Assembly (NCBI RefSeq): GCF_028737195.1
Contig: NZ_JAQZAJ010000002.1
Coordinates: 310,001 to 374,000 of the forward strand
Source of the DNA: Pseudovibrio exalbescens
GTDB lineage: Bacteria > Pseudomonadota > Alphaproteobacteria > Rhizobiales > Stappiaceae
Direction: 5' to 3'
Length of the DNA stretch: 64,000 nt
In this document: in pieces, positions 1 to 64,000 of the stretch
How the letters are laid out: every line of letters begins with the position of its first letter
Position numbering within the stretch: the stretch's first letter is position 1
Translations under genes and position numbers: made by a program
The notes under the pieces: model-generated
What the model saw: the letters and a program-made list of their open reading frames with translations, nothing else
Told to the model about the DNA's origin: nothing
Databases searched by the model: none

Positions 1-748
1 CGCGATCTGTCAGGTCACTATCCGTTGGTGAACCGCCGCGCACCATGTTGGAGCGCAGATCCCCCTCCGCTGGAACGCGGTTCACTGCGCCAGCAAACTC
101 ACCATCCACCAACAAGATGCGTTTGTCGCCGTGCTTTACGTTTGGCAGAAACTGCTGAATGACCCATGGCTCGCGGAAGGTTGCGGCAAAGAAGTCATAG
201 AGTGAGCCGTAGTTCAGGTCGTCTTTGGTGACACGGAACACCGCTGCACCGCCATGACCAAAAAGGGGCTTCATGACGATATCGCCATACTCGGCACGGA
301 AAGCGTCAATCTCGTCCTTGTCGTGCGTGATCAGGGTTGGCGGCATCAGATCCGTAAACTGGGTGACGAACAGCTTCTCCGGTGCATTGCGCACCGATAC
401 GGGGTTGTTTACCACCAGTGTCTTTGGATGGATCTTCTCAAGAATGTGAGTGGCTGCGATGTAGGACAAGTCAAATGGTGGATCCTGACGCATAAGGACC
501 ACATCCATTTCAGAAAGATCAACACGCCTTTTCTCGCCAAACGAGAAGTGGTTGCCAACCTCATCACGCACTTCAACCGGTTCCACTGCACACATCACCT
601 TCTCCCCCCAGAGGGCGAGACGATCAGGAGTGTAGTGGTACAGTTCGTGCCCACGCTTCTGCGCTTCTAGCATCAACGCGAAAGCGCTATCACCTGCAAT
701 GTTAATGGACGAAATATGGTCCATCTGAACGGCGACTTTCAGGGCCAT
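1..748 (-). CDS. gshB: Glutathione synthetase, 3'-truncated by window edge
   Basis: ATP-dependent joining of gamma-glutamylcysteine and glycine to make glutathione, cytosolic, ATP-grasp family. The minus strand reads from ATG at 748 with an AAGGAG ribosome site six bases upstream and stays open to the left edge. About 249 codons are present and the C-terminal part lies outside the window. Visible family features are the N-terminus [16 protein letters not shown], the segment [13 protein letters not shown] and the ATP-grasp glycine loop [13 protein letters not shown]. It follows rsmI and yraN on the same strand, an order common in Alphaproteobacteria. Identification is by motif recognition; confidence is high because the N-terminal half is typical in sequence and length. 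Confidence 0.93.
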
Positions 749-875
749 GGAAAGCTCCTTATGGGTGGAACCTGCGAGGACTATCGGTTCCTTGGAAATT
801 GCGAGTGGCTTTAGTCAGGCAAGATATGCGGTTGCCAAAAGCGTTTGTCTATGGGGGCGGCTTCACAAAGTTGTA

Positions 876-1262
876 TTAGAAGCAGCTTCGGCTTTCAAAC
901 AGGTTGTGAATGTGCTGAGGCCACCTGCGGGGCATGATGAGCACGGCATCAAACCTGTACGTCATTTCTGGCGGAATGTCAGAGTGTGAAAGCCAAAGCC
1001 GTGCTGCGGCTTCAATACGATGCTGCGCGCGTGGGGTGATGGCACCGATCGCGGCCTCTGCCGTTCGACGTGCCTTTACTTCAACGAAAGCGATGGTTTT
1101 TCCGCGCTGGGCGATCAGATCGATCTCGCCCTGCTTCGTCTTGTAGCGCTGCTCAAGAACTCGATAGCCCTTGAGCCGCATGTACCAGCGCGCCAGCGCT
1201 TCGGCTCGGTGGCCTTTTCGCTCCGCGGCAATACGCCGATCCTTAGCCGTCGTCTCCGGCAT
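876..1262 (-). CDS. YraN / UPF0102 family nuclease-like protein
   Basis: Small protein of the YraN (UPF0102) family with a PD-(D/E)XK nuclease-like core; its precise cellular role is not settled. The core is visible as GEIDLIA followed by FVEVKAR, which supplies the acidic and lysine residues of the fold. The frame is open up to 1280, but the ATG at 1262 (MPETTAKDRR) gives a 128-residue product of normal family length, so I prefer it. It overlaps the end of rsmI by about 20 bases, so the two are probably translationally coupled. The rsmI-yraN pair is a conserved bacterial neighbourhood. Confidence 0.88.
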   Translation of the reverse strand: MPETTAKDRRIAAERKGHRAEALARWYMRLKGYRVLEQRYKTKQGEIDLIAQRGKTIAFVEVKARRTAEAAIGAITPRAQHRIEAAARLWLSHSDIPPEMTYRFDAVLIMPRRWPQHIHNLFESRSCF

Positions 1263-2169
1263 CTTCGTTTGATGCACCATCTTTAAGCTCCATCGCCCGC
1301 GCGTACAGCGTTTTCCGCTCTAAGCCAGTCGCCTTGGAAACTGTTTTTGCTGCTGCACTCACAGGCATGGTCTGAAGTGCCTCCAGCAGCAGTCGGTCTG
1401 CATCGGCAGCATCCGGCTCTTTCTCGGCGGGTGGTCCAATAAGGATCACAATTTCGCCCTTGGGGCGATCTCCGGAATACCGCTCCACAAGGTCTTGGAG
1501 GGGCGCACGTTGAAACTCTTCGAATTTCTTGGTCAGCTCTCGCGCCACGACGCCGGGACGTTCTGGCCCCAGAATGCGGGCCATATCTGCCAGTGTTGCG
1601 GACAGACGGTGCGGGCTTTCATAGAAGATCAGAGTGGCCGGAATGTCCTTTACCTCTTCAAGTCGCTTTTGCCGCGCTCCTGCCTTTTGGGACAAGAAGC
1701 CGGCAAATAAAACCGTGTCAGAAGGAAGACCTGCCCCGACAAGGCCGGTAAGCAGAGCCGATGCGCCAGGAATGGGGAATACTGAATGGCCCGCTTCCAC
1801 AACATCATTGACGAGACGGTAGCCGGGATCGGAGATCAGCGGCGTTCCAGCATCTGAAACCAGCGCAATGGCCTTTCCAGCTTCCAGTGCCTCCAAAATT
1901 TTGGGGCGCTGCTTGGCCGCATTATGCTCATGATAGGTCATCAGCGGTGTTTTCAAACCGAAGCGCTGCATCAGTACTCCGGTGACGCGCGTGTCTTCGC
2001 AGGCGACAAAATCACAGGCGGCTAATGTCTCCAATGCACGGACTGTGATGTCCCCCAAGTTGCCGATTGGCGTAGAAACGATGTACAAGCCGCTCTGGAT
2101 AGAACGCGCATTGAATGTGTTTTCTCCAATGGAAAATCTTCTGGTTGCAACGGCTTGTTCATGTTCCAT
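1243..2169 (-). CDS. rsmI: 16S rRNA (cytidine-1402-2'-O)-methyltransferase RsmI
   Basis: SAM-dependent methylation of the 2'-hydroxyl of C1402 in the decoding centre of 16S rRNA. The family signature TPIGNLGDITVRALETL lies near the N-terminus, followed by CEDTRVTG and the glycine-rich segment VSDAGTPLISDPGYRLV typical of tetrapyrrole-methylase-fold enzymes. The open frame extends to 2331, but the first 54 codons look non-coding and would run into the divergent promoter region. The ATG at 2169 (MEHEQAVATRR) gives 308 residues, slightly above the family norm. It heads the rsmI-yraN-gshB series and diverges from the lipoprotein gene at 2407. Confidence 0.93.
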   Translation of the reverse strand: MEHEQAVATRRFSIGENTFNARSIQSGLYIVSTPIGNLGDITVRALETLAACDFVACEDTRVTGVLMQRFGLKTPLMTYHEHNAAKQRPKILEALEAGKAIALVSDAGTPLISDPGYRLVNDVVEAGHSVFPIPGASALLTGLVGAGLPSDTVLFAGFLSQKAGARQKRLEEVKDIPATLIFYESPHRLSATLADMARILGPERPGVVARELTKKFEEFQRAPLQDLVERYSGDRPKGEIVILIGPPAEKEPDAADADRLLLEALQTMPVSAAAKTVSKATGLERKTLYARAMELKDGASNEDAGDDG

Positions 2170-2406
2170 GGGGAGAACCGTTCCTTTAAGCTGGTTTTGC
2201 ACAAGTGAAGTGGGACATCTGGCGAACAACGGGCACTTTCTCGATTTTATAGAGGCATAAATTGCCAGTAATCGCAAAAAAGACCCGACATGAGTGTAGT
2301 AGCGGCTGTAATTGCGTCCTATCTTCTGCAAAAATCAAGAGCAGATGTGACCGGGCATGGCAAACGGTCCAAATCATTTAGGGCCGTAGGAATTGGTGGG
2401 GATTTT

Positions 2407-3636
2407 ATGAGCGCTTTGCAAAACGCGTCTCGGGGTCGTTTTTTCAAGACAACGCTTAAAGCCGTTGCAGTGGGCGCTGCTGCCCTGCTGGCTGGTTGTG
2501 TTGCCGGGCCCAACTACTCGAATGTTTACAATCCAGCAAACTCGCCGTTCGAGCCGGTCGGTCCGGCACAGGTAAGCGGTGAGGTAATCGGGAATGGGGC
2601 GGTCCGAGTTGGACTGTTGCTTCCCATGACGGGTGAGAACCAGTCCTCTGCTGAGGTTGCGACACTCTTCAAGAACTCCGCGCAAATGGCCCTGCAAGAT
2701 TTTCAGGGTGCGGACATCCAGCTTCTCGTGAAAGATACACGTGGCACCCGCGAGGGTGGGCAGGCAGCTGCAAGCGCCGCCATCGCTGAGGGAGCTGAGC
2801 TGATATTGGGTCCTGTTTTCGCGCAGGCCGTTGAGGGCGCAAGCTCTGTAGCGCGCAGCGCGGGTGTGCCCGTCATTGGGTTCTCAAGCGATACGAATGT
2901 GGCTGGTCGCGGCACCTATCTGCTCAGCTATCTGCCGGAGTCAGATGTAAACCGCATCGTTGGCTACGCCGCCGACCAAGAGCGTCGTTCCTATTCGGCT
3001 TTGCTGCCAAACAACTCCTACGGTGCCGTTGCAGAAGCGACTTTTAGACAGGCAGTTGGTCGCACCAATGGCCGCATTGTTATGGTTGAACGCTACACAC
3101 CGGGGGATGCCAACGACATCCGTCAGAAAGTCACGAGCCTTGCCCGTTCCATCGGTCAGGTGGATACGTTGTTCATACCTGAGGGCGGCGGTGTGCCTCC
3201 TTTTGCCATGCAGGTGCTTACGGAACAGGGGGCTAACATTGGCGAGTTGAAGTTGATCGGCAGCGGTCAGTGGAACACCCGCGATATTCTGCAGTCACCG
3301 GTTATGGTGGGCAGCTGGTTCCCCGGCCCGGATAACCGTAGTTTCGATCAGTTCAGTCAGCGCTATGCCTCGGCATTCGGCCAACCACCGGCTAGAAACG
3401 CATCGCTGGCTTATGATGCGACGATCCTTGCTGCAGGCCTTGTGCGCTCTGCGGGGCCTGACCGGTTTACCGACCGCGTTTTGACCAACAAGGACGGCTT
3501 CCTTGGAATCGACGGTGTATTTCGCTTCACCTCATCCGGCATGAGCGAGCGCGGTCTGGCTGTTTACGCTGTTACCAGTCAGGGCAAGGCGGAACCTATT
3601 GCCGCTGCACCGCGGTCTTTCGCTCCGCAGTTCTGA
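2407..3636 (+). CDS. Penicillin-binding protein activator-like lipoprotein (Peripla_BP_6 fold)
   Basis: A predicted outer-membrane or periplasmic lipoprotein of 409 residues with a Leu/Ile/Val-binding-protein fold, resembling the C-terminal domain of LpoA, the activator of penicillin-binding protein 1A. The start MSALQNASRG at 2407 places a basic region before a hydrophobic stretch and the lipobox LLAGC near residue 32. The mature part opens with VRVGLLLPMTGENQSSAEVA and contains LILGPVFAQAVEG, both characteristic of this binding fold. It is divergent from rsmI, a pairing I know from other Proteobacteria (rsmI next to lpoA/yraM). No ABC permease is nearby, which argues against an amino-acid uptake role. 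Ligand unknown. Confidence 0.8.
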   Translation: MSALQNASRGRFFKTTLKAVAVGAAALLAGCVAGPNYSNVYNPANSPFEPVGPAQVSGEVIGNGAVRVGLLLPMTGENQSSAEVATLFKNSAQMALQDFQGADIQLLVKDTRGTREGGQAAASAAIAEGAELILGPVFAQAVEGASSVARSAGVPVIGFSSDTNVAGRGTYLLSYLPESDVNRIVGYAADQERRSYSALLPNNSYGAVAEATFRQAVGRTNGRIVMVERYTPGDANDIRQKVTSLARSIGQVDTLFIPEGGGVPPFAMQVLTEQGANIGELKLIGSGQWNTRDILQSPVMVGSWFPGPDNRSFDQFSQRYASAFGQPPARNASLAYDATILAAGLVRSAGPDRFTDRVLTNKDGFLGIDGVFRFTSSGMSERGLAVYAVTSQGKAEPIAAAPRSFAPQF

Positions 3637-3660
3637 GGGAAGCGCAAATTTCGAGTTCAG

Positions 3661-3693
3661 AAACCCGCAGGGCGCCGCCCCGCGGGTTTTTTT
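3661..3693 (+). terminator. Rho-independent terminator after the lipoprotein gene
   Basis: Stem AACCCGC (3662-3668) pairs with GCGGGTT (3682-3688), with further GC pairing inside, followed by a run of seven T. It sits about 25 bases after the stop codon at 3636 and separates this gene from coaBC. Confidence 0.88.
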
Positions 3694-3782
3694 GTTCTAG
3701 GTCCGTTGAACTCATGAGTGCATTTTTCTGCAATTACCGCTAGGAATAGCCAAGAGTATTTTGAGCAAGCATGGAGCTGTCG

Positions 3783-4991
3783 ATGCTTTCGGGAAAGCGC
3801 ATTCTTCTGATCATCACGGGCGGTATCGCCTGCTACAAGTCGCTGGATCTGGTCCGGCGCTTGCAAGAGCGCGGCGCTTCCGTGCGTGCGGTGATGACAG
3901 AAGGTGCTCAAAAGTTCATTACGCCGCTTGCCGTTGGTGCTCTGACCGGCGGAAAAGTGTTTACGGATCTTTTTGACCGGGAAGCTGAGCATGACGTTGG
4001 CCACATTCGCCTGTCGCGCGAAGCGGATCTGATCGTCGTGGCACCAGCCACAGCCAACATGATGGCCAAAATGGCGGGTGGCCATGCGGATGATTTGGCA
4101 TCCTGCGTGCTGCTTGCAACTGACAAGCCCGTGTTGATTGCACCAGCCATGAACTCACGCATGTGGGCTCACGTCGCGACCCAGCGCAACTTGAAGACCT
4201 TGCAAGGCGATGGGATTTTGACAGTGGGGCCCAATGCCGGCGAGATGGCCGAAAAGGGCGAGGCTGGGTATGGCCGCATGGCTGAGCCTTTGGAGATTTT
4301 GGAAGTTGTCGAGGCGTTCTTCAATGCCACGAGCAAGCCTCTGGCAGGCAAGAAGGTGGTGATTACCTCTGGACCAACCCACGAGCCTATCGATCCGGTA
4401 CGCTACATTGCCAATCGATCCTCAGGTCGTCAGGGGCATGCAATCGCTGAGGCGGCCGCGCAGGCCGGTGCGGATGTGACACTGGTGTCTGGTCCGGTCA
4501 CGCTGAAGGACCCCAAGGGTGTGAACGTGGTGCATGTAGAAACTGCCCGCGAAATGCTGGCCGCAGTGCAATCGGCTCTGCCCGCTGATATCGCCATCAT
4601 GGCGGCTGCTGTGGCTGACTGGCGTGTCGCGTCCGATGCGCATCAGAAGATCAAGAAAGATGGCTCCGGAAAAGTGCCGGCACTGGATTTCGTCGAGAAC
4701 CCGGACATTCTGGCGACTATAGGCAACAGCAAGGTCTTGCGGCCAGGGCTGGTGGTTGGTTTTGCCGCCGAGACCAATGACTTGATCGAAAACGCGCGCG
4801 GCAAGCTGCAGCGCAAAGGCGCCGATTTCATTGTCGCCAATGACGTAAGCCCGGAAAACAACGTGATGGGTGGCAGCGAGAACACCGTTCGCATCGTGTC
4901 TGAGGCTGGCGTTGAGGATTGGCCGAAGATGGGCAAGGAAGAGGTCGCTGCCAAGCTGATCGCAAAGATCGCTGAAAAGCTCGGCAGCTGA
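3783..4991 (+). CDS. coaBC: Bifunctional phosphopantothenoylcysteine decarboxylase / phosphopantothenate-cysteine ligase
   Basis: Two consecutive steps of coenzyme A synthesis: ligation of cysteine to 4'-phosphopantothenate, then FMN-dependent decarboxylation. The N-terminal CoaC flavoprotein domain starts GKRILLIITGGIACYKSLDLVRRL and carries APAMNSRMW, the catalytic loop. The C-terminal CoaB domain starts about residue 190 with KKVVITSGPTHEPIDPVRYI and includes NRSSGRQG. An ATG also occurs at 3771, but GGAG at 3773-3776 is correctly spaced for the ATG at 3783, which also matches the usual MLSGKRILL start. The product is 402 residues, normal for the fusion protein. Confidence 0.95.
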   Translation: MLSGKRILLIITGGIACYKSLDLVRRLQERGASVRAVMTEGAQKFITPLAVGALTGGKVFTDLFDREAEHDVGHIRLSREADLIVVAPATANMMAKMAGGHADDLASCVLLATDKPVLIAPAMNSRMWAHVATQRNLKTLQGDGILTVGPNAGEMAEKGEAGYGRMAEPLEILEVVEAFFNATSKPLAGKKVVITSGPTHEPIDPVRYIANRSSGRQGHAIAEAAAQAGADVTLVSGPVTLKDPKGVNVVHVETAREMLAAVQSALPADIAIMAAAVADWRVASDAHQKIKKDGSGKVPALDFVENPDILATIGNSKVLRPGLVVGFAAETNDLIENARGKLQRKGADFIVANDVSPENNVMGGSENTVRIVSEAGVEDWPKMGKEEVAAKLIAKIAEKLGS

Positions 4992-5001
4992 CGCGCTTTT
5001 A

Positions 5002-6654
5002 TTAAGCTGAGGTCGTAACAGGGTCTGCGCGCCTGAAAGCAGGCAGAGGTGCGCGGCCCAAGATCATGTCAGCTGCTTTTTCGGCAATCATGATGGTAGG
5101 AGCGTTGGTGTTTCCTGAAATAAGCGTCGGCATAACCGAAGCGTCCACAACGCGCAATCCTTCGATGCCCCGCACTTTCAACTCGGGGTCAACAACGGCC
5201 ATTTCATCCTGTCCCATCTTGCAGGTGCCGACCGGATGATAAATGGTTTCCGCCCGGGCGCGTATCTCTGCGCGCAGGCCCGCTTCGGAACGGTCGATTT
5301 TCCGCAAAGGTTTGAAGCGGTAGGCGTCAAACTCTGGGTGATCGAGCACATCCAAGGTTTTCTTCAGGCCCGTTACCATCAAATCAAGGTCTTCCGGCTC
5401 TGTCAGATAACGCGGATCAATGCGTGGCGGCGCCATCGGGTCGGCCGATTTCAAACCCACCTCGCCTCTTGATTTTGGTCGTAACAAGCAGACGTGGCAG
5501 CCATAACCCGTGCCGTAGTACAGTTTGCGCGCATGTTGATCCACGATGGCGATTGCGAAGTGGTGTTGCAGGTCTGGCCGATCGACGTGCGGGCTGGATT
5601 TGAAGAATGCGCCGCCTTCTGCCGCTGGGGTGGCAATCATGCCCGTACCGTCCTTGCGCCAGCGAAGCATTTCGCCAATGAGCTTCAAGGTGGGCCGAAT
5701 GCCAAGCCCCACAAGGTCCTGACTCTTGGATTTGAAGCTGATTGTGTAGTCCAGATGGTCCTGAAGGTTCTGCCCAACGCCGGGAAGGTTGTGTTCAACC
5801 TTGATGCCGTGCCGTCTAAGTTCAGCTTCAGGGCCGATGCCAGAAAGCTGGAGAAGGTGTGGGGACTGGAAAGCGCCCGAACAAACAAGGACTTCGCGGT
5901 TCGCGGTGATTTCTTGTTGTTTGCCCTTCCAGTAAATCTCAATGCCGGTGGCGCGCCCATTTTTAAGCAGCACGCGGCGGCCGCGAGCGCCGGTGAGGAC
6001 AGTTAGATTGGGGCGTCCCATGATTGGGTGAAGATAAGCGGCAGCGGCAGAACAGCGCTCGCCTCTTTTCGCCTTGTCATGAAATTGAGTAACTTGATAG
6101 TGGCCAACTCCTTCCTGAACTTCGCCGTTAAAGTCGTCATTCCGACGGATCTGGTGGGCTTCGCATGCGCGAATGTAGGCCTCCGCGATTGCGCGTGGTG
6201 AACGCTGGTTAGAGACCTGAAGCGGTCCGTTGTCACTGTGAAACTCGGAGAGGCCTCGCTCATTGTTCTCTGAGCGCAGAAAGTAGGGCAGCACTTCATC
6301 ATAAGACCACCCCTCACAACCCAGACGAGCCCAGTCATCGTAGTCCTCCTTCTGACCACGAATGTAGAGCATGGCGTTGATGGCGCTGGAGCCCCCCAAT
6401 GCCTTTCCTCGAGGCTGAAACATGCGCCGGTTGTTCAGCTCCGCTTGAGGCTCTGTTTCAAATGACCAGTTGTTCAGAGAAAATGGTTTGCCGGGTACCA
6501 TTGCGATAATCCCGATTGGAGCGCGCACAAAAATGGACTTGCCTTGCCCACCTGCCTCAACCAGACATACGGAAATTTTTGGATCCTCAGAAAGCCGAGC
6601 AGCAAGCACACTGCCAGCGGATCCACCGCCAACAATCACAAAATCAAAGTTCAT
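5002..6654 (-). CDS. GMC family FAD-dependent oxidoreductase (alcohol/choline dehydrogenase-like)
   Basis: Flavin enzyme of the glucose-methanol-choline family that oxidises an alcohol to an aldehyde; the substrate cannot be read from the sequence. The N-terminal dinucleotide fold shows [18 protein letters not shown], followed by the GMC signature region [19 protein letters not shown] near residue 80. C-terminal family motifs are [10 protein letters not shown] and [19 protein letters not shown], where the active-site His and Asn lie. At 550 residues the length is normal. It converges on coaBC, whose stop at 4991 lies ten bases away. No betaine aldehyde dehydrogenase or choline transporter is adjacent, so choline is only one option; medium-chain or polyol alcohols are equally possible. 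Confidence 0.88.
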
Positions 6655-6794
6655 GGGTCCTCCCTCCCAAGGTGGCCCGTGAACTCAAGTTATTTATTGC
6701 AGGTCACCTCAGGAGAGTTTGACCGGCTCAATGCAGGGGAGCAAGCCTCGGAAAACTAGGCGATAGGTCTAATTCATTGTACTAGTGAAGCCGA

Positions 6795-7286
6795 TCAGCA
6801 AAGTTCTTGATCGGGATCCATGAGAGTATGCAGCCGCCGGGCAGCAACCTCCGCAAAGCGCTGAGTTACGGATTTTCGGGTGGCTGCCGCCAGTTTCACC
6901 TCAGGCGCTGGGCGGATTATTTCGGCCCCGTATCCATCAGAGATGATGAGCCCGGCATTGTCAGGAAAGATGTGTTGAGGCACATCCACGCTGGTGGCGA
7001 AGTAAAACTGATCGCAGTGCGCAAGATACTCCGGCCACTTGGTGTCACTTTTGAAATCGGCGATGGAAGATTTGATCTCAACGATCCAAAGGGCGCCCTT
7101 TGGACCAAGCGCGCATAAATCTGCCCGCCTGCCAGAAGCCAAGGGCAGCTCTGCTAGACTGGAAAAGCCAATTGTGCGGAGAAGTCTCATCGTGCCGCGC
7201 TGAATGCGCAAGGCTCGTTCTGATTGCCTCCCATCCTGCAAGGGATCATCTAGCCGAATGCGGTTGGATGAATCTGAAGGAAGCAT
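6795..7286 (-). CDS. mmcB: MmcB family DNA repair protein
   Basis: Member of the MmcB family, small alphaproteobacterial proteins with a restriction-endonuclease-like fold induced in the DNA-damage response and linked to mitomycin C tolerance. The 163-residue product begins MLPSDSSNRIRLDDP at 7286. The core GRRADLCALGPKGALWIVEIKSS carries a D-x(n)-E-x-K pattern, consistent with a PD-(D/E)XK nuclease site. The frame stays open to 7499, but that extension overlaps the upstream GST gene and looks non-coding. The start lies six bases after the GST stop, so the two genes are likely co-transcribed. I see no clear LexA box nearby. Confidence 0.82.
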   Translation of the reverse strand: MLPSDSSNRIRLDDPLQDGRQSERALRIQRGTMRLLRTIGFSSLAELPLASGRRADLCALGPKGALWIVEIKSSIADFKSDTKWPEYLAHCDQFYFATSVDVPQHIFPDNAGLIISDGYGAEIIRPAPEVKLAAATRKSVTQRFAEVAARRLHTLMDPDQELC

Positions 7287-7291
7287 GGCTA

Positions 7292-8017
7292 TCAGAGGCC
7301 CTCTGTTTCCAGCATGAGGCGGAGCGATCTTTCGATTTCCCCTCCGCAATAGACGTCGTTCATGGTGGCCTTGCTGCGCTCGATAACCTCTGCGATCTCT
7401 GGGCGGGCAGCAATGCGATGAACAAGACCGTGCATACATGGGGCTTGTTGCTTCACGCGCGCTTCGACCAATGGCAGTTGCGTAAACATGGTGTGCCACA
7501 ACGCCGTGGCGGCTAGGTCCGCGATGCTCGGCTCATCGGTGCCCAGCATGTAACCTTTGGTCTCGGACAGACCGTGGCGCGTTCCCATGTCTTCAAAAAG
7601 GTTCATCCAGCGCGGAAACCGATCATCTTTGAAATGCCGCCACGTTTCGACGGACCACATGGTGTCGCCGCAATTCTGCGTGATCTCCTCTAGAACGTCC
7701 CCACAATCGCCGAGTATCTTGTTGGTGGTGGCCCGGAATTGAGGGTCATCCGGTGTCAAATCATGTTTTTCGCCAAGATAGGCAACGATGGCCTGAAGCT
7801 GATTGACGAAAAAGTCTGCCTCCCGGTCATGCAGAACGGGAGGCGCCATAAGCGGCCAGGGCTGCTGAGAAATGGGGGCGCTGCGCAAGTGCGCAACCTC
7901 TTCCACCTCCGCCTCCTCCCAGTCAAGGTCCAGATAGGCCAGCGTGAAGCGAACAAAATGGCCCCTGAACGGAATGGGCCAGTAGTAGAGTTTGTAAGGA
8001 GCGCTGAAAGTAGTCAT
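7292..8017 (-). CDS. Glutathione S-transferase family protein
   Basis: Cytosolic glutathione transferase-like protein of 241 residues. The N-terminal thioredoxin-like half (KLYYWPIPFRGHFVRFTLAYLDLDW, about residues 8-32) has the usual beta-alpha-beta opening, with aromatic and Arg residues where the glutathione site lies. PPVLHD near residue 60 contains the conserved cis-proline. The helical C-terminal half contains EPSIADLAATALWHTMF, the N-capping box motif (S/T-x-x-D) of the family. Substrate unknown. It precedes mmcB on the same strand with a very short gap. GST family membership is likely; a detoxification role is inference. Confidence 0.8.
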   Translation of the reverse strand: MTTFSAPYKLYYWPIPFRGHFVRFTLAYLDLDWEEAEVEEVAHLRSAPISQQPWPLMAPPVLHDREADFFVNQLQAIVAYLGEKHDLTPDDPQFRATTNKILGDCGDVLEEITQNCGDTMWSVETWRHFKDDRFPRWMNLFEDMGTRHGLSETKGYMLGTDEPSIADLAATALWHTMFTQLPLVEARVKQQAPCMHGLVHRIAARPEIAEVIERSKATMNDVYCGGEIERSLRLMLETEGL

Positions 8018-8083
8018 GCTGAAAACTCTTTTGGAACAGGCAATTGCTTTAGTCTCAACATGAGATGTAGGAGCTGTAAAGCG

Positions 8084-9136
8084 TTAATCCATCGTATATG
8101 CCTCAAGAGACATGCCCAGTTCGCGGGAAAGCGACAACATGTGTTCGCAAATCGGATAGCGCGCTGCCATTTCCGAGAGCGACGTTCGCGCTGTCTCTAG
8201 TTCCCCAGCGGCCAGCTCTATACGTACTCTTTCTAGCGGAAAGCGTTTTCGCCATCTCTTCGGCGTGGAGGCCAAAACCGGGTCCGTGGAGAGTTGGTTC
8301 TCCCATCTTCGGAGCAAGCTGACAGCTCTTTTCGTCTCGCCTCTTCTGGATAAGACCTCTGCGCCAAGCAGGGCATAACCCGGATGGGTAACAAAAAGCA
8401 TCTCTTCACATTCGCTATTTAGTTTTCCGGATAACGACAATTCAGATGCGACTGCCTCCCCAAGATCAATGAAGAGCTCAATTTCGCGGCAGTTCATAGT
8501 ATACGATATATTTTTATTATTTATTGTCAGAGGTATATCGCGATCAAATCGCTTAGTTATCTGTCTAACTACATTGATTGTGTAGAGATGATCATGGGAG
8601 GCGTGGGGTGACTTCAATCCGTAAAGATTGATGTTGGAACGCTCTTTCAGCGGCTTCAGGGTTTGGTACCCTTTGGCATCGATCCAGTCATAAAGCCCGA
8701 AGAAAAGGTGCACGGGATACGCCAGGTCACTGGCCAGTCCATCTGGAAGGTAGTCTGGTACCTCTGGTTTAGGGCCAACTGTGTCGCGGCTCTGCGTGCC
8801 TGGTGCACCAAGTTCAAACTCAGGCCCGAAAGCAAAAATCTCTCCATCTCTACGGCGCAGGCCGGTCTTCAGCGCGCCGTAAGCGCCCATGGATGCACCG
8901 TAGTAAATGAGCCGTTCAGGCGCAAACGCTTCCACTGCAGCGTCAATGCGCTGGTCCAGCTCGTCATCAACGCCCAGATACCAAAGACTTCCGGCATGAT
9001 TGACGAACAAGCAGGCGTGTTGGGTCTTGGCGAAGAGCCGCTCAAGACCAAACTTGCCCGCTGGAATGCGTGCTTGAGAGAAGACGACCACCAGCGTTTT
9101 GGACTGGCGGGGAGATTGAAGTTTATGCAGAAGCAA
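8084..9136 (-). CDS. Unrecognised protein with alpha/beta-hydrolase-like nucleophile elbow
   Basis: I do not recognise this 350-residue protein by name. The first 210 residues look like an alpha/beta-hydrolase domain. A strand KTLVVVFSQ is followed by LIYYGASMGAYGALKTGL, with a nucleophile elbow G-A-S-M-G centred on Ser82. Further on, HLFFGLYDWIDAKGYQ and SPHASHDHLYTI could carry the acidic residue and the histidine. The last 110 residues are helical (ALLGAEVLSRRGETKRAVSLLRRW and later ELAAGELETARTSLSEM) and resemble tetratricopeptide-like repeats. No signal peptide is visible. It stands alone between the GST gene and the helicase. Enzymatic activity is inference from the elbow only. Confidence 0.6.
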   Translation of the reverse strand: MLLHKLQSPRQSKTLVVVFSQARIPAGKFGLERLFAKTQHACLFVNHAGSLWYLGVDDELDQRIDAAVEAFAPERLIYYGASMGAYGALKTGLRRRDGEIFAFGPEFELGAPGTQSRDTVGPKPEVPDYLPDGLASDLAYPVHLFFGLYDWIDAKGYQTLKPLKERSNINLYGLKSPHASHDHLYTINVVRQITKRFDRDIPLTINNKNISYTMNCREIELFIDLGEAVASELSLSGKLNSECEEMLFVTHPGYALLGAEVLSRRGETKRAVSLLRRWENQLSTDPVLASTPKRWRKRFPLERVRIELAAGELETARTSLSEMAARYPICEHMLSLSRELGMSLEAYTMD

Positions 9137-9188
9137 TGAAACCTCCCCGAAGTTCTGGTGGTGTCTTCAGCCTGCAAGCGCTTAGGTA

Positions 9189-10745
9189 TCAGCTTGATTT
9201 CCTGCGCTTTAGATAGCTGGCAGATGGAGTTGCGGCTGGACCGCTTCCCGCTGATGACTGTGCTCGCCGCGCTGGTGCTTTGGCTTTTGGCTTTCCTGCC
9301 TTTGATTTTTGTGCGGCCGCATTGGGTTTGCTGGCCTTGCCCGGCTGCGGTTTAGCTGCGGGCTTTCTTGCGGTGGTGGGAGCTGAGCTCTTCGCCTGTG
9401 CCTCTTCAGGGCGACGCTTAGCAGGCGCGGCGCGCTTCTGTGCTGCGGCGGGTTTCCCCCTGCCTCCGGCCTTTGAAGCGCCAGCTTTGGCTGCGCCAGT
9501 TCGGGAACCTGCCGGTTTTGATGAATTTGGCTTGCGTGCTCCGCCTGAGCGCCCGCGACGAGCGCTCTTAGGTTCTGCATCAGAGTGAAAGAACTCAAAG
9601 CCTTCCAACACCGGTATTTCTTGACGGGTCAAGCGTTCAACTGTTTTCAGAATGCCGCGCTCTTCCGGGATAACGAAGGAAAATGCCTGCCCTTCTTTGC
9701 CCGCGCGTGCTGTACGCCCAATGCGGTGAACGTAGTTCTCATCCACATTCGGCATGTCATAGTTGATGACGGTTGAAACGTCAGACACGTCAATGCCTCG
9801 TGCCGCGATATCCGTGGCGACCAACACCTTGAGGCGTCCGCCCTTGAAAGCCTCCATGGTCTTGATGCGCTGTGGTTGGCTCTTGTTGCCGTGAATGGCT
9901 TCCGCTGTGACGTTGTTGGCCGCAAGGAACTTTGCCACTTTGTTGGCGCGGTGCTTGGTGCGCGTGAACACAATCACGCGGGATACTTCTTCCTGACCGA
10001 GCAGCTTGAGGAGCAGTTTGCCCTTCTGGTCTTCTCTCAGGTGCGCCAGCTTTTGTTCAACGCTTTCAACCGTTGTTGCAGGTGGAGCGACGCTCACTTC
10101 CTGCGGGTTGGTCAGGAACTTATCGGCCAGTTTGGCGATTTCATTCGGCATGGTTGCGGAAAAGAACATGGACTGACGCTCTTTTGGCAACAGAGCTGCG
10201 ATCTCGGTCAGAACGTGAATGAAGCCCATGTCCATCATCTGGTCAGCTTCGTCCAGCACAAAAACTTCAAGATCGTCAAAATGCACTGCCCCGCGGCGGT
10301 GCAGGTCCATCAGGCGACCCGGTGTGGCGACGAGAACATCAAGGCCACGCTGAATGGCGCGGATCTGGCGCAGCATTGGCACACCGCCAACCACGCAGCC
10401 AACCTGAATGGGAAGTCGCCCTGCGTATCCTTTGACAGAGGTGGCAATCTGATCGGCCAGCTCACGGGTCGGCGCAAGAATGAGGGACCGCACACCGCGC
10501 GGCGAAGCACGGAAGCGGCTCTCGTTCAAGCGCTGCAGCAAGGGAAGCGAAAAGGCCGCCGTCTTGCCAGTGCCGGTCTGTGCGAGGCCGAGCAGATCGT
10601 GGCCTTCGAGCACAATTGGGATTGCCTGGCGCTGGATGGGGGTTGGTTCGCCGTATTCTTTTTTTTCCAAAGCCAGAAGCAATGGCTTGGACAGGCCAAG
10701 ACCTTCAAACTCACTCAAGAGTGTGTACTTTCTTTTGGCAGGCAT
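9189..10745 (-). CDS. DEAD-box ATP-dependent RNA helicase (RhlE-like) with basic tail
   Basis: ATP-dependent RNA helicase expected to act in ribosome assembly or RNA turnover. All core motifs are visible in order: Q motif EPTPIQRQAIP, motif I AQTGTGKT, Ia PTRELADQ, Ib ATPGRL, II VLDEADQM, III SATM, V RGIDVSDV and VI HRIGRTARAG. From about residue 395 the protein becomes a low-complexity Lys/Ala/Pro/Arg-rich tail, probably an RNA-binding extension. Start MPAKRKYTLLSEFEGL at 10745 is preferred; the longer frame to 10829 is not typical of the family. The product is 518 residues. The RhlE subgroup is likely but not proven. Confidence 0.93.
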   Translation of the reverse strand: MPAKRKYTLLSEFEGLGLSKPLLLALEKKEYGEPTPIQRQAIPIVLEGHDLLGLAQTGTGKTAAFSLPLLQRLNESRFRASPRGVRSLILAPTRELADQIATSVKGYAGRLPIQVGCVVGGVPMLRQIRAIQRGLDVLVATPGRLMDLHRRGAVHFDDLEVFVLDEADQMMDMGFIHVLTEIAALLPKERQSMFFSATMPNEIAKLADKFLTNPQEVSVAPPATTVESVEQKLAHLREDQKGKLLLKLLGQEEVSRVIVFTRTKHRANKVAKFLAANNVTAEAIHGNKSQPQRIKTMEAFKGGRLKVLVATDIAARGIDVSDVSTVINYDMPNVDENYVHRIGRTARAGKEGQAFSFVIPEERGILKTVERLTRQEIPVLEGFEFFHSDAEPKSARRGRSGGARKPNSSKPAGSRTGAAKAGASKAGGRGKPAAAQKRAAPAKRRPEEAQAKSSAPTTARKPAAKPQPGKASKPNAAAQKSKAGKPKAKAPARRAQSSAGSGPAATPSASYLKRRKSS

Positions 10746-10897
10746 CAGGTCGCCATGCGCGAAAAACCTGCGATGATAAATAATAGAGACAGAAACTGAC
10801 TGACACTTAGGGTTTCGGAGGGCCTTCAAGGCTCACAATGCGGCACCTGCCACATTAATTGACTGTGTCACTCCGAAAACGGGGATCTACGCCCTTT

Positions 10898-10909
10898 TCA
10901 CAGGTGTGA
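10898..10909. promoter_or_regulatory. Short palindrome in the helicase-arsR divergent region
   Basis: TCACA-GG-TGTGA is a perfect 5-base inverted repeat within the 268-base region between the helicase start and the ArsR-type gene. It is a candidate operator for the adjacent repressor, by position only. Confidence 0.3.
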
Positions 10910-11013
10910 TGTTTCGATAACAATCAAAAGTCAAGGAAATTGTGTGATAGGCTGGTATGCCTATGCCGGTTTCAGCACCGTGCAGCCCATCGAAACCAAG
11001 GCAGAACAACGCC

Positions 11014-11364
11014 ATGCAAAACATGGATATCGGACAACTTGAGCAAAAAGCTGAACAAGCAGCAAGCTTGTTGTCGTCTATGGCGCACACAAAGCGTCTC
11101 ATGGTGCTTTGCAAGCTTTTACAAGGTGAATGCGCGGTTGGGGAGCTGGCGGAAGCGGTTGGCTTGAGTCAGTCTGCGCTCAGCCAGCACCTGGCAAAGA
11201 TGCGTGCCAGCGAGCTGGTCAAAACCCGCCGCAGTGCTCAGACTATTTACTACTCTCTAGCCAGCGCCGAAGTTGAGGCCGTGCTGCAAACCCTCTATCA
11301 GCTCTATTGCGCTCCAGAGCTGGAAGCTGCGGAAGAGAATCAGGATCACACGGCAACCGTTTAA
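11014..11364 (+). CDS. ArsR/SmtB family repressor, BigR/SqrR-like persulfide-sensor type
   Basis: Winged-helix repressor of 116 residues. The DNA-reading helix is in AVGELAEAVGLSQSALSQHLAKM, about residues 41-63. Two cysteines, Cys33 in RLMVLC and Cys99 in LYQLYC, are 66 residues apart. As I recall the family, this matches the spacing and sequence setting of the redox pair in BigR and SqrR, which form a polysulfide bridge under sulfide stress. A third cysteine, Cys40, is extra. No metal-binding CxC motif of ArsR/SmtB metal sensors is present. The ATG at 11014 (MQNMDIGQ) is preferred over the upstream frame opening at 10957. The stop overlaps the convergent membrane protein gene by four bases. 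Its target genes are not next to it. Confidence 0.82.
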   Translation: MQNMDIGQLEQKAEQAASLLSSMAHTKRLMVLCKLLQGECAVGELAEAVGLSQSALSQHLAKMRASELVKTRRSAQTIYYSLASAEVEAVLQTLYQLYCAPELEAAEENQDHTATV

Positions 11365-13370
11365 GGCTTTGGCCCCGCCAGAATGACAGTGTTGCCATTC
11401 ACGCGCCTTTTGATCGTCGCGCCTTCCAAGCCTGAGAATGGATTGATCGCCGCAGACTGATCGTCATCACTTTGCAGCCCCGAAAACTCCCCAAACGGCC
11501 GAACGGCCTGTTCTTCAAGTATAGCGCCGACATAAAGAGGTGAAGTCAGGTTGTCGGTGCCCTTGAGGCGAAATTTGGTCTCCCACAGCCAGAAAACGTA
11601 GCGATGGTCGTCATCACTTTGATAGATCATGGTGAGGATCGGCAGACGGCCCGCGTTGGTGTGTGGCACTGGCGGCAGCTCACCGGCTGGGGTTTCGCCT
11701 TTCAAGTACCCAGTGGCGGACTGCACATCCCATTTCGGTGCGGGTTTCCAACCCCTTGCCGAGAGGTAGGCTTCAATTTCCTCCGGGCTTCCAGACCATT
11801 GCAGAGGAAGCGGCTCTTCAAAGTCTCCAACAATGTTGATGCGCTTTGCCGGAATGTTACGCCAGCCATAAGAGTACCATTGGCTGTAGTCCATGATGGT
11901 GATGGCTGAGCGCGGCTGATACATGCGCACTGCATTGTCGAAGCCATAGTAAATGTGGAACGTGGAGACGGACAGCAACGCTGCAAGACTGATGCCCGCA
12001 AGCGCCCCCCGGCCCACTTTTTCGTTGTGAATGTGCCCGAAAATGAAAGCGAACGCGGCCACGATACAGGCACCGAAAAGCAGCCCAGCAAGCACGTCAG
12101 ATAACCAGTGCGCGCCAAGATAAATTCGTGAGAAACCCATCAAGATGGCGTAGACCGCCACGGATGAGTAAATCGCTGCCTTGAACCTCCCGCTCTTTTC
12201 GTGAACGAGAAGAACAGCCAGAACGCCAATGAGAACGGTCGTGACTGTTGTATGGCTCGAAGGGAAGGAGAAAGCGCTGGCTCCGGTGTAGAGATCGATG
12301 GGGCGTTCGCGGCCTACCAGCGACTTAATGATCACCACAAACAGGGCGGAACTGGCGAGTGCGATCACGAAGCCGGTGGCCCGGCGCCATGCCTTGCGGG
12401 AAAAAAGATAGAGACCCACAGCAACGGCGACGCTCACCGTGACAACACTGTCCCCCATCATCGTGAGGCCGATCATGATTTGATCGCGCGTTGGGTTGCG
12501 TGCCGCCTCCAAAAAAGTGCCGATGGCAAGATCTGCGCGCGCCATGGTGCGCTCCGGCGCGATGGCCTGCGTGAACCAGAAAAACACGGGTAGTGTGATC
12601 AAGAGCAGCAGCGCGGAGAGCAACATGCCTACCGACTGCGGGTTATCGGGATCGTACGTGCGCGCAATCCACTGGGAAACACTGTCTTGGCGACGAGAAA
12701 ACCAGCGGACCATAAGGCCATGGGTGCCGCCAAAGATCGGAAGAATAATCAGGATCACCCAACGGATCATCACGACGGCCAGGAAGACAGCAAGACACAA
12801 CGCCCCAAGGATGATGGCTAGACGTGTATCAATTTCACCCAGTGCGAACAGCGCAGAGCCTGCAAGAACACCCGGAACGAGATGAACTGCCGCCCATGCA
12901 AATGCCGACATCACGTTGAAAAACGTGAAACGCATGAAGTTCATGTCCGCCATGCCTGCAATGCCCGGAACAACCGACTTTACGCCCGGCACGAAACGGC
13001 CGATGAAAATGCTTTTGCCGCCATGTTTGGCAAAGAAATCTTCGCCGCGTTGTACCAGCTGCGGATAGCGGTTGAGAGGCCAGTTGCGGCGCAGTTGATC
13101 CTTGAAGAGATAGCCTACCCAGTAGGAAATGGCGTCGCCTGCGATGGCGCCTGCCGTTGTCCAGATAAAGATTGGCCAGAATTCAAGGTTTCCGAGGCCA
13201 ATCAGCGTTCCCGCACCAACCAGTACAACCGTGCTGGGAAAGAACAGCCCGACCAGAAACAGAGCTTCCCCCATCGCAACAAAGAAGCAAATGAAGCCTG
13301 CCAAAGATGGATTGGCTCCAATGAAGGCAACCAGCTGTTGTAGGTATTCTGTAACGAGGTCTGTGCTCAC
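11361..13370 (-). CDS. DedA - PAP2 phosphatase - LssY C-terminal domain fusion membrane protein
   Basis: Inner-membrane protein of 669 residues with three parts. Residues 1-200 form a DedA/SNARE-associated domain, with VGEALFLVGLFFPSTVVL-like helices and FIGRFVPGVKSVVPGIAGMADM, the DedA family motif; DedA proteins act as lipid flippases or transporters. Residues 240-440 form a PAP2 phosphatase domain with the three signature motifs: KSLVGRERP, PSSHTT and a final SRIYLGAHWLSDVLAG. From about 490 an LssY-like C-terminal domain follows (NIPAKRINIVGDFEEPLPLQWSG). It may recycle lipid-linked phosphates such as undecaprenyl pyrophosphate, but that is inference. It stands alone, convergent with the ArsR gene. 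Confidence 0.88.
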   Translation of the reverse strand: MSTDLVTEYLQQLVAFIGANPSLAGFICFFVAMGEALFLVGLFFPSTVVLVGAGTLIGLGNLEFWPIFIWTTAGAIAGDAISYWVGYLFKDQLRRNWPLNRYPQLVQRGEDFFAKHGGKSIFIGRFVPGVKSVVPGIAGMADMNFMRFTFFNVMSAFAWAAVHLVPGVLAGSALFALGEIDTRLAIILGALCLAVFLAVVMIRWVILIILPIFGGTHGLMVRWFSRRQDSVSQWIARTYDPDNPQSVGMLLSALLLLITLPVFFWFTQAIAPERTMARADLAIGTFLEAARNPTRDQIMIGLTMMGDSVVTVSVAVAVGLYLFSRKAWRRATGFVIALASSALFVVIIKSLVGRERPIDLYTGASAFSFPSSHTTVTTVLIGVLAVLLVHEKSGRFKAAIYSSVAVYAILMGFSRIYLGAHWLSDVLAGLLFGACIVAAFAFIFGHIHNEKVGRGALAGISLAALLSVSTFHIYYGFDNAVRMYQPRSAITIMDYSQWYSYGWRNIPAKRINIVGDFEEPLPLQWSGSPEEIEAYLSARGWKPAPKWDVQSATGYLKGETPAGELPPVPHTNAGRLPILTMIYQSDDDHRYVFWLWETKFRLKGTDNLTSPLYVGAILEEQAVRPFGEFSGLQSDDDQSAAINPFSGLEGATIKRRVNGNTVILAGPKP

Positions 13371-13658
13371 GGAGCTATCTCAATATCTATTGGGATCAGG
13401 GGCTTAAGTATCGGAGAAACGCGGGCTGTTCAATGCCATATCGGCCCTCCGAAACAGATGCATCCAGAATGTGACTGTCAGAAAGAGTGGGTGCGCAAGG
13501 CAAGAGGTTCAAGTCAGGCGCTGCTTTTGGCTGCAAGAACAGCAGGTCTCTCAATTTTAACGATAGTTTCTTAAAGTCGCTTTCACGAAAGATCGTGTTC
13601 TTTCTTTGTCACGATGAAATTTATTCGCTAGTATTTCTGAGATTCCACCAAAAGTTGG

Positions 13659-15146
13659 ATGCCCGCAATGTTCCAATCTGCCGCAATTCCCCAACATCTT
13701 CACACGAAAGAGTTCTCGAAACGCGTGCCGGATCTGCGAGCAGAGCTTTTGAAAATTCAACACAAGCTGCGAGATGACAAGGCCTTTTCAACGCTCATTC
13801 TGGTCGGCGGTTTGGATGGCGCGGGTAAGGGCGCAGCCATAAGCCGTCTGTTTGAATGGATGGATAATCGGTATCTATTTTGTAATGCCTATCAGATGAA
13901 AGCGACTGAAGAAGAACGGCTTCGCCCCTACTTCTGGCGCTATTGGCGCGATCTTCCAGCGCGCGGCGAGACCGCAATCGTGTTTGGCTCCTGGTATCAG
14001 GCCCCCATGCGCGAGGCGGTTAAGGGCGAGTTGGATGACGATGCCTTCGAGCGCGAACTTGCCGCTATCAATCGATTTGAGCGCATGCTCGCCTACGAAA
14101 ATGTGCTTTTGTTGAAGTTCTGGTTCACCCTTCCAAAGGACGAGCAGAAAAAACGGCTTGAAGCCGTTGCGGCCTCTAAGCACAAGACCCGCCACTTTCT
14201 GGAGGAATGGACCGACCTCAAACATCACAAGAAGGCACTTGTTGCCGGAGAGAAAGTTGCGCTCCATACCAGCACGGGCTTTGCGCCCTGGATTGTTATC
14301 CCGGCAACTGATCCGCATTACCGCGACCTCGCTGTTGGCGAAACCATTCTGGCGGCCATGAACAAGCGACATGAGCAGCACCATATGGAGCCTGTTTCAG
14401 CTCCAGCGATTGTGAGTGGCATTACGAAAACCTCGGCAGTTGATGCCATTGATCTCACAGAAACAATTTCCAAGTCCGATTACAAAAAGGAAGTCGAACA
14501 TTGGCAAGGTCGCCTCGCCGAGCTTACAGACCACAAGAAGTTCCAGAAGATTTCACTGGTTTCAGTGTTCCAAGGAAATGATGCTGCTGGCAAAGGCGGG
14601 TCTATCCGCCGAGTGACGCAAGCTCTCGATCCCCGGAACTACAAAGTCTATCCAATTGCGGCGCCAACCGAAGAAGAGAAGCTGCATCCCTATCTGTGGC
14701 GTTTCTGGCGTAGACTGCCGCGCAAGGGCCACATCGCCATCTTTGACCGCTCTTGGTATGAGCGCGTGTTGGTGGAACGGGTGGAAGGGTTCTGTTCTGA
14801 AGCTGACTGGATGCGTGCGTACAACGAAATCAACTCCTTTGAAGCAGAGTTGGCTGACTTCGGTATCGTCATCTGCAAGTTCTGGCTCGCCATCTCTGAG
14901 GAAGAGCAGCTTCAGCGTTTCAAGGCTCGTGAAGAGACCGCTTACAAGAACTACAAGATCACGGAGGAGGATTGGCGCAATCGCTTGAAGTGGGATCAAT
15001 ACGCTACCGCAGCAGGCGATATGGTGGACCGGACTTCAACACGTTATGCGCCGTGGACGCTCGTGTCTTCCCAGGACAAGAGAAATGCGCGCGTCAAGGT
15101 TCTTGAGCAACACTGTAAAGCCTTGGAACGCGCCATGTTCGGCTGA
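13659..15146 (+). CDS. pap: Polyphosphate:AMP phosphotransferase (two-domain PPK2)
   Basis: Transfers phosphate from polyphosphate to AMP, giving ADP. The 495-residue protein holds two PPK2 modules in tandem. In the N-terminal one the Walker A is GGLDGAGKGAAIS, but the second motif has drifted to FGSWYQAPMREAVKG. In the C-terminal one the Walker A is FQGNDAAGKGGSIRRV and the lid/Walker B region is the canonical FDRSWYERVLVERVEGF. This arrangement of a degenerate first and a complete second domain is that of class II PPK2 enzymes, where the C-terminal module is catalytic. Starts at 13659 (MPAMFQ) or 13668 (MFQ) are both possible. The gene is monocistronic, with a 288-base region upstream. Confidence 0.9.
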   Translation: MPAMFQSAAIPQHLHTKEFSKRVPDLRAELLKIQHKLRDDKAFSTLILVGGLDGAGKGAAISRLFEWMDNRYLFCNAYQMKATEEERLRPYFWRYWRDLPARGETAIVFGSWYQAPMREAVKGELDDDAFERELAAINRFERMLAYENVLLLKFWFTLPKDEQKKRLEAVAASKHKTRHFLEEWTDLKHHKKALVAGEKVALHTSTGFAPWIVIPATDPHYRDLAVGETILAAMNKRHEQHHMEPVSAPAIVSGITKTSAVDAIDLTETISKSDYKKEVEHWQGRLAELTDHKKFQKISLVSVFQGNDAAGKGGSIRRVTQALDPRNYKVYPIAAPTEEEKLHPYLWRFWRRLPRKGHIAIFDRSWYERVLVERVEGFCSEADWMRAYNEINSFEAELADFGIVICKFWLAISEEEQLQRFKAREETAYKNYKITEEDWRNRLKWDQYATAAGDMVDRTSTRYAPWTLVSSQDKRNARVKVLEQHCKALERAMFG

Positions 15147-15148
15147 AG

Positions 15149-16324
15149 CTATACCACGTTCACCTCATGAAGGGGCCGGTTCTGGTAAAACCGGTCCAGA
15201 CCGAGTGGGCTGAGGTCCAAGGTTCTGTAGCCTCCGAATATGATCTGCTCGGCGATGCCGCGTCCCACAGCAGGGGACTGTTGCAAGCCATGGCCGGAAA
15301 AACCCAATGCCAAATGGAAGTTGTCGAGGCCTGAGACCGAACCGACGAAGGCGTTGTGATCAAACAGGTTCATGTCATAGTGCCCGGCCCAAGATGGGCC
15401 CGGCTTGATCGCCCCGAATGCTGGAATGCGGTGTGCCAGGGTTGGCCAGAGAAACTCCTCAAAGAAGCTGTGGTCCACCTCGAAGTCCTCGCAATCGGGA
15501 TCTTCAAGGGGGGCGCTGCCGCAAATGAACCTGTTGCCTTCCGGGCGCACATACGCGCCAGTTGGATCAATGAGAAGAGGCAGGTTCGGAATTTTCTCCC
15601 GGCAATCAAAGGTAAAGATCATGCGTTTGCGGCAATGGATCGGCAGATCTAGACCGACCTTGGCGCAAATGGCGGCTCCACCGGACGCGCCAGCTGTGTT
15701 GACAACAACACCGGCTTCAATGGTGCTTCCGCTGTTCAGAGTCAGCTGCCAGTTGGCGGCCTTGGGTCTGAGACCCGATACCGTGTCGCTCACATAATCG
15801 ACACCGAGCGCTCTTGCCTTCCGGCGAAACGCCTGCATCAGGCCGTATCCATCAAACCAGCCCTCCCCTGAAAGCCCGTGACAACCAGCGGAAAGGTCTG
15901 TGGTATTGAGCCATGGGAATTTTTCAGAAAGTGCATCTTTTTCGAGAAACGCGATATCCGCTTCCAGCTCAATCTGGGTCTTGTGGTTACGTTCCAGAAT
16001 TTCGCGTTTTTCGGGCGTCGCCAGAAAGAGATAACCGCCCTCGTTCAAATCTATCCGCGGTCTTTCGCCGTCAACTTCAAGAATGTCTCCGATGTTACGC
16101 AAAAAATCGATGCCCATCTGAGAAATCTGAATATTGATTGGTGCTGAGAACTGATGTCGGATGGATGCCGCAGACAGGGCAGAGGCGCACTTTTGGTAGC
16201 TCGGGTCTTTTTCGATTACGGCAATGCTGCCCGAAAAGCCGGAGTGCGCGGCCAAATGAAATGCCACTGACGATCCCATGACTGCACCGCCAATGATGGC
16301 GACATCAACCCGCTTTGTGCCCAT
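15149..16324 (-). CDS. FAD-dependent amine/amino-acid oxidoreductase (DAO family)
   Basis: Flavoprotein of the DAO (D-amino-acid oxidase/sarcosine oxidase/FOXRED1) family, 391 residues. The N-terminal FAD-binding fold is VDVAIIGGAVMGSSVAFHLA, then IAVIEKDPSYQKCASALSAASIRHQFS, typical of the sarcosine-oxidase branch. Near the C-terminus LDNFHLALGFSGHGLQQSPAVG forms the second FAD contact. It ends two bases from the convergent pap gene. It is on the same strand as gcdH and the ALDH7-type gene, with a 104-base gap to gcdH. In that setting it may oxidise a secondary amine or imino acid such as pipecolate; this is inference, and other substrates are equally consistent with the sequence. Confidence 0.82.
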   Translation of the reverse strand: MGTKRVDVAIIGGAVMGSSVAFHLAAHSGFSGSIAVIEKDPSYQKCASALSAASIRHQFSAPINIQISQMGIDFLRNIGDILEVDGERPRIDLNEGGYLFLATPEKREILERNHKTQIELEADIAFLEKDALSEKFPWLNTTDLSAGCHGLSGEGWFDGYGLMQAFRRKARALGVDYVSDTVSGLRPKAANWQLTLNSGSTIEAGVVVNTAGASGGAAICAKVGLDLPIHCRKRMIFTFDCREKIPNLPLLIDPTGAYVRPEGNRFICGSAPLEDPDCEDFEVDHSFFEEFLWPTLAHRIPAFGAIKPGPSWAGHYDMNLFDHNAFVGSVSGLDNFHLALGFSGHGLQQSPAVGRGIAEQIIFGGYRTLDLSPLGLDRFYQNRPLHEVNVV

Positions 16325-16428
16325 TGTCTAATCCAAAACAACATGCCGGCTGGTGGTTTCCGGCCCCCTGTGGTCATAAATTGCCCCGCAAACAATGGCT
16401 TGCGGGGCTCTGCGTTCTTCGGTTTCTC

Positions 16429-17628
16429 TTAAAAGAAGGCCTGCAGGCCTGTCTGAGCCCGGCCTAGAATGAGAGCATGCACATCATGGGTGCCCTCATA
16501 AGTGTTTACGGTTTCAAGGTTTTGTGCATGACGCATGATCATGTATTCCTCTTGAATGCCGTTGCCGCCGTGCATGTCGCGGGCCATCCGGGCAATATCC
16601 AACGCCTTGCCGCAGTTGTTGCGCTTGACGAGTGAAATCATCTCAGGTGAAGCTTTGCCTTCATCAAACAAGCGCCCAACGCGCAAGGAGCCTTGAAGGC
16701 CAAGTGCAATCTCGGTTTGCATGTCCGCAAGCTTCTTCTGAAACAGCTGGGTCTGAGCCAGAGGGCGGTCGAACTGCTTTCGGTCAAGGCCATATTGACG
16801 CGCGCGCATCCAACAGTCCTCTGCTGCACCCAAAGCGCCCCAGGAAATGCCATAGCGGGCCCGATTCAAGCAGCCGAATGGGCCTTTCAGGCCGGAGACG
16901 TTTGGAAGCAGAGCTTCCTCGCCCACTTCCACGCCGTCCATGACAATTTCGCCGGTTATGGAGGCTCGCAGAGACAGCTTTCCGCCGATTTTTGGAGCGG
17001 AAAGGCCCTTCATGCCTTTTTCAAGCACGAAACCACGGATCTTGTTATCGTGGGCTTCGGACTTCGCCCAGACCACAAAAACGTCTGCAATGGGAGAGTT
17101 TGAGATCCACATCTTGGATCCCTTGAGGCGATAGCCTCCCTCGATTTTTTCCGCGCGGGTGCGCATGCCGGCTGGATCAGAGCCTGCATCCGGTTCTGTC
17201 AGACCGAAGCAGCCAACCCATTCACCGCTGGCCAGTTTTGGCAGGTACTTCTTGCGCTGCTCTTCAGAGCCGTAGGCATAGATCGGAAACATGACCAACG
17301 AGGATTGAACGCTCATCATGGAGCGATAGCCGCTGTCAATGCGCTCGATCTCTCGCGCAACAAGGCCATACGCAACATAGGAGGCCCCAGAGCCGCCATA
17401 CTCCTCTGGAAGCGTCACACCAAGCAAGCCCTGAGCGCCCATTTCGTCAAAGATTGCGCGATCCGTCTTTTCTTCACGGTAGGCCTCAATAACCCGTGGC
17501 ATCAGGTTGTTCTGCGCATAGGCATGGGCGCTATCCATGATCAAGAGTTCATCTTCTTGAAGCTGATCGCGCAGGGCAAAAGGGTCTGCCCAGTTAAACT
17601 GACCGCCGCCGGTTGGATCAATGCTCAT
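16429..17628 (-). CDS. gcdH: Glutaryl-CoA dehydrogenase
   Basis: FAD enzyme that oxidises and decarboxylates glutaryl-CoA to crotonyl-CoA, the last dedicated step of lysine and tryptophan breakdown. The 399-residue sequence shows acyl-CoA dehydrogenase family features: [38 protein letters not shown] and, near the end, the catalytic base Glu378 in [20 protein letters not shown]. The motif [16 protein letters not shown] and the glutamate context are those of the GCDH branch rather than straight-chain acyl-CoA dehydrogenases. It lies 12 bases after the ALDH7-type gene and surely shares its transcript. The LysR gene at 19452 is the probable regulator. Confidence 0.93.
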
Positions 17629-17640
17629 CTCTGGACTTCC

Positions 17641-19179
17641 TTATTCCACGTCAAATTTCACGCCCTGCGCCAGTGGGAGGGCACCTGAGTAGTTTATGGT
17701 GTTGGTTGCGCGGCGCATATAGGCCTTCCAAGCGTCAGAGCCTGCTTCGCGGCCGCCGCCGGTTTCTTTCTCGCCGCCGAAAGCTCCACCAATCTCTGCA
17801 CCAGATGGGCCAATGTTCACATTGGCGATGCCACAATCGGACCCGACAGCAGAAGTGAAGATTTCGGCCTCAGAAAGATCTGAGGTGAAAATGGAGGAAG
17901 AAAGGCCTGCGGCGACGCCGTTTTGCAGGTCAATTGCTTCTTCCAAGCTACTGTAACGCACCACGTACAGGATGGGGGCGAAGGTTTCTTCCAGCACAGG
18001 GCCTACCTGCTTCGGCATCTCTACAATGGCAGGCTGCACATAATATGCATCCGGAAATTCTTCAGCAAGAACACGCTCGCCACCGTGAACGATGCCCCCG
18101 GCAGCCTTTGCTTCTTCGAGCGCTCTTTGCATGGTGTCGTAGGCGTCTTTGTCAATCAGCGGCCCAACAAGAGTGCCTGCGTCAGTGGGTGCGCCGATCT
18201 TTACCGAGCCATAGGCCTTGATAAGCCGCGGGATCAAAGCATCATAGACGCTTTCATGGGTGATGAGGCGGCGCAATGTCGTGCAGCGCTGGCCCGCTGT
18301 GCCCATAGCTGCAAAGGCAATGCCGCGCAGCGCAAGGTCGAGGTCCGCAGAAGGCGCAACGATGGCGGCGTTGTTGCCGCCAAGTTCAAGAATGCTGCGA
18401 CCAAAGCGCTGGGCGACCCGTGGGCCAACCTGACGGCCCATGCGGGTCGAGCCTGTCGCGGAGATCACCGGAACACGTGGATCATCCACCAGGACTTCAC
18501 CAACCTCACGGCCGCCCTGCAGAACCTGAAGCAGCCCCGCCGGTGCGTCTTCTCCAAATTTGGCCTGCGCTTTTTTGAAGAGCGCTTCAACTGCCATGGC
18601 GGTCAAGGGGCTCTTCTCGGAGGGCTTCCAGACCACGCTGTCGCCACAAACAAACGCCAGTGCGGCGTTCCATGACCAAACGGCCACAGGGAAGTTGAAC
18701 GCGGAAATCACGCCAACAACCCCTGCAGGATGCCAGGTTTCCATCATCCTGTGGCCGGGACGTTCGGTAGCGATGGTAAGCCCATAAAGCTGGCGTGAAA
18801 GGCCAACAGCGAAGTCACAGATGTCGATCATCTCTTGCACTTCGCCGAGACCTTCAGAGGTGATTTTGCCCGCCTCAATGGAAACAAGGAGCCCCAGATC
18901 GTCCTTGTGAGCGCGAAGCTCCTCTCCAAGCAAACGCACAAGCTCGCCACGACGTGGGGCTGGGACGCGCCGCCAGGCCTTGAAGGCATCCTGTGCTGCA
19001 CCAATCATGGAGGTGGCATCGTCTGCGCTGTGCTCTTTGATGGAAGCTATGGTCTTGCCGGAGATTGGGCTCTTGGCTGCAAGGGTTCCATCGGACAGGT
19101 TGGCGGGATCAACGCCCATCCGGGACAGGAGTTCGACGGTTTCTTCCGGTAAGCGCTTGGTGTCGATTGCAGTAGACAT
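17641..19179 (-). CDS. ALDH7-type aldehyde dehydrogenase (probable L-2-aminoadipate semialdehyde dehydrogenase)
   Basis: NAD(P)-dependent aldehyde dehydrogenase of 512 residues. Catalytic residues are visible: Asn162 in SAFNFPVAVWSW, Glu265 in ILELGGNNAAIV and Cys299 in GTAGQRCTTLRR. The pattern ELGGNNA plus AGQRCTT is that of the ALDH7/antiquitin family, whose usual substrate is alpha-aminoadipic semialdehyde in lysine degradation. The start at 19179 (MSTAIDTKRL) has GGGAG in front; the 23-codon extension to 19248 is unlikely. With gcdH 12 bases downstream and a divergent LysR regulator, a role in lysine/pipecolate catabolism is the best reading. Confidence 0.9.
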   Translation of the reverse strand: MSTAIDTKRLPEETVELLSRMGVDPANLSDGTLAAKSPISGKTIASIKEHSADDATSMIGAAQDAFKAWRRVPAPRRGELVRLLGEELRAHKDDLGLLVSIEAGKITSEGLGEVQEMIDICDFAVGLSRQLYGLTIATERPGHRMMETWHPAGVVGVISAFNFPVAVWSWNAALAFVCGDSVVWKPSEKSPLTAMAVEALFKKAQAKFGEDAPAGLLQVLQGGREVGEVLVDDPRVPVISATGSTRMGRQVGPRVAQRFGRSILELGGNNAAIVAPSADLDLALRGIAFAAMGTAGQRCTTLRRLITHESVYDALIPRLIKAYGSVKIGAPTDAGTLVGPLIDKDAYDTMQRALEEAKAAGGIVHGGERVLAEEFPDAYYVQPAIVEMPKQVGPVLEETFAPILYVVRYSSLEEAIDLQNGVAAGLSSSIFTSDLSEAEIFTSAVGSDCGIANVNIGPSGAEIGGAFGGEKETGGGREAGSDAWKAYMRRATNTINYSGALPLAQGVKFDVE

Positions 19180-19275
19180 TGGGATCTCCCGGGGAGGCTC
19201 GTGTTTATTTAATTGCAGAGCAGTTTCACGGATCAGCCCCTTCAGCAAAAGCCACGTATTTTCCTTTAGTCATGC

Positions 19276-19292
19276 GCAATTGGAATGATTGC
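19276..19292. promoter_or_regulatory. Palindromic candidate LysR operator between ALDH7 and lysR
   Basis: GCAAT-TGGAATG-ATTGC is a perfect 5-base inverted repeat around seven bases, in the 272-base divergent region. It lies 97 bases upstream of the ALDH start and 160 upstream of the LysR start. Position makes it a candidate binding site of the adjacent LysR protein; nothing else supports it. Confidence 0.35.
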
Positions 19293-19451
19293 AAGGAACG
19301 CCCAATGAGCGTACTAACGAGGTAAATATAGATATTACAGTGACCTAGACCGGATTGAAGATGGTTGATGCAAGGCGTGGGTGATGCCTTCTACGACTAA
19401 AGCCGGGTCTTATGTGTCGTTGGGACTTTGAGTCAGGATCGGGAGAAAACA

Positions 19452-20372
19452 ATGAAACGGGGATTTATACCGCCGATCGACAGTCTGATCGCCTTCGAAA
19501 GCGCTGCACGCCATGGCTCATTCACAAGGGCTGCGGAAGAGCTGTTTCTCACTCAAGGTGCGGTGAGCAAGCAGGTGCGCTTATTGGAAGGGCGCCTCGG
19601 CGTAGAGCTGTTCAAGCGTGTGCGCCAACGTATTGTCCTGACTGACGCTGGTCGTCTTTATCTTCACGACATACGGGGCACGTTGGAGAAGATGACCACT
19701 GCAACACGGCAGGTGATGTCGTTTGGCGGGAGTGAGGACGTATTGAACCTCGCTGTGCTTCCCACCTTCGGTACGCGTTGGTTGGCCGGACGCTTACCCC
19801 GCTTTCATGAGCGATATCCGGAAGCCAGCTTCAATCTGTCTGTGCGTCTGCGCCCCTTCGACTTTGACGCAGAGCCATTTGACGGTGCGATCCACTATGG
19901 AGAGCCTGTTTGGGCCCGGGCAATTTGCGAGCCTCTGTTTCCAGAGGATGTCGTGCCCGTTTGTTCAAGATCATTTCGGGATCGATATGGTATTCGCAAG
20001 CCTGAAGATTTGTGCACTGTCATGCGGCTTCATCAGTCCACGCGACCCGATGCTTGGCAGCGCTGGTTCATGGAAGCAGGTGTTGAAACGGATCTTGCCT
20101 TTCAAGGGCCGCGCTTTGATCAGTTCACCATGATCTCGCAGGCCGCAGCAGCAGGTTTGGGGGTGGCTTTGGTGCCGAAATTCTTCATCACGGAGGAGCT
20201 CAAGTCTGGGGCTCTGGTGACGCTCTTTGATACAACACTGAAGCTAAGTTCCGCCTACCACTTCGTTTATCCGGAAAATCGCACTTTGCGGCCCGTGGTA
20301 AAAACCTTCAAGGCCTGGCTTCAGGAAGAAGCCAAAGACCAAAAAGACCGGGAAGAGCTTCTGCCAGGCTAA
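19452..20372 (+). CDS. LysR family transcriptional regulator (GcvA-like)
   Basis: LysR-type regulator of 306 residues. The N-terminal helix-turn-helix is IDSLIAFESAARHGSFTRAAEELFLTQGAVSKQVRLLE (about residues 9-46), followed by LGVELFKRVRQRIVLTDAGR. The remainder is the periplasmic-binding-like effector domain, beginning about residue 90 (LNLAVLPTFGTRWLAGRLP), which is the GcvA-like subgroup form. The ATG at 19452 has GGGAG at the right distance; a GTG/ATG-like extension from 19428 is not needed. It diverges from the ALDH7-gcdH pair and is probably its regulator, comparable to GcdR of other bacteria. It ends one base from the convergent acetyltransferase gene. Confidence 0.9.
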   Translation: MKRGFIPPIDSLIAFESAARHGSFTRAAEELFLTQGAVSKQVRLLEGRLGVELFKRVRQRIVLTDAGRLYLHDIRGTLEKMTTATRQVMSFGGSEDVLNLAVLPTFGTRWLAGRLPRFHERYPEASFNLSVRLRPFDFDAEPFDGAIHYGEPVWARAICEPLFPEDVVPVCSRSFRDRYGIRKPEDLCTVMRLHQSTRPDAWQRWFMEAGVETDLAFQGPRFDQFTMISQAAAAGLGVALVPKFFITEELKSGALVTLFDTTLKLSSAYHFVYPENRTLRPVVKTFKAWLQEEAKDQKDREELLPG

Positions 20373-20373
20373 G

Positions 20374-21225
20374 TCAGCCAAGTTCGAAGGTGGTAATGCC
20401 GTAAATTTTGTCGAGAGGGAGTTCTGGAGCAGGTCCACGGTACATACGGGCTGTCTCGAACACGGGAGAAAGCTCGTAGCGGTCTACAAGCGCTTCTGCC
20501 TCGGCGTTGACCTCTGGGAGGTCCAGAATGACCATCTGACCCCGCACAGATCCGGCCAAGGCTCGGAACAAAAGATCTGCGATCTCTGGTGTCTCGGCAA
20601 ACAACGGTCCGATCTTGAAACCTTCTCGGCAAGCCCGCAGAGTGCCACAACCGCGTATATGTCCGTCTTCAACGGCGCAGAAGCCAAATCGATTTCGTTC
20701 CATAGGGCGATGCCACTGCTGGAGAAAGCTCTCCCGCGGTGCGGGAAAGAATGCTCGGTCATAGTCTCGAATGCTCGTGTAGGTTCCAGTCCCAATGGGC
20801 GCAAGGCGCGGGTCATGGGGCATGGAAACCGTAGAGAGACCGGAATAGCGGATGTTCCGGTGACACAGTGTGAAACCCGATTTGCCATAATCTGCTTGAT
20901 GTTCGACCACGCCATCAAGTCCAAGGGTGCGTTGGTCCAGTCCATCCAACGCAGCATTCCAGGTTTTGAAGCCCAGCCCCTCTCCGCGCCTGTCGGGTCT
21001 GCAGATATAGAATCCGACAAAGCCATAATCCGATCCATAGCGGATGGCGGAAATGCATGAGGCAAGCCCCTGCTCATCCTTGATGCCCCAAAAACCGCCA
21101 GAATCGGCCGCCCAGAAAGCATCGCCATCAATCAAGCCCGGGTTCCATCCCTCAACGGCGGCCCACTCCAGCATTACATCCAGATCTTCGCGAACCAATT
21201 GTGATGGGGTTTCATCTGCGGACAT
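20374..21225 (-). CDS. GNAT family N-acetyltransferase with YitH/HolE-like C-terminal domain
   Basis: Acetyl-CoA-dependent N-acyltransferase of 283 residues; acceptor unknown. The N-terminal GNAT domain has YGFVGFYICRPDRRGEGLGFKTWNAAL, where the R-R-x-G-x-G-like turn binds acetyl-CoA. The second half, with LPLDKIYGITTFELG at the very end, matches the acetyltransferase_18/YitH-HolE type domain in which the C-terminus reads YGITTFE. The ATG at 21225 (MSADETPSQL) follows AGGAG with about nine bases of spacing, better than the ATG at 21255. Tail to tail with the LysR gene, one base apart. Confidence 0.85.
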   Translation of the reverse strand: MSADETPSQLVREDLDVMLEWAAVEGWNPGLIDGDAFWAADSGGFWGIKDEQGLASCISAIRYGSDYGFVGFYICRPDRRGEGLGFKTWNAALDGLDQRTLGLDGVVEHQADYGKSGFTLCHRNIRYSGLSTVSMPHDPRLAPIGTGTYTSIRDYDRAFFPAPRESFLQQWHRPMERNRFGFCAVEDGHIRGCGTLRACREGFKIGPLFAETPEIADLLFRALAGSVRGQMVILDLPEVNAEAEALVDRYELSPVFETARMYRGPAPELPLDKIYGITTFELG

Positions 21226-21471
21226 TTTTGCGTTCTCCTGTCTAGGTCTGATCATGGCTCGCGCACCCTATCATCGTAGCTGCTGCTCCCCAATCCTCCG
21301 TAGTGTTGGGTCTTCTGAACGCTTCACGAAAGAAACAATCCGCGAGGGCTTGTTTTGGCACCGCTTTTTCTCGGGTAGAGCCGGAACTGACCAGAAGGTT
21401 CAATAGGACCGCTGCGGTATACGGTTTAAGACTTATGTAAGCTTGAGGATTGTTTTTTAGGGGAGGCTCAG

Positions 21472-22245
21472 TTGAGCTACGAAAACATTATTGTCGAAAC
21501 CCGCGGCAAGGTCGGCCTCATTACGCTGAACCGTCCGCATGCATTGAACGCGCTCAACAAAGAACTGATTGATGAGCTTTGCGAAGCGCTCAGCGATTAC
21601 GAGCAGGATCCGACTGTCGGCTGCATTGTGCTTACAGGCTCGGAAAAGGCGTTTGCTGCTGGTGCTGACATTAAGGCCATGGCCGACAATGAGTATGTCG
21701 ATACATACCTCACCGATTTCCTGTCCAACTGGGATGATGTTTCCCGCACACGTAAGCCCATAATTGCTGCTGTGGCTGGATTCGCCCTTGGCGGCGGTTG
21801 TGAGCTGGCCATGATGTGTGACTTCATTCTGGCGGCTGATTCCGCGAAGTTCGGCCAACCTGAAATCAAGCTTGGGGTAATGCCTGGTGCCGGTGGTACA
21901 CAGCGACTCACAAGGTTTGTTGGTAAGTCCAAGGCTATGGAAATGTGCCTTACAGGACGCATGATGGACGCCGACGAAGCCGAGCGCTCTGGTCTTGTCA
22001 GTCGCGTGGTACCTGCAGATCAATTGATTAACGAGGCTGTTGAGACGGCTACCAAAATCGCAGATTTCTCAATGCCTATTGTCATGATGACCAAGGAAAG
22101 CGTTAACCGTTCTTATGAGGTTACCCTCGCAGAGGGCATTCGTTTCGAACGTCGGTTGTTCCAGTCAATGTTCGCAACGGCCGATCAGAAAGAAGGCATG
22201 AACGCCTTCATTGAGAAGCGGAAACCGGACTTTAAAAACCGGTAG
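21472..22245 (+). CDS. Enoyl-CoA hydratase
   Basis: Crotonase-family enzyme that hydrates trans-2-enoyl-CoA to (S)-3-hydroxyacyl-CoA, 257 residues. The signatures [17 protein letters not shown] (oxyanion hole), [24 protein letters not shown] and [21 protein letters not shown] contain the two catalytic glutamates (in CELAMMCD and GQPEIKLG). It starts with TTG at 21472; the strong GGGGAGG six bases upstream settles this choice, and no ATG is available nearby. It precedes rpsT and dnaA, an order I know from several Alphaproteobacteria. The 246 bases upstream hold the promoter but no recognisable gene. Confidence 0.93.
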
Positions 22246-22426
22246 GTCGCAATTTTAGCGCTCTTGAGACGCCTTTTTGATTGACGAGGCAGTTCCTCAT
22301 GCTTATAAGCGCTCCACAACCGGTGGCGGACTTGTTCGCCGCCGCATTCGTTTGACCGGGGTTGCTTTGGGCGGCCTCGTTCGCGATTTGACAACAGTTC
22401 TTTACTGACAGATCAGGACAGAGCCC

Positions 22427-22693
22427 ATGGCCAACACTCCTTCGGCCAAGAAGGCGGCCCGTAAAATTGCCCGCCGGACGGCCATTAACAAGGCTCGCCG
22501 TAGCCGTTTGCGTACTTTCGTACGTAAAGTAGAAGAAGCTATCGCAGCTGGTGACCAGAGCGTAGCTAACGAAGCATTCAAGGCAGCGCAGCCAGAAATC
22601 ATGCGTGCTGCTGGTAAAGGCATCCTGCATGCCAATACCGCATCCCGTAAGGTATCTCGCCTGAATGCACGTATTAAGGCTATCGGCGCATAA
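22427..22693 (+). CDS. rpsT: 30S ribosomal protein S20
   Basis: Primary binding protein of 16S rRNA in the small subunit, 88 residues. It is recognised by [39 protein letters not shown] and the downstream helix with [17 protein letters not shown] (Lys/Arg-rich, three-helix bundle). Length and start are standard. The gene has its own terminator. The 181 bases between the hydratase gene and rpsT contain its leader, a place where S20 autoregulation could act; I see no defined structure there. Confidence 0.97.
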
Positions 22694-22713
22694 AAGCCTT
22701 AACGAATTTAATC

Positions 22714-22746
22714 AAAAACCCGGCCATCATGGCCGGGTTTTTTTTT
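22714..22746 (+). terminator. Strong Rho-independent terminator after rpsT
   Basis: AACCCGGCC (22717-22725) pairs with GGCCGGGTT (22731-22739) around a short loop and is followed by a run of T to 22746. Confidence 0.93.
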
Positions 22747-23337
22747 AGCCAGGCACAGGTTGTTGAGCAGTTTTTAAGCTAAAACACACAAATTCTGCCT
22801 GTGGATTACTCTGCATTTTTGGCATAAAAATCCCTGTTAATTCAGATAGTTATGGGTAGGTAAGAATTGTCACTTGGAATCCGGTGGGATTCCGCGTCTG
22901 TCAAGAAAAAAGTGTCGGAAATTTTTTTTGAAGCAATTTTGTCTTCGGTTAACTATTCGACATGTGAAAAAGTTATTGAGTCAGAAGCGCTTTAGGGAAA
23001 GGTGGCTCTTGGAGCGTTAAGGCGTGACGTAAAGGAAGGGTGGGGTTGGCTACAGTCTGTTAATTTTTGGCTATTGCTAGAGCAAAATAGGCTGTGTATG
23101 GTTTTCGAAGTTGTCGGGTTGCTGCTCGATCCCTTCGTACAAGTTCAAGAAAACGTTTTGGGACGTGTAGTTAACTCGTAGCACTATACTTCTAGTGATT
23201 GTGCGTAAGTAGTTTGGCAACTTGATCACTGGAAGAGAGTCTTCTGGTTTACTTTATAGGACTTTGTGGCTGGGTGTGCCCGGACAAATTTCCTATTGTT
23301 AGGGGCATGTAAACAGATACAGGCGGCGAGTATCTTG
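22747..23337. other. Gene-free region between rpsT and the rhodanese/dnaA genes
   Basis: About 590 bases with no convincing gene. It contains AT-rich stretches (around 22910-22940 and 23060-23075). It also holds one near-consensus DnaA box in reverse orientation, TGTGGATTA at 22800-22808, one mismatch from TGTGGATAA. A second, poorer match lies near 23198. A perfect inverted repeat GGAATCC-GGTG-GGATTCC is present at 22876-22893. A replication-origin role is possible because of dnaA, but box density is low and alphaproteobacterial origins often lie elsewhere (near hemE or parAB). Confidence 0.5.
22876..22893. repeat. Inverted repeat carrying two GANTC sites
   Basis: GGAATCC (22876-22882), spacer GGTG, GGATTCC (22887-22893). 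Each arm contains a GANTC pentamer (22877-22881 and 22888-22892), the recognition sequence of the cell-cycle methyltransferase CcrM. No T-run follows, so it is not a terminator. Confidence 0.6.
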
Positions 23338-23775
23338 GTGGCGGGAACTCAATATCACGGTGATCGGACAGTTGCGGAAACGTTTGCGGCGTTGAATGAG
23401 AACGCCCACTCGGTCTTGGTAGATGTTAGGTCAGAAGCTGAATGGGTTCACGTGGGTATTCCGCAAGTGCCTGGAAATGAAGATAGAATTTTGTTTCACG
23501 AGTGGAAGGCCTTTGGGGCAGAAGCACCGCATCAGGAATTCGGGGCGACACTTTCTTCCATTTTCGTAAAAAAAGGACTTGACCAAAACGCCGATATCTA
23601 TTTTCTGTGCCGGTCCGGTGTGCGCAGTCAAAGCGCAGCAATCGTCATGACGGCACTGGGATATCGTCATTGTTTAAATGTGGTCGATGGGTTTGAGGGC
23701 CCGCTGGATGCGGCGGGGCATAGGGGTTTTGTATCCGGGTGGAAGGCTCAAGGGCTTCCCTGGGTTCAGACTTAG
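23338..23775 (+). CDS. Rhodanese-like domain protein
   Basis: Single-domain rhodanese, a likely sulfurtransferase or persulfide carrier, about 145 residues. The fold begins with SVLVDVRSEAEWVHVGIP and the active-site loop is YFLCRSGVRSQSAA, with the catalytic cysteine at about residue 91 in a six-residue CRSGVR loop. The C-terminus NVVDGFEGPLDAAGHRG...GWKAQGLPW is also typical. The open frame begins at a GTG at 23266, but the segment before residue 25 does not resemble the family. The GTG at 23338 (MAGTQYHGDR) gives a normal length, though its ribosome site is weak. It lies 153 bases upstream of dnaA on the same strand. Confidence 0.85.
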   Translation: MAGTQYHGDRTVAETFAALNENAHSVLVDVRSEAEWVHVGIPQVPGNEDRILFHEWKAFGAEAPHQEFGATLSSIFVKKGLDQNADIYFLCRSGVRSQSAAIVMTALGYRHCLNVVDGFEGPLDAAGHRGFVSGWKAQGLPWVQT

Positions 23776-23882
23776 AGAACATAGAGTTACACTCGCTTGG
23801 CAGGGGGCACCTCCCAAGACGAACGAATTGCTCGATGAGAGCAACAATAAACGACGCTCAATAACGGGCGCGACACTTTTTG

Positions 23883-23887
23883 GAATC
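23883..23887. promoter_or_regulatory. GANTC site in the dnaA leader
   Basis: GAATC lies 42 bases upstream of the dnaA start. In Caulobacter, CcrM methylation of such a site in the dnaA promoter is known to affect transcription; a similar role here is only an analogy. Confidence 0.3.
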
Positions 23888-23928
23888 TGGGCATCTGTGG
23901 CGGAATGCCCATATTTAAGGAGGCTTAC

Positions 23929-25404
23929 ATGCACGTTCAGGAAGCTCCAGGGCCGGAGCAATGGGACCGCGTCAAGAAACGACTTCGGGCTGAACTTGGT
24001 GAAGATGTCTTTACCAGCTGGTTTGCGCGAGTTGATCTCGAAGGACACGACGATGGCACCATCCGGTTGTCGGTTCCCACTCGCTTTTTGAAGCAGTGGA
24101 TTCAATCTCACTACCGTGAGCGCCTGATGGGCCTCTGGAAGAACGAGTGGGAAGATGTGCGTCGCATTGAGCTGACTGTACGCGGCGCTGTGCGTCCTCG
24201 TCCTGCTGCTCAAAAGGTTGCAGCTCAGGCTGGCGTTCAGCCGGGCGGCAAGCCAGCGGACATGAGACCAATTCAGGTCAATGACCCGATCGGTCTGCGC
24301 GCAAACGCACCATCTCCAGCCGTTTCTGCACGGCCAATGGGGCGCGGTGACGCTTCCGCAAAAGACGTGCTTGAGGGCGCTGCACTTGATCCCAAGTACA
24401 CATTCGACACCTTTGTTGAAGGCGAGTCCAACGTTCTGGCACTGGCGGCTGCACGTCAGGTTGCAGGCGGCGGCGTCGTAACCTTCAATCCCCTGTTCCT
24501 GCATGCCTCGGTCGGTCTCGGTAAGACCCACCTGATGCAGGCAATCGCCAATCAGGCACGCAACGCGGGTCGCCGTGTGCTTTACCTGACAGCGGAACAC
24601 TTCATGTATCGCTTCGTGTCCGCTTTGCAGCAGCAGTCTGCAATGGCTTTCAAGGACACATTGCGTTCAATCGACCTTCTCCTGATCGACGACATGCAGT
24701 TCCTGCATGGCAAGCAGGTGCAGCAGGAATTCTGTCATACGCTGAACGCCCTTATTGATGGGGCGCGCCAGGTTGTTGTGGCGGCTGACCGTGCGCCATC
24801 CGATCTGGAAAGCCTTGATGATCGGGTTCGCTCTCGTCTTGCTGGCGGCCTTGTGGTCAATATTTCCGAGCCGGACTTCGGTCTGCGCCGTGCGATCCTT
24901 GAAGACCGGATGCGCGCGCAGCAGCGCAGCTACCCTAACTTTACCGTTCCAGATGCAGTGCTGGACTATGTTGCGCGCAACGTGACATCTTCCGGTCGTG
25001 ACCTTGAAGGCGCATTGAACCGTCTGGTTGCTCATAACCAGTTGACCAACTCTCCGGTCACTCTGGATATGGCTGAAATCACATTGCGCGACCTGATCCG
25101 TGCGGCAGAGCCACGCCGTGTAAAGATCGAAGACATCCAGCGCGTGGTTTCCAAGCACTACAATGTTACCAAAGCGGACCTGCTGTCTGCACGTCGTACG
25201 CGCACCATCGTGCGCCCACGTCAGATTGCAATGTACCTTGCCAAGATGATGACACCTCGCTCTCTGCCGGAGATCGGTCGTCGCTTTGGCAACCGCGACC
25301 ACACCACGGTGCTTCACGCCGTGCGCAAGATCGAAGAACTGGCCAAGGCAGACAACGGTTTGGCTCAGGAGCTCGAGCTGCTAAAGCGCATGCTTGACGC
25401 ATAA
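23929..25404 (+). CDS. dnaA: Chromosomal replication initiator protein DnaA
   Basis: AAA+ ATPase that binds DnaA boxes and opens the replication origin. 491 residues. Domain I begins with [21 protein letters not shown]; a Pro/Ala-rich linker (about residues 90-145) forms domain II. The AAA+ domain has Walker A VGLGKTHL (about 193-201), Walker [13 protein letters not shown] and the arginine-containing [21 protein letters not shown]. Domain IV ends with the DnaA signature [17 protein letters not shown]. The ATG at 23929 has an excellent AAGGAGG five bases upstream, which decides against the ATG at 23905. It is separated from dnaN by a terminator. Confidence 0.98.
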
Positions 25405-25458
25405 GATCTGCGCTCTTGCCCTCTAGGCACCGGAAGGATCCGAAGTTCATTGCATATG

Positions 25459-25491
25459 AGGGCGCTGTCAACAGCGCCCTCTTGCTTTTTT
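25459..25491 (+). terminator. Rho-independent terminator after dnaA
   Basis: AGGGCGCTGT (25459-25468) and ACAGCGCCCT (25471-25480) form a perfect ten-base stem with a two-base gap, followed by CTTGCTTTTTT. It uncouples dnaA from dnaN. Confidence 0.88.
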
Positions 25492-25593
25492 GTCGCAATG
25501 AGGGCAGGTTCTACGGCCCGGCGCTCAGCCGGATTGGGCTTTTAAAGTAATCATTTGCGACCCGAACGGTCGCCAGCAAAACGGATGTTTCGC

Positions 25594-26712
25594 ATGAAAG
25601 CGACACTTGAGCGGACCGAGCTCCTGAAGTCATTGACCCACGTGCATCGTGTTGTTGAGCGGCGAAATACCATTCCGATCTTGTCCAACGTTATGCTGCA
25701 GACGGAAGGCGGCGAACTCAAGCTGCGCGCGACAGACCTTGATCTTGAAGTGCTGGAGACCATTCCGGCGGTGATCGAAGTGCCTGGCGCGACTACCGTC
25801 CCTGCGCATATGATTTATGAAATCGTCCGCAAATTGCCTGATGGCTCTCAAGTTGTTCTGGAAACCTCTGGCGATGACACCACTTTGGAAATTCGCGCAG
25901 GCCGTTCCCGATTTGCGCTTCAGATGTTGCCGATCTCCGACTTCCCGGACATGACCGCAGGCGACTTTACGCATGCCTTTACGATCACGGCGGGTGGAAT
26001 TCGCAAGTTGATTGATGCGACGCAGTTTGCGATCTCAACTGAAGAGACCCGCTATTATCTGAACGGCATCTATATGCATGCCGTCGAAACAGAGGGAGAG
26101 CAGCGCTTCCGAGCCGTGGCGACCGATGGTCACCGTCTGGCACAGTCCGAGCTGCCAGCCCCTGAAGGTTCCGAGGGAATGCCGGGCATTATCGTGCCGC
26201 GCAAGACCGTGGGCGAAATCCAAAAGCTGCTGGAAGACCCGGAAGCGGAGGTCCGTGTTGAAATCTCTGAGACCAAGATCCGCTTTACTACCGGTCCAGT
26301 GGTTTTGACCTCCAAGCTGATTGACGGCAGCTTCCCTGACTACGGCCGTGTTATCCCTAAAAACAACGACAAGGAAATGCGCGTTGATCGGGATGTGTTC
26401 AAGGAGGCGGTTGACCGTGTGTCTACCATCTCATCTGAGCGCGGCCGGGCTGTGAAGCTGGCTCTTACGGAAGGCAAGCTGGTTCTCACTGTAACCAATC
26501 CGGATTCCGGCTCTGCTACTGAGGAGCTGATGGTCGAGTACGATTCCGATGATATGGAAATCGGCTTTAACTCAAAGTATCTGCTGGATATTGCCGGTCA
26601 ACTGTCCGCAGACGCAGCGCTTTTCCGTCTGGCTGATTCAGGTTCGCCAACCTTGATCCAGGAAGATGGAAAAGAGGACACACTGTTTGTTCTCATGCCA
26701 ATGCGGGTATAA
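25594..26712 (+). CDS. dnaN: DNA polymerase III beta subunit (sliding clamp)
   Basis: Ring-shaped processivity factor of the replicative polymerase, 372 residues, the standard length. The N-terminus MKATLERTELLKSLTHVHRVVERRNTIPILSNVMLQ and the C-terminus TLFVLMPMRV are characteristic; three clamp domains of about 120 residues each fill the length. The ATG at 25594 matches the family start. The frame is open from 25555, but those 13 codons are not conserved-looking. recF follows after 72 bases. Confidence 0.97.
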   Translation: MKATLERTELLKSLTHVHRVVERRNTIPILSNVMLQTEGGELKLRATDLDLEVLETIPAVIEVPGATTVPAHMIYEIVRKLPDGSQVVLETSGDDTTLEIRAGRSRFALQMLPISDFPDMTAGDFTHAFTITAGGIRKLIDATQFAISTEETRYYLNGIYMHAVETEGEQRFRAVATDGHRLAQSELPAPEGSEGMPGIIVPRKTVGEIQKLLEDPEAEVRVEISETKIRFTTGPVVLTSKLIDGSFPDYGRVIPKNNDKEMRVDRDVFKEAVDRVSTISSERGRAVKLALTEGKLVLTVTNPDSGSATEELMVEYDSDDMEIGFNSKYLLDIAGQLSADAALFRLADSGSPTLIQEDGKEDTLFVLMPMRV

Positions 26713-26720
26713 TCTTTTTC

Positions 26721-26752
26721 GAACCCTCTCGCATGTGAGCGTGGGAGGGTTC
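26721..26752. repeat. Hairpin between dnaN and recF
   Basis: GAACCCTC (26721-26728) and GAGGGTTC (26745-26752) are perfect inverted repeats around 16 bases. Only a weak T content follows, so this is at most an attenuator or mRNA-stability element. Confidence 0.5.
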
Positions 26753-26784
26753 GTCACTCCAATGACCACAGGATACACAGCAGA

Positions 26785-27915
26785 ATGTCAGAGGCAGTTT
26801 CTGTGGCGCTGACGCGTCTGGCTCTGACCGATTTTCGCAACTATGAAGCTGCGACAATCCCGCTATCGAGCCAGATGGTTGCCTTTGTAGGCAATAACGG
26901 CGCTGGTAAGACCAATATCCTTGAAGCCATTTCCTTTTTAACCGCAGGCCGAGGTTTGCGTCGCTCAGCGCTTTCTGACGTTGGCCGTGCTGACAGTTCA
27001 GGCAGCTGGGCTGTTAGCGCTGTTCTTGATGGCGCTTATGGCGAAACCCGCATTGGCACAGGGTACACCGCCGGAGAAGCAGGGCGGCGCGTTCGCATTG
27101 ATGGCGAAGATGCTCGCTCTTCAGATCAGCTCTTGGACTACATCCGGGTGCTTTGGCTAGTGCCAAGCATGGATGGGCTGTTTACCGGCCCGGCAGCGGA
27201 TCGCCGCCGCTTTCTGGATCGTCTTGTACTGTCATTGAATCCGGGCCATGGCCGGATGGTTGCCAATTTCGAAAAGGCACTTCGTCAACGCAATCGGCTG
27301 TTGTCGGAGGGGGGCATGGCAAGTTTTCTGGATGCGCTTGAAGCTCAGGTGGCAGAACTGGGAACGGCTGTTGCCATTGCGCGCCGGGAGACAGTTAGCC
27401 TGCTGAGTTCCACGTTGGATGAGCAGGCCAAGCTGGGGCTTCCCTTCCCAAAGGGGCAGATCCACCTAGAGGGCAGCTTTGAAACGGCAACAATTGGCTT
27501 GAACTCGACCGATACCGAGGACGTTTACCGAGACCTTCTTGCTGAGGGGCGTTACCGAGATCGTGCCGCTGGCAGGACACTGGACGGTCCTCACCGATCT
27601 GATCTCGTGGTTCATCATGCCGATAAAAATCTTCCCGCCGCTCTTGCCTCCACTGGCGAACAAAAGGCTCTGCTAATTGGTCTGGTCCTCGCCCACGCCA
27701 GCTTGACGACGGCTGTTGCAGGAATGGCGCCGCTGCTCCTGCTTGACGAGGTCGCTGCCCATCTGGATCCTGGCCGCCGCGCGGCATTGTTTGCAAGACT
27801 TGAGGCAATTGGGGGCCAGGTTTTCATGACGGGAACGGACGTCAGTTTGTTTCAGGATTTGCCAGCTGGATCCCAACGTTTCGCAGTGGACGAAGCGAAC
27901 ATCACGCCGCTTTGA
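26785..27915 (+). CDS. recF: DNA replication and repair protein RecF
   Basis: SMC-like ATPase that loads RecA at gaps through RecOR, 376 residues. Walker A GNNGAGKTNILEAI (about residues 36-49), the RecF segment LTDFRNYEAATIPL before it, GPAADRRRFLDRLVLSLNPGH in the middle and LLLLDEVAAHLDPGRRAALF (Walker B with signature helix) near the end are all present. TSTGEQKALLIGLVLAHA just upstream is the ABC signature. It fits the dnaA-dnaN-recF-gyrB order, although an unrelated LysE-type gene sits between it and gyrB here. Confidence 0.96.
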   Translation: MSEAVSVALTRLALTDFRNYEAATIPLSSQMVAFVGNNGAGKTNILEAISFLTAGRGLRRSALSDVGRADSSGSWAVSAVLDGAYGETRIGTGYTAGEAGRRVRIDGEDARSSDQLLDYIRVLWLVPSMDGLFTGPAADRRRFLDRLVLSLNPGHGRMVANFEKALRQRNRLLSEGGMASFLDALEAQVAELGTAVAIARRETVSLLSSTLDEQAKLGLPFPKGQIHLEGSFETATIGLNSTDTEDVYRDLLAEGRYRDRAAGRTLDGPHRSDLVVHHADKNLPAALASTGEQKALLIGLVLAHASLTTAVAGMAPLLLLDEVAAHLDPGRRAALFARLEAIGGQVFMTGTDVSLFQDLPAGSQRFAVDEANITPL

Positions 27916-28003
27916 GAAATCCTAAAGGGTTTCGGCGAGGACTTTGCAGTAGAGTGCGAGGCAACGTAATAGGATCGCTGGGTATAATTTCGGGTGTCAC
28001 CTC

Positions 28004-28624
28004 ATGGATTATGCATCACTCATTTTGTTTGCTGGCACGCTTTTTGTCGCTGCAATAACTCCTGGCCCGGGTATCGCCGCTCTTGTTGCACGGGTGCTTG
28101 GCAGTGGGACGCGTGGGGCTCCAGCCTTTTGCATGGGTATGCTCAGCGGAGATCTGGTCTGGTTCACCTTGGCGGCGCTCGGCATGGCAGCAATCGCCAG
28201 CACGTTTGCTTGGGCCTTTGTCATCTTGAAGTATTTGGGCGCCGCTTACTTGCTGTACTTAGCTGTAAAAATGTGGCGTGCGGGGGCCTTCAAGCAGGCC
28301 GATGAAGTGAGTGTCGCCGAACTGAAGGGGACGCGGCTCTCGGCCTATTTGGCGGGTTTCACTCTCACGCTTGGCAATCCGAAGGTCGTGTTGTTTTACA
28401 TGGCCTTGATGCCGAACCTCATTCCGCTGGATCAGATGACGTTGTTGTTTTATGGCGAGTTGGTGCTGGTGCTGCAGGTTACACTTACCGTGGTGCTGGG
28501 TGGATACGTGCTTTTGGCCAGCCGCGCGCGCAAGATGATGACTTCACAGCGTGCTGTTAACCGGCTTACCAAAAGCGCAAGTGCCGTAATGGTAGGTGCA
28601 GCGGTCGCCATTGCCACACGCTAG
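28004..28624 (+). CDS. LysE/RhtB family amino-acid exporter
   Basis: Inner-membrane exporter of 206 residues with about six hydrophobic segments. Family features are the N-terminal AAITPGPGIAALVARVLGSGTRGA and the central YLGAAYLLYLAVKMWRAG, and ...YLAGFTLTLGNPKVVLFYMALMP; the TPGP and NPKVVLF patterns define the LysE/RhtB family. Substrates of such proteins are amino acids and homoserine lactone-type compounds; which one applies here cannot be told. It is inserted between recF and gyrB on the same strand, with gaps of 88 and 142 bases, and is probably independent of replication. Confidence 0.9.
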   Translation: MDYASLILFAGTLFVAAITPGPGIAALVARVLGSGTRGAPAFCMGMLSGDLVWFTLAALGMAAIASTFAWAFVILKYLGAAYLLYLAVKMWRAGAFKQADEVSVAELKGTRLSAYLAGFTLTLGNPKVVLFYMALMPNLIPLDQMTLLFYGELVLVLQVTLTVVLGGYVLLASRARKMMTSQRAVNRLTKSASAVMVGAAVAIATR

Positions 28625-28751
28625 AGTTCCACGCCCTCTGAAATACGGGAATTTTCCCGAGTTTACCTAAGTTTAGCAGGGGGCAAATCCTCTGATTGGT
28701 TGAACGGCGCGCTCAAGGATTTATAAGGGTTTAAATGCCCAAAAACCGTAG

Positions 28752-31220
<2,469 letters not shown>

Positions 31221-31223
31221 CAA

Positions 31224-31250
31224 AAAGCCCCGCTTTGTGCGGGGCTTTGT
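31224..31250. terminator. Bidirectional terminator between gyrB and gntR
   Basis: AAAGCCCCGC (31224-31233) pairs with GCGGGGCTTT (31239-31248). A run of A precedes the stem and Ts close it, so it can stop transcription of both gyrB and the convergent regulator gene. Confidence 0.85.
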
Positions 31251-31253
31251 TCA

Positions 31254-31943
31254 TCAGAGGTCGAGTGGGTCCGGCATCCATGTTTCAATCAGAAAGTCAA
31301 TGTGGTTGCCAACCTCCCTCTCCGCTTCATCCGGTGTACCGTACTTGTAGACCTCCAGAATGTGCGTGTGCCGGCGCCTTACATCTTCGGCATCAAGCTC
31401 TTCAGTCCGGCCATTCATGGTGAAGCGATGCATGTGCAATGCACATCTGTTGAGGATTGGCTCCAGACCAACGAGACCGGATTCTCTAAAAAGCAGGCCA
31501 TGAAATTTCCGGTCGTATTCACTGCAAAGATAGGTACGTCCGTCGGCTGCAGTCTTGTGCATGGCCGCCACAACCAACTTCAGTTCTTCAAAGCCTTCAT
31601 CGGACAGTTTCGAGGCGACACGCCGTGCAGCCACTTGCTCTAATTGCCGCCGGATGTAGACCATCTGCAGGGCCTCATCTCGGCATAGGGGCGCCACATG
31701 GGTGCCTCGATAGTCGTGTTTGCATACCAAGCCGTTGTTATCGAGCTGGATAAGAGCTTCTCTGACTGTACCTTGAGCGCAATGATATTCTGCAGCGATT
31801 TGTTGCTCGCCAAGAACCTGCCCTGGCTTGAGTGCCCCTATGATTATTTTTTCTTTGAGCCCATAATACACGAAGTCACTTTTGCGCGACTTCTTGCTCG
31901 AACGTGGGCTCACGCCGAACTCTTTAATAAAATCGAGGTGCAT
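31254..31943 (-). CDS. GntR family transcriptional regulator (FCD/FadR subfamily)
   Basis: Regulator of 229 residues. The N-terminal winged helix shows GALKPGQVLGEQQIAAEYHCAQGTVREALIQLDNNGLV (about residues 36-73), then the link DYRGTHVAPLCRDEALQMVYIRRQLEQVAAR, which begins the all-helical FCD effector domain. FCD domains bind carboxylic acids with a metal; His residues in CSEYDRKFHGLLF and RRRHTHILEVYKYG are the expected ligands. Its targets are not identifiable, since gyrB is on one side and the divergent type I secretion genes on the other. The first 20 residues are unusually basic and Ser-rich. Confidence 0.88.
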   Translation of the reverse strand: MHLDFIKEFGVSPRSSKKSRKSDFVYYGLKEKIIIGALKPGQVLGEQQIAAEYHCAQGTVREALIQLDNNGLVCKHDYRGTHVAPLCRDEALQMVYIRRQLEQVAARRVASKLSDEGFEELKLVVAAMHKTAADGRTYLCSEYDRKFHGLLFRESGLVGLEPILNRCALHMHRFTMNGRTEELDAEDVRRRHTHILEVYKYGTPDEAEREVGNHIDFLIETWMPDPLDL

Positions 31944-32316
31944 TGGGTTCGTTTAGCCTGATCCGTGGGATGCTCGAATTATAGTGATCATTCTCATCCC
32001 ATGTAGGTGCCAGTGTTTATATCATGCAAGTACCGCAACAAATAGTTGCAGGGCAATCAGACTTAGGTACGATCGCTCACCTAGCTGTGAATATTTCTGG
32101 TAAATAAAAACAATGAAAAATTTCACATTCATGAATTGAATTTCAGTGAAATTATAGTTTCTTACATGTATTCTTGAAGTATTGTAAAATTTGTCAATTG
32201 AACAGGTGGACGAGTTTATATCAATATAGACAAAATTCATTTGTTACCAATTAGTTAATATTGTTTTGAGTTTAACTAGACTGGTCGCAATACCATCAAG
32301 GATATGTGGTTGCGAT
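31944..32316. other. AT-rich divergent region between gntR and the TolC-like gene
   Basis: About 370 bases with no gene. It is clearly AT-rich from 32090 to 32270. An inverted repeat TGGGATG (31966-31972) / CATCCCA (31995-32001) lies just upstream of the gntR start and could be an operator for autoregulation. The AT-rich part should hold the promoter of the secretion genes and resembles targets of nucleoid silencers, which is inference. Confidence 0.5.
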
Positions 32317-33762
32317 ATGATCTGGCTATCAAAGACACGACAGGCACTACAACTCTTTGCTATCGCTTCATGTTTAGGTGCATCTGCATTGGTGGCCAAG
32401 CCAGCCAGTGCGCTCACTTTGCAAGAAGCAATTCGCGAAACCGTGGCAACGGACCCGGATATCTTGGCTTCAATCGAGAATCGGGAAGCGATCGAATTTG
32501 AACTGCGCCAAGCGCGTGGGCTTTACCTTCCACAGTTGGATGTGGAATCCTCAATCGGCGCTCGTCGTCTCGACAATGACGGGCGCCGGGCAACTGGTGA
32601 TGAAGGCACAGCCCTGTTTCCCCGCGATATAGGTTTGTCACTCAACCAGAATGTTTTTGACGGTTTCGGACGTGAGGCGGAGGTAGAACGCCAAGCCTCC
32701 CGCGTCGATGGCGCTTCATTCCGTGTCTATGAGCGTTCGGAATTCATTGGTCTTGAGGTCACCCGCGAGTACGTTGAGCTTCTGCTTCAGGACGAGATTA
32801 TTGAAGAGGCCAAAAAGAATGTCCGGTTTCACCGCGCGATCCTCTCTGACATTCGAGAGGGCGTTAACAGCGGAACTCTGACAAGTGCAGATCTGGAGCA
32901 AGGTATAGAACGTTTGCTCGGGGCCGAAAGCCGCCTCATCGAAGCTCAGGAAGATCGCGCGATCGCGGCTGTGCGCTTGCAGCGCTACGTAAACCGGCCC
33001 GTTCACAAGGTCGCGGGCCTGCCGCACTTGAACCATTATCTGCCCAAGACGCGAGCGCAGGCGGTTGCGCTTGCGCGACAGCATAACCCGTTGATATTGC
33101 TGGCGATGGCGGATGTGGATACGGCCGCTGCGGAGCTGAAGGCTGCAAAGGCGCCATTCTATCCGCGCCTTAATCTGGAAGGTCTTGCGAGAACCGGGCA
33201 GGACATAGACGGCGATGATGACCGCACAACAGACCTGCAAGTTCGTTTGGCTCTTCGCTGGAACATTTATCGCGGTGGTATTGATACCGCGGATGTTCAG
33301 GAGCAGATCCGCCGTGTTGGGGAGGCGCGGAAAATCCGCGATCTGCGCATCAGAGAGGTGGAAGAAAATGTTCGCGCTGCTTGGATTACGCGCACTCAAC
33401 AGCGGGTGCTCCTGGCGAAACTGAAAGAGCAGGCTGCGGCCAACAACGATGTTGTTTCTTCCTATCGCGAGCAGTTCAGGATTGGTCTGCGCTCCTTGTT
33501 GGACCTCTTGGACGCCCAGAACACCCGGTTCAACACCAACGTGTTGGTTCAAACATCCAATTATTCTGCCGCTTTCGCAGATTTTCGCTTGGTTGCGGCT
33601 ACAGGAAGGTTGCTGGATGCTGTCCATACTGCCTTGCCTCCGCAGGCAGATGCCTATGCTCGGGCAGACGCACACGTGCCTCCGCCGCCCAAACCCAAGG
33701 AAATGCCAAGAAAAGATCCAAATATGGGTCGTATTGAATATTTACGTTCGGATTTAAATTAG
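32317..33762 (+). CDS. TolC-family outer-membrane channel (LapE-like)
   Basis: Outer-membrane component of a type I secretion system, 481 residues. The ATG at 32317 gives MIWLSKTRQALQLF and a signal peptide ending at KPASA before LTLQEAI, the normal TolC-family mature start. The two TolC repeats are visible as GLYLPQLDVESSIGAR and APFYPRLNLEGLARTG, each starting a beta strand-containing hairpin. FRIGLRSLLDLLDAQNTRFN near residue 400 is the classic family motif. The tail after about residue 450 is Pro/Lys-rich (HVPPPPKPKEMPRKDP). The ABC exporter gene follows 48 bases later, so both are in one operon. Confidence 0.9.
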   Translation: MIWLSKTRQALQLFAIASCLGASALVAKPASALTLQEAIRETVATDPDILASIENREAIEFELRQARGLYLPQLDVESSIGARRLDNDGRRATGDEGTALFPRDIGLSLNQNVFDGFGREAEVERQASRVDGASFRVYERSEFIGLEVTREYVELLLQDEIIEEAKKNVRFHRAILSDIREGVNSGTLTSADLEQGIERLLGAESRLIEAQEDRAIAAVRLQRYVNRPVHKVAGLPHLNHYLPKTRAQAVALARQHNPLILLAMADVDTAAAELKAAKAPFYPRLNLEGLARTGQDIDGDDDRTTDLQVRLALRWNIYRGGIDTADVQEQIRRVGEARKIRDLRIREVEENVRAAWITRTQQRVLLAKLKEQAAANNDVVSSYREQFRIGLRSLLDLLDAQNTRFNTNVLVQTSNYSAAFADFRLVAATGRLLDAVHTALPPQADAYARADAHVPPPPKPKEMPRKDPNMGRIEYLRSDLN

Positions 33763-33810
33763 GTTTCTCTGTCATATTGACGTAACGTCATAAAAAAGAC
33801 AGAGGAAACG

Positions 33811-36063
33811 ATGGAACCTGTGCGCTCAAAAGTTGATCTGCACCTTGCTCACGGCGAGGTGACAGAGGATCATCCGGATCCATTGGTCTCGTGTTTGCAA
33901 ATCGTAGCGCAACGCTTCAACCGGCCAACCTCTTTGACAGTTCTTACTGCTGGGCTTCCGCACGAAACTGAGCATTTTACGCCCGAGTTAATCGCTCGTG
34001 CGGCCAAGCGCATTGAGTTGGTAGCGTCCGTGCGTGGGGCAGCACTTGGCAAACAGCCTCCTTTTACCCTGCCCATCATCATTGCATTGAAAAAACGCGG
34101 CCCTGTTGTCCTGCTGGAACGCAGCGGAGACCGGGTTTTTGAAGCCGCCCTGCCAGGACGCAACGAAACCATCACACTTTCGGAACTGGAGATCACGGAG
34201 GACTATGCCGGGTGGACCATTAGTTTTGCTGAACCGCAGCGCCATGCCGGGCTCAAGCCCGGTGGGGCAACAAAGAGCAGTGAGAACTGGTTTTGGGCAC
34301 CACTGAGGACCTACTGGAAGAGTATGGTTCAGGTGATTTTGGCGGCAAGCGTCATCAATGCATTGGCGCTGGCGTCTCCGCTGTTTGTCATGAATGTTTA
34401 TGACCGCGTGCTGCCAAACAAGGCGATTTCCAGCTTGTGGGTGCTCGCAATTGGTTTGAGTATCGCTTTCATCTTCGATTTTCTGCTGAAGGTCTCCCGC
34501 GCGACACTGATCGATTATGTAGGCCGCAAGCTGGACATTCATGTCTCCTCAGCACTTTTTGAGAAGGTTATGAATATACGCCTGCAAGAGAGGCCGGAAT
34601 CTACAGGCGTCTTCGCAAATCACGTCTCCCAATATGAGTATGTGCGCGAGTTTTTTACCTCCAGTACTCTGTCGCTATTGGTTGATGTTTGCTTCCTCTT
34701 CGTCTTCCTGTTTGTCATCTACCTGCTCGGCGGTTGGATGGTCGTCGTACCTCTTGTCGCCGTGGTTCTGGTTGCCATCTCAGGGTTGGTCCTCCAAGCC
34801 TTCGTGTCGCGCTATCTGGCTCGGGCTCAGTCGGACTCGGCGCAGCGGCACGGGTTGCTGGTTGAGAGCGTAACCGCCATGGAGACGGTGAAAAGCTTGC
34901 GTGCCGAAGGGTATTTTCTCGCCAAGTGGGAACGGTTCATCCAAGAGGGCAGCCGTACCCAGTCACAAATCAAGGCCTACAGTTCCTTGGCCGTCAATAT
35001 CGCCCAGTTCCTGCAGCAAATGACCACCGTCTGGGTTGTGGTGACTGGCGTATACCGCTTCGCAGAAAATGAGATCACTATGGGCGTCATCATCGCCGTG
35101 GTAATGCTCTCCGGCCGGGCCGTTGCACCCCTCACGCAAATGACCACGGTTCTGACCCGCGCCCGCTATGCGTTCGCAGCGCTAAAAACCCTTGATGATC
35201 TGATGGGGCAGCCCGATGAGCGCGTGGGGGTCAAGGACTATGTGAACCGCATTGTCCTTGATGGCGAGTTGGAGTTCAGAAACGTCTCCTTTCAGTATCC
35301 GGCGGTGGAGCGCAGCGTGCTGAATGGCGTCTCCTTTCATATCAAGCCCGGAGAGAAGGTCGGTATCCTTGGTCCAATCGGTTCCGGCAAAACCACGCTT
35401 GCCCGGTTGGCCTCCGGTTTGTACACGCCCACCTCTGGCGAAGTGCTGATTGATGGGGTGGATGCCCGCCAGTATCACCCTTATGAGGTTCGCAAAGCTG
35501 TTGGTTTGGTCGTGCAGGAAACGGATCTTTTCCGCGGCTCACTGAAAGAAAACGTGCTGATTGCAAAGCCAGGTGCAACAGATGATGAAATCTTGTTTGC
35601 GTGCCGCATGGCCGGTGTTGATACCTTCGCCGCACGCCATCCCATGGGCTATGACATGCCCGTTGGTGAGCGTGGCAGTTTCCTTTCAAGTGGGCAGATA
35701 CAGTCAATCGCCCTTGCCCGTGTGTTTCTGATATCGCCGCCAATTCTGTTCCTTGATGAGCCTTCCAGTGCCTTGGATCTGGCCGCCGAGAAGATCCTGA
35801 TACAGCACTTGAAAGAAGCGATCTGGCCCGACCAAACCCTCATTCTCGCAACGCACCGTCAAGCGATGTTGGAACTGGTCGAGAGATTGATCGTTGTGGA
35901 CAATGGCAAGGTGGTTGCAGATGGACCAAAGCAGAGAGTGTTGGCGGCTTTGGCCGAGCGGGCTGCTGCGCGGGCGTCGGCGCAAGGCCCTCGTGTTTCT
36001 GCAAATGACTTTGACGAGCTTGAAGACGAAACCAATGAGTTGCCCAAAACAAATGAGGCGTGA
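33811..36063 (+). CDS. Type I secretion ABC permease/ATPase with C39-like domain (LapB-type)
   Basis: Inner-membrane exporter, 750 residues, powering secretion of an RTX-type or adhesin-type protein straight to the outside. Residues 1-150 form a C39-peptidase-like domain without a recognisable catalytic Cys-His pair (DPLVSCLQIVAQRFNRPTSL), as in LapB/HlyB exporters, where it binds the substrate. The transmembrane domain covers about residues 170-440. The ATPase has Walker A GPIGSGKTT (521-529), a signature that reads LSSGQIQ (625-631) instead of LSGGQRQ, Walker B ILFLDEPSS (from 645) and an H-loop in LILATHRQ. The C-terminal 60 residues are a charged extension. It partners the TolC gene upstream and the HlyD gene on the other strand. 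Confidence 0.9.
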   Translation: MEPVRSKVDLHLAHGEVTEDHPDPLVSCLQIVAQRFNRPTSLTVLTAGLPHETEHFTPELIARAAKRIELVASVRGAALGKQPPFTLPIIIALKKRGPVVLLERSGDRVFEAALPGRNETITLSELEITEDYAGWTISFAEPQRHAGLKPGGATKSSENWFWAPLRTYWKSMVQVILAASVINALALASPLFVMNVYDRVLPNKAISSLWVLAIGLSIAFIFDFLLKVSRATLIDYVGRKLDIHVSSALFEKVMNIRLQERPESTGVFANHVSQYEYVREFFTSSTLSLLVDVCFLFVFLFVIYLLGGWMVVVPLVAVVLVAISGLVLQAFVSRYLARAQSDSAQRHGLLVESVTAMETVKSLRAEGYFLAKWERFIQEGSRTQSQIKAYSSLAVNIAQFLQQMTTVWVVVTGVYRFAENEITMGVIIAVVMLSGRAVAPLTQMTTVLTRARYAFAALKTLDDLMGQPDERVGVKDYVNRIVLDGELEFRNVSFQYPAVERSVLNGVSFHIKPGEKVGILGPIGSGKTTLARLASGLYTPTSGEVLIDGVDARQYHPYEVRKAVGLVVQETDLFRGSLKENVLIAKPGATDDEILFACRMAGVDTFAARHPMGYDMPVGERGSFLSSGQIQSIALARVFLISPPILFLDEPSSALDLAAEKILIQHLKEAIWPDQTLILATHRQAMLELVERLIVVDNGKVVADGPKQRVLAALAERAAARASAQGPRVSANDFDELEDETNELPKTNEA

Positions 36064-36088
36064 TGTGGCGCACAGCTCGCAAATGAAA

Positions 36089-36115
36089 AGCCGCTGGCGT
36101 TGGGACCAGCGGCTT
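36089..36115. terminator. Bidirectional hairpin between the ABC exporter and hlyD-type genes
   Basis: AAGCCGCTGG (36089-36098) and CCAGCGGCTT (36106-36115) form a perfect ten-base stem between two convergent genes. T-runs are short, so termination efficiency is uncertain. Confidence 0.7.
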
Positions 36116-36125
36116 CACAAGCCTA

Positions 36126-37430
36126 CTATCTTTCTCTCAAGGCAGTACTTTGCGCTGTGATTAGCGGTTCCATGAGATAGGCAAGAATGGTTTTCTCTCC
36201 GGTCAGAATATCAACTTGCCCGAACATGCCAGGCATCAATGGATGCTCCTGCCCCTGAAGCTCCAAAAAGGCGTTGTCTGATTCAATGATTACGGAATAA
36301 AACGCCTCGCCTGTGTCCTCATCATGGATGACATCCGCACCCACATGAGTCACGCGCCCATCAAGCCCGCCATAGGTGGCGAAGTCGTAGGCCGTGATCT
36401 TCACAACGGCCTGCTGGCCAGCGTGAATAAAGGCAATGTCCTTGGGGTTTATCTTGGCCTCAAACAGCAGCCGGTCCCCAATGGGCACGATTTCAAGAAC
36501 GGGTGTTCCAGCTGTCACAAATGCGCCGTTTGTGTTCACTTCCACCTTGTTCACGATGCCATCAACTGGTGCATATGTGTCGGTCTGCGCCAGCTTCCGT
36601 TCAGCAGCACGAATACTCTCGGTAATGACGGATAGTTCAGATATGCGCTCGGTCAGCTCATTGAGGATATCCTCATTCTCCTTGGATCGGATTTCGGCCT
36701 TTTGCGACTCCAGCTCCGCCAATTCGGAGTCTATTCCCATCAGGCTTTCTCGCGCCGTGCTTTGTTGGCGGCGAATATCCGCCATTTCACGCTGCAGCCG
36801 CAACAGGTCGGTGCGCGGCGCAATCTTTCGCGCCACCAATGGTTCCATCATCTCCATTTCGGCCTTGACAATATCGAGACTCTCTTCGAGACCAGCAATG
36901 TTGGCTTCGATCTCAAGCCGTTCACTTCGGTTACGTTGTTGCCGCTGGTCGATGGTTTCCAGCTGGCGTTCCAGGTTCAGTCGTTTGCTTCGAAACAACC
37001 GAAGCTCGTTCTCGCAAACCTGTTTGGCAATCTCTGTTATGTCATCAGGACACTGGAAATTCTCTTCATCAGCAGCGCCGGAGACCTCCAGCCTCAATCG
37101 GGCGATTTGGGCCCGCAGCGCACGACTGCGTGCTGTCAACTCACCCAGAGCCGCAGAGTTGGTCGTATCGTCAAGGCGGAAAAGGAGATCGCCCTTGCTG
37201 ACGCTTTGTCCAATCTCTACAAAGATCTCCTGAACGTTGCCAGTTTCAGAGGCTTGAATCACTTGAGTTCGGCCCGCAGGGATGACAGTTCCCTCGCCTC
37301 GGGTCACTTCTTCGAGCCGGGCATACGCGCTCCAAGTGCCCCCAACAACAAGCAGGGCGATGATGAGGAATATGATGGCATTGGCCATTCGTGGTGGTTT
37401 GTCGTGGCGGTCGTTTTCAAGGACAATCAT
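36126..37430 (-). CDS. HlyD family type I secretion periplasmic adaptor (LapC-like)
   Basis: Membrane-fusion protein linking the ABC exporter to the TolC channel, 434 residues. One N-terminal transmembrane helix (MANAIIFLIIALLVVGGTW, about 16-34) is followed by the first half of the lipoyl-like domain (VIPAGRTQVIQASETGNVQEIF). A long coiled-coil hairpin spans about residues 85-280, then the second lipoyl half (DTYAPVDGIVNKVEVNTNGAFV) and the beta-barrel, with the family signature LMPGMFGQVDILTGEKTILAYLMEPL at the end. It is convergent with the TolC-ABC pair instead of being in the same operon, so it needs its own promoter in the region after 37430. Confidence 0.92.
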   Translation of the reverse strand: MIVLENDRHDKPPRMANAIIFLIIALLVVGGTWSAYARLEEVTRGEGTVIPAGRTQVIQASETGNVQEIFVEIGQSVSKGDLLFRLDDTTNSAALGELTARSRALRAQIARLRLEVSGAADEENFQCPDDITEIAKQVCENELRLFRSKRLNLERQLETIDQRQQRNRSERLEIEANIAGLEESLDIVKAEMEMMEPLVARKIAPRTDLLRLQREMADIRRQQSTARESLMGIDSELAELESQKAEIRSKENEDILNELTERISELSVITESIRAAERKLAQTDTYAPVDGIVNKVEVNTNGAFVTAGTPVLEIVPIGDRLLFEAKINPKDIAFIHAGQQAVVKITAYDFATYGGLDGRVTHVGADVIHDEDTGEAFYSVIIESDNAFLELQGQEHPLMPGMFGQVDILTGEKTILAYLMEPLITAQSTALRER

Positions 37431-37669
37431 GGGTCCCGCTTCTTGTTAATTTATTGATGACCCAACGTAATAAAGAATAGTTTCCATGTCATTGGCAACA
37501 ACAACAAAATTGTATCATGCTTTAGTGAGGTGCCACTGCTGCTGTTGGAAATTGCTTCTGCGAGTTCGGTTCTCCCTTCTTCCCTGTTGCTCAGGCTGGC
37601 CAGAACACTCGAACCCTCAAAATGATACTAATAAATATTGACAATGAAGCCGTATTCCGGTCTTTTTGC
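37431..37669. other. Gene-free region between hlyD-type gene and cobalamin riboswitch
   Basis: About 240 bases, without a gene, expected to hold the divergent promoters of the adaptor gene and of btuB. A moderately AT-rich part (37440-37520) follows the adaptor start, and TTGACA at 37639-37644 could be a -35 element near the riboswitch. Nothing else stands out. Confidence 0.4.
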
Positions 37670-37858
37670 CGCCGCAATCGGTTTCAGTGGCACGCCGCTG
37701 AATGAAAAGGGAACGCGGTGCCGAAACTCTGTTTCGAAGTCCGCGACTGCCCCCGCAACTGTAAACGACGAGCTTGGTTCCATCAAAAGCCACTGAGCCG
37801 AAGCGCTTGGGAAGGCGGAGCACATAGCGACGACCCGTAAGTCAGGAGACCTGCCGTT
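37670..37858 (+). ncRNA. Cobalamin (adenosylcobalamin) riboswitch
   Basis: Cis-acting RNA upstream of btuB that binds a cobalamin and represses the downstream genes. The conserved elements are in the correct order: AAAGGGAA-like segment near 37706, GGTGCCG, CGCGACTGCCCCCGCAACTG near 37742-37761, GCCACTG (about 37789-37795), GGGAAGGCG (37809-37817), GACCCGTAAGTCAGGAGACC (the B12 box, 37832-37851) and CTGCC. These match the class recorded as RF00174 in Rfam as I remember it. Boundaries are approximate. The following 170 bases up to the btuB start contain a GC-rich segment (37875-37905) that could be the expression platform. Confidence 0.95.
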
Positions 37859-38030
37859 TGCCGTCACTCACCCTTTACGCGGGGCGCGTTGAGGGGCGGT
37901 CCTTCCGTTCAAGTGACAGTCTCACCGCAGGCGCCTGAACGGAAATGCTCTGAGTTAAATTCGTTTCAGCCACCTGCACACTTTTCTCATCACGGCGCCG
38001 TTCGGGCCGTGTCTGGTGGATCTGTTACCG

Positions 38031-39878
38031 ATGAAGAAGTCCAGTCTCATTCTGGCAAGCGTATCTTTTGCACTCGCTGCCACACCATCCCTCGCTCAAG
38101 CACTTGCTGAAGAGCAAGCAATTGTGCTGGATGAAATTACCGTTTCTGCAAACCGCACGCCCACAGAGGCGGCGAAAACCGGTTCCACCGTTCTGGTGGT
38201 AACCTCTGAGGAACTCGAGCGCGAAGGCGACACCTTCGTTCAAGATTACCTCGCGCGCCTCCCCGGCATTACCGTGAGCCAGAATGGCCCGGCGGGAACG
38301 GCCAGCACCCTTCGAATTCGTGGCCTTGGTAACAAGTATCTTCAGGTGCGCATCGACGGCATCAACATTTCAGATCCAACTGGGACACAGGTAGCGGCCC
38401 GCCTCACCGATCTGCTGACTGCTGACATCGAACGCATCGAGGTTCTGAAAGGCTCTCAAAGCGCCCTTTATGGTGGACAGGCTGTTGGCGGCGTCATTGA
38501 TATTCGCACCAAAAGAGCGAAAGCGGGTGAGGTGAACCACCGCGCTTCGGTGGAAGGCGGTAGCTATGGGACCTTCAACGGTGCTTATGGCATCAGTGCA
38601 GGCTTTGATCGAGGGCAGATTTCCCTGAACGCTCAGCATCTTCGTTCGGATGGGTTCTCTGCATTGGACGAAAATGAGAATCCGGGCGCAGATGATGATG
38701 GGTATAGAAACACCACTTTATCTGGTCGTGTTGACTACGATCTGACCGATGCGCTGGCAGTCTACAGCGCCGTTCGCTACTACAACGCCCGCAACGAATA
38801 CGATGGATTTGGTGCTCCAAGCGCACATAATCATGAGGATTCAGAGTATCGGGCTGGATTGGTCGGCACCAAGCTATCGTTGATTGATGATCGTTTCATC
38901 AGTGACTTGTCGTTTCAGATAAGTCGCATTGATCGTGAGATCCATAGCGACAATCCCGGTACATATCGAGGGGATCGGCAGGCTGTAGAGTATCTTGGTT
39001 CCTACGAGTTAAATGATACCGTTTCTGTCGTGTTCGGTGGCGATTGGGCTAATGAGGAAGTTGATCTGTCCAGCGGATTGAATGAAGACACCCAAATCTG
39101 GGGCGGTTTTGCTCAGCTCAACCTTGATCTGTTTGATCGTCTGGCGCTTACTGGCAGTGTCCGCCGTGATGACCACTCGCAGTTTGGTGAACAGTGGACA
39201 TGGCGAAGTTCAGCGGCCTTCGAGGTCGACGCCGCAACAACCCTTCGGTCCAGTATCGGCACAGGGTTTCGAGCCCCATCAAACTACGAGCTCTATCATC
39301 CGACCTACGGGAACGCTCAACTCGAACCTGAAACAAGCTTGAGCTTTGACCTAGGCGTAGATCGAGTGTGGTTCGATGGACGATTGCTTACCTCAGCGAC
39401 CTATTTTTACATCCAGAGAGAAGACCTGATCGACTATTCTTTCGTGACGAGTGGCTATGTGCAGGTAGATGGCACCAGCAAGAACCAAGGCGTTGAGCTT
39501 TCTGCTGAATATGCGGTCAATGAAAGGCTGGCTCTGTCAACGGCGTATACTTATACGGATTCGGAAGATCCCGATGGAGCGAGACTGGTGCGTGTGCCTC
39601 TTCACGACTTGAATTTGGGCATGGTCTACCAGCCTAATGACAATTGGACCGTATCCATGAATGGCAATTATGTCGCGGACACAATTGATAGCCAGTGGCC
39701 AGGAACTACGGAACTGGACGACTACTTCCTTCTCAATGGCAAGGTGTCCTATGCGTTTGATGAAGGTCCTGAGTTGTATCTGCGGGCTGAGAATATCCTT
39801 GATCAGGAGTACCAGACTGCGAACGGCTATGGCACTGCTGGGTTTTCAGTGTATGCAGGGGTAAAGGCACAATTTTAA
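38031..39878 (+). CDS. btuB: TonB-dependent vitamin B12 receptor BtuB
   Basis: Outer-membrane beta-barrel receptor that imports cobalamin using TonB energy, 615 residues. The start MKKSSLILASVSFALAAT at 38031 gives a signal peptide ending at LAQA. The mature N-terminus has a TonB box-like segment (LDEITVSAN), then the plug domain with DYLARLPGITVSQNG and RIEVLKGSQSALYGGQAVGGVIDI. The last residue is Phe after VYAGVKAQF, as usual in outer-membrane proteins. BtuB length and the plug sequence match well. Regulation by the riboswitch and by operon position with btuFCD confirms cobalamin as ligand. Confidence 0.95.
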   Translation: MKKSSLILASVSFALAATPSLAQALAEEQAIVLDEITVSANRTPTEAAKTGSTVLVVTSEELEREGDTFVQDYLARLPGITVSQNGPAGTASTLRIRGLGNKYLQVRIDGINISDPTGTQVAARLTDLLTADIERIEVLKGSQSALYGGQAVGGVIDIRTKRAKAGEVNHRASVEGGSYGTFNGAYGISAGFDRGQISLNAQHLRSDGFSALDENENPGADDDGYRNTTLSGRVDYDLTDALAVYSAVRYYNARNEYDGFGAPSAHNHEDSEYRAGLVGTKLSLIDDRFISDLSFQISRIDREIHSDNPGTYRGDRQAVEYLGSYELNDTVSVVFGGDWANEEVDLSSGLNEDTQIWGGFAQLNLDLFDRLALTGSVRRDDHSQFGEQWTWRSSAAFEVDAATTLRSSIGTGFRAPSNYELYHPTYGNAQLEPETSLSFDLGVDRVWFDGRLLTSATYFYIQREDLIDYSFVTSGYVQVDGTSKNQGVELSAEYAVNERLALSTAYTYTDSEDPDGARLVRVPLHDLNLGMVYQPNDNWTVSMNGNYVADTIDSQWPGTTELDDYFLLNGKVSYAFDEGPELYLRAENILDQEYQTANGYGTAGFSVYAGVKAQF

Positions 39879-39924
39879 CATGTGCGGCCCTGCTCTGAGG
39901 AGCAGGGCCATTCTTTGAGGGCAT

Positions 39925-40812
39925 ATGGTGGCACGACAATCAAGCTGGATCGGAGCATTAGGCCTCATAGGCCTGTGTACCGCATGCATGCCCTGGAGCG
40001 CTTCGAACGCTGCTGAGAACAACCCGCCAGAGCGTATTGTCTCAATGAACCTGTGCACCGACCAACTGCTCATGCTTGTGGCCGCACCAGAACAAGTCCG
40101 GGCCCTTTCTCATCTGGCAAGTGATGATACGCTGGCTGTCATGAGTGAGGAGGCGGCAAAGTACCCAGTCAACCACGGTCGTGCCGAAGAGATCTATTTG
40201 ATGAAGCCGGACCTGATCCTTGCGGGCACTTTTACGCGCCATACGAGCATCAACCTTCTACGAGAACTGGGCATCCGCGTAGAGCAGTTCTCTCCAGTGC
40301 GTTCGCTCGATGAAATCCCGGCAAACCTGCGCAAGCTTGGTGCCATCATTGGCCGTGAAGAAGCCGCAGAACGACTGGTCGAGGCCTTTGAGAATGAACT
40401 TGCGCTAGCTAAGGAAAGTGCGCGCACTAACAAGGTCCCCGCAGCTGTTTATTACGCGAACAGTTACACATCAGGCGATCGGACGCTCATGAACGAGGTT
40501 ATGAGCGCCGCGGGGCTTGAGAACATCGCCAAACGCTTGAATCTTTCCGGCACGAAAGGCCTGCCTTTGGAGCTTCTCGTAATGGAAGCGCCGGAGGTAT
40601 TGATAACGGCCCGCGAAATGGTGCATCCACCAGCCCTTGCCCATGAGGTTTTACGGCATCCGGCCCTCTACAACACCATTCACAGTCAGGGCGAGGTTGC
40701 TATCGACAGCAAGTACACAATTTGCGGCTTGCCGTCTGTCAATGTGGCCGTAGAAATGCTCCGCATCGCTGGTGACAGGGTTGCCCGCACTCCAGAGGAA
40801 AAACAGCAATGA
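39925..40812 (+). CDS. btuF: Periplasmic cobalamin-binding protein
   Basis: Substrate-binding protein of a type II ABC importer, 295 residues. A signal peptide (IGALGLIGLCTACMPWSASNAA) precedes the mature part, which opens with PERIVSMNLCTDQLLMLVA and contains EEIYLMKPDLILAGTF, typical of helical-backbone binding proteins of the BtuF/FecB cluster. A paired lobe follows from about residue 165. The gene overlaps the permease gene by four bases (ATGA). The riboswitch and btuB upstream identify the ligand; sequence alone would also allow heme or siderophore. Confidence 0.9.
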   Translation: MVARQSSWIGALGLIGLCTACMPWSASNAAENNPPERIVSMNLCTDQLLMLVAAPEQVRALSHLASDDTLAVMSEEAAKYPVNHGRAEEIYLMKPDLILAGTFTRHTSINLLRELGIRVEQFSPVRSLDEIPANLRKLGAIIGREEAAERLVEAFENELALAKESARTNKVPAAVYYANSYTSGDRTLMNEVMSAAGLENIAKRLNLSGTKGLPLELLVMEAPEVLITAREMVHPPALAHEVLRHPALYNTIHSQGEVAIDSKYTICGLPSVNVAVEMLRIAGDRVARTPEEKQQ

Positions 40813-41810
40813 ACCTGCGCATCCCCTACGCTCTATTGGTGGCGTTGCTTGGCCTCGCTGTCCTCTGCGCATTTGTGGGGTCCCTATCGGTTGGTCCAGC
40901 TCAGATTCCTTTCACGGAGGGGATTGCAGCTCTCTTCGCCGATGATGGCAATCCAGTTGCCGTTGTCATGCAAGACATCCGCTTACCTCGCGCGGTGCTC
41001 GCCGTATTGATCGGTATCTCTCTCGGGCTTTCGGGGGCCGTGCTGCAGGGCTACCTGCGCAATCCGCTGGCAGAACCGGGCCTCATAGGCGTCAGTTCGA
41101 CAGCTAGTTTAGGCGCGGTGATCGCGATCTATACCGGCCTTTCAGTCGCGTTTCCGTTGGCGCTGCCTCTTATGGCGCTCATGGGAGCGGCCATTGCAGG
41201 CGCGCTTCTCAATGGTTTGGCTGGGCAGCGGGGGCATACGTTGACGCTGATACTGGCGGGGGTGGCCATTTCGAGCATTGCAACGGCGCTCACTTCGCTT
41301 GCTCTCAATCTGTCTCCTAATCCTTTTGCGGCAATGGAAATTGTGTTCTGGATGCTTGGGTCACTGGAAGACCGCTCCATGCAGCACGTCTGGCTGGCAC
41401 TGCCGCTAATGGTCGTGGGATGGATCATGATGCTGTCATTGGGCCGCGCGCTTGATGCGCTGACGATAGGTGAAGAAGCGGCGATGACTTTGGGTGTGAA
41501 CCTGAAACGCCTCAGCTTCATTGCAATCATTGGCACGGCGGCCAGCGTTGGGGCGGCAACAGCAGTTGCTGGTGCTATCGGTTTTGTTGGTTTGGTGGTG
41601 CCGCACCTCATGCGGGGCTTGGTTGGTCATCAGCCGTCTAAGCTCTTGCTGCCTAGTGCGCTTGGCGGGGCCATTATGCTGACTGTGGCTGACATTGGCG
41701 TGCGGATCATCACACCGCAAAGCGGCCTGAAACTTGGCGTGCTCACTGCGTTGGTCGGGGCGCCCTTCTTTCTCTGGCTCATCTTAGCGAAGCGAAGGAG
41801 CATGCTATGA
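40809..41810 (+). CDS. btuC: Vitamin B12 ABC transporter permease
   Basis: FecCD-family inner-membrane permease with about ten transmembrane helices, 333 residues. Family features include VMQDIRLPRAVLAVLIGISLGLSGAVLQGYLRNPLAEPGLIGVSS near residues 55-100 and AGAIGFVGLVVPHLMRGLVG about residue 250, the coupling-region motif. It is translationally coupled at both ends through four-base overlaps with btuF and btuD. Function as the cobalamin channel rests on the operon. Confidence 0.93.
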   Translation: MNLRIPYALLVALLGLAVLCAFVGSLSVGPAQIPFTEGIAALFADDGNPVAVVMQDIRLPRAVLAVLIGISLGLSGAVLQGYLRNPLAEPGLIGVSSTASLGAVIAIYTGLSVAFPLALPLMALMGAAIAGALLNGLAGQRGHTLTLILAGVAISSIATALTSLALNLSPNPFAAMEIVFWMLGSLEDRSMQHVWLALPLMVVGWIMMLSLGRALDALTIGEEAAMTLGVNLKRLSFIAIIGTAASVGAATAVAGAIGFVGLVVPHLMRGLVGHQPSKLLLPSALGGAIMLTVADIGVRIITPQSGLKLGVLTALVGAPFFLWLILAKRRSML

Positions 41811-42580
41811 CCTTGCTGAGCGTTAATGACCTCAGTGTCCAACGGGGAAATCGTACCACTTTAAACAAGGTTTCGTTTTCTGCTGAAGGGGGCGAGCTGA
41901 TCGGTATTGTTGGCCCCAATGGTTCGGGTAAATCCACTCTACTGAAGGCAATTCTTGGCCTTTTGCCGCATTCTGGCATGGCAATGGTTGAAGGCAAGCC
42001 TGTGAGCGCGTTCAGTCTTAATGAACGTGCGCGCCGAATGGCGTATCTGCCGCAGAATCGAGAAGTGGCATGGGGTGTCACGGTAAAGGATCTCGTGGCG
42101 TTGGGGCGTGCGCCCTACTCTCAGGCGTTTGGCGCGTCGAATGCTGCTGACATGATAAAGGTTGAAGCCGCGTTGCGTTCAATGGAAGTCACGCACCTGC
42201 GCGAAAGTTCTGCGACGCAAATTTCCGGCGGCGAGTTGGCTCGTGTTCTGACTGCGCGGGCACTGGCGCAGGAAACACCGCTCCTTTTTGCTGATGAGCC
42301 GAATGCGGGCCTTGATCCGGCTCATCAAATTCACTTGATGAGCATTTTGCAACGCGTTGCCAGCGAAGGGCAAACCATCCTCGTGTCACTTCACGATCTC
42401 AACCTGGCTGCGCGTTGGTGCTCTCGTCTTCTGGTGATTTCGGAAGGCACCCTTGTCGCAGACGGGGCCCCTCAGGAAACCCTTGGCGAACAGGTGCTTC
42501 GAGATGTGTTTGGCATTGAAGCATTTCGAGGAGAAGATGCGCAAGGCACAGTGATTGTGCCTGTGCGCCGCGTTACCTAG
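41807..42580 (+). CDS. btuD: Vitamin B12 ABC transporter ATP-binding protein
   Basis: ATPase of the cobalamin importer, 257 residues. Walker A GPNGSGKST (36-44), Q-loop near RMAYLPQNREVAW, signature QISGGELARVLTARAL, Walker B LLFADEPNAGLDPAH and the H-loop in LVSLHDLNLAARWC are all normal for the FepC/BtuD family. It ends with the btuB-F-C-D set and overlaps the end of the convergent zur gene by four bases. Confidence 0.94.
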   Translation: MTLLSVNDLSVQRGNRTTLNKVSFSAEGGELIGIVGPNGSGKSTLLKAILGLLPHSGMAMVEGKPVSAFSLNERARRMAYLPQNREVAWGVTVKDLVALGRAPYSQAFGASNAADMIKVEAALRSMEVTHLRESSATQISGGELARVLTARALAQETPLLFADEPNAGLDPAHQIHLMSILQRVASEGQTILVSLHDLNLAARWCSRLLVISEGTLVADGAPQETLGEQVLRDVFGIEAFRGEDAQGTVIVPVRRVT

Positions 42581-43008
42581 GACTGAAGCGGGGCTTGTTC
42601 AGCACAGGTTTTGCAAAGACCGCGCAGCTCGATGGTTGTCTTCTTCAAGCGGAACCCATCATCCCTCGCCCATGCAACGAGTTCCTCGGAAATGCGGTCC
42701 TGAGAAAACTCCTGCACAGAGCCGCATTCTTCACAAATGGCAAACCCGATCATTCTGTGAGAATGGCAAGAAGGGTGACGGCAAGCTACAAAGGCGTTCA
42801 AGCTTTCCAGCCGGTGCACAAGACCCGCATCAACCAGCTTGTCCAGCGCGCGGTAGACCTGAAGCGGCGCGCGAAACCCCTCGTCGCGCAGCTCATCCAA
42901 AATGGAGTAGGCGCTCAGCGGTCCTTCCGTCTTTTCGAGACGTTCCAGCACCAAACGCTGGTTTTTCGTAAGGGGTTTACCCCCAAGAGCATGTTGGTGC
43001 TCAGCCAT
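42577..43008 (-). CDS. zur: Zinc uptake regulator Zur (Fur family)
   Basis: Zinc-dependent repressor of 143 residues. The winged helix (LTKNQRLVLERLEKTEGPLSAYSILDELRDEGFRAPLQVYRALDKLV) precedes the dimerisation domain. Four cysteines, Cys92-Cys95 and Cys132-Cys135 (CEEC and CKTC), form the structural zinc site. His and Cys residues in CRHPSCHSHR and around residue 70-85 can form the sensory site. The divergent and overlapping gene order (znuC-znuB-zur) and the palindrome upstream of znuA confirm zinc rather than iron. Its ATG overlaps the znuB stop by eight bases. Confidence 0.93.
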   Translation of the reverse strand: MAEHQHALGGKPLTKNQRLVLERLEKTEGPLSAYSILDELRDEGFRAPLQVYRALDKLVDAGLVHRLESLNAFVACRHPSCHSHRMIGFAICEECGSVQEFSQDRISEELVAWARDDGFRLKKTTIELRGLCKTCAEQAPLQS

Positions 43009-43831
43009 CTGCTGCCCCCTTTTGCGCAGAGGAACGGTATCTCACTAGGTGTTTAATGGGCGCGAAGCTGAGAATAAACAACAAAAGCGCGACAACCACA
43101 ATCGATGGTCCGGTGGGGGTATCCCACTCCAAGGACCCAAAGAGCCCACCCACTACTGCAAGGCAGCCGGAAGCGGCCGCCATCACTGCCATCTGCTCAG
43201 GTCCTGATGCAAGCCGACGTGCGGTCGCTGCCGGTATGATGAGCAGCGCCGTGATCAGAAGCACCCCAATAATTTTCATGGAGATGGCGATGACCGTCGC
43301 CATAAGAAGCATGAATATGGTGTTGGCAACTTCGGGTTTGAGCCCTTCTGCTTCTGCCAGCTCGTAATTCACGGTTGAGGCAAAAAGGCTCTTCCAGATC
43401 ACAGCAAGAAGACCAAGCGTTATCAGGCCTCCGGCGTAGATAATGGCAATGTCCGTTTTGGAAACGGCTAGAATATCGCCGAAGAGAAAACCCATCAGGT
43501 CCACACGGACCCAGCTCATGAAGGCCAGGCAGACGAGGCCAATGGCAAGTGCAGAATGGGAGAGGAGGCCAAGCAGCGCATCCGAGGAAATGGTAGCGCG
43601 GCGCTGCAAGCCGAGAAGAAGAAGAGAGATCAGCGCACAGACCAGAAACACCGATATGGTGAGGTTTAGCTGAAACAGAAACGCCAGAGCGACCCCAAGC
43701 AGCGCTGAATGTGCCAAGGTATCCCCGAAATAAGCTAATCGGCGCCAGATTATAAAGCAGCCGAGCGGTCCGGCAACCAGGGCGACACCAATACCGGCAA
43801 CCAGGGCGCGGGTGAAGAAGTCATCAAGCAT
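43001..43831 (-). CDS. znuB: Zinc ABC transporter permease
   Basis: Inner-membrane permease of the ABC-3 family, 276 residues and about eight transmembrane helices. Recognised by FIIWRRLAYFGDTLAHSALLGVAL early on and MKIIGVLLITALLIIPAATARRLASGPEQM near residue 215, both conserved in ZnuB. The ATG at 43831 (MLDDFFTRAL) overlaps the znuC stop by eight bases and is preferred to the ATG at 43864, which would overlap znuC by 41 bases. It is the middle gene of znuC-znuB-zur. Confidence 0.94.
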   Translation of the reverse strand: MLDDFFTRALVAGIGVALVAGPLGCFIIWRRLAYFGDTLAHSALLGVALAFLFQLNLTISVFLVCALISLLLLGLQRRATISSDALLGLLSHSALAIGLVCLAFMSWVRVDLMGFLFGDILAVSKTDIAIIYAGGLITLGLLAVIWKSLFASTVNYELAEAEGLKPEVANTIFMLLMATVIAISMKIIGVLLITALLIIPAATARRLASGPEQMAVMAAASGCLAVVGGLFGSLEWDTPTGPSIVVVALLLFILSFAPIKHLVRYRSSAQKGAADG

Positions 43832-44630
43832 TGCGGGCCTCCTCTGCGTGGTGGTGGCCGTCATGTTTGTGACAGTGCTCGGTTATCGACCCATCTGCAT
43901 GCATCACACGCCCATCTGGCAGATGGGTATGGTCATGGTTATGCTCATAGACGGCCAGTGCACTCTGTGTCCGTGGGCCAAACAACTGCTGATAGGCCGA
44001 GGACTGAGCAACTGCGCTGGGAGAGCCTTGGCAGCAAACATGCCCGTTCAAGCAGACGACGCTGTCGGTAGCTGCCATAACGATATGCAGGTCATGGGAG
44101 ATGAGGAGCACACCACAGTCCAGCTCTTTTCGGATATCGGCGATTAACTCGTATAGAGCGATTTCGCCGGAGTAGTCGACGCCTTGAACCGGCTCGTCAA
44201 GCACCAGAAGATCCGGCTGGCGCGCAATCGCTCGTGCCATGAGGACCCGTTGAAACTCGCCGCCCGAGAGGTTTTGAACCTGCGCCTTCTTAAGATGCAA
44301 AACACCCGTGCGATCCAGGGCTGCATCCATAGACGCGGCAGACAGAGAGCCGGTCAGACGCATGAGACGCTCGACGCTTAGCGGCAATGTCCAGTCAATT
44401 GAGAGCTTTTGCGGCACATAGCCGACACGCAGATTTTCTTGGCGCTGGGCGGTGCCTTCGCTGGGCCGGCGAATGCCAAGGGCAAGTTTGGCTGTTGTCG
44501 ATTTTCCGGAGCCGTTGGGGCCGATAAGCGTAATGATCTCACCTTTCCGGATTGAGAGGTCCACACCACGTACCAGCCATTTTCCGTCTCGATAAAGGCC
44601 AGCATTCTGCAAAGTTAGTAAGCTGCTCAA
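43824..44630 (-). CDS. znuC: Zinc ABC transporter ATP-binding protein with His-rich tail
   Basis: ATPase of the zinc importer, 268 residues. Walker A GPNGSGKST (37-45), signature NLSGGEFQRVLMARAI, Walker B LLVLDEPVQGVDYSG and H-loop LLISHDLHIVMA are present. The last 45 residues are rich in histidine (YEHNHDHTHLPDG, ITEHCHKHDGHHHAEE), a common feature of ZnuC and probably a cytosolic zinc-binding or regulatory tail. It is the first gene of the operon divergent from znuA, separated by 113 bases that contain the Zur box. Confidence 0.94.
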   Translation of the reverse strand: MSSLLTLQNAGLYRDGKWLVRGVDLSIRKGEIITLIGPNGSGKSTTAKLALGIRRPSEGTAQRQENLRVGYVPQKLSIDWTLPLSVERLMRLTGSLSAASMDAALDRTGVLHLKKAQVQNLSGGEFQRVLMARAIARQPDLLVLDEPVQGVDYSGEIALYELIADIRKELDCGVLLISHDLHIVMAATDSVVCLNGHVCCQGSPSAVAQSSAYQQLFGPRTQSALAVYEHNHDHTHLPDGRVMHADGSITEHCHKHDGHHHAEEARNA

Positions 44631-44706
44631 GGGGTGCTACTTCCAAAATTTCTCGCGCACAATCTTGTCAAAGGATATGGCACACGTTATACCATTTCGC
44701 AACTGA

Positions 44707-44726
44707 TGTAATATCATAACATTACA
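44707..44726. promoter_or_regulatory. Zur box between znuC and znuA
   Basis: TGTAATATCATAACATTACA is a 20-base palindrome with only a few mismatched pairs: TGTAAT at one end, ATTACA at the other. It matches the known alphaproteobacterial and general Zur-operator style (AT-rich, TGTAAT half-sites). It lies 17 bases before the znuA ATG, so bound Zur would block both divergent genes. Confidence 0.82.
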
Positions 44727-44743
44727 TGATCTTAGGAGCACCA

Positions 44744-45856
44744 ATGCGCACCCTTGCCTCTTCTCTTCTTGCTGCCGGTTCATTCTTAGCCCTTGGCGCA
44801 CAAGCCTATTCCGCACCTGATGTGGTTGTCACCATCAAGCCAATTCACTCTTTGACGGCAGGTGTCATGAAGGGTGTTGGCGAGCCGAAACTGCTTGTCG
44901 AAGGTGCAGGTTCACCGCATGGCTATAGCTTGAAACCCTCTCAGGCAGCCTCCCTTCAAGATGCGGAGCTGATCGTTTGGGTTGGACCTGAGCTCGAGAC
45001 CTTCATGATCAAGCCGCTTGAAACACTTGGCCATGGCGCGCACAAACTGCCGCTATCCAAGGCGCCCGGTTTGGAGTTGTTGCCATTCCGTGAGGGTGGT
45101 CCATTCGAGAAGCATAACCACGATCATGAGGAGCATGAGGGGCACGATCACGACACACACGATCATGAGGCCCACGCTGAACATGATCACAATCATGACG
45201 AACATGCGCATGAAGAAGAGCATGCTCATGCGGAACACGGTCACGAAGACCATGCCCACGACGACCATGCCCACGACGACCATGCCCATGAAGAACATGG
45301 ACATGATGAACACCATGAGCATGACGATCATGCGCACGGCGAATTCGATGCTCACATGTGGCTCGACCCGCTCAACGCAAAAGCATTCGTTGCAACTCTG
45401 AGCGAAGAACTTTCAGAAATCGATCCGGAAAACGCTGCAACATACGCTGACAACGCTGAGAAGTTAATGGCTCGTCTGGATAATCTGACGGCTGAAATCA
45501 CTGGCGAGATGAAAGCCGTGCAAGGCAAGCCTTTCATTGTGTTCCACGATGCCTATCAGTACTTTGAGAACCGCTTTGACGTTCCTGCGGCGGGGTCCGT
45601 GACTGTAAGCCCAGAGCGGGCACCGGGTGCTGAGCGTGTTGCTGAAATTCAGCATCGTATTGAAGATCTCAACGCGACCTGCGTGTTCTCCGAACCGCAG
45701 TTTGAGCCAAAGATCGTGCAAGTTCTGGTGGAAGGGACGGATGCAAAGTCCGGCGAACTTGACCCGCTTGGAGCCACGATGACTCCCGGTGAAGATCAGT
45801 ACTTCGAACTGATCCGCGGCCTTGCAGCCAGTTTGAAAGAGTGCCTGAAAGGCTGA
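44744..45856 (+). CDS. znuA: Periplasmic zinc-binding protein ZnuA with a long His-rich loop
   Basis: High-affinity zinc receptor, 370 residues. The signal peptide is MRTLASSLLAAGSFLALGAQAYS. VVVTIKPIHSLTAGVMKGVGEP and the later DAHMWLDPLNAKAFV, FHDAYQYFENRF and FSEPQFEPKIV contain the expected metal-site His and acidic residues. Residues about 130-205 form an exceptionally long loop of His, Asp and Glu, several times longer than the core needs, with 15-base tandem repeats in the DNA. The start at 44744 is chosen over 44726, because the first six codons would overlap the Zur box. Divergent from znuCB-zur. Confidence 0.95.
   Translation: MRTLASSLLAAGSFLALGAQAYSAPDVVVTIKPIHSLTAGVMKGVGEPKLLVEGAGSPHGYSLKPSQAASLQDAELIVWVGPELETFMIKPLETLGHGAHKLPLSKAPGLELLPFREGGPFEKHNHDHEEHEGHDHDTHDHEAHAEHDHNHDEHAHEEEHAHAEHGHEDHAHDDHAHDDHAHEEHGHDEHHEHDDHAHGEFDAHMWLDPLNAKAFVATLSEELSEIDPENAATYADNAEKLMARLDNLTAEITGEMKAVQGKPFIVFHDAYQYFENRFDVPAAGSVTVSPERAPGAERVAEIQHRIEDLNATCVFSEPQFEPKIVQVLVEGTDAKSGELDPLGATMTPGEDQYFELIRGLAASLKECLKG
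45248..45292 (+). repeat. 15-base tandem repeat within znuA
   Basis: Three near-identical copies of GACCATGCCCACGAC (45248-45262, 45263-45277, 45278-45292, the last with three changes) encode part of the His-Ala-His-Asp-Asp loop. Such repeats can expand or contract by slippage and change loop length. Confidence 0.85.
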
Positions 45857-45915
45857 ACAGCGTCGTTCGGGTGTTTGAGCGCCGCCCGCGGTATTCGTGG
45901 GTGGCGCATTCCCTT

Positions 45916-47139
45916 TTATGGCTTTGCGCTAGGTCGTGGAGGACGTTGAAGCGTCTTGTAGACCCACTGCTTGGGTTTCCTTGGGAGGAAGCCGAAAGTT
46001 GTTCGCGGCTTCTCAAGGTAGCATCTTCTTAAATAGTCCAGTTGATCAATGGCCTCATGAATGCTGATTTGCTGTCGGTTCCAATGATCAAAGTAGGTTG
46101 AGTACTGCAGATAAGAGGCCGAGAAAATCTCAGGAATGCTCTTTGCAAGCCGCCTATCTTCCGGAGCGGCGATGTGATCTGTGGTAACGCCCCAGCCAGC
46201 ATAAAATGGCATCCCCCAACACTGTACAGCGCACCCAGCAATCAGCGCTTCCATGCCAAGTTGGCTTGAAACAGTGAACACGGTTTCAGCCTTCTCAAAA
46301 AGAAGCCAAGGTGATACCGGCTCTGTAACCCAGATAAGGCGTGCATCCGTCCAACCAGTGCCAATAAACCCCTCTTTCAGCCCGGCCATAACGTCAGGGT
46401 GGGTTTTGATCAGAATGCTCTGGGAGTCTGTAGAGGCGAGCGCAAAGGAGATCATCTCCTTGAAGCTGTCTGCCGAGGCAAGTGCTCCTGGAATTGAAGC
46501 ATCTCCGGCGGTTTGATCAATGATGAGTATGGAAGAGCCATCAGGCACGGCTTTGAGCTTCTCGGGAAGGTAGGAGGGGTCAAAGTTGTTGTACTTGGAG
46601 ATGCGCTTTTGTTTTAGATGCGCCATCGCGCTCTGCACGTCATCCAGCTTATCCGCTGCCAGTTTGGCTTGCCGGATGAGTTCAAACAAGTGGCTCTCCG
46701 ACGTGGCGTTGTAGAAAATCCCGCCCCGATCGATGAGCATGCATGAGCTTGGTTCGGCGATACCGGGCGCGACCGCTCTCAGAAAACCATCTTCAAACGC
46801 CCAGTACGGAAGGCCGTCCACTTTTGAGCGTATGCGGGCATGATTGGCGGAGTCTTTATAGCCCCAGCCTCCGATGGCTACTGTATCTTTGGAAAGACGT
46901 TGGCCCTCTTTGTAGAACCGCACTTCGAGCCCGCTTAGGTGCTCGATCTCTCTGCGATGGGAGAGCATGCCAGAGCTGAAAAGCGCGAGGCTTCCTGAAA
47001 TGAGGTGAGGTGTGCTCAAAAGAACCGCCAGGCCAAGTGTTTGAATGATCTCGGTAGAGCTAGCTGGTTCACGCGGCAAGATCAACGCTCTTCTGCAACC
47101 GCCAATGTAGTGACCGCAAATATGATAAAGGCGGGTCAA
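45916..47139 (-). CDS. Capsular polysaccharide Kdo-transferase-like protein (single KpsC module)
   Basis: Resembles one of the two modules of KpsC/LpsZ, retaining-type beta-Kdo transferases that build the lipid linker of group 2 capsules. The signature GGWGYKDSANHARIRSKVDG is followed by YWAFEDGFLRAV and DRGGIFYNA, then TVFTVSSQLGMEALIAGCAV and CWGMPFYAGWGVTTD, all KpsC hallmarks. With at most 407 residues it is about half the length of bifunctional KpsC. The start is uncertain: the 47139 TTG lies inside a terminator hairpin, and a TTG at 47085 or an ATG nearer residue 58 may be real. It converges with the end of znuA, 59 bases away. No other capsule gene is in the window. Confidence 0.78.
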   Translation of the reverse strand: MTRLYHICGHYIGGCRRALILPREPASSTEIIQTLGLAVLLSTPHLISGSLALFSSGMLSHRREIEHLSGLEVRFYKEGQRLSKDTVAIGGWGYKDSANHARIRSKVDGLPYWAFEDGFLRAVAPGIAEPSSCMLIDRGGIFYNATSESHLFELIRQAKLAADKLDDVQSAMAHLKQKRISKYNNFDPSYLPEKLKAVPDGSSILIIDQTAGDASIPGALASADSFKEMISFALASTDSQSILIKTHPDVMAGLKEGFIGTGWTDARLIWVTEPVSPWLLFEKAETVFTVSSQLGMEALIAGCAVQCWGMPFYAGWGVTTDHIAAPEDRRLAKSIPEIFSASYLQYSTYFDHWNRQQISIHEAIDQLDYLRRCYLEKPRTTFGFLPRKPKQWVYKTLQRPPRPSAKP

Positions 47140-47151
47140 TCACCCGCCTTT
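47127..47151 (-). terminator. Terminator after the FGGY kinase gene
   Basis: AAAGGCGGGT (47127-47136) and ACCCGCCTTT (47142-47151) form a perfect ten-base stem with a five-base loop, placed 23 bases after the kinase stop on the minus strand. It overlaps the 5' end of the open frame of the next gene. Confidence 0.75.
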
Positions 47152-47173
47152 GCCTAGCTAGTTCCGTTCAACC

Positions 47174-48712
47174 TCAACGATAGAGATCAAGGAACGTTTG
47201 ATAGCGATGCCTGTGCATCGCAGCCAATTTGGCATCGGGCTTGCTGATGGTGGTGCTCAAAGCAATTTCAGAGATTGCGCCCGATACACCCTCCTCGCCT
47301 TTCTGTGTTGCCAGAGCAGCGATAGCCGCCCCGAGAAGCACTGGTTCTTCAGCCTCCGAGATCACGACATCGCATCCAGTGGCATCTGAATAAAGGCCAA
47401 CGAGAAGCTCCGACTTTTTGTGCCCCCCGCTCAGATGCAATGTGTCGATGGCATACCCGTGTTCATTCATACGGTCTATGATCAACTTGGTGCCGTAGGC
47501 AATACTGGCTGCAGCGGCCCAATAGACCTTGAGGTAGGTTTCTTTCGGGTCTTCTAGCGTGAGACCAACAATCTCACCGCGCATTTCTGCATCCGCGAAC
47601 GGCGAGCGGTTTCCAAGAAGGTCCGGCTTCACATGTATACGGCCTGCAACATCAGGCGTGGACTTCATCCGCTCAAGCAGAACTTCTGTAAGTTCGGCGT
47701 GTTCGTCTCCTGAAGCTTCTTTGCCACCAGAGAACAGGGCGATCACATGGTCCAGCAACGCACCTGTCAGGCTCTGCCCGCCCTCGTTGGCCCAAATGCC
47801 GGGAGCAACGGCGCCAAAGTAAGGCCCCCAGATGCCCGGAACTTCATTGCGTGCGGTGCTCAACGCAATATGACAGTTGGATGTGCCAGCAATAAGGGCC
47901 ATGCGTCGTTCCGGCTGATCCTCGGAAAAAAGGCCGAGGGTGCCCAAGGCGCCTGAGTGCGCATCGATCAGGCCAACGCCAACCTGACAGTTTTCAGTAA
48001 GGCCCAGCTCAGCTGCAGCATTTTGGGTGAGCGCACCAAGCGCTGTGCCGATGGGGCTTGCTTGTTGTGGCAGCTGTGCTTTTTCAAGGAGGTCTTCGAG
48101 TGCGACAGACTTCAGGAACTCCTTGTTCCAGCTCTCGGTATCGGGATTGTAAGTCCACTTGCAGCCAAGAGTACACACAGAACGGGCTAGAGAGCCGCTG
48201 GACTTGTAGGTCAGGAAGTCTGCCAGATCGCCTGCATAGGCGAGGTCCGACCAGACGTCTGGCCGGTTCCGCTTTAGCCACATCAGCTTGGGGATCTGCA
48301 TCTCCGGTGACATTCGCCCGCCGAGGTTTTCAAGGACAGGGCTCCCCCCGGAGGTAATCTCTTCGGCTTCAGCAGTTGCCCGGTGGTCCATCCAGACCAC
48401 AATGTTCCAAAGGTCATCGCCTTCGGAAAGGGAAAGCGGCTTGTTGTCTTTATCAAGCAAGACGAGAGAGCAGGTCGCGCTGAAAGAGATGCCTTTGATC
48501 TGGTCTGAAGCAACACCGCTCTGCTTCACACATTCGCGCACACTGAAGCACACTGACTGCCAAATGTCAGTGGAGCTTTGTTCTGCCCATTCCGCCTGCG
48601 GATGCTTGATCTTGATGGGAGCCTGAGCGGTGGCGTACATTTTGCCGGTTTCGTCGAACAGGCCCGCACGTGCACTTCCGGTTCCAACATCGACGCCAAT
48701 CACGTAGGTCAT
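47174..48712 (-). CDS. FGGY family carbohydrate kinase (ribulokinase-like)
   Basis: ATP-dependent sugar kinase of 512 residues. FGGY features are YVIGVDVGTGSARAGLFDETG at the start, WNIVVWMDHRATAEAEEI near residue 110 and GPYFGAVAPGIWANEGGQSLTG further on. The VWMDHRA element and the overall pattern match the FGGY/YpCarbK branch (D-ribulokinase and related pentulose kinases) more than glycerol or xylulose kinases. It is the last gene of the importer operon, 16 bases after the permease. The transported sugar is therefore likely phosphorylated here after uptake; D-ribulose or another pentulose is a guess. Confidence 0.88.
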   Translation of the reverse strand: MTYVIGVDVGTGSARAGLFDETGKMYATAQAPIKIKHPQAEWAEQSSTDIWQSVCFSVRECVKQSGVASDQIKGISFSATCSLVLLDKDNKPLSLSEGDDLWNIVVWMDHRATAEAEEITSGGSPVLENLGGRMSPEMQIPKLMWLKRNRPDVWSDLAYAGDLADFLTYKSSGSLARSVCTLGCKWTYNPDTESWNKEFLKSVALEDLLEKAQLPQQASPIGTALGALTQNAAAELGLTENCQVGVGLIDAHSGALGTLGLFSEDQPERRMALIAGTSNCHIALSTARNEVPGIWGPYFGAVAPGIWANEGGQSLTGALLDHVIALFSGGKEASGDEHAELTEVLLERMKSTPDVAGRIHVKPDLLGNRSPFADAEMRGEIVGLTLEDPKETYLKVYWAAAASIAYGTKLIIDRMNEHGYAIDTLHLSGGHKKSELLVGLYSDATGCDVVISEAEEPVLLGAAIAALATQKGEEGVSGAISEIALSTTISKPDAKLAAMHRHRYQTFLDLYR

Positions 48713-48728
48713 AACTACCTCTGGAAAC

Positions 48729-49712
48729 TTAGTTTTTCTTTAGAAAGGGGGATCTCAAGATCATGACTAGCAGAAGAAAGCCGCCCCAGATCGCAGTTGA
48801 GAGGTGTTGGCTTGCTCCGAGAAGGTTCATGCCCGAGGCAACCACCTGAAGGCTCATGAGGCCCACAACCAGTGGCAGCACGCGGCCGAAACCACCAAAC
48901 GGGTTCGCCCCGGCAAGGAAACAGGCCAGCACAGTGATAAGCAGATAGGAATCTCCGTGGCCAATACGAACGGAGTTGAAACGGGCCAGCATCAAGATGC
49001 CCGCAAGGCCGGAAATCGCGCCAGAAAGGCCATAAACCAGCATCAAGGTTCGGTTCACGTTGATGCCAGTGTACTTTGCAGCCTCCGGATTTGAGCCGGA
49101 CATGTAGATGGAAAACCCGTCCTTCGTGTATTGCATGATGTAGAGCACAATCCCCGCTGCAATCAGGAAGATCAGCATCGGCATGGGGATGCCAAACAGC
49201 GAGCCGTGGCCAACGAAGTTGAAGGCCTCCGGCATGCCGGAGATGTCACCGCCGCGGGTCAGCAACTCGCCGAGACCGCGCAGGAAAATCATGGCACCAA
49301 GGGTCACGAGGATCGGGTGGGCGCCCACATAGGCAACCATGGCCCCCACCATGACACCAATCACGGCCCCTACCCCAACCCCTACGCAGAGCGCGATTGG
49401 CAACGAAGCCCAGCCCGCTGACATCAGCAGACCTTTGACCAGAAATGCGGCAGCAAGCCCGCAGATGTTCGCGGAGTATGTAACGGCCAGATTAAGACCG
49501 CCAGAGATGATCGGAATGAACATCGCAAGGGTTAGTAGCCCTAGCTCCGGCAGCTGAAACGCCATGGAACGGAATGTGCCAGCGGAGAGAAAACCCGGCG
49601 CTATCGCACTAAAAGCTGCAAGGCAGAGCACCAAGAACCCGAGCATGGCTGCCAGCTCCAGCGTGTCGTTGCTTTGCTTCCGTAACAGCGTGAAGAGACC
49701 TTTGTTGTCCAT
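48729..49712 (-). CDS. Sugar ABC transporter permease (RbsC family) 2
   Basis: Inner-membrane permease of the branched-chain/ribose (BPD_transp_2) family, 327 residues, about eight to ten transmembrane segments. ALCVGVGVGAVIGVMVGAMVAYVGAHPILVTLGAMIFLRGL and IYMSGSNPEAAKYTGINVNRTLMLVYGLSGAISGLAGI are family motifs; the second is the conserved cytoplasmic coupling region. The ATG at 49712 (MDNKGLF) has GGGATA before it; the longer frame to 49817 would overlap the upstream permease by 101 bases and is rejected. It forms a heterodimer with the product of the gene at 49717. Confidence 0.9.
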   Translation of the reverse strand: MDNKGLFTLLRKQSNDTLELAAMLGFLVLCLAAFSAIAPGFLSAGTFRSMAFQLPELGLLTLAMFIPIISGGLNLAVTYSANICGLAAAFLVKGLLMSAGWASLPIALCVGVGVGAVIGVMVGAMVAYVGAHPILVTLGAMIFLRGLGELLTRGGDISGMPEAFNFVGHGSLFGIPMPMLIFLIAAGIVLYIMQYTKDGFSIYMSGSNPEAAKYTGINVNRTLMLVYGLSGAISGLAGILMLARFNSVRIGHGDSYLLITVLACFLAGANPFGGFGRVLPLVVGLMSLQVVASGMNLLGASQHLSTAIWGGFLLLVMILRSPFLKKN

Positions 49713-49716
49713 TGTT

Positions 49717-50688
49717 TTATCCCTCCACACGCGCCGCACGCTTTGGCAGCAGTCGGTCAATGTTGGTTGCAGTGATCGCCATGAGGATGATGAGGCCAAC
49801 GATCGCCTTGAAGGCAAAGGGGGTGATGCCGAGCAGGTTCAGACCGTTCTGCACGACGGCGAGCAGCATGACACCAAGGATAGCGCCAATTACTGTGCCG
49901 CGACCGCCGCCCAGCACCGCCCCGCCCAAGACAACGGCGGCGAGAATGTCGAGTTCGCGGCCATAAAGCGCGTTCGGCACAACTTCCTGTACGATGTGCG
50001 CCTGCATCAGCCCGCCAATGCCCGCGCACAGGCCAAGCCATCCATAGGCGAAAGCCTGAATGAAGGCGATGTTGACACCCGAACGGCGCGCGGCTTCGGG
50101 ATCTGAACCAAAACCGACTATCATGCGGCCAAAGCCAATCTTGGTCATGAAGAACCAGGTAACAAAGGCCAGAACAATCGCCACAACGATGGGCAGATAC
50201 AAAGTGGCAGAGGCAAATTCGAACACCGGAATGCGGTAGTACAGCCAATCTGGGATGTCATAGATTGATCGCCCTCGTGTGAAGTACATCAGGAGGCCGA
50301 AAAACAGGTTGAACGTCCCAATGGTTACTATGATCGAAACGATGCGGAACTTGTGAATGAGGAAGGCATTCACCAGTCCCAGCATGAGGCCAGTGGCCAT
50401 GGCGAACGCAAAGCCGATGACCCAGTTACCGCCGCCCAAGGAAAGCACGAGGGAAACGGCCACGTATTGTACTACCGATGCCGTGATGGAAAACGAAATG
50501 TCGATACCACCAGAGACCAGCACAACAACGAGACCAACAGCGAAGATGATGTTCACAGCCTGGTTGTTTAAGAGGTCAAACATGTTTTGAACGGTCAGGA
50601 AGCTGTCCGTTGTCAGGCTCAAGACAATCCCAAGTGCGATGATCACACCGAACAGAGAGCCTTCGACGCTTTTCAAGCGATTAAGCAT
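49717..50688 (-). CDS. Sugar ABC transporter permease (RbsC family) 1
   Basis: Second RbsC-type permease of the importer, 323 residues. It shows FAVGLVVVLVSGGIDISFSI-like helices, IVSIIVTIGTFNLFFGLLMYF, and the coupling segment VGFGSDPEAARRSGVNIAFIQAFAYGWLG, followed by DILAAVVLGGAVLGGGRGTVIGAILG, the standard family C-terminal motif. Two separate permeases are typical of some sugar and autoinducer-2 importers. Its start overlaps the ATPase gene by eight bases and its stop lies four bases before the second permease start, so all four are co-translated. Confidence 0.9.
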   Translation of the reverse strand: MLNRLKSVEGSLFGVIIALGIVLSLTTDSFLTVQNMFDLLNNQAVNIIFAVGLVVVLVSGGIDISFSITASVVQYVAVSLVLSLGGGNWVIGFAFAMATGLMLGLVNAFLIHKFRIVSIIVTIGTFNLFFGLLMYFTRGRSIYDIPDWLYYRIPVFEFASATLYLPIVVAIVLAFVTWFFMTKIGFGRMIVGFGSDPEAARRSGVNIAFIQAFAYGWLGLCAGIGGLMQAHIVQEVVPNALYGRELDILAAVVLGGAVLGGGRGTVIGAILGVMLLAVVQNGLNLLGITPFAFKAIVGLIILMAITATNIDRLLPKRAARVEG

Positions 50689-52171
50689 TGATGATGCCCT
50701 CCAACTCTTCTTCGCTCACTTCAGATGTTTTGAAACTTCGGGCCACCCTGCCCGCTTTCAAGACAATCGTCCGGTCGGTGTGATGGAAGATCTCACTGGC
50801 CTCATCAGAAATCAGGATGATCGCCATGCCTTCTTTTGCCAAATTGCGGATGATCTCGAAAATTCCGGCTTTTGCGCCCACATCAACACCCACTGTCGGG
50901 GAATCGAGCACCAGCACCTTCGGGTTTGTTGCCAGCCACTTTGCGAGAACGATGCGCTGCTGATTGCCGCCGGAAAGAGATGAGACCGGCAGCATGGGGT
51001 CACTTACTTTGGTTTTCAGCTTTTCGATCCAGAGATCGCAGAGTTCGCGAATTCGTTTCGGGTTCAAAAAGAAGCTTGGTTGCGAAAGCTCTTTAAGCAC
51101 CGTCGAGGCGGTGTTGTCGGCAATTGACTGCTGCTGGTCAAGGCCAAGGTTCAACCGATCTTCGGAGACATAGGCAACACCGGCGTCGATGGCGTCACGG
51201 TTGCTGCGAAACTTCACTTCTTTTCCATCGAGGCGCAGCTCACCGCTATCGGGCGATGTCATTCCGAAGATGCTTAGGGCGATTTCGGTCCGACCGGATC
51301 CCATCAGCCCCGTGAGGCCGAGAATTTCACCTTTGCGCAAGTCAAAGCTGATGTCTTCGTATTCGCCGCGGCGAGTGAGGTGCTTCAGCACCAACATGCG
51401 TTCGCCATCAACATCCCCTGCTCTCGGTGTCTGGTCCAGTTCCTTGCCGGTCATCAGAGTTGAGAGCTTCTTTTGCGTCATGCCTTCCGTGGGAAAGGTG
51501 CCAACGAGCTTGCCGTCCCGCAAGACGGTAACCCGCTCGCAAACATCGAGCACTTCTCCCAGACGGTGGCTTACGAAAACAATTGAAATACCCTGCTCAG
51601 ACAATCGGCGAACGATCTGCAGCAAGGTTTCGGTTTCTTTCTGGGTCAAAGAAGCCGTGGGTTCGTCCATGAAGACGATGCGCGCTTCTGCCTGAATGAC
51701 GCGGCAAATGGCGACGAGCTGCCGTTTGGCGATGCTCAAGTCACCCACCCGCGCTTTGGGATCCAGTTGGACACCCAACTGCTCAATGGTTTTTTGGGCG
51801 CGCTCCAGCTTTTGCGCGCGGCCAATACCTCTCAATGGATTGGCTACAAAAGCGTCAAAGCAGATGTTCTCCGCAACGCTTAGGTCCGGAAACAAGGACA
51901 GATCCTGCCAGATCACATGAATGCCCAGGCGTTTCGCGCTTGAAGGGGTGATGTGTCCTACGGCTTCCTGTCCGGAGAAATCGAATTGTGCGCCGGGCTC
52001 AGGTTGATACACCCCGTTGATGATCTTGATGAGCGTGCTCTTGCCGCAGCCGTTCTCGCCTGCAAGGCAATGTATCTCGCCCGGACGCAGTTCAAATTCC
52101 ACATTGTCCAGCGCCGTGAAGCCGCCGAAGCGCTTGGTTATGGACCGCGCGCGAATTGCTAGTTCAGTCAT
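50681..52171 (-). CDS. Sugar ABC transporter ATP-binding protein (RbsA/MglA-like, two nucleotide-binding domains)
   Basis: Duplicated ATPase of 496 residues. The first half has Walker A GENGCGKSTLIKIINGVYQPE, Q-loop HVIWQDLSLFPDLSV, signature DLSIAKRQLVAICRVIQAEA, Walker B IVFMDEPTASLTQKE and H-loop VFVSHRLGEVLD. The second half has a degenerate Walker A-like GLMGSGRTEIALSI, signature SLSGGNQQRIVLAKWLA and Walker B VLVLDSPTVGVDVG, in which Glu is replaced by Ser. This asymmetry is usual in RbsA. The ATG at 52171 (MTELAIRAR) is chosen over 52225, which has no family-like sequence. Confidence 0.94.
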   Translation of the reverse strand: MTELAIRARSITKRFGGFTALDNVEFELRPGEIHCLAGENGCGKSTLIKIINGVYQPEPGAQFDFSGQEAVGHITPSSAKRLGIHVIWQDLSLFPDLSVAENICFDAFVANPLRGIGRAQKLERAQKTIEQLGVQLDPKARVGDLSIAKRQLVAICRVIQAEARIVFMDEPTASLTQKETETLLQIVRRLSEQGISIVFVSHRLGEVLDVCERVTVLRDGKLVGTFPTEGMTQKKLSTLMTGKELDQTPRAGDVDGERMLVLKHLTRRGEYEDISFDLRKGEILGLTGLMGSGRTEIALSIFGMTSPDSGELRLDGKEVKFRSNRDAIDAGVAYVSEDRLNLGLDQQQSIADNTASTVLKELSQPSFFLNPKRIRELCDLWIEKLKTKVSDPMLPVSSLSGGNQQRIVLAKWLATNPKVLVLDSPTVGVDVGAKAGIFEIIRNLAKEGMAIILISDEASEIFHHTDRTIVLKAGRVARSFKTSEVSEEELEGIINA

Positions 52172-52263
52172 GTGTTCTTCTCGACTGGGCACAGCTGTCC
52201 TGCTCGGGCGGCCAAGGCTGCCCAACCAGTAGGTTAGAAGGTCATGCCGGAGGGCTAAGGGGA

Positions 52264-52296
52264 GCCGGAGCCAGTTCGTGGTGAACCGGCTCCGGC
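52264..52296. repeat. Long hairpin between substrate-binding protein and ATPase genes
   Basis: GCCGGAGCCAGTTC (52264-52277) and GAACCGGCTCCGGC (52283-52296) pair over 14 bases with one G-T wobble and a five-base loop. It lies between the first and second genes of the importer operon and no T-run follows, so an mRNA-stabilising or partial-attenuator role fits. Confidence 0.8.
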
Positions 52297-52326
52297 AATG
52301 AGCGGGCCTGAACCCGACTTGGGAGC

Positions 52327-53313
52327 TTAGAGGCCGATTTCGGCCAATCCGTCTACAGTGTCCTTGGTCAGTGCAAGCGGCTTGTTGGCATAGATGTTCT
52401 TGCCTTCAAGTTCCACTTGTCCAAGCACAGGAACGTCGTCACCATCTTTCACGGTGTCGCCCATAACAAGCATGGTGCCCAGCTCAACAAATGCCTTGCC
52501 TGCCTCAATTGGGCTCCATACGAAGCCGCCGGTAAGGGCATCTGAGTGCACCAGACGTCGGCCCTGACCAGCAGAGAACAAGCCAACAACGGCCACTTGA
52601 CCTTCAAGACCACGTTCTTGAACAGCGCGTGCGGCACCGATTGGGCCCTGGCTGCCGAAAGCCATTACGCCGGCGAAGTCTTCATTGGCACGCAGCAAGT
52701 CCAGCGTGGTCGTGCGGCTGTCGTCAACGCTTTCTGCAACGCCGAAACGGTCAGCAGCCTGAGACATGTCAGGGCACTTTGCTTCAAGGTGTGCAACTGC
52801 AGCATCCGCCCAGGCATTGTGTGCAGGCACCGTCAGGCCGCCAACATACACAGCGTACTTGCCCTCACAGTTTGTTGCTTCAGCAAACAGATCCGCATGG
52901 GCCTTACCGAAGTTCTCAGCAGAGATCAGCTCAAAGTTGAAATCCTTGTTGAGGCTAGCTTCGGATTCATGCGTGATAACCTTGATGCCAGCTTCTTGAG
53001 CGCGCTTTAAAACAGGTTCAAGCACCTGAGCATCATTTGGGACCACGCCGATGACATCCACGCCGCGTGCGATGAGGTCTTCAATGGCACGGACCTGAAG
53101 TGCCGGATCGGCACTGGTAGGACCAACCATGAATGCATCCACGCCCAGCTTCTCACCAGCTTCCTCGATGCCCTGCTCCATGGCGTTGAACCATGGAATA
53201 CCACCAACCTTCACAACCACACCGATTGTCGGCTTTTCGGCTGCCATGGCAGAACCTGCCAGCATGGAAACGGAGATAGCAGCTGCACCAAGTAGCTTAG
53301 AAATAGTCTTCAT
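52327..53313 (-). CDS. Periplasmic sugar-binding protein (RbsB/Peripla_BP_4 family)
   Basis: First gene of the importer operon, 328 residues. Signal peptide MKTISKLLGAAAISVSMLAGSAMA precedes AEKPTIGVVVKVGGIPWFNAMEQG, the opening of the first alpha/beta lobe. The segments VDVIGVVPNDAQVLEPVLKRAQEAGIKVITHESEA and GQVAVVGLFSAGQGRRLV match the periplasmic sugar-binding family, where such loops line the cleft. As I recall, homologues of this subgroup include the binding proteins for rhamnose, ribose and AI-2, so ligand cannot be assigned. Expressed from the divergent region with the LacI gene. Confidence 0.92.
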   Translation of the reverse strand: MKTISKLLGAAAISVSMLAGSAMAAEKPTIGVVVKVGGIPWFNAMEQGIEEAGEKLGVDAFMVGPTSADPALQVRAIEDLIARGVDVIGVVPNDAQVLEPVLKRAQEAGIKVITHESEASLNKDFNFELISAENFGKAHADLFAEATNCEGKYAVYVGGLTVPAHNAWADAAVAHLEAKCPDMSQAADRFGVAESVDDSRTTTLDLLRANEDFAGVMAFGSQGPIGAARAVQERGLEGQVAVVGLFSAGQGRRLVHSDALTGGFVWSPIEAGKAFVELGTMLVMGDTVKDGDDVPVLGQVELEGKNIYANKPLALTKDTVDGLAEIGL

Positions 53314-53352
53314 TGGGTCCTCCCAAACCTATCGAAATCAGTGCTTTACACT

Positions 53353-53370
53353 TGCACCATCGAAGGTGCA
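53353..53370. promoter_or_regulatory. LacI-type operator candidate
   Basis: TGCACCATCGAAGGTGCA is an 18-base palindrome centred on CG, with one mismatched pair. This is the typical design of LacI-family operators. It lies in the 119-base divergent region between the importer operon and the lacI gene. Confidence 0.6.
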
Positions 53371-53432
53371 TATTGCGCATCACTGCATTTCTTGTCAAGC
53401 ATGATTAAAAGGAATGATCGGGAGGAGGCTTG

Positions 53433-54458
53433 ATGACCGATGGTCGCAGCGATAAGCGCCCTACAATTTATGATCTCGCAAAACTAACGAATACGTCGGC
53501 GAGTACAGTGGGTGCGGTCCTTAACGGGAGTTGGAAAAAACGTCGCATAAGTCAAAAGCTTGCAGACCAGATCCGGAAGGTTGCCATTGAGCAAGGGTAC
53601 TCGCCAAACATGCAGGCGCGTGCACTTCGCACCGAGCGTTCAAACATCATTGGCATGATCGTTCCCATGTATGACAACCGTTATTTTGGCGCGCTGGCAG
53701 AGGCATTTGAGCAGCGCGCTCGCGATCGAGGTCTGTTTCCCATCGTGACTTGTACCCGTCGTGACCCGAATCTCGAAATCGAAGCGGCACAATCCATGCT
53801 GGCATACCGGGTTGACAATATTGTCTGTACCGGTGCGACTGATCCCGATCGAATTGCCGACCTGTGTGCGGCCCATGGCGTTGAAACGCTGAATGTCGAC
53901 CTGCCAGGAACAAGAGCGCCCTCTATCATTTCAGATAACTATCAAGCGGCCGTTGAGCTGACCAAAGATATTATTAGTCGGCTACCATCCGGCTGCGCAG
54001 GTAATGACAGCGATATCGTTTTCATTGGTGGTCGGGAAGAGGATCACAACACCGGCGAGCGTATTCGCGGCTTTAAAGACGCGCATGAGGAGGTTGGTGC
54101 CCGCATTGCCGAGGCCTACATCCGGCCGTGTGGTTATGCTGCCCACAAGGCTGAGCGCAGCTTGGATGAGTTCGTAAACAAAATGGGCGGCTTGCCGAAA
54201 GGCATTTTCATCAACTCGACGATTTCTCTGGAAGGGATCGTGAATTGGTTCCAGCAGAACGATATCACCGGTTTGGAAACGGTCGCGTTGGGGTGCTTCG
54301 ACTGGGATCCTTACGCCGCTCTGTTGGGCAACAAGACCTCAATGGTTCGCCAAAACGTGCCGGTCATGATGGATTTGCTTTTTGAGTTTCTTGAAGATCC
54401 GGAAAAGCGCAAGGCCGGCGTGACACAAGTTCTCCCGGAAGTCATCCGTCGCAGCTGA
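53433..54458 (+). CDS. LacI family transcriptional regulator
   Basis: Repressor of 341 residues. The N-terminal helix-turn-helix is RPTIYDLAKLTNTSASTVGAVLNGSWKKRRISQKLADQIRKVAIEQGYSPNMQARALRT (about residues 9-67). The effector domain of the periplasmic-binding type starts at NIIGMIVPMYDNRYFG. The ATG at 53433 follows GGAGGAGG, a strong ribosome site; the TTG three bases upstream is unlikely. It diverges from the importer-kinase operon and probably represses it until the imported sugar or its phosphate binds. An own terminator lies at 54471. Confidence 0.93.
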   Translation: MTDGRSDKRPTIYDLAKLTNTSASTVGAVLNGSWKKRRISQKLADQIRKVAIEQGYSPNMQARALRTERSNIIGMIVPMYDNRYFGALAEAFEQRARDRGLFPIVTCTRRDPNLEIEAAQSMLAYRVDNIVCTGATDPDRIADLCAAHGVETLNVDLPGTRAPSIISDNYQAAVELTKDIISRLPSGCAGNDSDIVFIGGREEDHNTGERIRGFKDAHEEVGARIAEAYIRPCGYAAHKAERSLDEFVNKMGGLPKGIFINSTISLEGIVNWFQQNDITGLETVALGCFDWDPYAALLGNKTSMVRQNVPVMMDLLFEFLEDPEKRKAGVTQVLPEVIRRS

Positions 54459-54471
54459 AGGCACTCACGCA

Positions 54472-54502
54472 AAAATGCCCCGCCTTTTCGACGGGGCATT
54501 TT
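54472..54502 (+). terminator. Terminator after lacI
   Basis: AAAATGCCCCG (54472-54482) pairs with CGGGGCATTTT (54492-54502). It can act in both directions and lies 45 bases before the end of the convergent thiolase gene. Confidence 0.85.
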
Positions 54503-54547
54503 CCTGGTGTGCATGGGATCGCCCTGCGAGAACCGGCGATGTGGAGA

Positions 54548-55753
54548 CTATGGTTTTCTCAAAACCACGGCGGTTCCCATGCCGCCACCAATACACAGCG
54601 ACGCCAAGCCGTGTGTGCAGTTGTCGCGCATCATGCCATAGAGCAGGGTGGTCACGATGCGTCCGCCAGACGCCCCTAGGGGATGACCGAGCGCAATGGC
54701 GCCGCCTGTAACGTTTGTCTTGTCCTCGAACCAATCCATGGACACGTCATGGTCGACGCAAAGACCCTTCATTACGGCAAGGGCTTGTGCGGCAAATGCT
54801 TCGTTGAGTTCAAGCCGTTCCATTTCCTCAAGGCGCATATCAGCTCGTTCGAGGGCTTGAGCAATCGCGGGAACCGGGCCGTAACCCATAACAGCTGGCG
54901 CAACGCCGCCCTGACCGTAGCTCACGATTTCCGCAAGTGGCTCAAGGCCAAAACTGACGACAGCCTCCTCTGAGGCAAGAACAAGGGCGACGCCGCCATC
55001 ATTGATCCCCGATGCATTGCCCGCTGTGACCGAACCGTCTGTCTTGAAAGCAGGTTTCAGCTTCGCAAGGCTCTCTAGAGAAGCATCTGCGCGAGGGTAC
55101 TCATCGCGCGCAAAAACAAAGGTGTTTCGGCGAACTTTCACTTCAATCGGCGCTATTTCGGCATCGAAAAGACCTGCCTCCACTGCGGAAGAGGCCTTTT
55201 GCTGGCTGCGTAACGCAAATGCATCTTGCGCTTCACGAGTCAGCTCAAACTTGTCGGCCAGATTTTCGGCCGTGATGCCCATATGGTAGCCGTGGAACAC
55301 ATCGGTGAGCCCATCGACAATCATTGTGTCGGCCAAGTTCTGCGTGCCCATCTTGTGGCCCTGTCTGCTTGCGCCAGGCAAGGCAAAGGGTGCCTGAGAC
55401 ATGTTTTCCATGCCAGCCGCCACGACGATGCTCGCATCTCCGGCCTTGATGTGAGCTGCCGCCTCCATGATGGATTTCATGCCTGAGCCGCAGATCATGT
55501 TCAGCGTGTAAGCTGGAATGCGGTCTGGAATGCCAGCGTAGATCGCCGCCTGACGGCCCGGCCCCATGCCTTGATTAGCCGACAAAACATTGCCAACAAT
55601 CACTTCATCGACCTGATCAGGGGCAACCCGGCTCTGTTCAAGGGCGGAGGAAATTGCGGTTGCTGCCAGTTTTGCGGCGGGAACGGTGGCAAGAGAGCCA
55701 AGGAAGCTCCCAAGTGCGGTACGTTTTGCACCTACGATAAAAATCTTTGTCAT
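54548..55753 (-). CDS. Acetyl-CoA acetyltransferase (thiolase)
   Basis: Condenses two acetyl-CoA to acetoacetyl-CoA, or runs in reverse, 401 residues. The catalytic residues are visible: Cys88 in NMICGSGMKS, His357 in GGAIALGHPLGASGGR and Cys387 in LASLCIGGGMG, plus NEAFAAQ in between. The N-terminus MTKIFIVGAKRTALGSFLGSL is typical. It belongs to the biosynthetic-type PhaA/AtoB branch by the GHPLGASG and CIGGGMG motifs, though degradative use cannot be excluded. It lies ten bases downstream of the SDR gene, forming a phaB-phaA-like pair opposite the CoA-transferase set. Confidence 0.93.
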   Translation of the reverse strand: MTKIFIVGAKRTALGSFLGSLATVPAAKLAATAISSALEQSRVAPDQVDEVIVGNVLSANQGMGPGRQAAIYAGIPDRIPAYTLNMICGSGMKSIMEAAAHIKAGDASIVVAAGMENMSQAPFALPGASRQGHKMGTQNLADTMIVDGLTDVFHGYHMGITAENLADKFELTREAQDAFALRSQQKASSAVEAGLFDAEIAPIEVKVRRNTFVFARDEYPRADASLESLAKLKPAFKTDGSVTAGNASGINDGGVALVLASEEAVVSFGLEPLAEIVSYGQGGVAPAVMGYGPVPAIAQALERADMRLEEMERLELNEAFAAQALAVMKGLCVDHDVSMDWFEDKTNVTGGAIALGHPLGASGGRIVTTLLYGMMRDNCTHGLASLCIGGGMGTAVVLRKP

Positions 55754-55763
55754 GGCAGCCTCG

Positions 55764-56498
55764 TTAGATCACCAGTCCGCCGTCAATCTTCAGCGTCTGA
55801 CCGGTGATGAACTTGGAGCGATCGCTCGCGAGAAACAGAACACCTTCTGCGATGTCTTCGGCTTCACCCATTCGGCCAAGCGGGGTCTTGCTCTTCATGT
55901 GGTCAATGACCTTTTCCGGAAGGTCTTTCGTCATTGGTGTTTTGATGAAGCCCGGTGCCACGCAATTCGCCCGAACCTGAGCGCCTTTACGCGAAAATTC
56001 CTTTGCCCAGCCCTTGGTCATGGAAATTACACCACCCTTGGTGGCAGCGTAGTTGCTTTGGCCGATGTTGCCGTCGGTGCCCACCACGGAGGACATGGTG
56101 ATCACGGAACCCGCGCCGCCTTCAATCATCACTGGCACCACAGCCTGAGTCATGTTGAAGACGCCCTTCAGGTTCACATCAAGCACGAGATCCCAATCAT
56201 TCTCGCTCATGCGGTCCAAAAGGTTGTCTCGGGTGATGCCAGCGTTGTTCACCAACACATCGATGTGGCCATGGTCTGCCTTGATCTTCTCGATGAAGCC
56301 AATGATCGCATCGCGATCACATACATTAAGTGCCACAGGCTCCACGTTTTGGAACCGATCGCGGTAATCCGCCATGGCATCTTCGTTCATATCGCAAGCG
56401 TATACCTTGGCTGCTTCGGCATTTGCGAAGGTTTCAACGATACAGCGTCCAATTCCCTGAGCGCCGCCGGTTACGATGCAAACTTTATCCTTGAGCAT
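55764..56498 (-). CDS. Short-chain dehydrogenase, acetoacetyl-CoA reductase/FabG-like
   Basis: NAD(P)H-dependent 3-ketoacyl reductase, 244 residues. Cofactor motif GGAQGIGR (11-18), then NNAG (84-87), Asn109 and catalytic Ser136/Tyr150/Lys154 in [22 protein letters not shown]. This is the sequence pattern of FabG and PhaB proteins. Its operon with the thiolase and the C4 genes across the LysR gene favours (R)-3-hydroxybutyryl-CoA formation, but FabG-type ACP substrates cannot be excluded. The ATG at 56498 (MLKDKVCIV) has a GAGGTGG ribosome site; the longer frame to 56531 is rejected. Confidence 0.9.
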
Positions 56499-56801
56499 AG
56501 TGATACCACCTCTTTTTCGCTGCGCAGGCACCTGGCAGGTCGCCCGCAGGTTGTTGGTGATATTCTTGACATGAAGCGCGCCGAATGATTACAGACAGCT
56601 CCGCAAAACAATAATGAGGAAATGGGATAGGCGTTTTGCGGCATGTCGTTTCAAACACGGTCCACTGCCTGAGAAAATGTAGCCTGCGACATTTCCTAGC
56701 CTATACACCGCAGGAGATCCCCTTACTCTTGCAACTCACTCTTAAGTTCCCGCAGTGGCTGTGCCCGCTCACTCCAATCACGAAGCCAAAGTGGAGGCCT
56801 C
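56499..56801. other. Divergent regulatory region between SDR and LysR genes
   Basis: About 300 bases with no gene, holding the promoters of the thiolase-SDR operon and of lysR. One inverted repeat, AAATGT (56675-56680) / ACATTT (56689-56694) separated by eight bases, may be a LysR binding site. A ribosome site GGAGG is right before the lysR ATG. Confidence 0.5.
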
Positions 56802-57737
56802 ATGCTCGACAAGATCGTGTACTTTTTGCACGTGGTGCGCACCGGTTCCTTTTCGGACGCGGCGCGGCTCTATGGCATTTCTGCAAGTGCGGGAAGTCGC
56901 TGGATCATTGAACTTGAGGAGAAAATGGGTGTCAGCCTGCTCAAGCGTTCCACCCGCAAGGTGGTTGCAACAGAGGCAGGCCAGCGGCTCTACGAGCGCT
57001 TCAGCGACGTGAACTCGGAAATCGAAGATATCTTCACGGAAATCAAGAACTTGGGCAAGGAAGAGCGGGGCACGATCTGTGTCGCAGCAACGCCGCTCTA
57101 TGCCCGCGATTTTCTGGCGCAAATCGTGGGTGAATACCTTCTTGAGCATCCGCACGTGGACTTCCGAATTCTTCAGACGGCATATGATGTTGATCTGGTT
57201 GAACAGGTAGACTTTTTTGTGCGGGCCAACGCCACCTACAACGGCTTCCAGGAGAAAGACAGCCTTCTGGTGCGCCGCTCTCTGCTCCGATATCCATTGG
57301 TGGCGTGCTGTTCGCCTGACTATGCGGATCGCTATGGCATCCCGAAAGCGCCGGAGGATCTGAGGCACCACAACTGTCTGTTTGCCCATACGCTTGTTGG
57401 CGGAAACAAATGGGTCTTCGAGTACGATGGCGATTGTGCCGCTGTTGAGATCGCCCGCACGGTGGAGGTCGATGACAGCGAGATCATCAAGTCGATCGCG
57501 CTCACGGGCGGGGGCATTGCCTATCTTCCAATCCACATCCTGCAAAATGAGCTGGCAAACGGTCGCCTCATCTCCATTCTGAGCGACTACATTGACGCCG
57601 AGTTCGAATACAACCTGTATTTCCGACGCCGTCGCCAAATGCCTCTCATGTGTACGAACTTCAAGGATTTCCTGATCAAGCGCACCCGAGAGCTTAGTCA
57701 GGAATCGCCTGCCAGCGATCTGCAGTGCGCGGTTTAA
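56802..57737 (+). CDS. LysR family transcriptional regulator of the C4 cluster
   Basis: LysR-type regulator of 311 residues. The helix-turn-helix is in IVYFLHVVRTGSFSDAARLYGISASAGSRWIIELEEKMGVSLLKRS (about residues 5-50). The effector domain begins at GTICVAATPLYARDFLAQIVGEYL (about 88). Two cysteines CC at about 172 follow LRYPLVA. It is transcribed away from the SDR-thiolase operon and toward the CoA-transferase operon, 136 bases upstream of the latter, and is therefore the probable common regulator of both halves. Effector unknown; a short-chain acyl compound is a guess. Confidence 0.9.
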   Translation: MLDKIVYFLHVVRTGSFSDAARLYGISASAGSRWIIELEEKMGVSLLKRSTRKVVATEAGQRLYERFSDVNSEIEDIFTEIKNLGKEERGTICVAATPLYARDFLAQIVGEYLLEHPHVDFRILQTAYDVDLVEQVDFFVRANATYNGFQEKDSLLVRRSLLRYPLVACCSPDYADRYGIPKAPEDLRHHNCLFAHTLVGGNKWVFEYDGDCAAVEIARTVEVDDSEIIKSIALTGGGIAYLPIHILQNELANGRLISILSDYIDAEFEYNLYFRRRRQMPLMCTNFKDFLIKRTRELSQESPASDLQCAV

Positions 57738-57873
57738 TTGTCCCGATTGTGCAATTGTCTTTTAGGTGATTGTCTATTTTTCGCATCACGGAACCCTCCT
57801 ACACTTGCCTTAGGAAGCAAAAAAGTGATGCGTGACCTTGTTCACTTGCATCACCATAATGAAGGGTCACAAG

Positions 57874-59466
57874 ATGCAAGTAAAAGTTCTGACGCCAGAG
57901 GGAGCCGCTGGTCTTATTCAGGACGGGGACCGCGTCATTTTAGGCGGTTTTATTGGTGCAGTCGTTCCAGAGGCCATAGAAAAAGCAATTCGAGATCGCT
58001 TCTTGGAAAGCGGTTCGCCGCGCAATCTCGAACTTTATTTCACGGCAGGCCAAGGGGATGGTCAGGACCGGGCCAACAACCACCTCTCTCATGAAGGGCT
58101 GGTCAGCCTTGCCATGGGCGGCCATTGGGGCCTCATCCCACGCCTTCAGGATCTGGCCAACCGCGAGCGCATCCAAGCCTACAACTTTCCGCAGGGCGTG
58201 ATCGCGCAGCTTTTGCGCGACAGCGCTGCCGGAAAACCCGGAACGCTTACCCATGTTGGTCTTGGCACTTTCGTCGACCCACGCCTTGAGGGTGGCAAGA
58301 TCAACAAGGTGACTCAAGAAGACCGCGTTTCCTTGATGGAAGTGGAGGGCGAAGAGTACCTTTTTTACAAGCGCATCAACGCCAATGTCGCCCTCCTGCG
58401 CGGCACAACGGCAGACACCAATGGCAACATCACCATGGAAGATGAATGCCTGTTCCTTGAGAACCTGGCCGCTGCGCAGTTGGTGACCAATATGGGTGGC
58501 AAGGTCATCGTTCAGGTGAAGAAAATTGTCGAAGCTGGTGAGCTCGATCCGCAGCAGGTGCGCATTCCTGGCATCTTCGTTGACGCCGTCGTGGTTGCAA
58601 ACGAAGAAGACCACATGCAAACGTTCGCGGAGCCCATGAACCCTGCGTATTGTGGCCGTGGTGACCTTCTTCAGCAAAACAGTGGACCCAGAAAGCTCGA
58701 CGCCAAGAAAATCATTGCCCGCCGGGCGGCTGTTGAGCTGAAGAGTGGAGCCATCCTGAACTACGGCATTGGTGTCCCGGAAGTAATTGCAGAAGTTACA
58801 GATGAAGAGGGCGTCACCCAGCAGATGATTGCCACCGTTGAGCCAGGTGCCATCGGCGGAACCCCTGCAGGCGGGCTCAGCTTTGGCGCCTCAGCCTTTC
58901 CTGAAGCGGTGATCACACAAGACCAGATGTTCGACTTCTACGATGGCGGCGGTGTCGATCAAGCATTTCTCGGTCTTGCTGAGTGCGATCGCAACGGGGA
59001 TCTCAATGTTTCCCGCTTCGGGCCAAAAATCGCGGGTTGCGGTGGCTTCATCAACATCACTCAAAATGCCAAGGAAGTTTTCTTTTGCGGAACATTCACC
59101 GCTGCAGGTCTGAAGGTCTCAGCTGGCGAAGGCCGTTTGGTGATCGAGCAGGAGGGCCGCATCAAGAAGTTCCTCGATAAGGTTCAGCAGATTACCTTCT
59201 CAGCCAATCAAGCGCGCCGAAATGGTAAGCCGGTTATGTACATCACCGAGAGGGCCGTCTTCCGCCTTTCTGAGGAGACGCTGGAGCTGATCGAAATTGC
59301 GCCGGGGGTAGATCTGGAAAGGGACATTCTGAACCAGATGGACTTTCAGCCTCAGGTCAGCCCGGACTTGAAGCTGATGGAGGCGCGCCTGTTCATGGAT
59401 GAGCCGCTTGGGCTCACTCTTAAGTCGCTGCGGGAAGAGCCACAATTACTGGAAGCTGTGGCCTGA
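57874..59466 (+). CDS. Acyl CoA-transferase (acetate/propionate/butyrate type, YdiF-like)
   Basis: Moves CoA between short-chain acids via a covalent glutamyl-CoA intermediate, 530 residues with both alpha and beta parts fused in one chain. The catalytic glutamate is Glu323 in IATVEPGAIGGTPAGG, the alpha/beta boundary lies before it and ILNYGIGVPEVIAEV is the second-domain opening. N-terminal GDRVILGGFIGAVVPEAIEKAI and NLELYFTAGQGDGQDRANNHL are typical of the YdiF/PCT family. The start at 57874 (MQVKVLTPEGA) has AAGGG nearby; ATG 57859 is possible. First gene of a run that continues with MaoC and FabV, 43 and 46 bases apart. Confidence 0.92.
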   Translation: MQVKVLTPEGAAGLIQDGDRVILGGFIGAVVPEAIEKAIRDRFLESGSPRNLELYFTAGQGDGQDRANNHLSHEGLVSLAMGGHWGLIPRLQDLANRERIQAYNFPQGVIAQLLRDSAAGKPGTLTHVGLGTFVDPRLEGGKINKVTQEDRVSLMEVEGEEYLFYKRINANVALLRGTTADTNGNITMEDECLFLENLAAAQLVTNMGGKVIVQVKKIVEAGELDPQQVRIPGIFVDAVVVANEEDHMQTFAEPMNPAYCGRGDLLQQNSGPRKLDAKKIIARRAAVELKSGAILNYGIGVPEVIAEVTDEEGVTQQMIATVEPGAIGGTPAGGLSFGASAFPEAVITQDQMFDFYDGGGVDQAFLGLAECDRNGDLNVSRFGPKIAGCGGFINITQNAKEVFFCGTFTAAGLKVSAGEGRLVIEQEGRIKKFLDKVQQITFSANQARRNGKPVMYITERAVFRLSEETLELIEIAPGVDLERDILNQMDFQPQVSPDLKLMEARLFMDEPLGLTLKSLREEPQLLEAVA

Positions 59467-59509
59467 GGCCGCAGCGCGAATAACAAATCACGAATGCACG
59501 AGGCTTCTC

Positions 59510-59929
59510 ATGAGTTACACACTGGACGAGCTTGCCGTTGGGCAAAAAGCATATTTTGAAAAAACAATCTGCGAAGCAGACATTCAGGCTTTCTGCGGGA
59601 TCAGCGGGGACGTTAACCCGGTGCATGTCAGCGATACCGCAGCGCGCGAAAGCGTCTTTGGCAAGCGCGTGGCCCATGGCATTCTCGTCTCTGGGCTCAC
59701 CTCCACGGTCTTGGGCATGCAGCTGCCCGGGCCCGGTACCATCTATCTCGGCCAAGAGCTACGCTTTAAGGCGCCGGTTTATATTGGCGACACCATCCGG
59801 GCAGAAGTCGAAGTTATTGAAATTAATAAGGAAAAGAAAATAGCAAAGCTGCGCACTGTCAGCGTCAATCAAGATGGCAAGGCCGTCATCGAAGGCGTTG
59901 CGACCGTCAGGCCGCCACGCGCTGCATAA
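59510..59929 (+). CDS. MaoC family (R)-specific enoyl-CoA hydratase (PhaJ-like)
   Basis: Interconverts trans-2-enoyl-CoA and (R)-3-hydroxyacyl-CoA, 139 residues, single hotdog domain. The active site Asp34 and His39 lie in GDVNPVH (33-39), the hydratase-2 signature, followed by RVAHGILVSGLTSTVLGMQLPGPGTIYLGQELRF. Small size and the short C4-pocket-type residues suggest short-chain enoyl-CoA. The ATG at 59510 is preferred; the longer open frame from 59399 overlaps the CoA-transferase gene. It lies between the CoA-transferase and fabV, consistent with crotonyl-CoA/(R)-3-hydroxybutyryl-CoA exchange. Confidence 0.92.
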   Translation: MSYTLDELAVGQKAYFEKTICEADIQAFCGISGDVNPVHVSDTAARESVFGKRVAHGILVSGLTSTVLGMQLPGPGTIYLGQELRFKAPVYIGDTIRAEVEVIEINKEKKIAKLRTVSVNQDGKAVIEGVATVRPPRAA

Positions 59930-59975
59930 CCAAAAATCAAATTTCACTCGCACAAAGTTCCCAGAAGAGCACACC

Positions 59976-61178
59976 ATGAAAATCGAACCAGTCATCAAAG
60001 GGCAGGTGGCTAAGACCTGTCATCCCATTGGCTGCCAAAAAGCAGTCGAAGACCAAATCGCCCAAGTTCGAAAATCCAAACAAATCAAGGAGGGGCCAAA
60101 GAAGGTCCTTGTACTGGGCTCCTCCTCTGGTTTTGGTCTCGCTTCTCGCATTTCTCTCGCCTTTGGTGGCGCAAGGGCGGACACGATTGGTGTCGCGTTT
60201 GAGCGTGGCCCTTCCGAAACAGGCTTAGGGACCGCTGGCTGGTACAACTCCATCTATTTCCGCGAGGCCGCAGAAAAGGAAGGGTTGATAGCCAAGAACT
60301 TCATTGGCGACGCTTTCTCGCCTGCCATGCGTCAAGGTGTGGTGGATTACATCAAGACCGAGTTTGGTGGCTCTGTCGACTTGGTGGTGTATTCGCTCGC
60401 CACAGGCATCCGACCTGATCCGAAGACCGGTGAAAGAATCCGCTCGTCTCTCAAGACAATCGGGGAGCCGCTTACGGGCTATACCGTCAATCTTGAAGAG
60501 GATCGGCTTCAGGAAGGTGTGCTTGAAGCTGCAACTGAACAGGAAGTGGCGGATACCGTTCGTGTTATGGGCGGCGAAGATTGGGCGGAGTGGATTGAGT
60601 TCTTATCTGGCGAAGGAGTGTTGGCACACGGGTGTCAGACCGTTGCCTACTCTTATATCGGTTCCGAAATAACCCATAAAATCTATCATGAAGGGACTCT
60701 TGGTCGCGCCAAGGTTCATCTTCATGGAACGGCAGATGTGCTTGATGCCAAGCTTAAGGAGATTGGTGGCCAAGCCCATGTTGCCGTGTGTAAGGCCCTG
60801 GTGACAAAGGCAAGTGTGTTCATTCCGGCCTTTTCGCCATACATCCTCGCTCTGTTCAAGGTAATGAAGGAGCTGGGGCTGCACGAAGGTTGCATTGAGC
60901 AAATGCAGCGCTTGTTTGCTGATCGGCTTTACAACGGCGAAGAGTTGGTCCCGGTGGACGAGCAGCGCCTGATACGTATCGACGATTGGGAGTTGCGAGA
61001 CGATGTGCAAGAGAAAGTGCAAGTCATTCTCAAAGAGCTTGATCAGAACAACTTCCAGAGTATTTCTGACTACGAGGGCTATAAAAAGGATTTCCTTGCA
61101 CTCAATGGTTTTGGCTTAGATGGTGTAGATTACGAAAAAGAAGTTTATGTCGATGACTTAAGTATAAAAATGCCGTAA
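59976..61178 (+). CDS. fabV: Trans-2-enoyl-CoA/ACP reductase, FabV type
   Basis: NADH-dependent reduction of a trans-2-enoyl-thioester, 400 residues, the usual FabV length. VLVLGSSSGFGLASRISLAFGG (about residues 44-65) is the cofactor motif, and the catalytic Tyr237-x8-Lys246 pair lies in SYIGSEITHKIYHEGTLGRAK. MKIEPVIKGQVAKTCHPIGCQ and the C-terminal NGFGLDGVDYEKEVYVD are family hallmarks. FabV proteins act on ACP or CoA substrates; the Ter enzymes of butyrate pathways are homologues. The gene context (MaoC, CoA-transferase, thiolase, SDR) favours crotonyl-CoA to butyryl-CoA. The ATG at 59976 fits the family start. Confidence 0.95.
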   Translation: MKIEPVIKGQVAKTCHPIGCQKAVEDQIAQVRKSKQIKEGPKKVLVLGSSSGFGLASRISLAFGGARADTIGVAFERGPSETGLGTAGWYNSIYFREAAEKEGLIAKNFIGDAFSPAMRQGVVDYIKTEFGGSVDLVVYSLATGIRPDPKTGERIRSSLKTIGEPLTGYTVNLEEDRLQEGVLEAATEQEVADTVRVMGGEDWAEWIEFLSGEGVLAHGCQTVAYSYIGSEITHKIYHEGTLGRAKVHLHGTADVLDAKLKEIGGQAHVAVCKALVTKASVFIPAFSPYILALFKVMKELGLHEGCIEQMQRLFADRLYNGEELVPVDEQRLIRIDDWELRDDVQEKVQVILKELDQNNFQSISDYEGYKKDFLALNGFGLDGVDYEKEVYVDDLSIKMP

Positions 61179-61375
61179 TTATCTTACGTTACGTATACCT
61201 GATGGCCCGGATCAGAGTCTGGGCCATTTTTATTTTATGTATTTGTACATATATCACTATATTATTTCATATAAAGCAATATACCTTCCTGAAATCGGGA
61301 AAATGCTTCTTAAAAAAACGGGATATGTTTTGCCTAGTCTTAATTCAAGAGAAGGGACTAGGGAGGTTCCCAAAA

Positions 61376-62578
61376 ATGATCCGCAAGCACGTAATTGAAT
61401 TCGTGATCTTCATGACTTATGCGCTCTTTGCCATGTCATGGGTCGCCGGTAACATGATGACGAAAGACATCATGTCCTTCTATCAGGTTGAGGGTGTTGC
61501 TGCCGCAACCTGGATGACAAACGCCATCACCATCGCAAAAATCATTGGTAACCTGATTGCTGCATGGTTCCTGGTCAAACTCGGTCCCAAAAAGGCTTTT
61601 GCCTTTGCATCACTATTGGTTGTCGCTGGCGCTGCTGGTGCCTTCGCCTCCAACTATCCGCTCTATGTCTTTTCACGTCTCGTGATGGGCTTTGGCGGTG
61701 CCTTTGTGATCGTTTACTTCAACCCAATCGTCGTCAATTACTTCACGCCGGAAGAGCGCCCCATCGTCAACGGCCTCAACGCGGCCGCGTTCAACGCAGG
61801 TAACCTGTTCGCCTTGCTGCTCACGGGTTCGCTCGTGTCCCAGCTTGGTAGCTGGCAGAACGTGATCCTCGGTATATCCGTCGTAAGTTTCGTTCTTCTC
61901 GTCATCTGGTGGTTCATTTCAGAAGACTTTGAGCTTTCCGGACCAAAGAATGCCGTTGGCGAAGTGGAGAAGGCATACACCTTTAAGGATGGCGTCAAAG
62001 ATCCGGTAAACTGGCTGTTGCCATTTGCCTATTCCGGATTGCTGTTCTGCTACATTTCCGTCTTCGCGCTGTTTCCAATGATCCCAACCTTTGCTGTGTC
62101 CTCCCAGTATTTGGCATCCATCATGATTGGTGCCGGTATGGTTGGTACCGTAGTGGGCATTGTTGTTGCCAAGCGCTACCCGTTGCGTCTGCCCATCATG
62201 CGTTGGTGTGGTCTTGCCATGACCGGCTTTGCCGCGCTTATGATCACCACTTCAAGTCCGATGGTAGCGACAGCATCCGCCTTTCTCGCTGGCTTCTTCC
62301 TGTTCGTGCCGATGACTTGTCTCGTTACGTTGCCTCAGGAGCTGCCGGGCATGAACCCAGGTCGCATCACCATCATCTTTGCAATGTTCTGGTCAATTTC
62401 CTACATCATCGAAACCGCTCTGATGTATGCAGCGGGCGTCATGGCTGATCAGACTGGCAACATCTCGATTGCAGCGACCTTTGCGGTGGCATGTTCCGCC
62501 ACCCTGTTCATCTCAACGTTCTTCCTGCCGGAAACCGGTAAAAAGAAACTTCACTCTGTTGCACCTGCAAAAGCATAA
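61376..62578 (+). CDS. Major facilitator superfamily transporter
   Basis: Inner-membrane transporter with about twelve transmembrane helices, 400 residues. The frame is open from 61202, but the ATG at 61376 (MIRKHVIEFVIFMTYALF) follows GGGAGG at a good distance and starts a normal MFS N-terminus. The loop between helices 2 and 3 is KLGPKKAFAFASLL, an MFS motif A-like segment (G-x-x-x-D/G-K), and the domain repeats around residue 210. It is 197 bases after fabV, so partly separated from it, and ten bases before the esterase ATG, which is clearly coupled. Substrate unknown; uptake or export of short acids or esters is suggested by context. Confidence 0.9.
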   Translation: MIRKHVIEFVIFMTYALFAMSWVAGNMMTKDIMSFYQVEGVAAATWMTNAITIAKIIGNLIAAWFLVKLGPKKAFAFASLLVVAGAAGAFASNYPLYVFSRLVMGFGGAFVIVYFNPIVVNYFTPEERPIVNGLNAAAFNAGNLFALLLTGSLVSQLGSWQNVILGISVVSFVLLVIWWFISEDFELSGPKNAVGEVEKAYTFKDGVKDPVNWLLPFAYSGLLFCYISVFALFPMIPTFAVSSQYLASIMIGAGMVGTVVGIVVAKRYPLRLPIMRWCGLAMTGFAALMITTSSPMVATASAFLAGFFLFVPMTCLVTLPQELPGMNPGRITIIFAMFWSISYIIETALMYAAGVMADQTGNISIAATFAVACSATLFISTFFLPETGKKKLHSVAPAKA

Positions 62579-62590
62579 AAGGGGGCCCCA

Positions 62591-63526
62591 ATGCGTCAAG
62601 TAAGTCCAAAGCTCGTTCCATTTCTTGATCAGTTCAACAAGACCATTGCGGAGCTTATTGCGAATGGCTTCAAGCCGAACGCAATCAATGCTCGTGAAGC
62701 ACTGGCAAACATGACCAAGACACATGTCACGGACATTCCAAAGGTCGCGCTGATACAGGACGATCTGATTTATGCGGAAGGCTACAACGTACCGGTTCGC
62801 ATTTTTAACCCGGCTCCAGAAGAAGAGCTTCCTGTTCTGGTGTACTACCACGGCGGCGGCCATATGGCGGGCAGTGTCACGGTGTATGACCCGCTCTATC
62901 GCAAGATGGCTCTGGCAACGAAACACATCGTGGTCGCACCAGAGTATCGCCTTGCCCCTGAGCATCCGTATCCAGCAGGTGTCGAAGATTCCTATGCAAC
63001 ACTGCGCGGCGTTTGGGATGCGCTTGACCGTCGTGGCATGAAGTACAAGCGCGAGCTGTCCATCGGCGGCGACTCCGCTGGCGGCGCACTGGCAACTGCG
63101 GTTGCGCATCTGGCGCAGTTCGATGTCAACGTAACCATCAAGAAGCAGCTCCTGGTCTATCCATGCGTCGACTACACCATGGATACACCGTCCTACACCG
63201 AAAACGCTGTTGGCTATCTGCTGCACACCGCAAAATGTGCATGGTACTTCGACAACTACTTCAAGAAAGGCGAATGCCGTAAAGCCGCGTCCACCCTGTT
63301 CAAAGACTTCACTCGCCACCTGCCTGAGACATTTGTGGTCACGGCGGAGTTCTGCCCACTGCGTGATGAAGGCAAGCTCTATTATGAGAAGGTGAAGGAA
63401 GCAGGCGTGCGCGCAGAGCATCTCTACTTCAACGATATGACCCATACCTTCCTGAATTTGGAAGATTTGGTCAAGGAAGAGTGCCAGTTGGTCTACTCCC
63501 GCATGAATGAGTTCTTAAACAGCTAA
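62591..63526 (+). CDS. Alpha/beta hydrolase, HSL-type esterase
   Basis: Carboxylesterase of the hormone-sensitive-lipase family, 311 residues. The oxyanion-hole motif HGGG is at 87-90, the nucleophile Ser162 in IGGDSAGGALA, the acid Asp259 in CPLRDEG and the catalytic His285 in NDMTHTF. All are in the usual order and spacing. No signal peptide is visible, so it is cytoplasmic. It follows the MFS gene by 12 bases and is likely co-expressed. Activity on short-chain acyl esters such as butyrate or acetate esters is typical for this family but not proven here. The operon ends with a terminator at 63551. Confidence 0.92.
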   Translation: MRQVSPKLVPFLDQFNKTIAELIANGFKPNAINAREALANMTKTHVTDIPKVALIQDDLIYAEGYNVPVRIFNPAPEEELPVLVYYHGGGHMAGSVTVYDPLYRKMALATKHIVVAPEYRLAPEHPYPAGVEDSYATLRGVWDALDRRGMKYKRELSIGGDSAGGALATAVAHLAQFDVNVTIKKQLLVYPCVDYTMDTPSYTENAVGYLLHTAKCAWYFDNYFKKGECRKAASTLFKDFTRHLPETFVVTAEFCPLRDEGKLYYEKVKEAGVRAEHLYFNDMTHTFLNLEDLVKEECQLVYSRMNEFLNS

Positions 63527-63550
63527 GAACCGTTCAGACTCGATGCGCTG

Positions 63551-63580
63551 CGGGGCCCTTTTGGGGCCCCGTTTGCGTTT
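63551..63580 (+). terminator. Terminator after the esterase gene
   Basis: CGGGGCCC (63551-63558) pairs with GGGGCCCCG (63563-63571) around TTTT, followed by TTTGCGTTT. It closes the MFS-esterase transcript. Confidence 0.82.
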
Positions 63581-63937
63581 GAGCATCAGTTTTCCCGAGA
63601 GCTGGGTATTTTCCTGTGTTTTTTTGGATTAAAAATTCTGACTTTATTGAGTATTGATTATTGATAAAGAGCTCGATTCATAAGTCATAACATATGAAGT
63701 CATCACATTAATTGAATAGTTAAATCGTTAAATAAATAGAAAACTTCATTATACAACAAATACTGATGAAATTTCGAAAATCATCACGATTAAATAATTG
63801 AAAATTACGCATGGTTAGGTACGTAATAATACGTCCTGAAGGGGTGGTCTCTGAGAGAATTATTTCATTTTCTCATCGGAAAAGGGCTGTTTCTTCAGGT
63901 TTCCCAATACTCCTTCCAAGGGAAAACGGACAAAAAG
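63581..63937. other. AT-rich gene-free region before the last gene
   Basis: About 360 bases without a gene and markedly AT-rich from 63630 to 63800. A small palindrome ACGTA-ATAA-TACGT (63821-63834) lies 104 bases before the following start codon and may be an operator. This should be the promoter region of the truncated gene. Confidence 0.45.
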
Positions 63938-64000
63938 ATGAGCACAACAGCATTTCAAGGTGATGAAGCGGCAAGTCTTGCGAGCACGCCAACATTCACC
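63938..64000 (+). CDS. Start of an unidentified gene, truncated by the window edge
   Basis: ATG at 63938 opens a frame of 21 codons (MSTTAFQGDEAASLASTPTF and on) with no stop before the end. A weak purine-rich sequence, GGAAAACGG, precedes it. The sequence is too short to identify; Ser/Thr/Ala-rich and with no signal peptide visible so far. Confidence 0.45.
   Translation, partial: MSTTAFQGDEAASLASTPTFT

Follow-up and report, generated by a model that had tools for sequence, protein, structure and literature searches.

What metabolic purpose is served by a compact set of C4 acyl-CoA enzymes gathered around a single LysR-type regulator in Pseudovibrio exalbescens? The stretch analysed here (the window) comprises 64,000 nt of forward strand, positions 310,001-374,000 of contig NZ_JAQZAJ010000002.1 (assembly GCF_028737195.1). 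A first-pass annotation of 54548..63526 described six genes, encoding a thiolase, a short-chain dehydrogenase/reductase (SDR), a divergent LysR, a CoA-transferase, a MaoC protein (GDVNPVH) and a FabV, and proposed butyrate formation from acetyl-CoA as their leading role. Open reading frame and profile searches of the window recover all six as intact frames at or near the positions assigned to them; the description omitted two further genes within the same segment, an MFS transporter and an HSL-family alpha/beta hydrolase. The thiolase and FabG-like SDR genes on the minus strand thus diverge from lysR, coat, maoC and fabV on the plus strand, which are followed by mfs and est (Table 1).

Table 1. 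Genes and candidate regulatory features of the module, in window coordinates; start codons were picked by eye from local context.
Feature	Position	Strand	Evidence or remark
Acetyl-CoA C-acetyltransferase (thiolase)	54548..55753	-	TIGR01930 452 bits (cut-off 240.6); Pfam Thiolase_N/C
FabG/PhaB-like SDR	55764..56498	-	NF009466 240 bits (cut-off 222); adh_short_C2; TGGAQGIG
Putative LysR site 1, sdr-lysR intergenic	56604..56630	+	conserved from Pseudovibrio to Shewanella
LysR-type regulator	56802..57737	+	PF00126 and PF03466
Putative LysR site 2, lysR-coat intergenic	57738..57764	-	top-scoring window position, 26.4
YdiF/FadX-type acyl-CoA:acid CoA-transferase, single chain	57874..59466	+	E. coli YdiF structure 2ahu, E 1.2e-143
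MaoC, PhaJ-like (R)-specific enoyl-CoA hydratase	59510..59929	+	5cpg and 1iq6 nearest solved; GDVNPVH
FabV/TER-family trans-2-enoyl thioester reductase, predicted NADH-type, TER-like active-site block	59976..61178	+	PF12241/PF12242/PF07055
Terminator-like hairpin after reductase gene	61201..61228	+	12-pair stem then TTTATTTTAT
Putative LysR site 3, upstream of mfs	61277..61303	+	weakest of the three; alike and in the same place in three Pseudovibrio
MFS transporter	61376..62578	+	PF07690
HSL-family alpha/beta hydrolase (esterase)	62591..63526	+	PF07859; LipP1 model 258.8 bits, under 350 cut-off
Terminator-like hairpin after esterase gene	63550..63572	+	10-pair G+C-rich stem

The gap between sdr and the thiolase gene is 10 bp, and the CoA-transferase has an alternative start at 57859. 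By eye, the thiolase carries the motifs CGSG, GHPLGASG and CIGGGMG. Scores below model cut-offs include those of the SDR against TIGR01830 (284.7 bits; cut-off 297.8) and the CoA-transferase against the Staph FadX model (394 bits; cut-off 750); among the matches listed, the LysR has no NCBIfam model above cut-off. The (S)-specific Hbd/Crt and Bcd-EtfAB are absent at the locus, where the SDR, MaoC and FabV families are present instead. A PHA-synthesis locus is ruled out: no PHA synthase lies here, and the own-genome matches to the class I model TIGR01838 are on contigs (C1 and C23) other than that of the module (C11).

The individual enzymes point to a stereochemistry and a cofactor. The SDR is similar in sequence to FabG and the acetoacetyl-CoA reductases, which are (R)-specific, and its second beta strand ends in aspartate (YACDMN in the window; CDMN in the 10 type A relatives and in locus L037, among the sequences read), a mark of NAD(H) enzymes. 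It is probably an NAD(H)-linked 3-hydroxyacyl-CoA dehydrogenase/reductase, and this aspartate would allow a redox loop through the module to close on NADH. The nearest solved relatives of the MaoC protein, 5cpg and 1iq6, are both named (R)-specific enoyl-CoA hydratase and align with it across GDVNPVH. Together, the likeness of MaoC and the SDR to (R)-type enzymes supports (R)-3-hydroxybutyrate (3HB), the stereoisomer of polyhydroxybutyrate (PHB), as a substrate. In the CoA-transferase, alignment to 2ahu finds conserved the column of YdiF Glu333, which we take to be the catalytic glutamate. A second CoA-transferase of the same genome, 46% identical, lies on contig C21 in what appears by eye to be another catabolic cluster.

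The enoyl reductase could be a FabV or a TER, and whole-sequence similarity does not separate the two. The protein scores 502.5 bits against the FabV equivalog NF043048 (cut-off 400), and its best solved match is V. fischeri FabV (9e-122) as against 3.2e-117 for C. acetobutylicum TER. In a midpoint-rooted tree, five genomic and two PDB FabV sequences form one clade (100/100) and the window reductase lies in another (100/99); the two TERs fall outside the window clade on long branches and do not group with one another. The window reductase reads IYHEGTLGRAK and KALVTKAS, close to the IYREGTIGIAK and KALVTKAS of C. acetobutylicum TER and unlike the IYWDGALGQAK and KSVVTQAS of housekeeping FabV. 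Across 24 columns that separate two TERs from six FabV proteins, the window sequence is TER-like in 11, FabV-like in 4 and neither in 9; the Xanthomonas FabV, left out of the column choice, has the FabV form in both motif blocks. These TER-type residues, around YX8K and in KALVTKAS, are common to C. acetobutylicum TER and only partly to T. denticola TER. The protein shares family, YX8K motif and about 50% identity with the housekeeping enoyl-ACP reductase but differs in clade and in the residues around YX8K; judged by these residues, its active-site block is not of the housekeeping-FabV type, and family membership suggests that it uses NADH. The first-pass annotation had allowed for FabV being the only enoyl reductase, which would speak against its reading. 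This is not the case: two FabI-type matches score 335.8 and 295.5 bits in the genome, each short of the model's cut-off of 337, and the second adjoins a fabB-like gene recognised by eye; a role for the window protein as sole enoyl-ACP reductase is rejected. If the protein acts as a TER, it would caution that other genes annotated as FabV may encode CoA-linked reductases.

The first-pass annotation had proposed a synteny comparison, which here covers 45 loci collected by similarity to the window CoA-transferase and so not a random sample. All eight genes occur in identical order and orientation in six of these (two other Pseudovibrio, three Vibrio and one Enterovibrio), spanning Alpha- and Gammaproteobacteria, which argues that the set is not a chance assembly. 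In two Shewanella, ackA-pta lies between reductase and esterase genes in place of mfs, the Pta of the second being assigned by cluster only; this position fits the place of the ATP-forming step in 3HB fermentation. AckA itself was found in 12 of 12 genomes searched. Many sister CoA-transferases adjoin uptake systems of the TRAP, GntP or DASS type, and some relatives are incomplete, such as locus L028, which has no thl, sdr or maoC. In the CoA-transferase tree, type A forms one branch (support 92) within which Pseudovibrio is a separate branch, a topology that favours neither direction of gene transfer.

Searches for PhaC, PHB depolymerase and 3HB dehydrogenase covered the genomes of 20 CoA-transferase loci; in 13 of these genomes a type A locus is present in full or in part. 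Class I PhaC was not found in 4 of the 20, including the three Shewanella searched, by which intracellular PHB mobilisation is rejected as the sole purpose of the module. None of the 20 has a PHB depolymerase above the TIGR01840 cut-off (weak matches only, in 8); this counts against the 3HB reading proposed below, and no claim is made that carriers attack PHB itself. A 3HB dehydrogenase is also encoded by the three Pseudovibrio genomes and one Enterovibrio genome, making a CoA-level route less necessary in those four.

Copies of one 27-bp site precede sdr/lysR, coat-maoC-fabV and mfs-est, the last copy being the weakest in the window. Since mfs-est has a copy too, the transporter and esterase seem to be part of the module. 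In the P. exalbescens genome, a pattern drawn from the three copies matches only those three at one mismatch or fewer. Models built from gammaproteobacterial sites recover window sites 1 and 2 and miss site 3; the score of site 2 in Table 1 comes from such a model, built from gammaproteobacterial sites 1 only. Site 3 of the window scores low with models from other loci (4.0) but is strong at the mfs-upstream position in several Vibrio, Photobacterium and Shewanella loci. Against controls of shuffled and backwards sequence, sites 2 and 3 of locus L043 score under the best shuffle. Taken in aggregate, the sites apparently define one regulon spanning all units, with the LysR as its presumptive regulator. 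Promoter and terminator scans give no excess over shuffles (terminators: 10 sites against a shuffle mean of 9.5), so both hairpins in Table 1 are weak evidence alone.

We infer the substrate, the direction, every activity of the module and the link between LysR and the sites from sequence, and consider it reasonably probable that this is a dedicated regulon for the dismutation of imported (R)-3HB, or of short 3-hydroxyacid esters that release it. The reaction likely involves: import by the MFS protein and liberation of the acid by the esterase; charging of 3HB by the CoA-transferase with CoA from acetyl-CoA or butyryl-CoA; oxidation of half of the (R)-3HB-CoA by the NAD-type SDR, with thiolase cleavage to two acetyl-CoA; and dehydration of the other half by MaoC, with reduction to butyryl-CoA by the TER-like enzyme using the same NADH. 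Transfer of CoA from butyryl-CoA to a further molecule of substrate would then set butyrate free. The net conversion would be 2 3HB to butyrate, 2 acetate and H+, one acetyl-CoA being left for ATP formation via Pta-AckA, and the LysR would act at the three local sites. From the first-pass reading, the (R)-type C4 set of thiolase, SDR, PhaJ-like MaoC, enoyl reductase and CoA-transferase in an apparent LysR regulon is retained. Its lead, butyrate from acetyl-CoA, gives way to an option it had also listed, catabolism of 3-hydroxybutyrate-type substrates; dismutation is favoured by the esterase and transporter, whose genes seem to have the regulator site too, by the uptake systems adjoining many sister CoA-transferases, and by the similar gene cluster of Ilyobacter polytropus described below.

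The same enzymes could run from acetyl-CoA through the thiolase to butyryl-CoA, disposing of NADH in sugar fermentation, with acetate as acceptor when the CoA-transferase releases butyrate. Every enzyme of C4 reverse beta-oxidation is indeed present, the same set (thiolase, PhaB, PhaJ and Ter) has been engineered elsewhere (PMC9118988), and a facultatively anaerobic, fermentative way of life is described for Pseudovibrio (PMC3806328). Such a route, however, has no need of an esterase or importer, which here seem to share the regulator site, and I. polytropus is reported not to form butyrate from glucose or fructose. The string 'butyr' occurs 0 times in the main text of PMC3806328, a weak argument since those strains may not carry the module. 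On balance we regard synthesis from acetyl-CoA as unlikely.

Relatives that have only part of the set suggest another role, the aerobic oxidation of a 3-hydroxyacid or of its ester. The pathway would then consist of CoA-transferase, SDR and thiolase, with MaoC and the reductase confined to recovering crotonyl-CoA or acting on a different enoyl compound. Loci of types B, C and D contain the CoA-transferase, mostly with an SDR and/or uptake system, and no window-like MaoC or FabV nearby; locus L035 reads sdr-lysR-coat-mfs-est, without maoC or fabV. Yet maoC and the reductase gene belong to the coat unit, most type A loci have the two together, and a Cetobacterium version of the module provides for the butyryl-CoA-forming step with genes of another family, in an organism classed with the anaerobes. 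These observations render a purely oxidative role quite improbable. Least probable, in our estimate, is the same chemistry acting on 3-hydroxyacids and esters that are C5 or longer, branched or otherwise different. Thiolase, SDR, MaoC and HSL esterase all belong to broad families, and among the matches listed no NCBIfam equivalog besides the FabV model reaches its cut-off in the locus; against this, the nearest solved relatives of MaoC are PhaJ-type hydratases, which favour short chains, and the closest cluster of known physiology sits in a reported 3HB/crotonate fermenter. The favoured reading, dismutation of 3HB, has points against it as well. Besides the depolymerase and 3HB dehydrogenase results above and a whole-sequence similarity that does not tell FabV from TER, the Ilyobacter cluster lacks an esterase and uses another type of CoA-transferase, some relatives are without parts of the set, and site 3 is weak, as are sites 2 and 3 of L043.

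More broadly, and tentatively, the module may be a self-contained regulon, shared by horizontal transfer, through which marine Proteobacteria that are facultative anaerobes turn 3HB derived from PHB, and oligomers of 3HB, into butyrate and acetate. An NADH-linked reductase of the TER-like kind would then fill the position that acyl-CoA dehydrogenase/ETF has in Fusobacteria, and one LysR would act through three copies of a site that Alpha- and Gammaproteobacteria have in common. On this view, the breakdown of PHB in marine and gut niches low in oxygen would supply butyrate directly, adding a butyrate source linked to the turnover of PHB in sediments and marine animals. To our knowledge, such organisms are not usually counted among butyrate producers. 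Regulator, candidate operators, uptake and esterase form a compact set which, combined with a scheme balanced in redox and CoA, makes the proposal testable in a culturable, facultatively anaerobic genus. Among the titles and abstract beginnings listed by literature searches of open-licence papers, none was recognised as a description of this gene set.

The physiology itself is known: the mud bacterium I. polytropus was long ago reported to ferment 3HB with acetate and butyrate as products, and the balance is given as 2 3HB to 2 acetate, butyrate and H+ (PMC10096456). Its plasmid pILYOP01 (NC_014633) carries an SCFA transporter, TetR, CoA-transferase A/B, thiolase, SDR, MaoC, acyl-CoA dehydrogenase and EtfA, in that order, a cluster that presumably serves this fermentation. 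Thiolase, SDR and MaoC are 57%, 52% and 53% identical to those of the window, and the CoA-transferase is distant (about 31% over each half). Both clusters thus join a CoA-transferase, thiolase, SDR, MaoC, butyryl-CoA-forming reductase and transporter, with the same expected products. Ilyobacter has a two-subunit transferase, acyl-CoA dehydrogenase with ETF, an SCFA transporter and TetR, whereas the window has a YdiF-type transferase, a TER-like reductase, an MFS protein, an esterase and LysR. With its TER-like reductase, esterase and three-site regulon, the module looks like a new variant of this known fermentation.

A further related cluster is on plasmid p2 of Cetobacterium somerae (NZ_CP143321). 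It unites homologues of thl, sdr, coat, maoC, mfs and est, six of the module's eight genes, at 36-62% identity; among their products are a CoA-transferase of the same single-chain type, an esterase at 56% and an MFS protein at 36% whose gene adjoins that of the CoA-transferase. An acyl-CoA dehydrogenase/ETF stands there in place of the FabV family, TetR in place of LysR, and a GntP permease is added; the two modules would thus use unrelated enzyme families for the crotonyl-to-butyryl step. The clostridial butyrate pathway (Thl-Hbd-Crt-Bcd/Etf) shares the intermediates from acetoacetyl-CoA to butyryl-CoA but employs (S)-type enzymes and a flavoprotein reductase, in contrast to the (R)-type enzymes and FabV/TER-family reductase seen here. 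The first-pass annotation had drawn this contrast, and the locus does lack the flavoprotein route, but Cetobacterium p2 joins six of the same genes to acyl-CoA dehydrogenase/ETF. The four enzyme classes of engineered (R)-specific reverse beta-oxidation, thiolase, PhaB, PhaJ and Ter (PMC9118988), recur in the window. The engineered pathway combines parts from several organisms, whereas the module is native and comes with uptake, esterase and regulator; if our reading is correct, it would be the natural counterpart of that design.

Eight genes, all intact, occupy window positions 54548-63526 on contig C11 (310001-374000) of G000, a 4.39-Mb Pseudovibrio-like genome; the closest named relatives of the window CoA-transferase are from P. 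exalbescens and P. flavus. The six genes named in the first-pass annotation are all present, and the two that it omitted are the transporter (mfs) and the esterase (est). Intergenic gaps are 10 bp (thl-sdr), 43 bp (coat-maoC), 46 bp (maoC-fabV) and 12 bp (mfs-est); the 197-bp fabV-mfs gap holds a terminator-like hairpin, such sites being no commoner than in shuffles. The frames directly left of thl resemble a sugar ABC transporter and a divergent LacI regulator. A LacI gene also adjoins the module in P. exalbescens (79%), and not in P. flavus. From its HEIGHALGLGH motif and its glycine-rich, calcium-binding-type repeats, the next gene on the right looks by eye like one for a secreted zinc metalloprotease.

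Genes of the module, in order, and neighbouring or related features
Feature	Strand	Position	Remark
thl	-		thiolase
sdr	-		SDR reductase
lysR	+		regulator
coat	+	start 57874	CoA-transferase; start chosen by context
maoC	+	start 59510	start chosen by context
FabV-family gene	+	start 59976	start chosen by context
mfs	+	start 61376	MFS transporter; start chosen by context
est	+		HSL-family esterase
sugar ABC transporter-like and LacI-like frames		49717-54458	left of thl
metalloprotease-like gene		63938-64000; L003:9939-11162	next gene on the right
second TER-like FabV-family gene		G000:C3:19120-20310; L004:7097-8374	same genome

Searching genome contigs with the window CoA-transferase identified 45 related loci. 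All eight genes recur in the same order in six of these, from P. exalbescens (L025), P. flavus (L026), Vibrio fluminensis (L027), V. renipiscarius (L031), Enterovibrio (L043) and V. thalassae (L067), with CoA-transferases 76-84% identical to that of the window. Two Shewanella loci (L032, L034) carry acetate kinase and phosphotransacetylase genes (ackA-pta) where others have mfs, as judged from a family search on L032, an AckA search in both and, for the Pta of L034, its cluster. Shewanella marina L060 is without mfs or ackA-pta and has split frames for lysR and coat. A GntP permease adjoins lysR in Photobacterium L028, which is without thl, sdr and maoC; L029 is without thl, sdr and lysR, L035 without thl, maoC and fabV, and L030 and L033 are truncated at contig ends. 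L036 (sdr-thl-coat) and L037 (sdr-coat-est) both have a divergent lysR, and L069, labelled Cedecea, holds lysR, a partial coat, maoC, fabV and a pta-like gene. An uncultured Pseudovibrio (genome G003; L066, also L008 and L148) carries a damaged copy: in L066/L008 the CoA-transferase, thiolase, MFS and esterase matches are in pieces, the reductase has one internal stop, and sdr, lysR and maoC matches were not found on the contig.

The module has a patchy distribution: 5 of 150 Vibrionaceae genomes have a MaoC at 70% identity or higher, and 4 of 16 Pseudovibrio genomes have a FabV-family gene of the window's kind, which in one carries an internal stop. Together with the high identity between alpha- and gammaproteobacterial sequences, this patchiness suggests gene transfer. 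Eight Vibrionaceae genomes of 3.3-3.6 Mb (L137-L144) encode a MaoC domain 47% identical to the window's, in seven within open frames of 479-481 aa; by length alone, these are compatible with a bifunctional enoyl-CoA hydratase/phosphate acetyltransferase.

The remaining 27 of the 45 loci are of other types. Type B, in 17 Vibrio loci (L038-L048, L052-L056, L065 and L068, except L043), combines a TRAP transporter, an MctS-like sensor kinase and response regulator, lysR and coat, in most cases with sdr and thl, and probably serves to import and oxidise a hydroxy- or keto acid. Two further loci have the TRAP block on the far side. The order GntP-coat-lysR (type C) occurs in six Photobacterium loci, and two Aliagarivorans loci pair coat-sdr with a DASS-length transporter gene (L049 being the one tested). 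V. fluminensis and V. thalassae each carry type A, the window's kind, and type B.

The predicted substrate, direction and activities of the module are those of a dismutation of imported (R)-3-hydroxybutyrate (3HB), a substrate suggested by the fusobacterial clusters described below. The CoA-transferase would convert 3HB and acetyl-CoA or butyryl-CoA to (R)-3HB-CoA and acetate or butyrate. One branch would proceed through the SDR, which has an Asp at the end of beta-2, yielding acetoacetyl-CoA and NADH from (R)-3HB-CoA and NAD, and then through thiolase, yielding two acetyl-CoA from acetoacetyl-CoA and CoA. In the other, MaoC would dehydrate (R)-3HB-CoA to crotonyl-CoA, and an enzyme like trans-2-enoyl-CoA reductase (TER) would reduce this with NADH to butyryl-CoA. 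Per two 3HB, NADH and CoA would balance, leaving one acetyl-CoA for ATP via Pta-AckA. The Pta and AckA genes sit inside the cluster in two Shewanella, and all 12 genomes searched have AckA, G000 in two copies. A 3HB dehydrogenase of TIGR01963 is encoded by 4 of the 20 genomes, all three Pseudovibrio plus one Enterovibrio; hence the CoA-level route may, judged from that type, be the only one in most carriers. The presence of an esterase points to an ester as substrate, most obviously 3HB oligomers; no PHB depolymerase exceeded the cut-off in the 20 genomes searched. Operation of the module from acetyl-CoA to butyrate is an unlikely alternative reading. The available part of a study of other Pseudovibrio strains describes mixed-acid fermentation and does not report butyrate (PMC3806328), which is no test of this alternative, since that part does not show those strains to be module carriers.

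The dismutation reading places the FabV-family enzyme on CoA thioesters. All 17 non-Pseudovibrio genomes among the 20 searched have a FabV-family copy ~46-51% identical to the window's (split in one), taken as housekeeping FabV; the three Pseudovibrio genomes have no copy at this level. In a midpoint-rooted tree, five housekeeping copies form one clade with V. fischeri and Xanthomonas FabV (100/100), and the window copy falls in another (100/99) with operon, cydAB-linked and TesA-linked copies. Total similarity scores place the window reductase about equally close to FabV and TER. Around the YX8K motif, named as the FabV signature in the available part of PMC9260719, the window sequence IYHEGTLGRAK resembles IYREGTIGIAK of C. 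acetobutylicum TER and differs from IYWDGALGQAK of FabV; KALVTKAS, the block that follows, is identical in that TER, FabV having KSVVTQAS. For 24 columns separating two TERs from FabV, selected with those same TERs and with none held out, the window residue is that of TER at 11, that of FabV at 4 and neither at 9; the corresponding TER and FabV counts in the remaining 11 operon copies are 10-17 and 2-5. The first-pass annotation had raised the case of FabV as sole enoyl reductase. Against this, G000 contains two FabI-type matches, both scoring below the model's cut-off, one narrowly and the other clearly; one of the two adjoins a fabB-like gene. The window enzyme is thus not the only enoyl reductase and is probably CoA-linked.

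G000 also has a second TER-like FabV-family gene (65% identity), and P. flavus has no second copy. Its neighbouring frames resemble, by eye, cydA, cydB and an ABC pair, with similar surroundings in P. exalbescens (L115); this setting suggests a low-oxygen role. A further class in Vibrio (L104-L106, L108-L113; 52-57% identity), beside a tesA-like gene in 9 of 12 further regions, is also TER-like at the YX8K block.

Alignment of the sdr-lysR intergenic regions of nine loci reveals a conserved block with consensus CAAAACACTATTGCANANANGGGATAA. The resulting site model scored each of the nine without its own site. Site 1, upstream of lysR, scores at least 14 in every type A locus tested (13 of 13), four of them outside the model; site 2, upstream of coat, scores at least 10 in 16 of 16 and is inverted in all except the damaged L066. 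Among type B, C and other loci, 0 of 25 exceed 5.1, five of the 45 (L049, L050, L051, L064, L069) lying outside the test. A third copy, before mfs or, in Shewanella, before est, scores at least 13 in 8 of 15 loci and lies just beyond the tested interval in L031, L033 and L043; no clear copy is seen in L035 (6.0) or L060 (-5.3). As a control, each of the nine loci was shuffled five times, and the top shuffle score per locus ranges from 3.7 to 14.4. Site 1 scores above it in all nine loci and site 2 in all except L043, where the third site does not exceed it either. Random intervals are a poor control because they often hit the sites themselves.

Scored at all window positions, a model of gammaproteobacterial sites 1 only ranks window site 2 first (26.4) and site 1 second (17.3), with the next position at 10.9. 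With a model of gammaproteobacterial sites 1-3 they score 29.8 and 20.3, the reversed window reaching 16.7 and the highest of ten shuffles 12.0; window site 3 scores 4.0. By the nine-locus model, this third site scores low in the window and P. flavus, yet it is alike across three Pseudovibrio genomes. A pattern from the three window sites has three matches at one mismatch or fewer across G000, all in the module locus, and three at two mismatches, equal to the total of the backwards control. As the site recurs before all three units, sdr-thl, coat-maoC-fabV and mfs-est probably form one local regulon, mfs-est being the least supported in the window. The position of the site points to LysR as its putative ligand.

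No earlier description of the gene set was recognised in the available parts of the open-licence literature, and the nearest counterparts are fusobacterial. A fusobacterial plasmid of cold-seep origin (ZRK30) carries CoA-transferase-enoyl-CoA hydratase-GntP-MaoC-acyl-CoA dehydrogenase-ETF, with no thiolase, SDR or esterase near the cluster. A Cetobacterium somerae plasmid carries alpha/beta hydrolase-MFS-GntP and, divergently, CoA-transferase-TetR-thiolase-SDR-MaoC-acyl-CoA dehydrogenase-EtfB-EtfA. It thus unites homologues of six of the module's eight genes (identities to the window: est 56%, mfs 36%, coat 53%, thl 55%, sdr 62%, maoC 52%), whereas its enzyme for crotonyl-CoA to butyryl-CoA is unrelated to the window's; the GntP of this plasmid shares 51-52% identity with the L028 and L057 permeases. 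Ilyobacter polytropus, likewise a member of the Fusobacteriaceae, has SCFA transporter-TetR-CoA-transferase A/B-thiolase-SDR-MaoC-acyl-CoA dehydrogenase-EtfA, EtfB not being listed. Its thl (57%), sdr (52%) and maoC (53%) resemble those of the window, whereas the CoA-transferase is ~31% identical over each half. This cluster presumably underlies the reported fermentation of 3HB to acetate and butyrate by I. polytropus.
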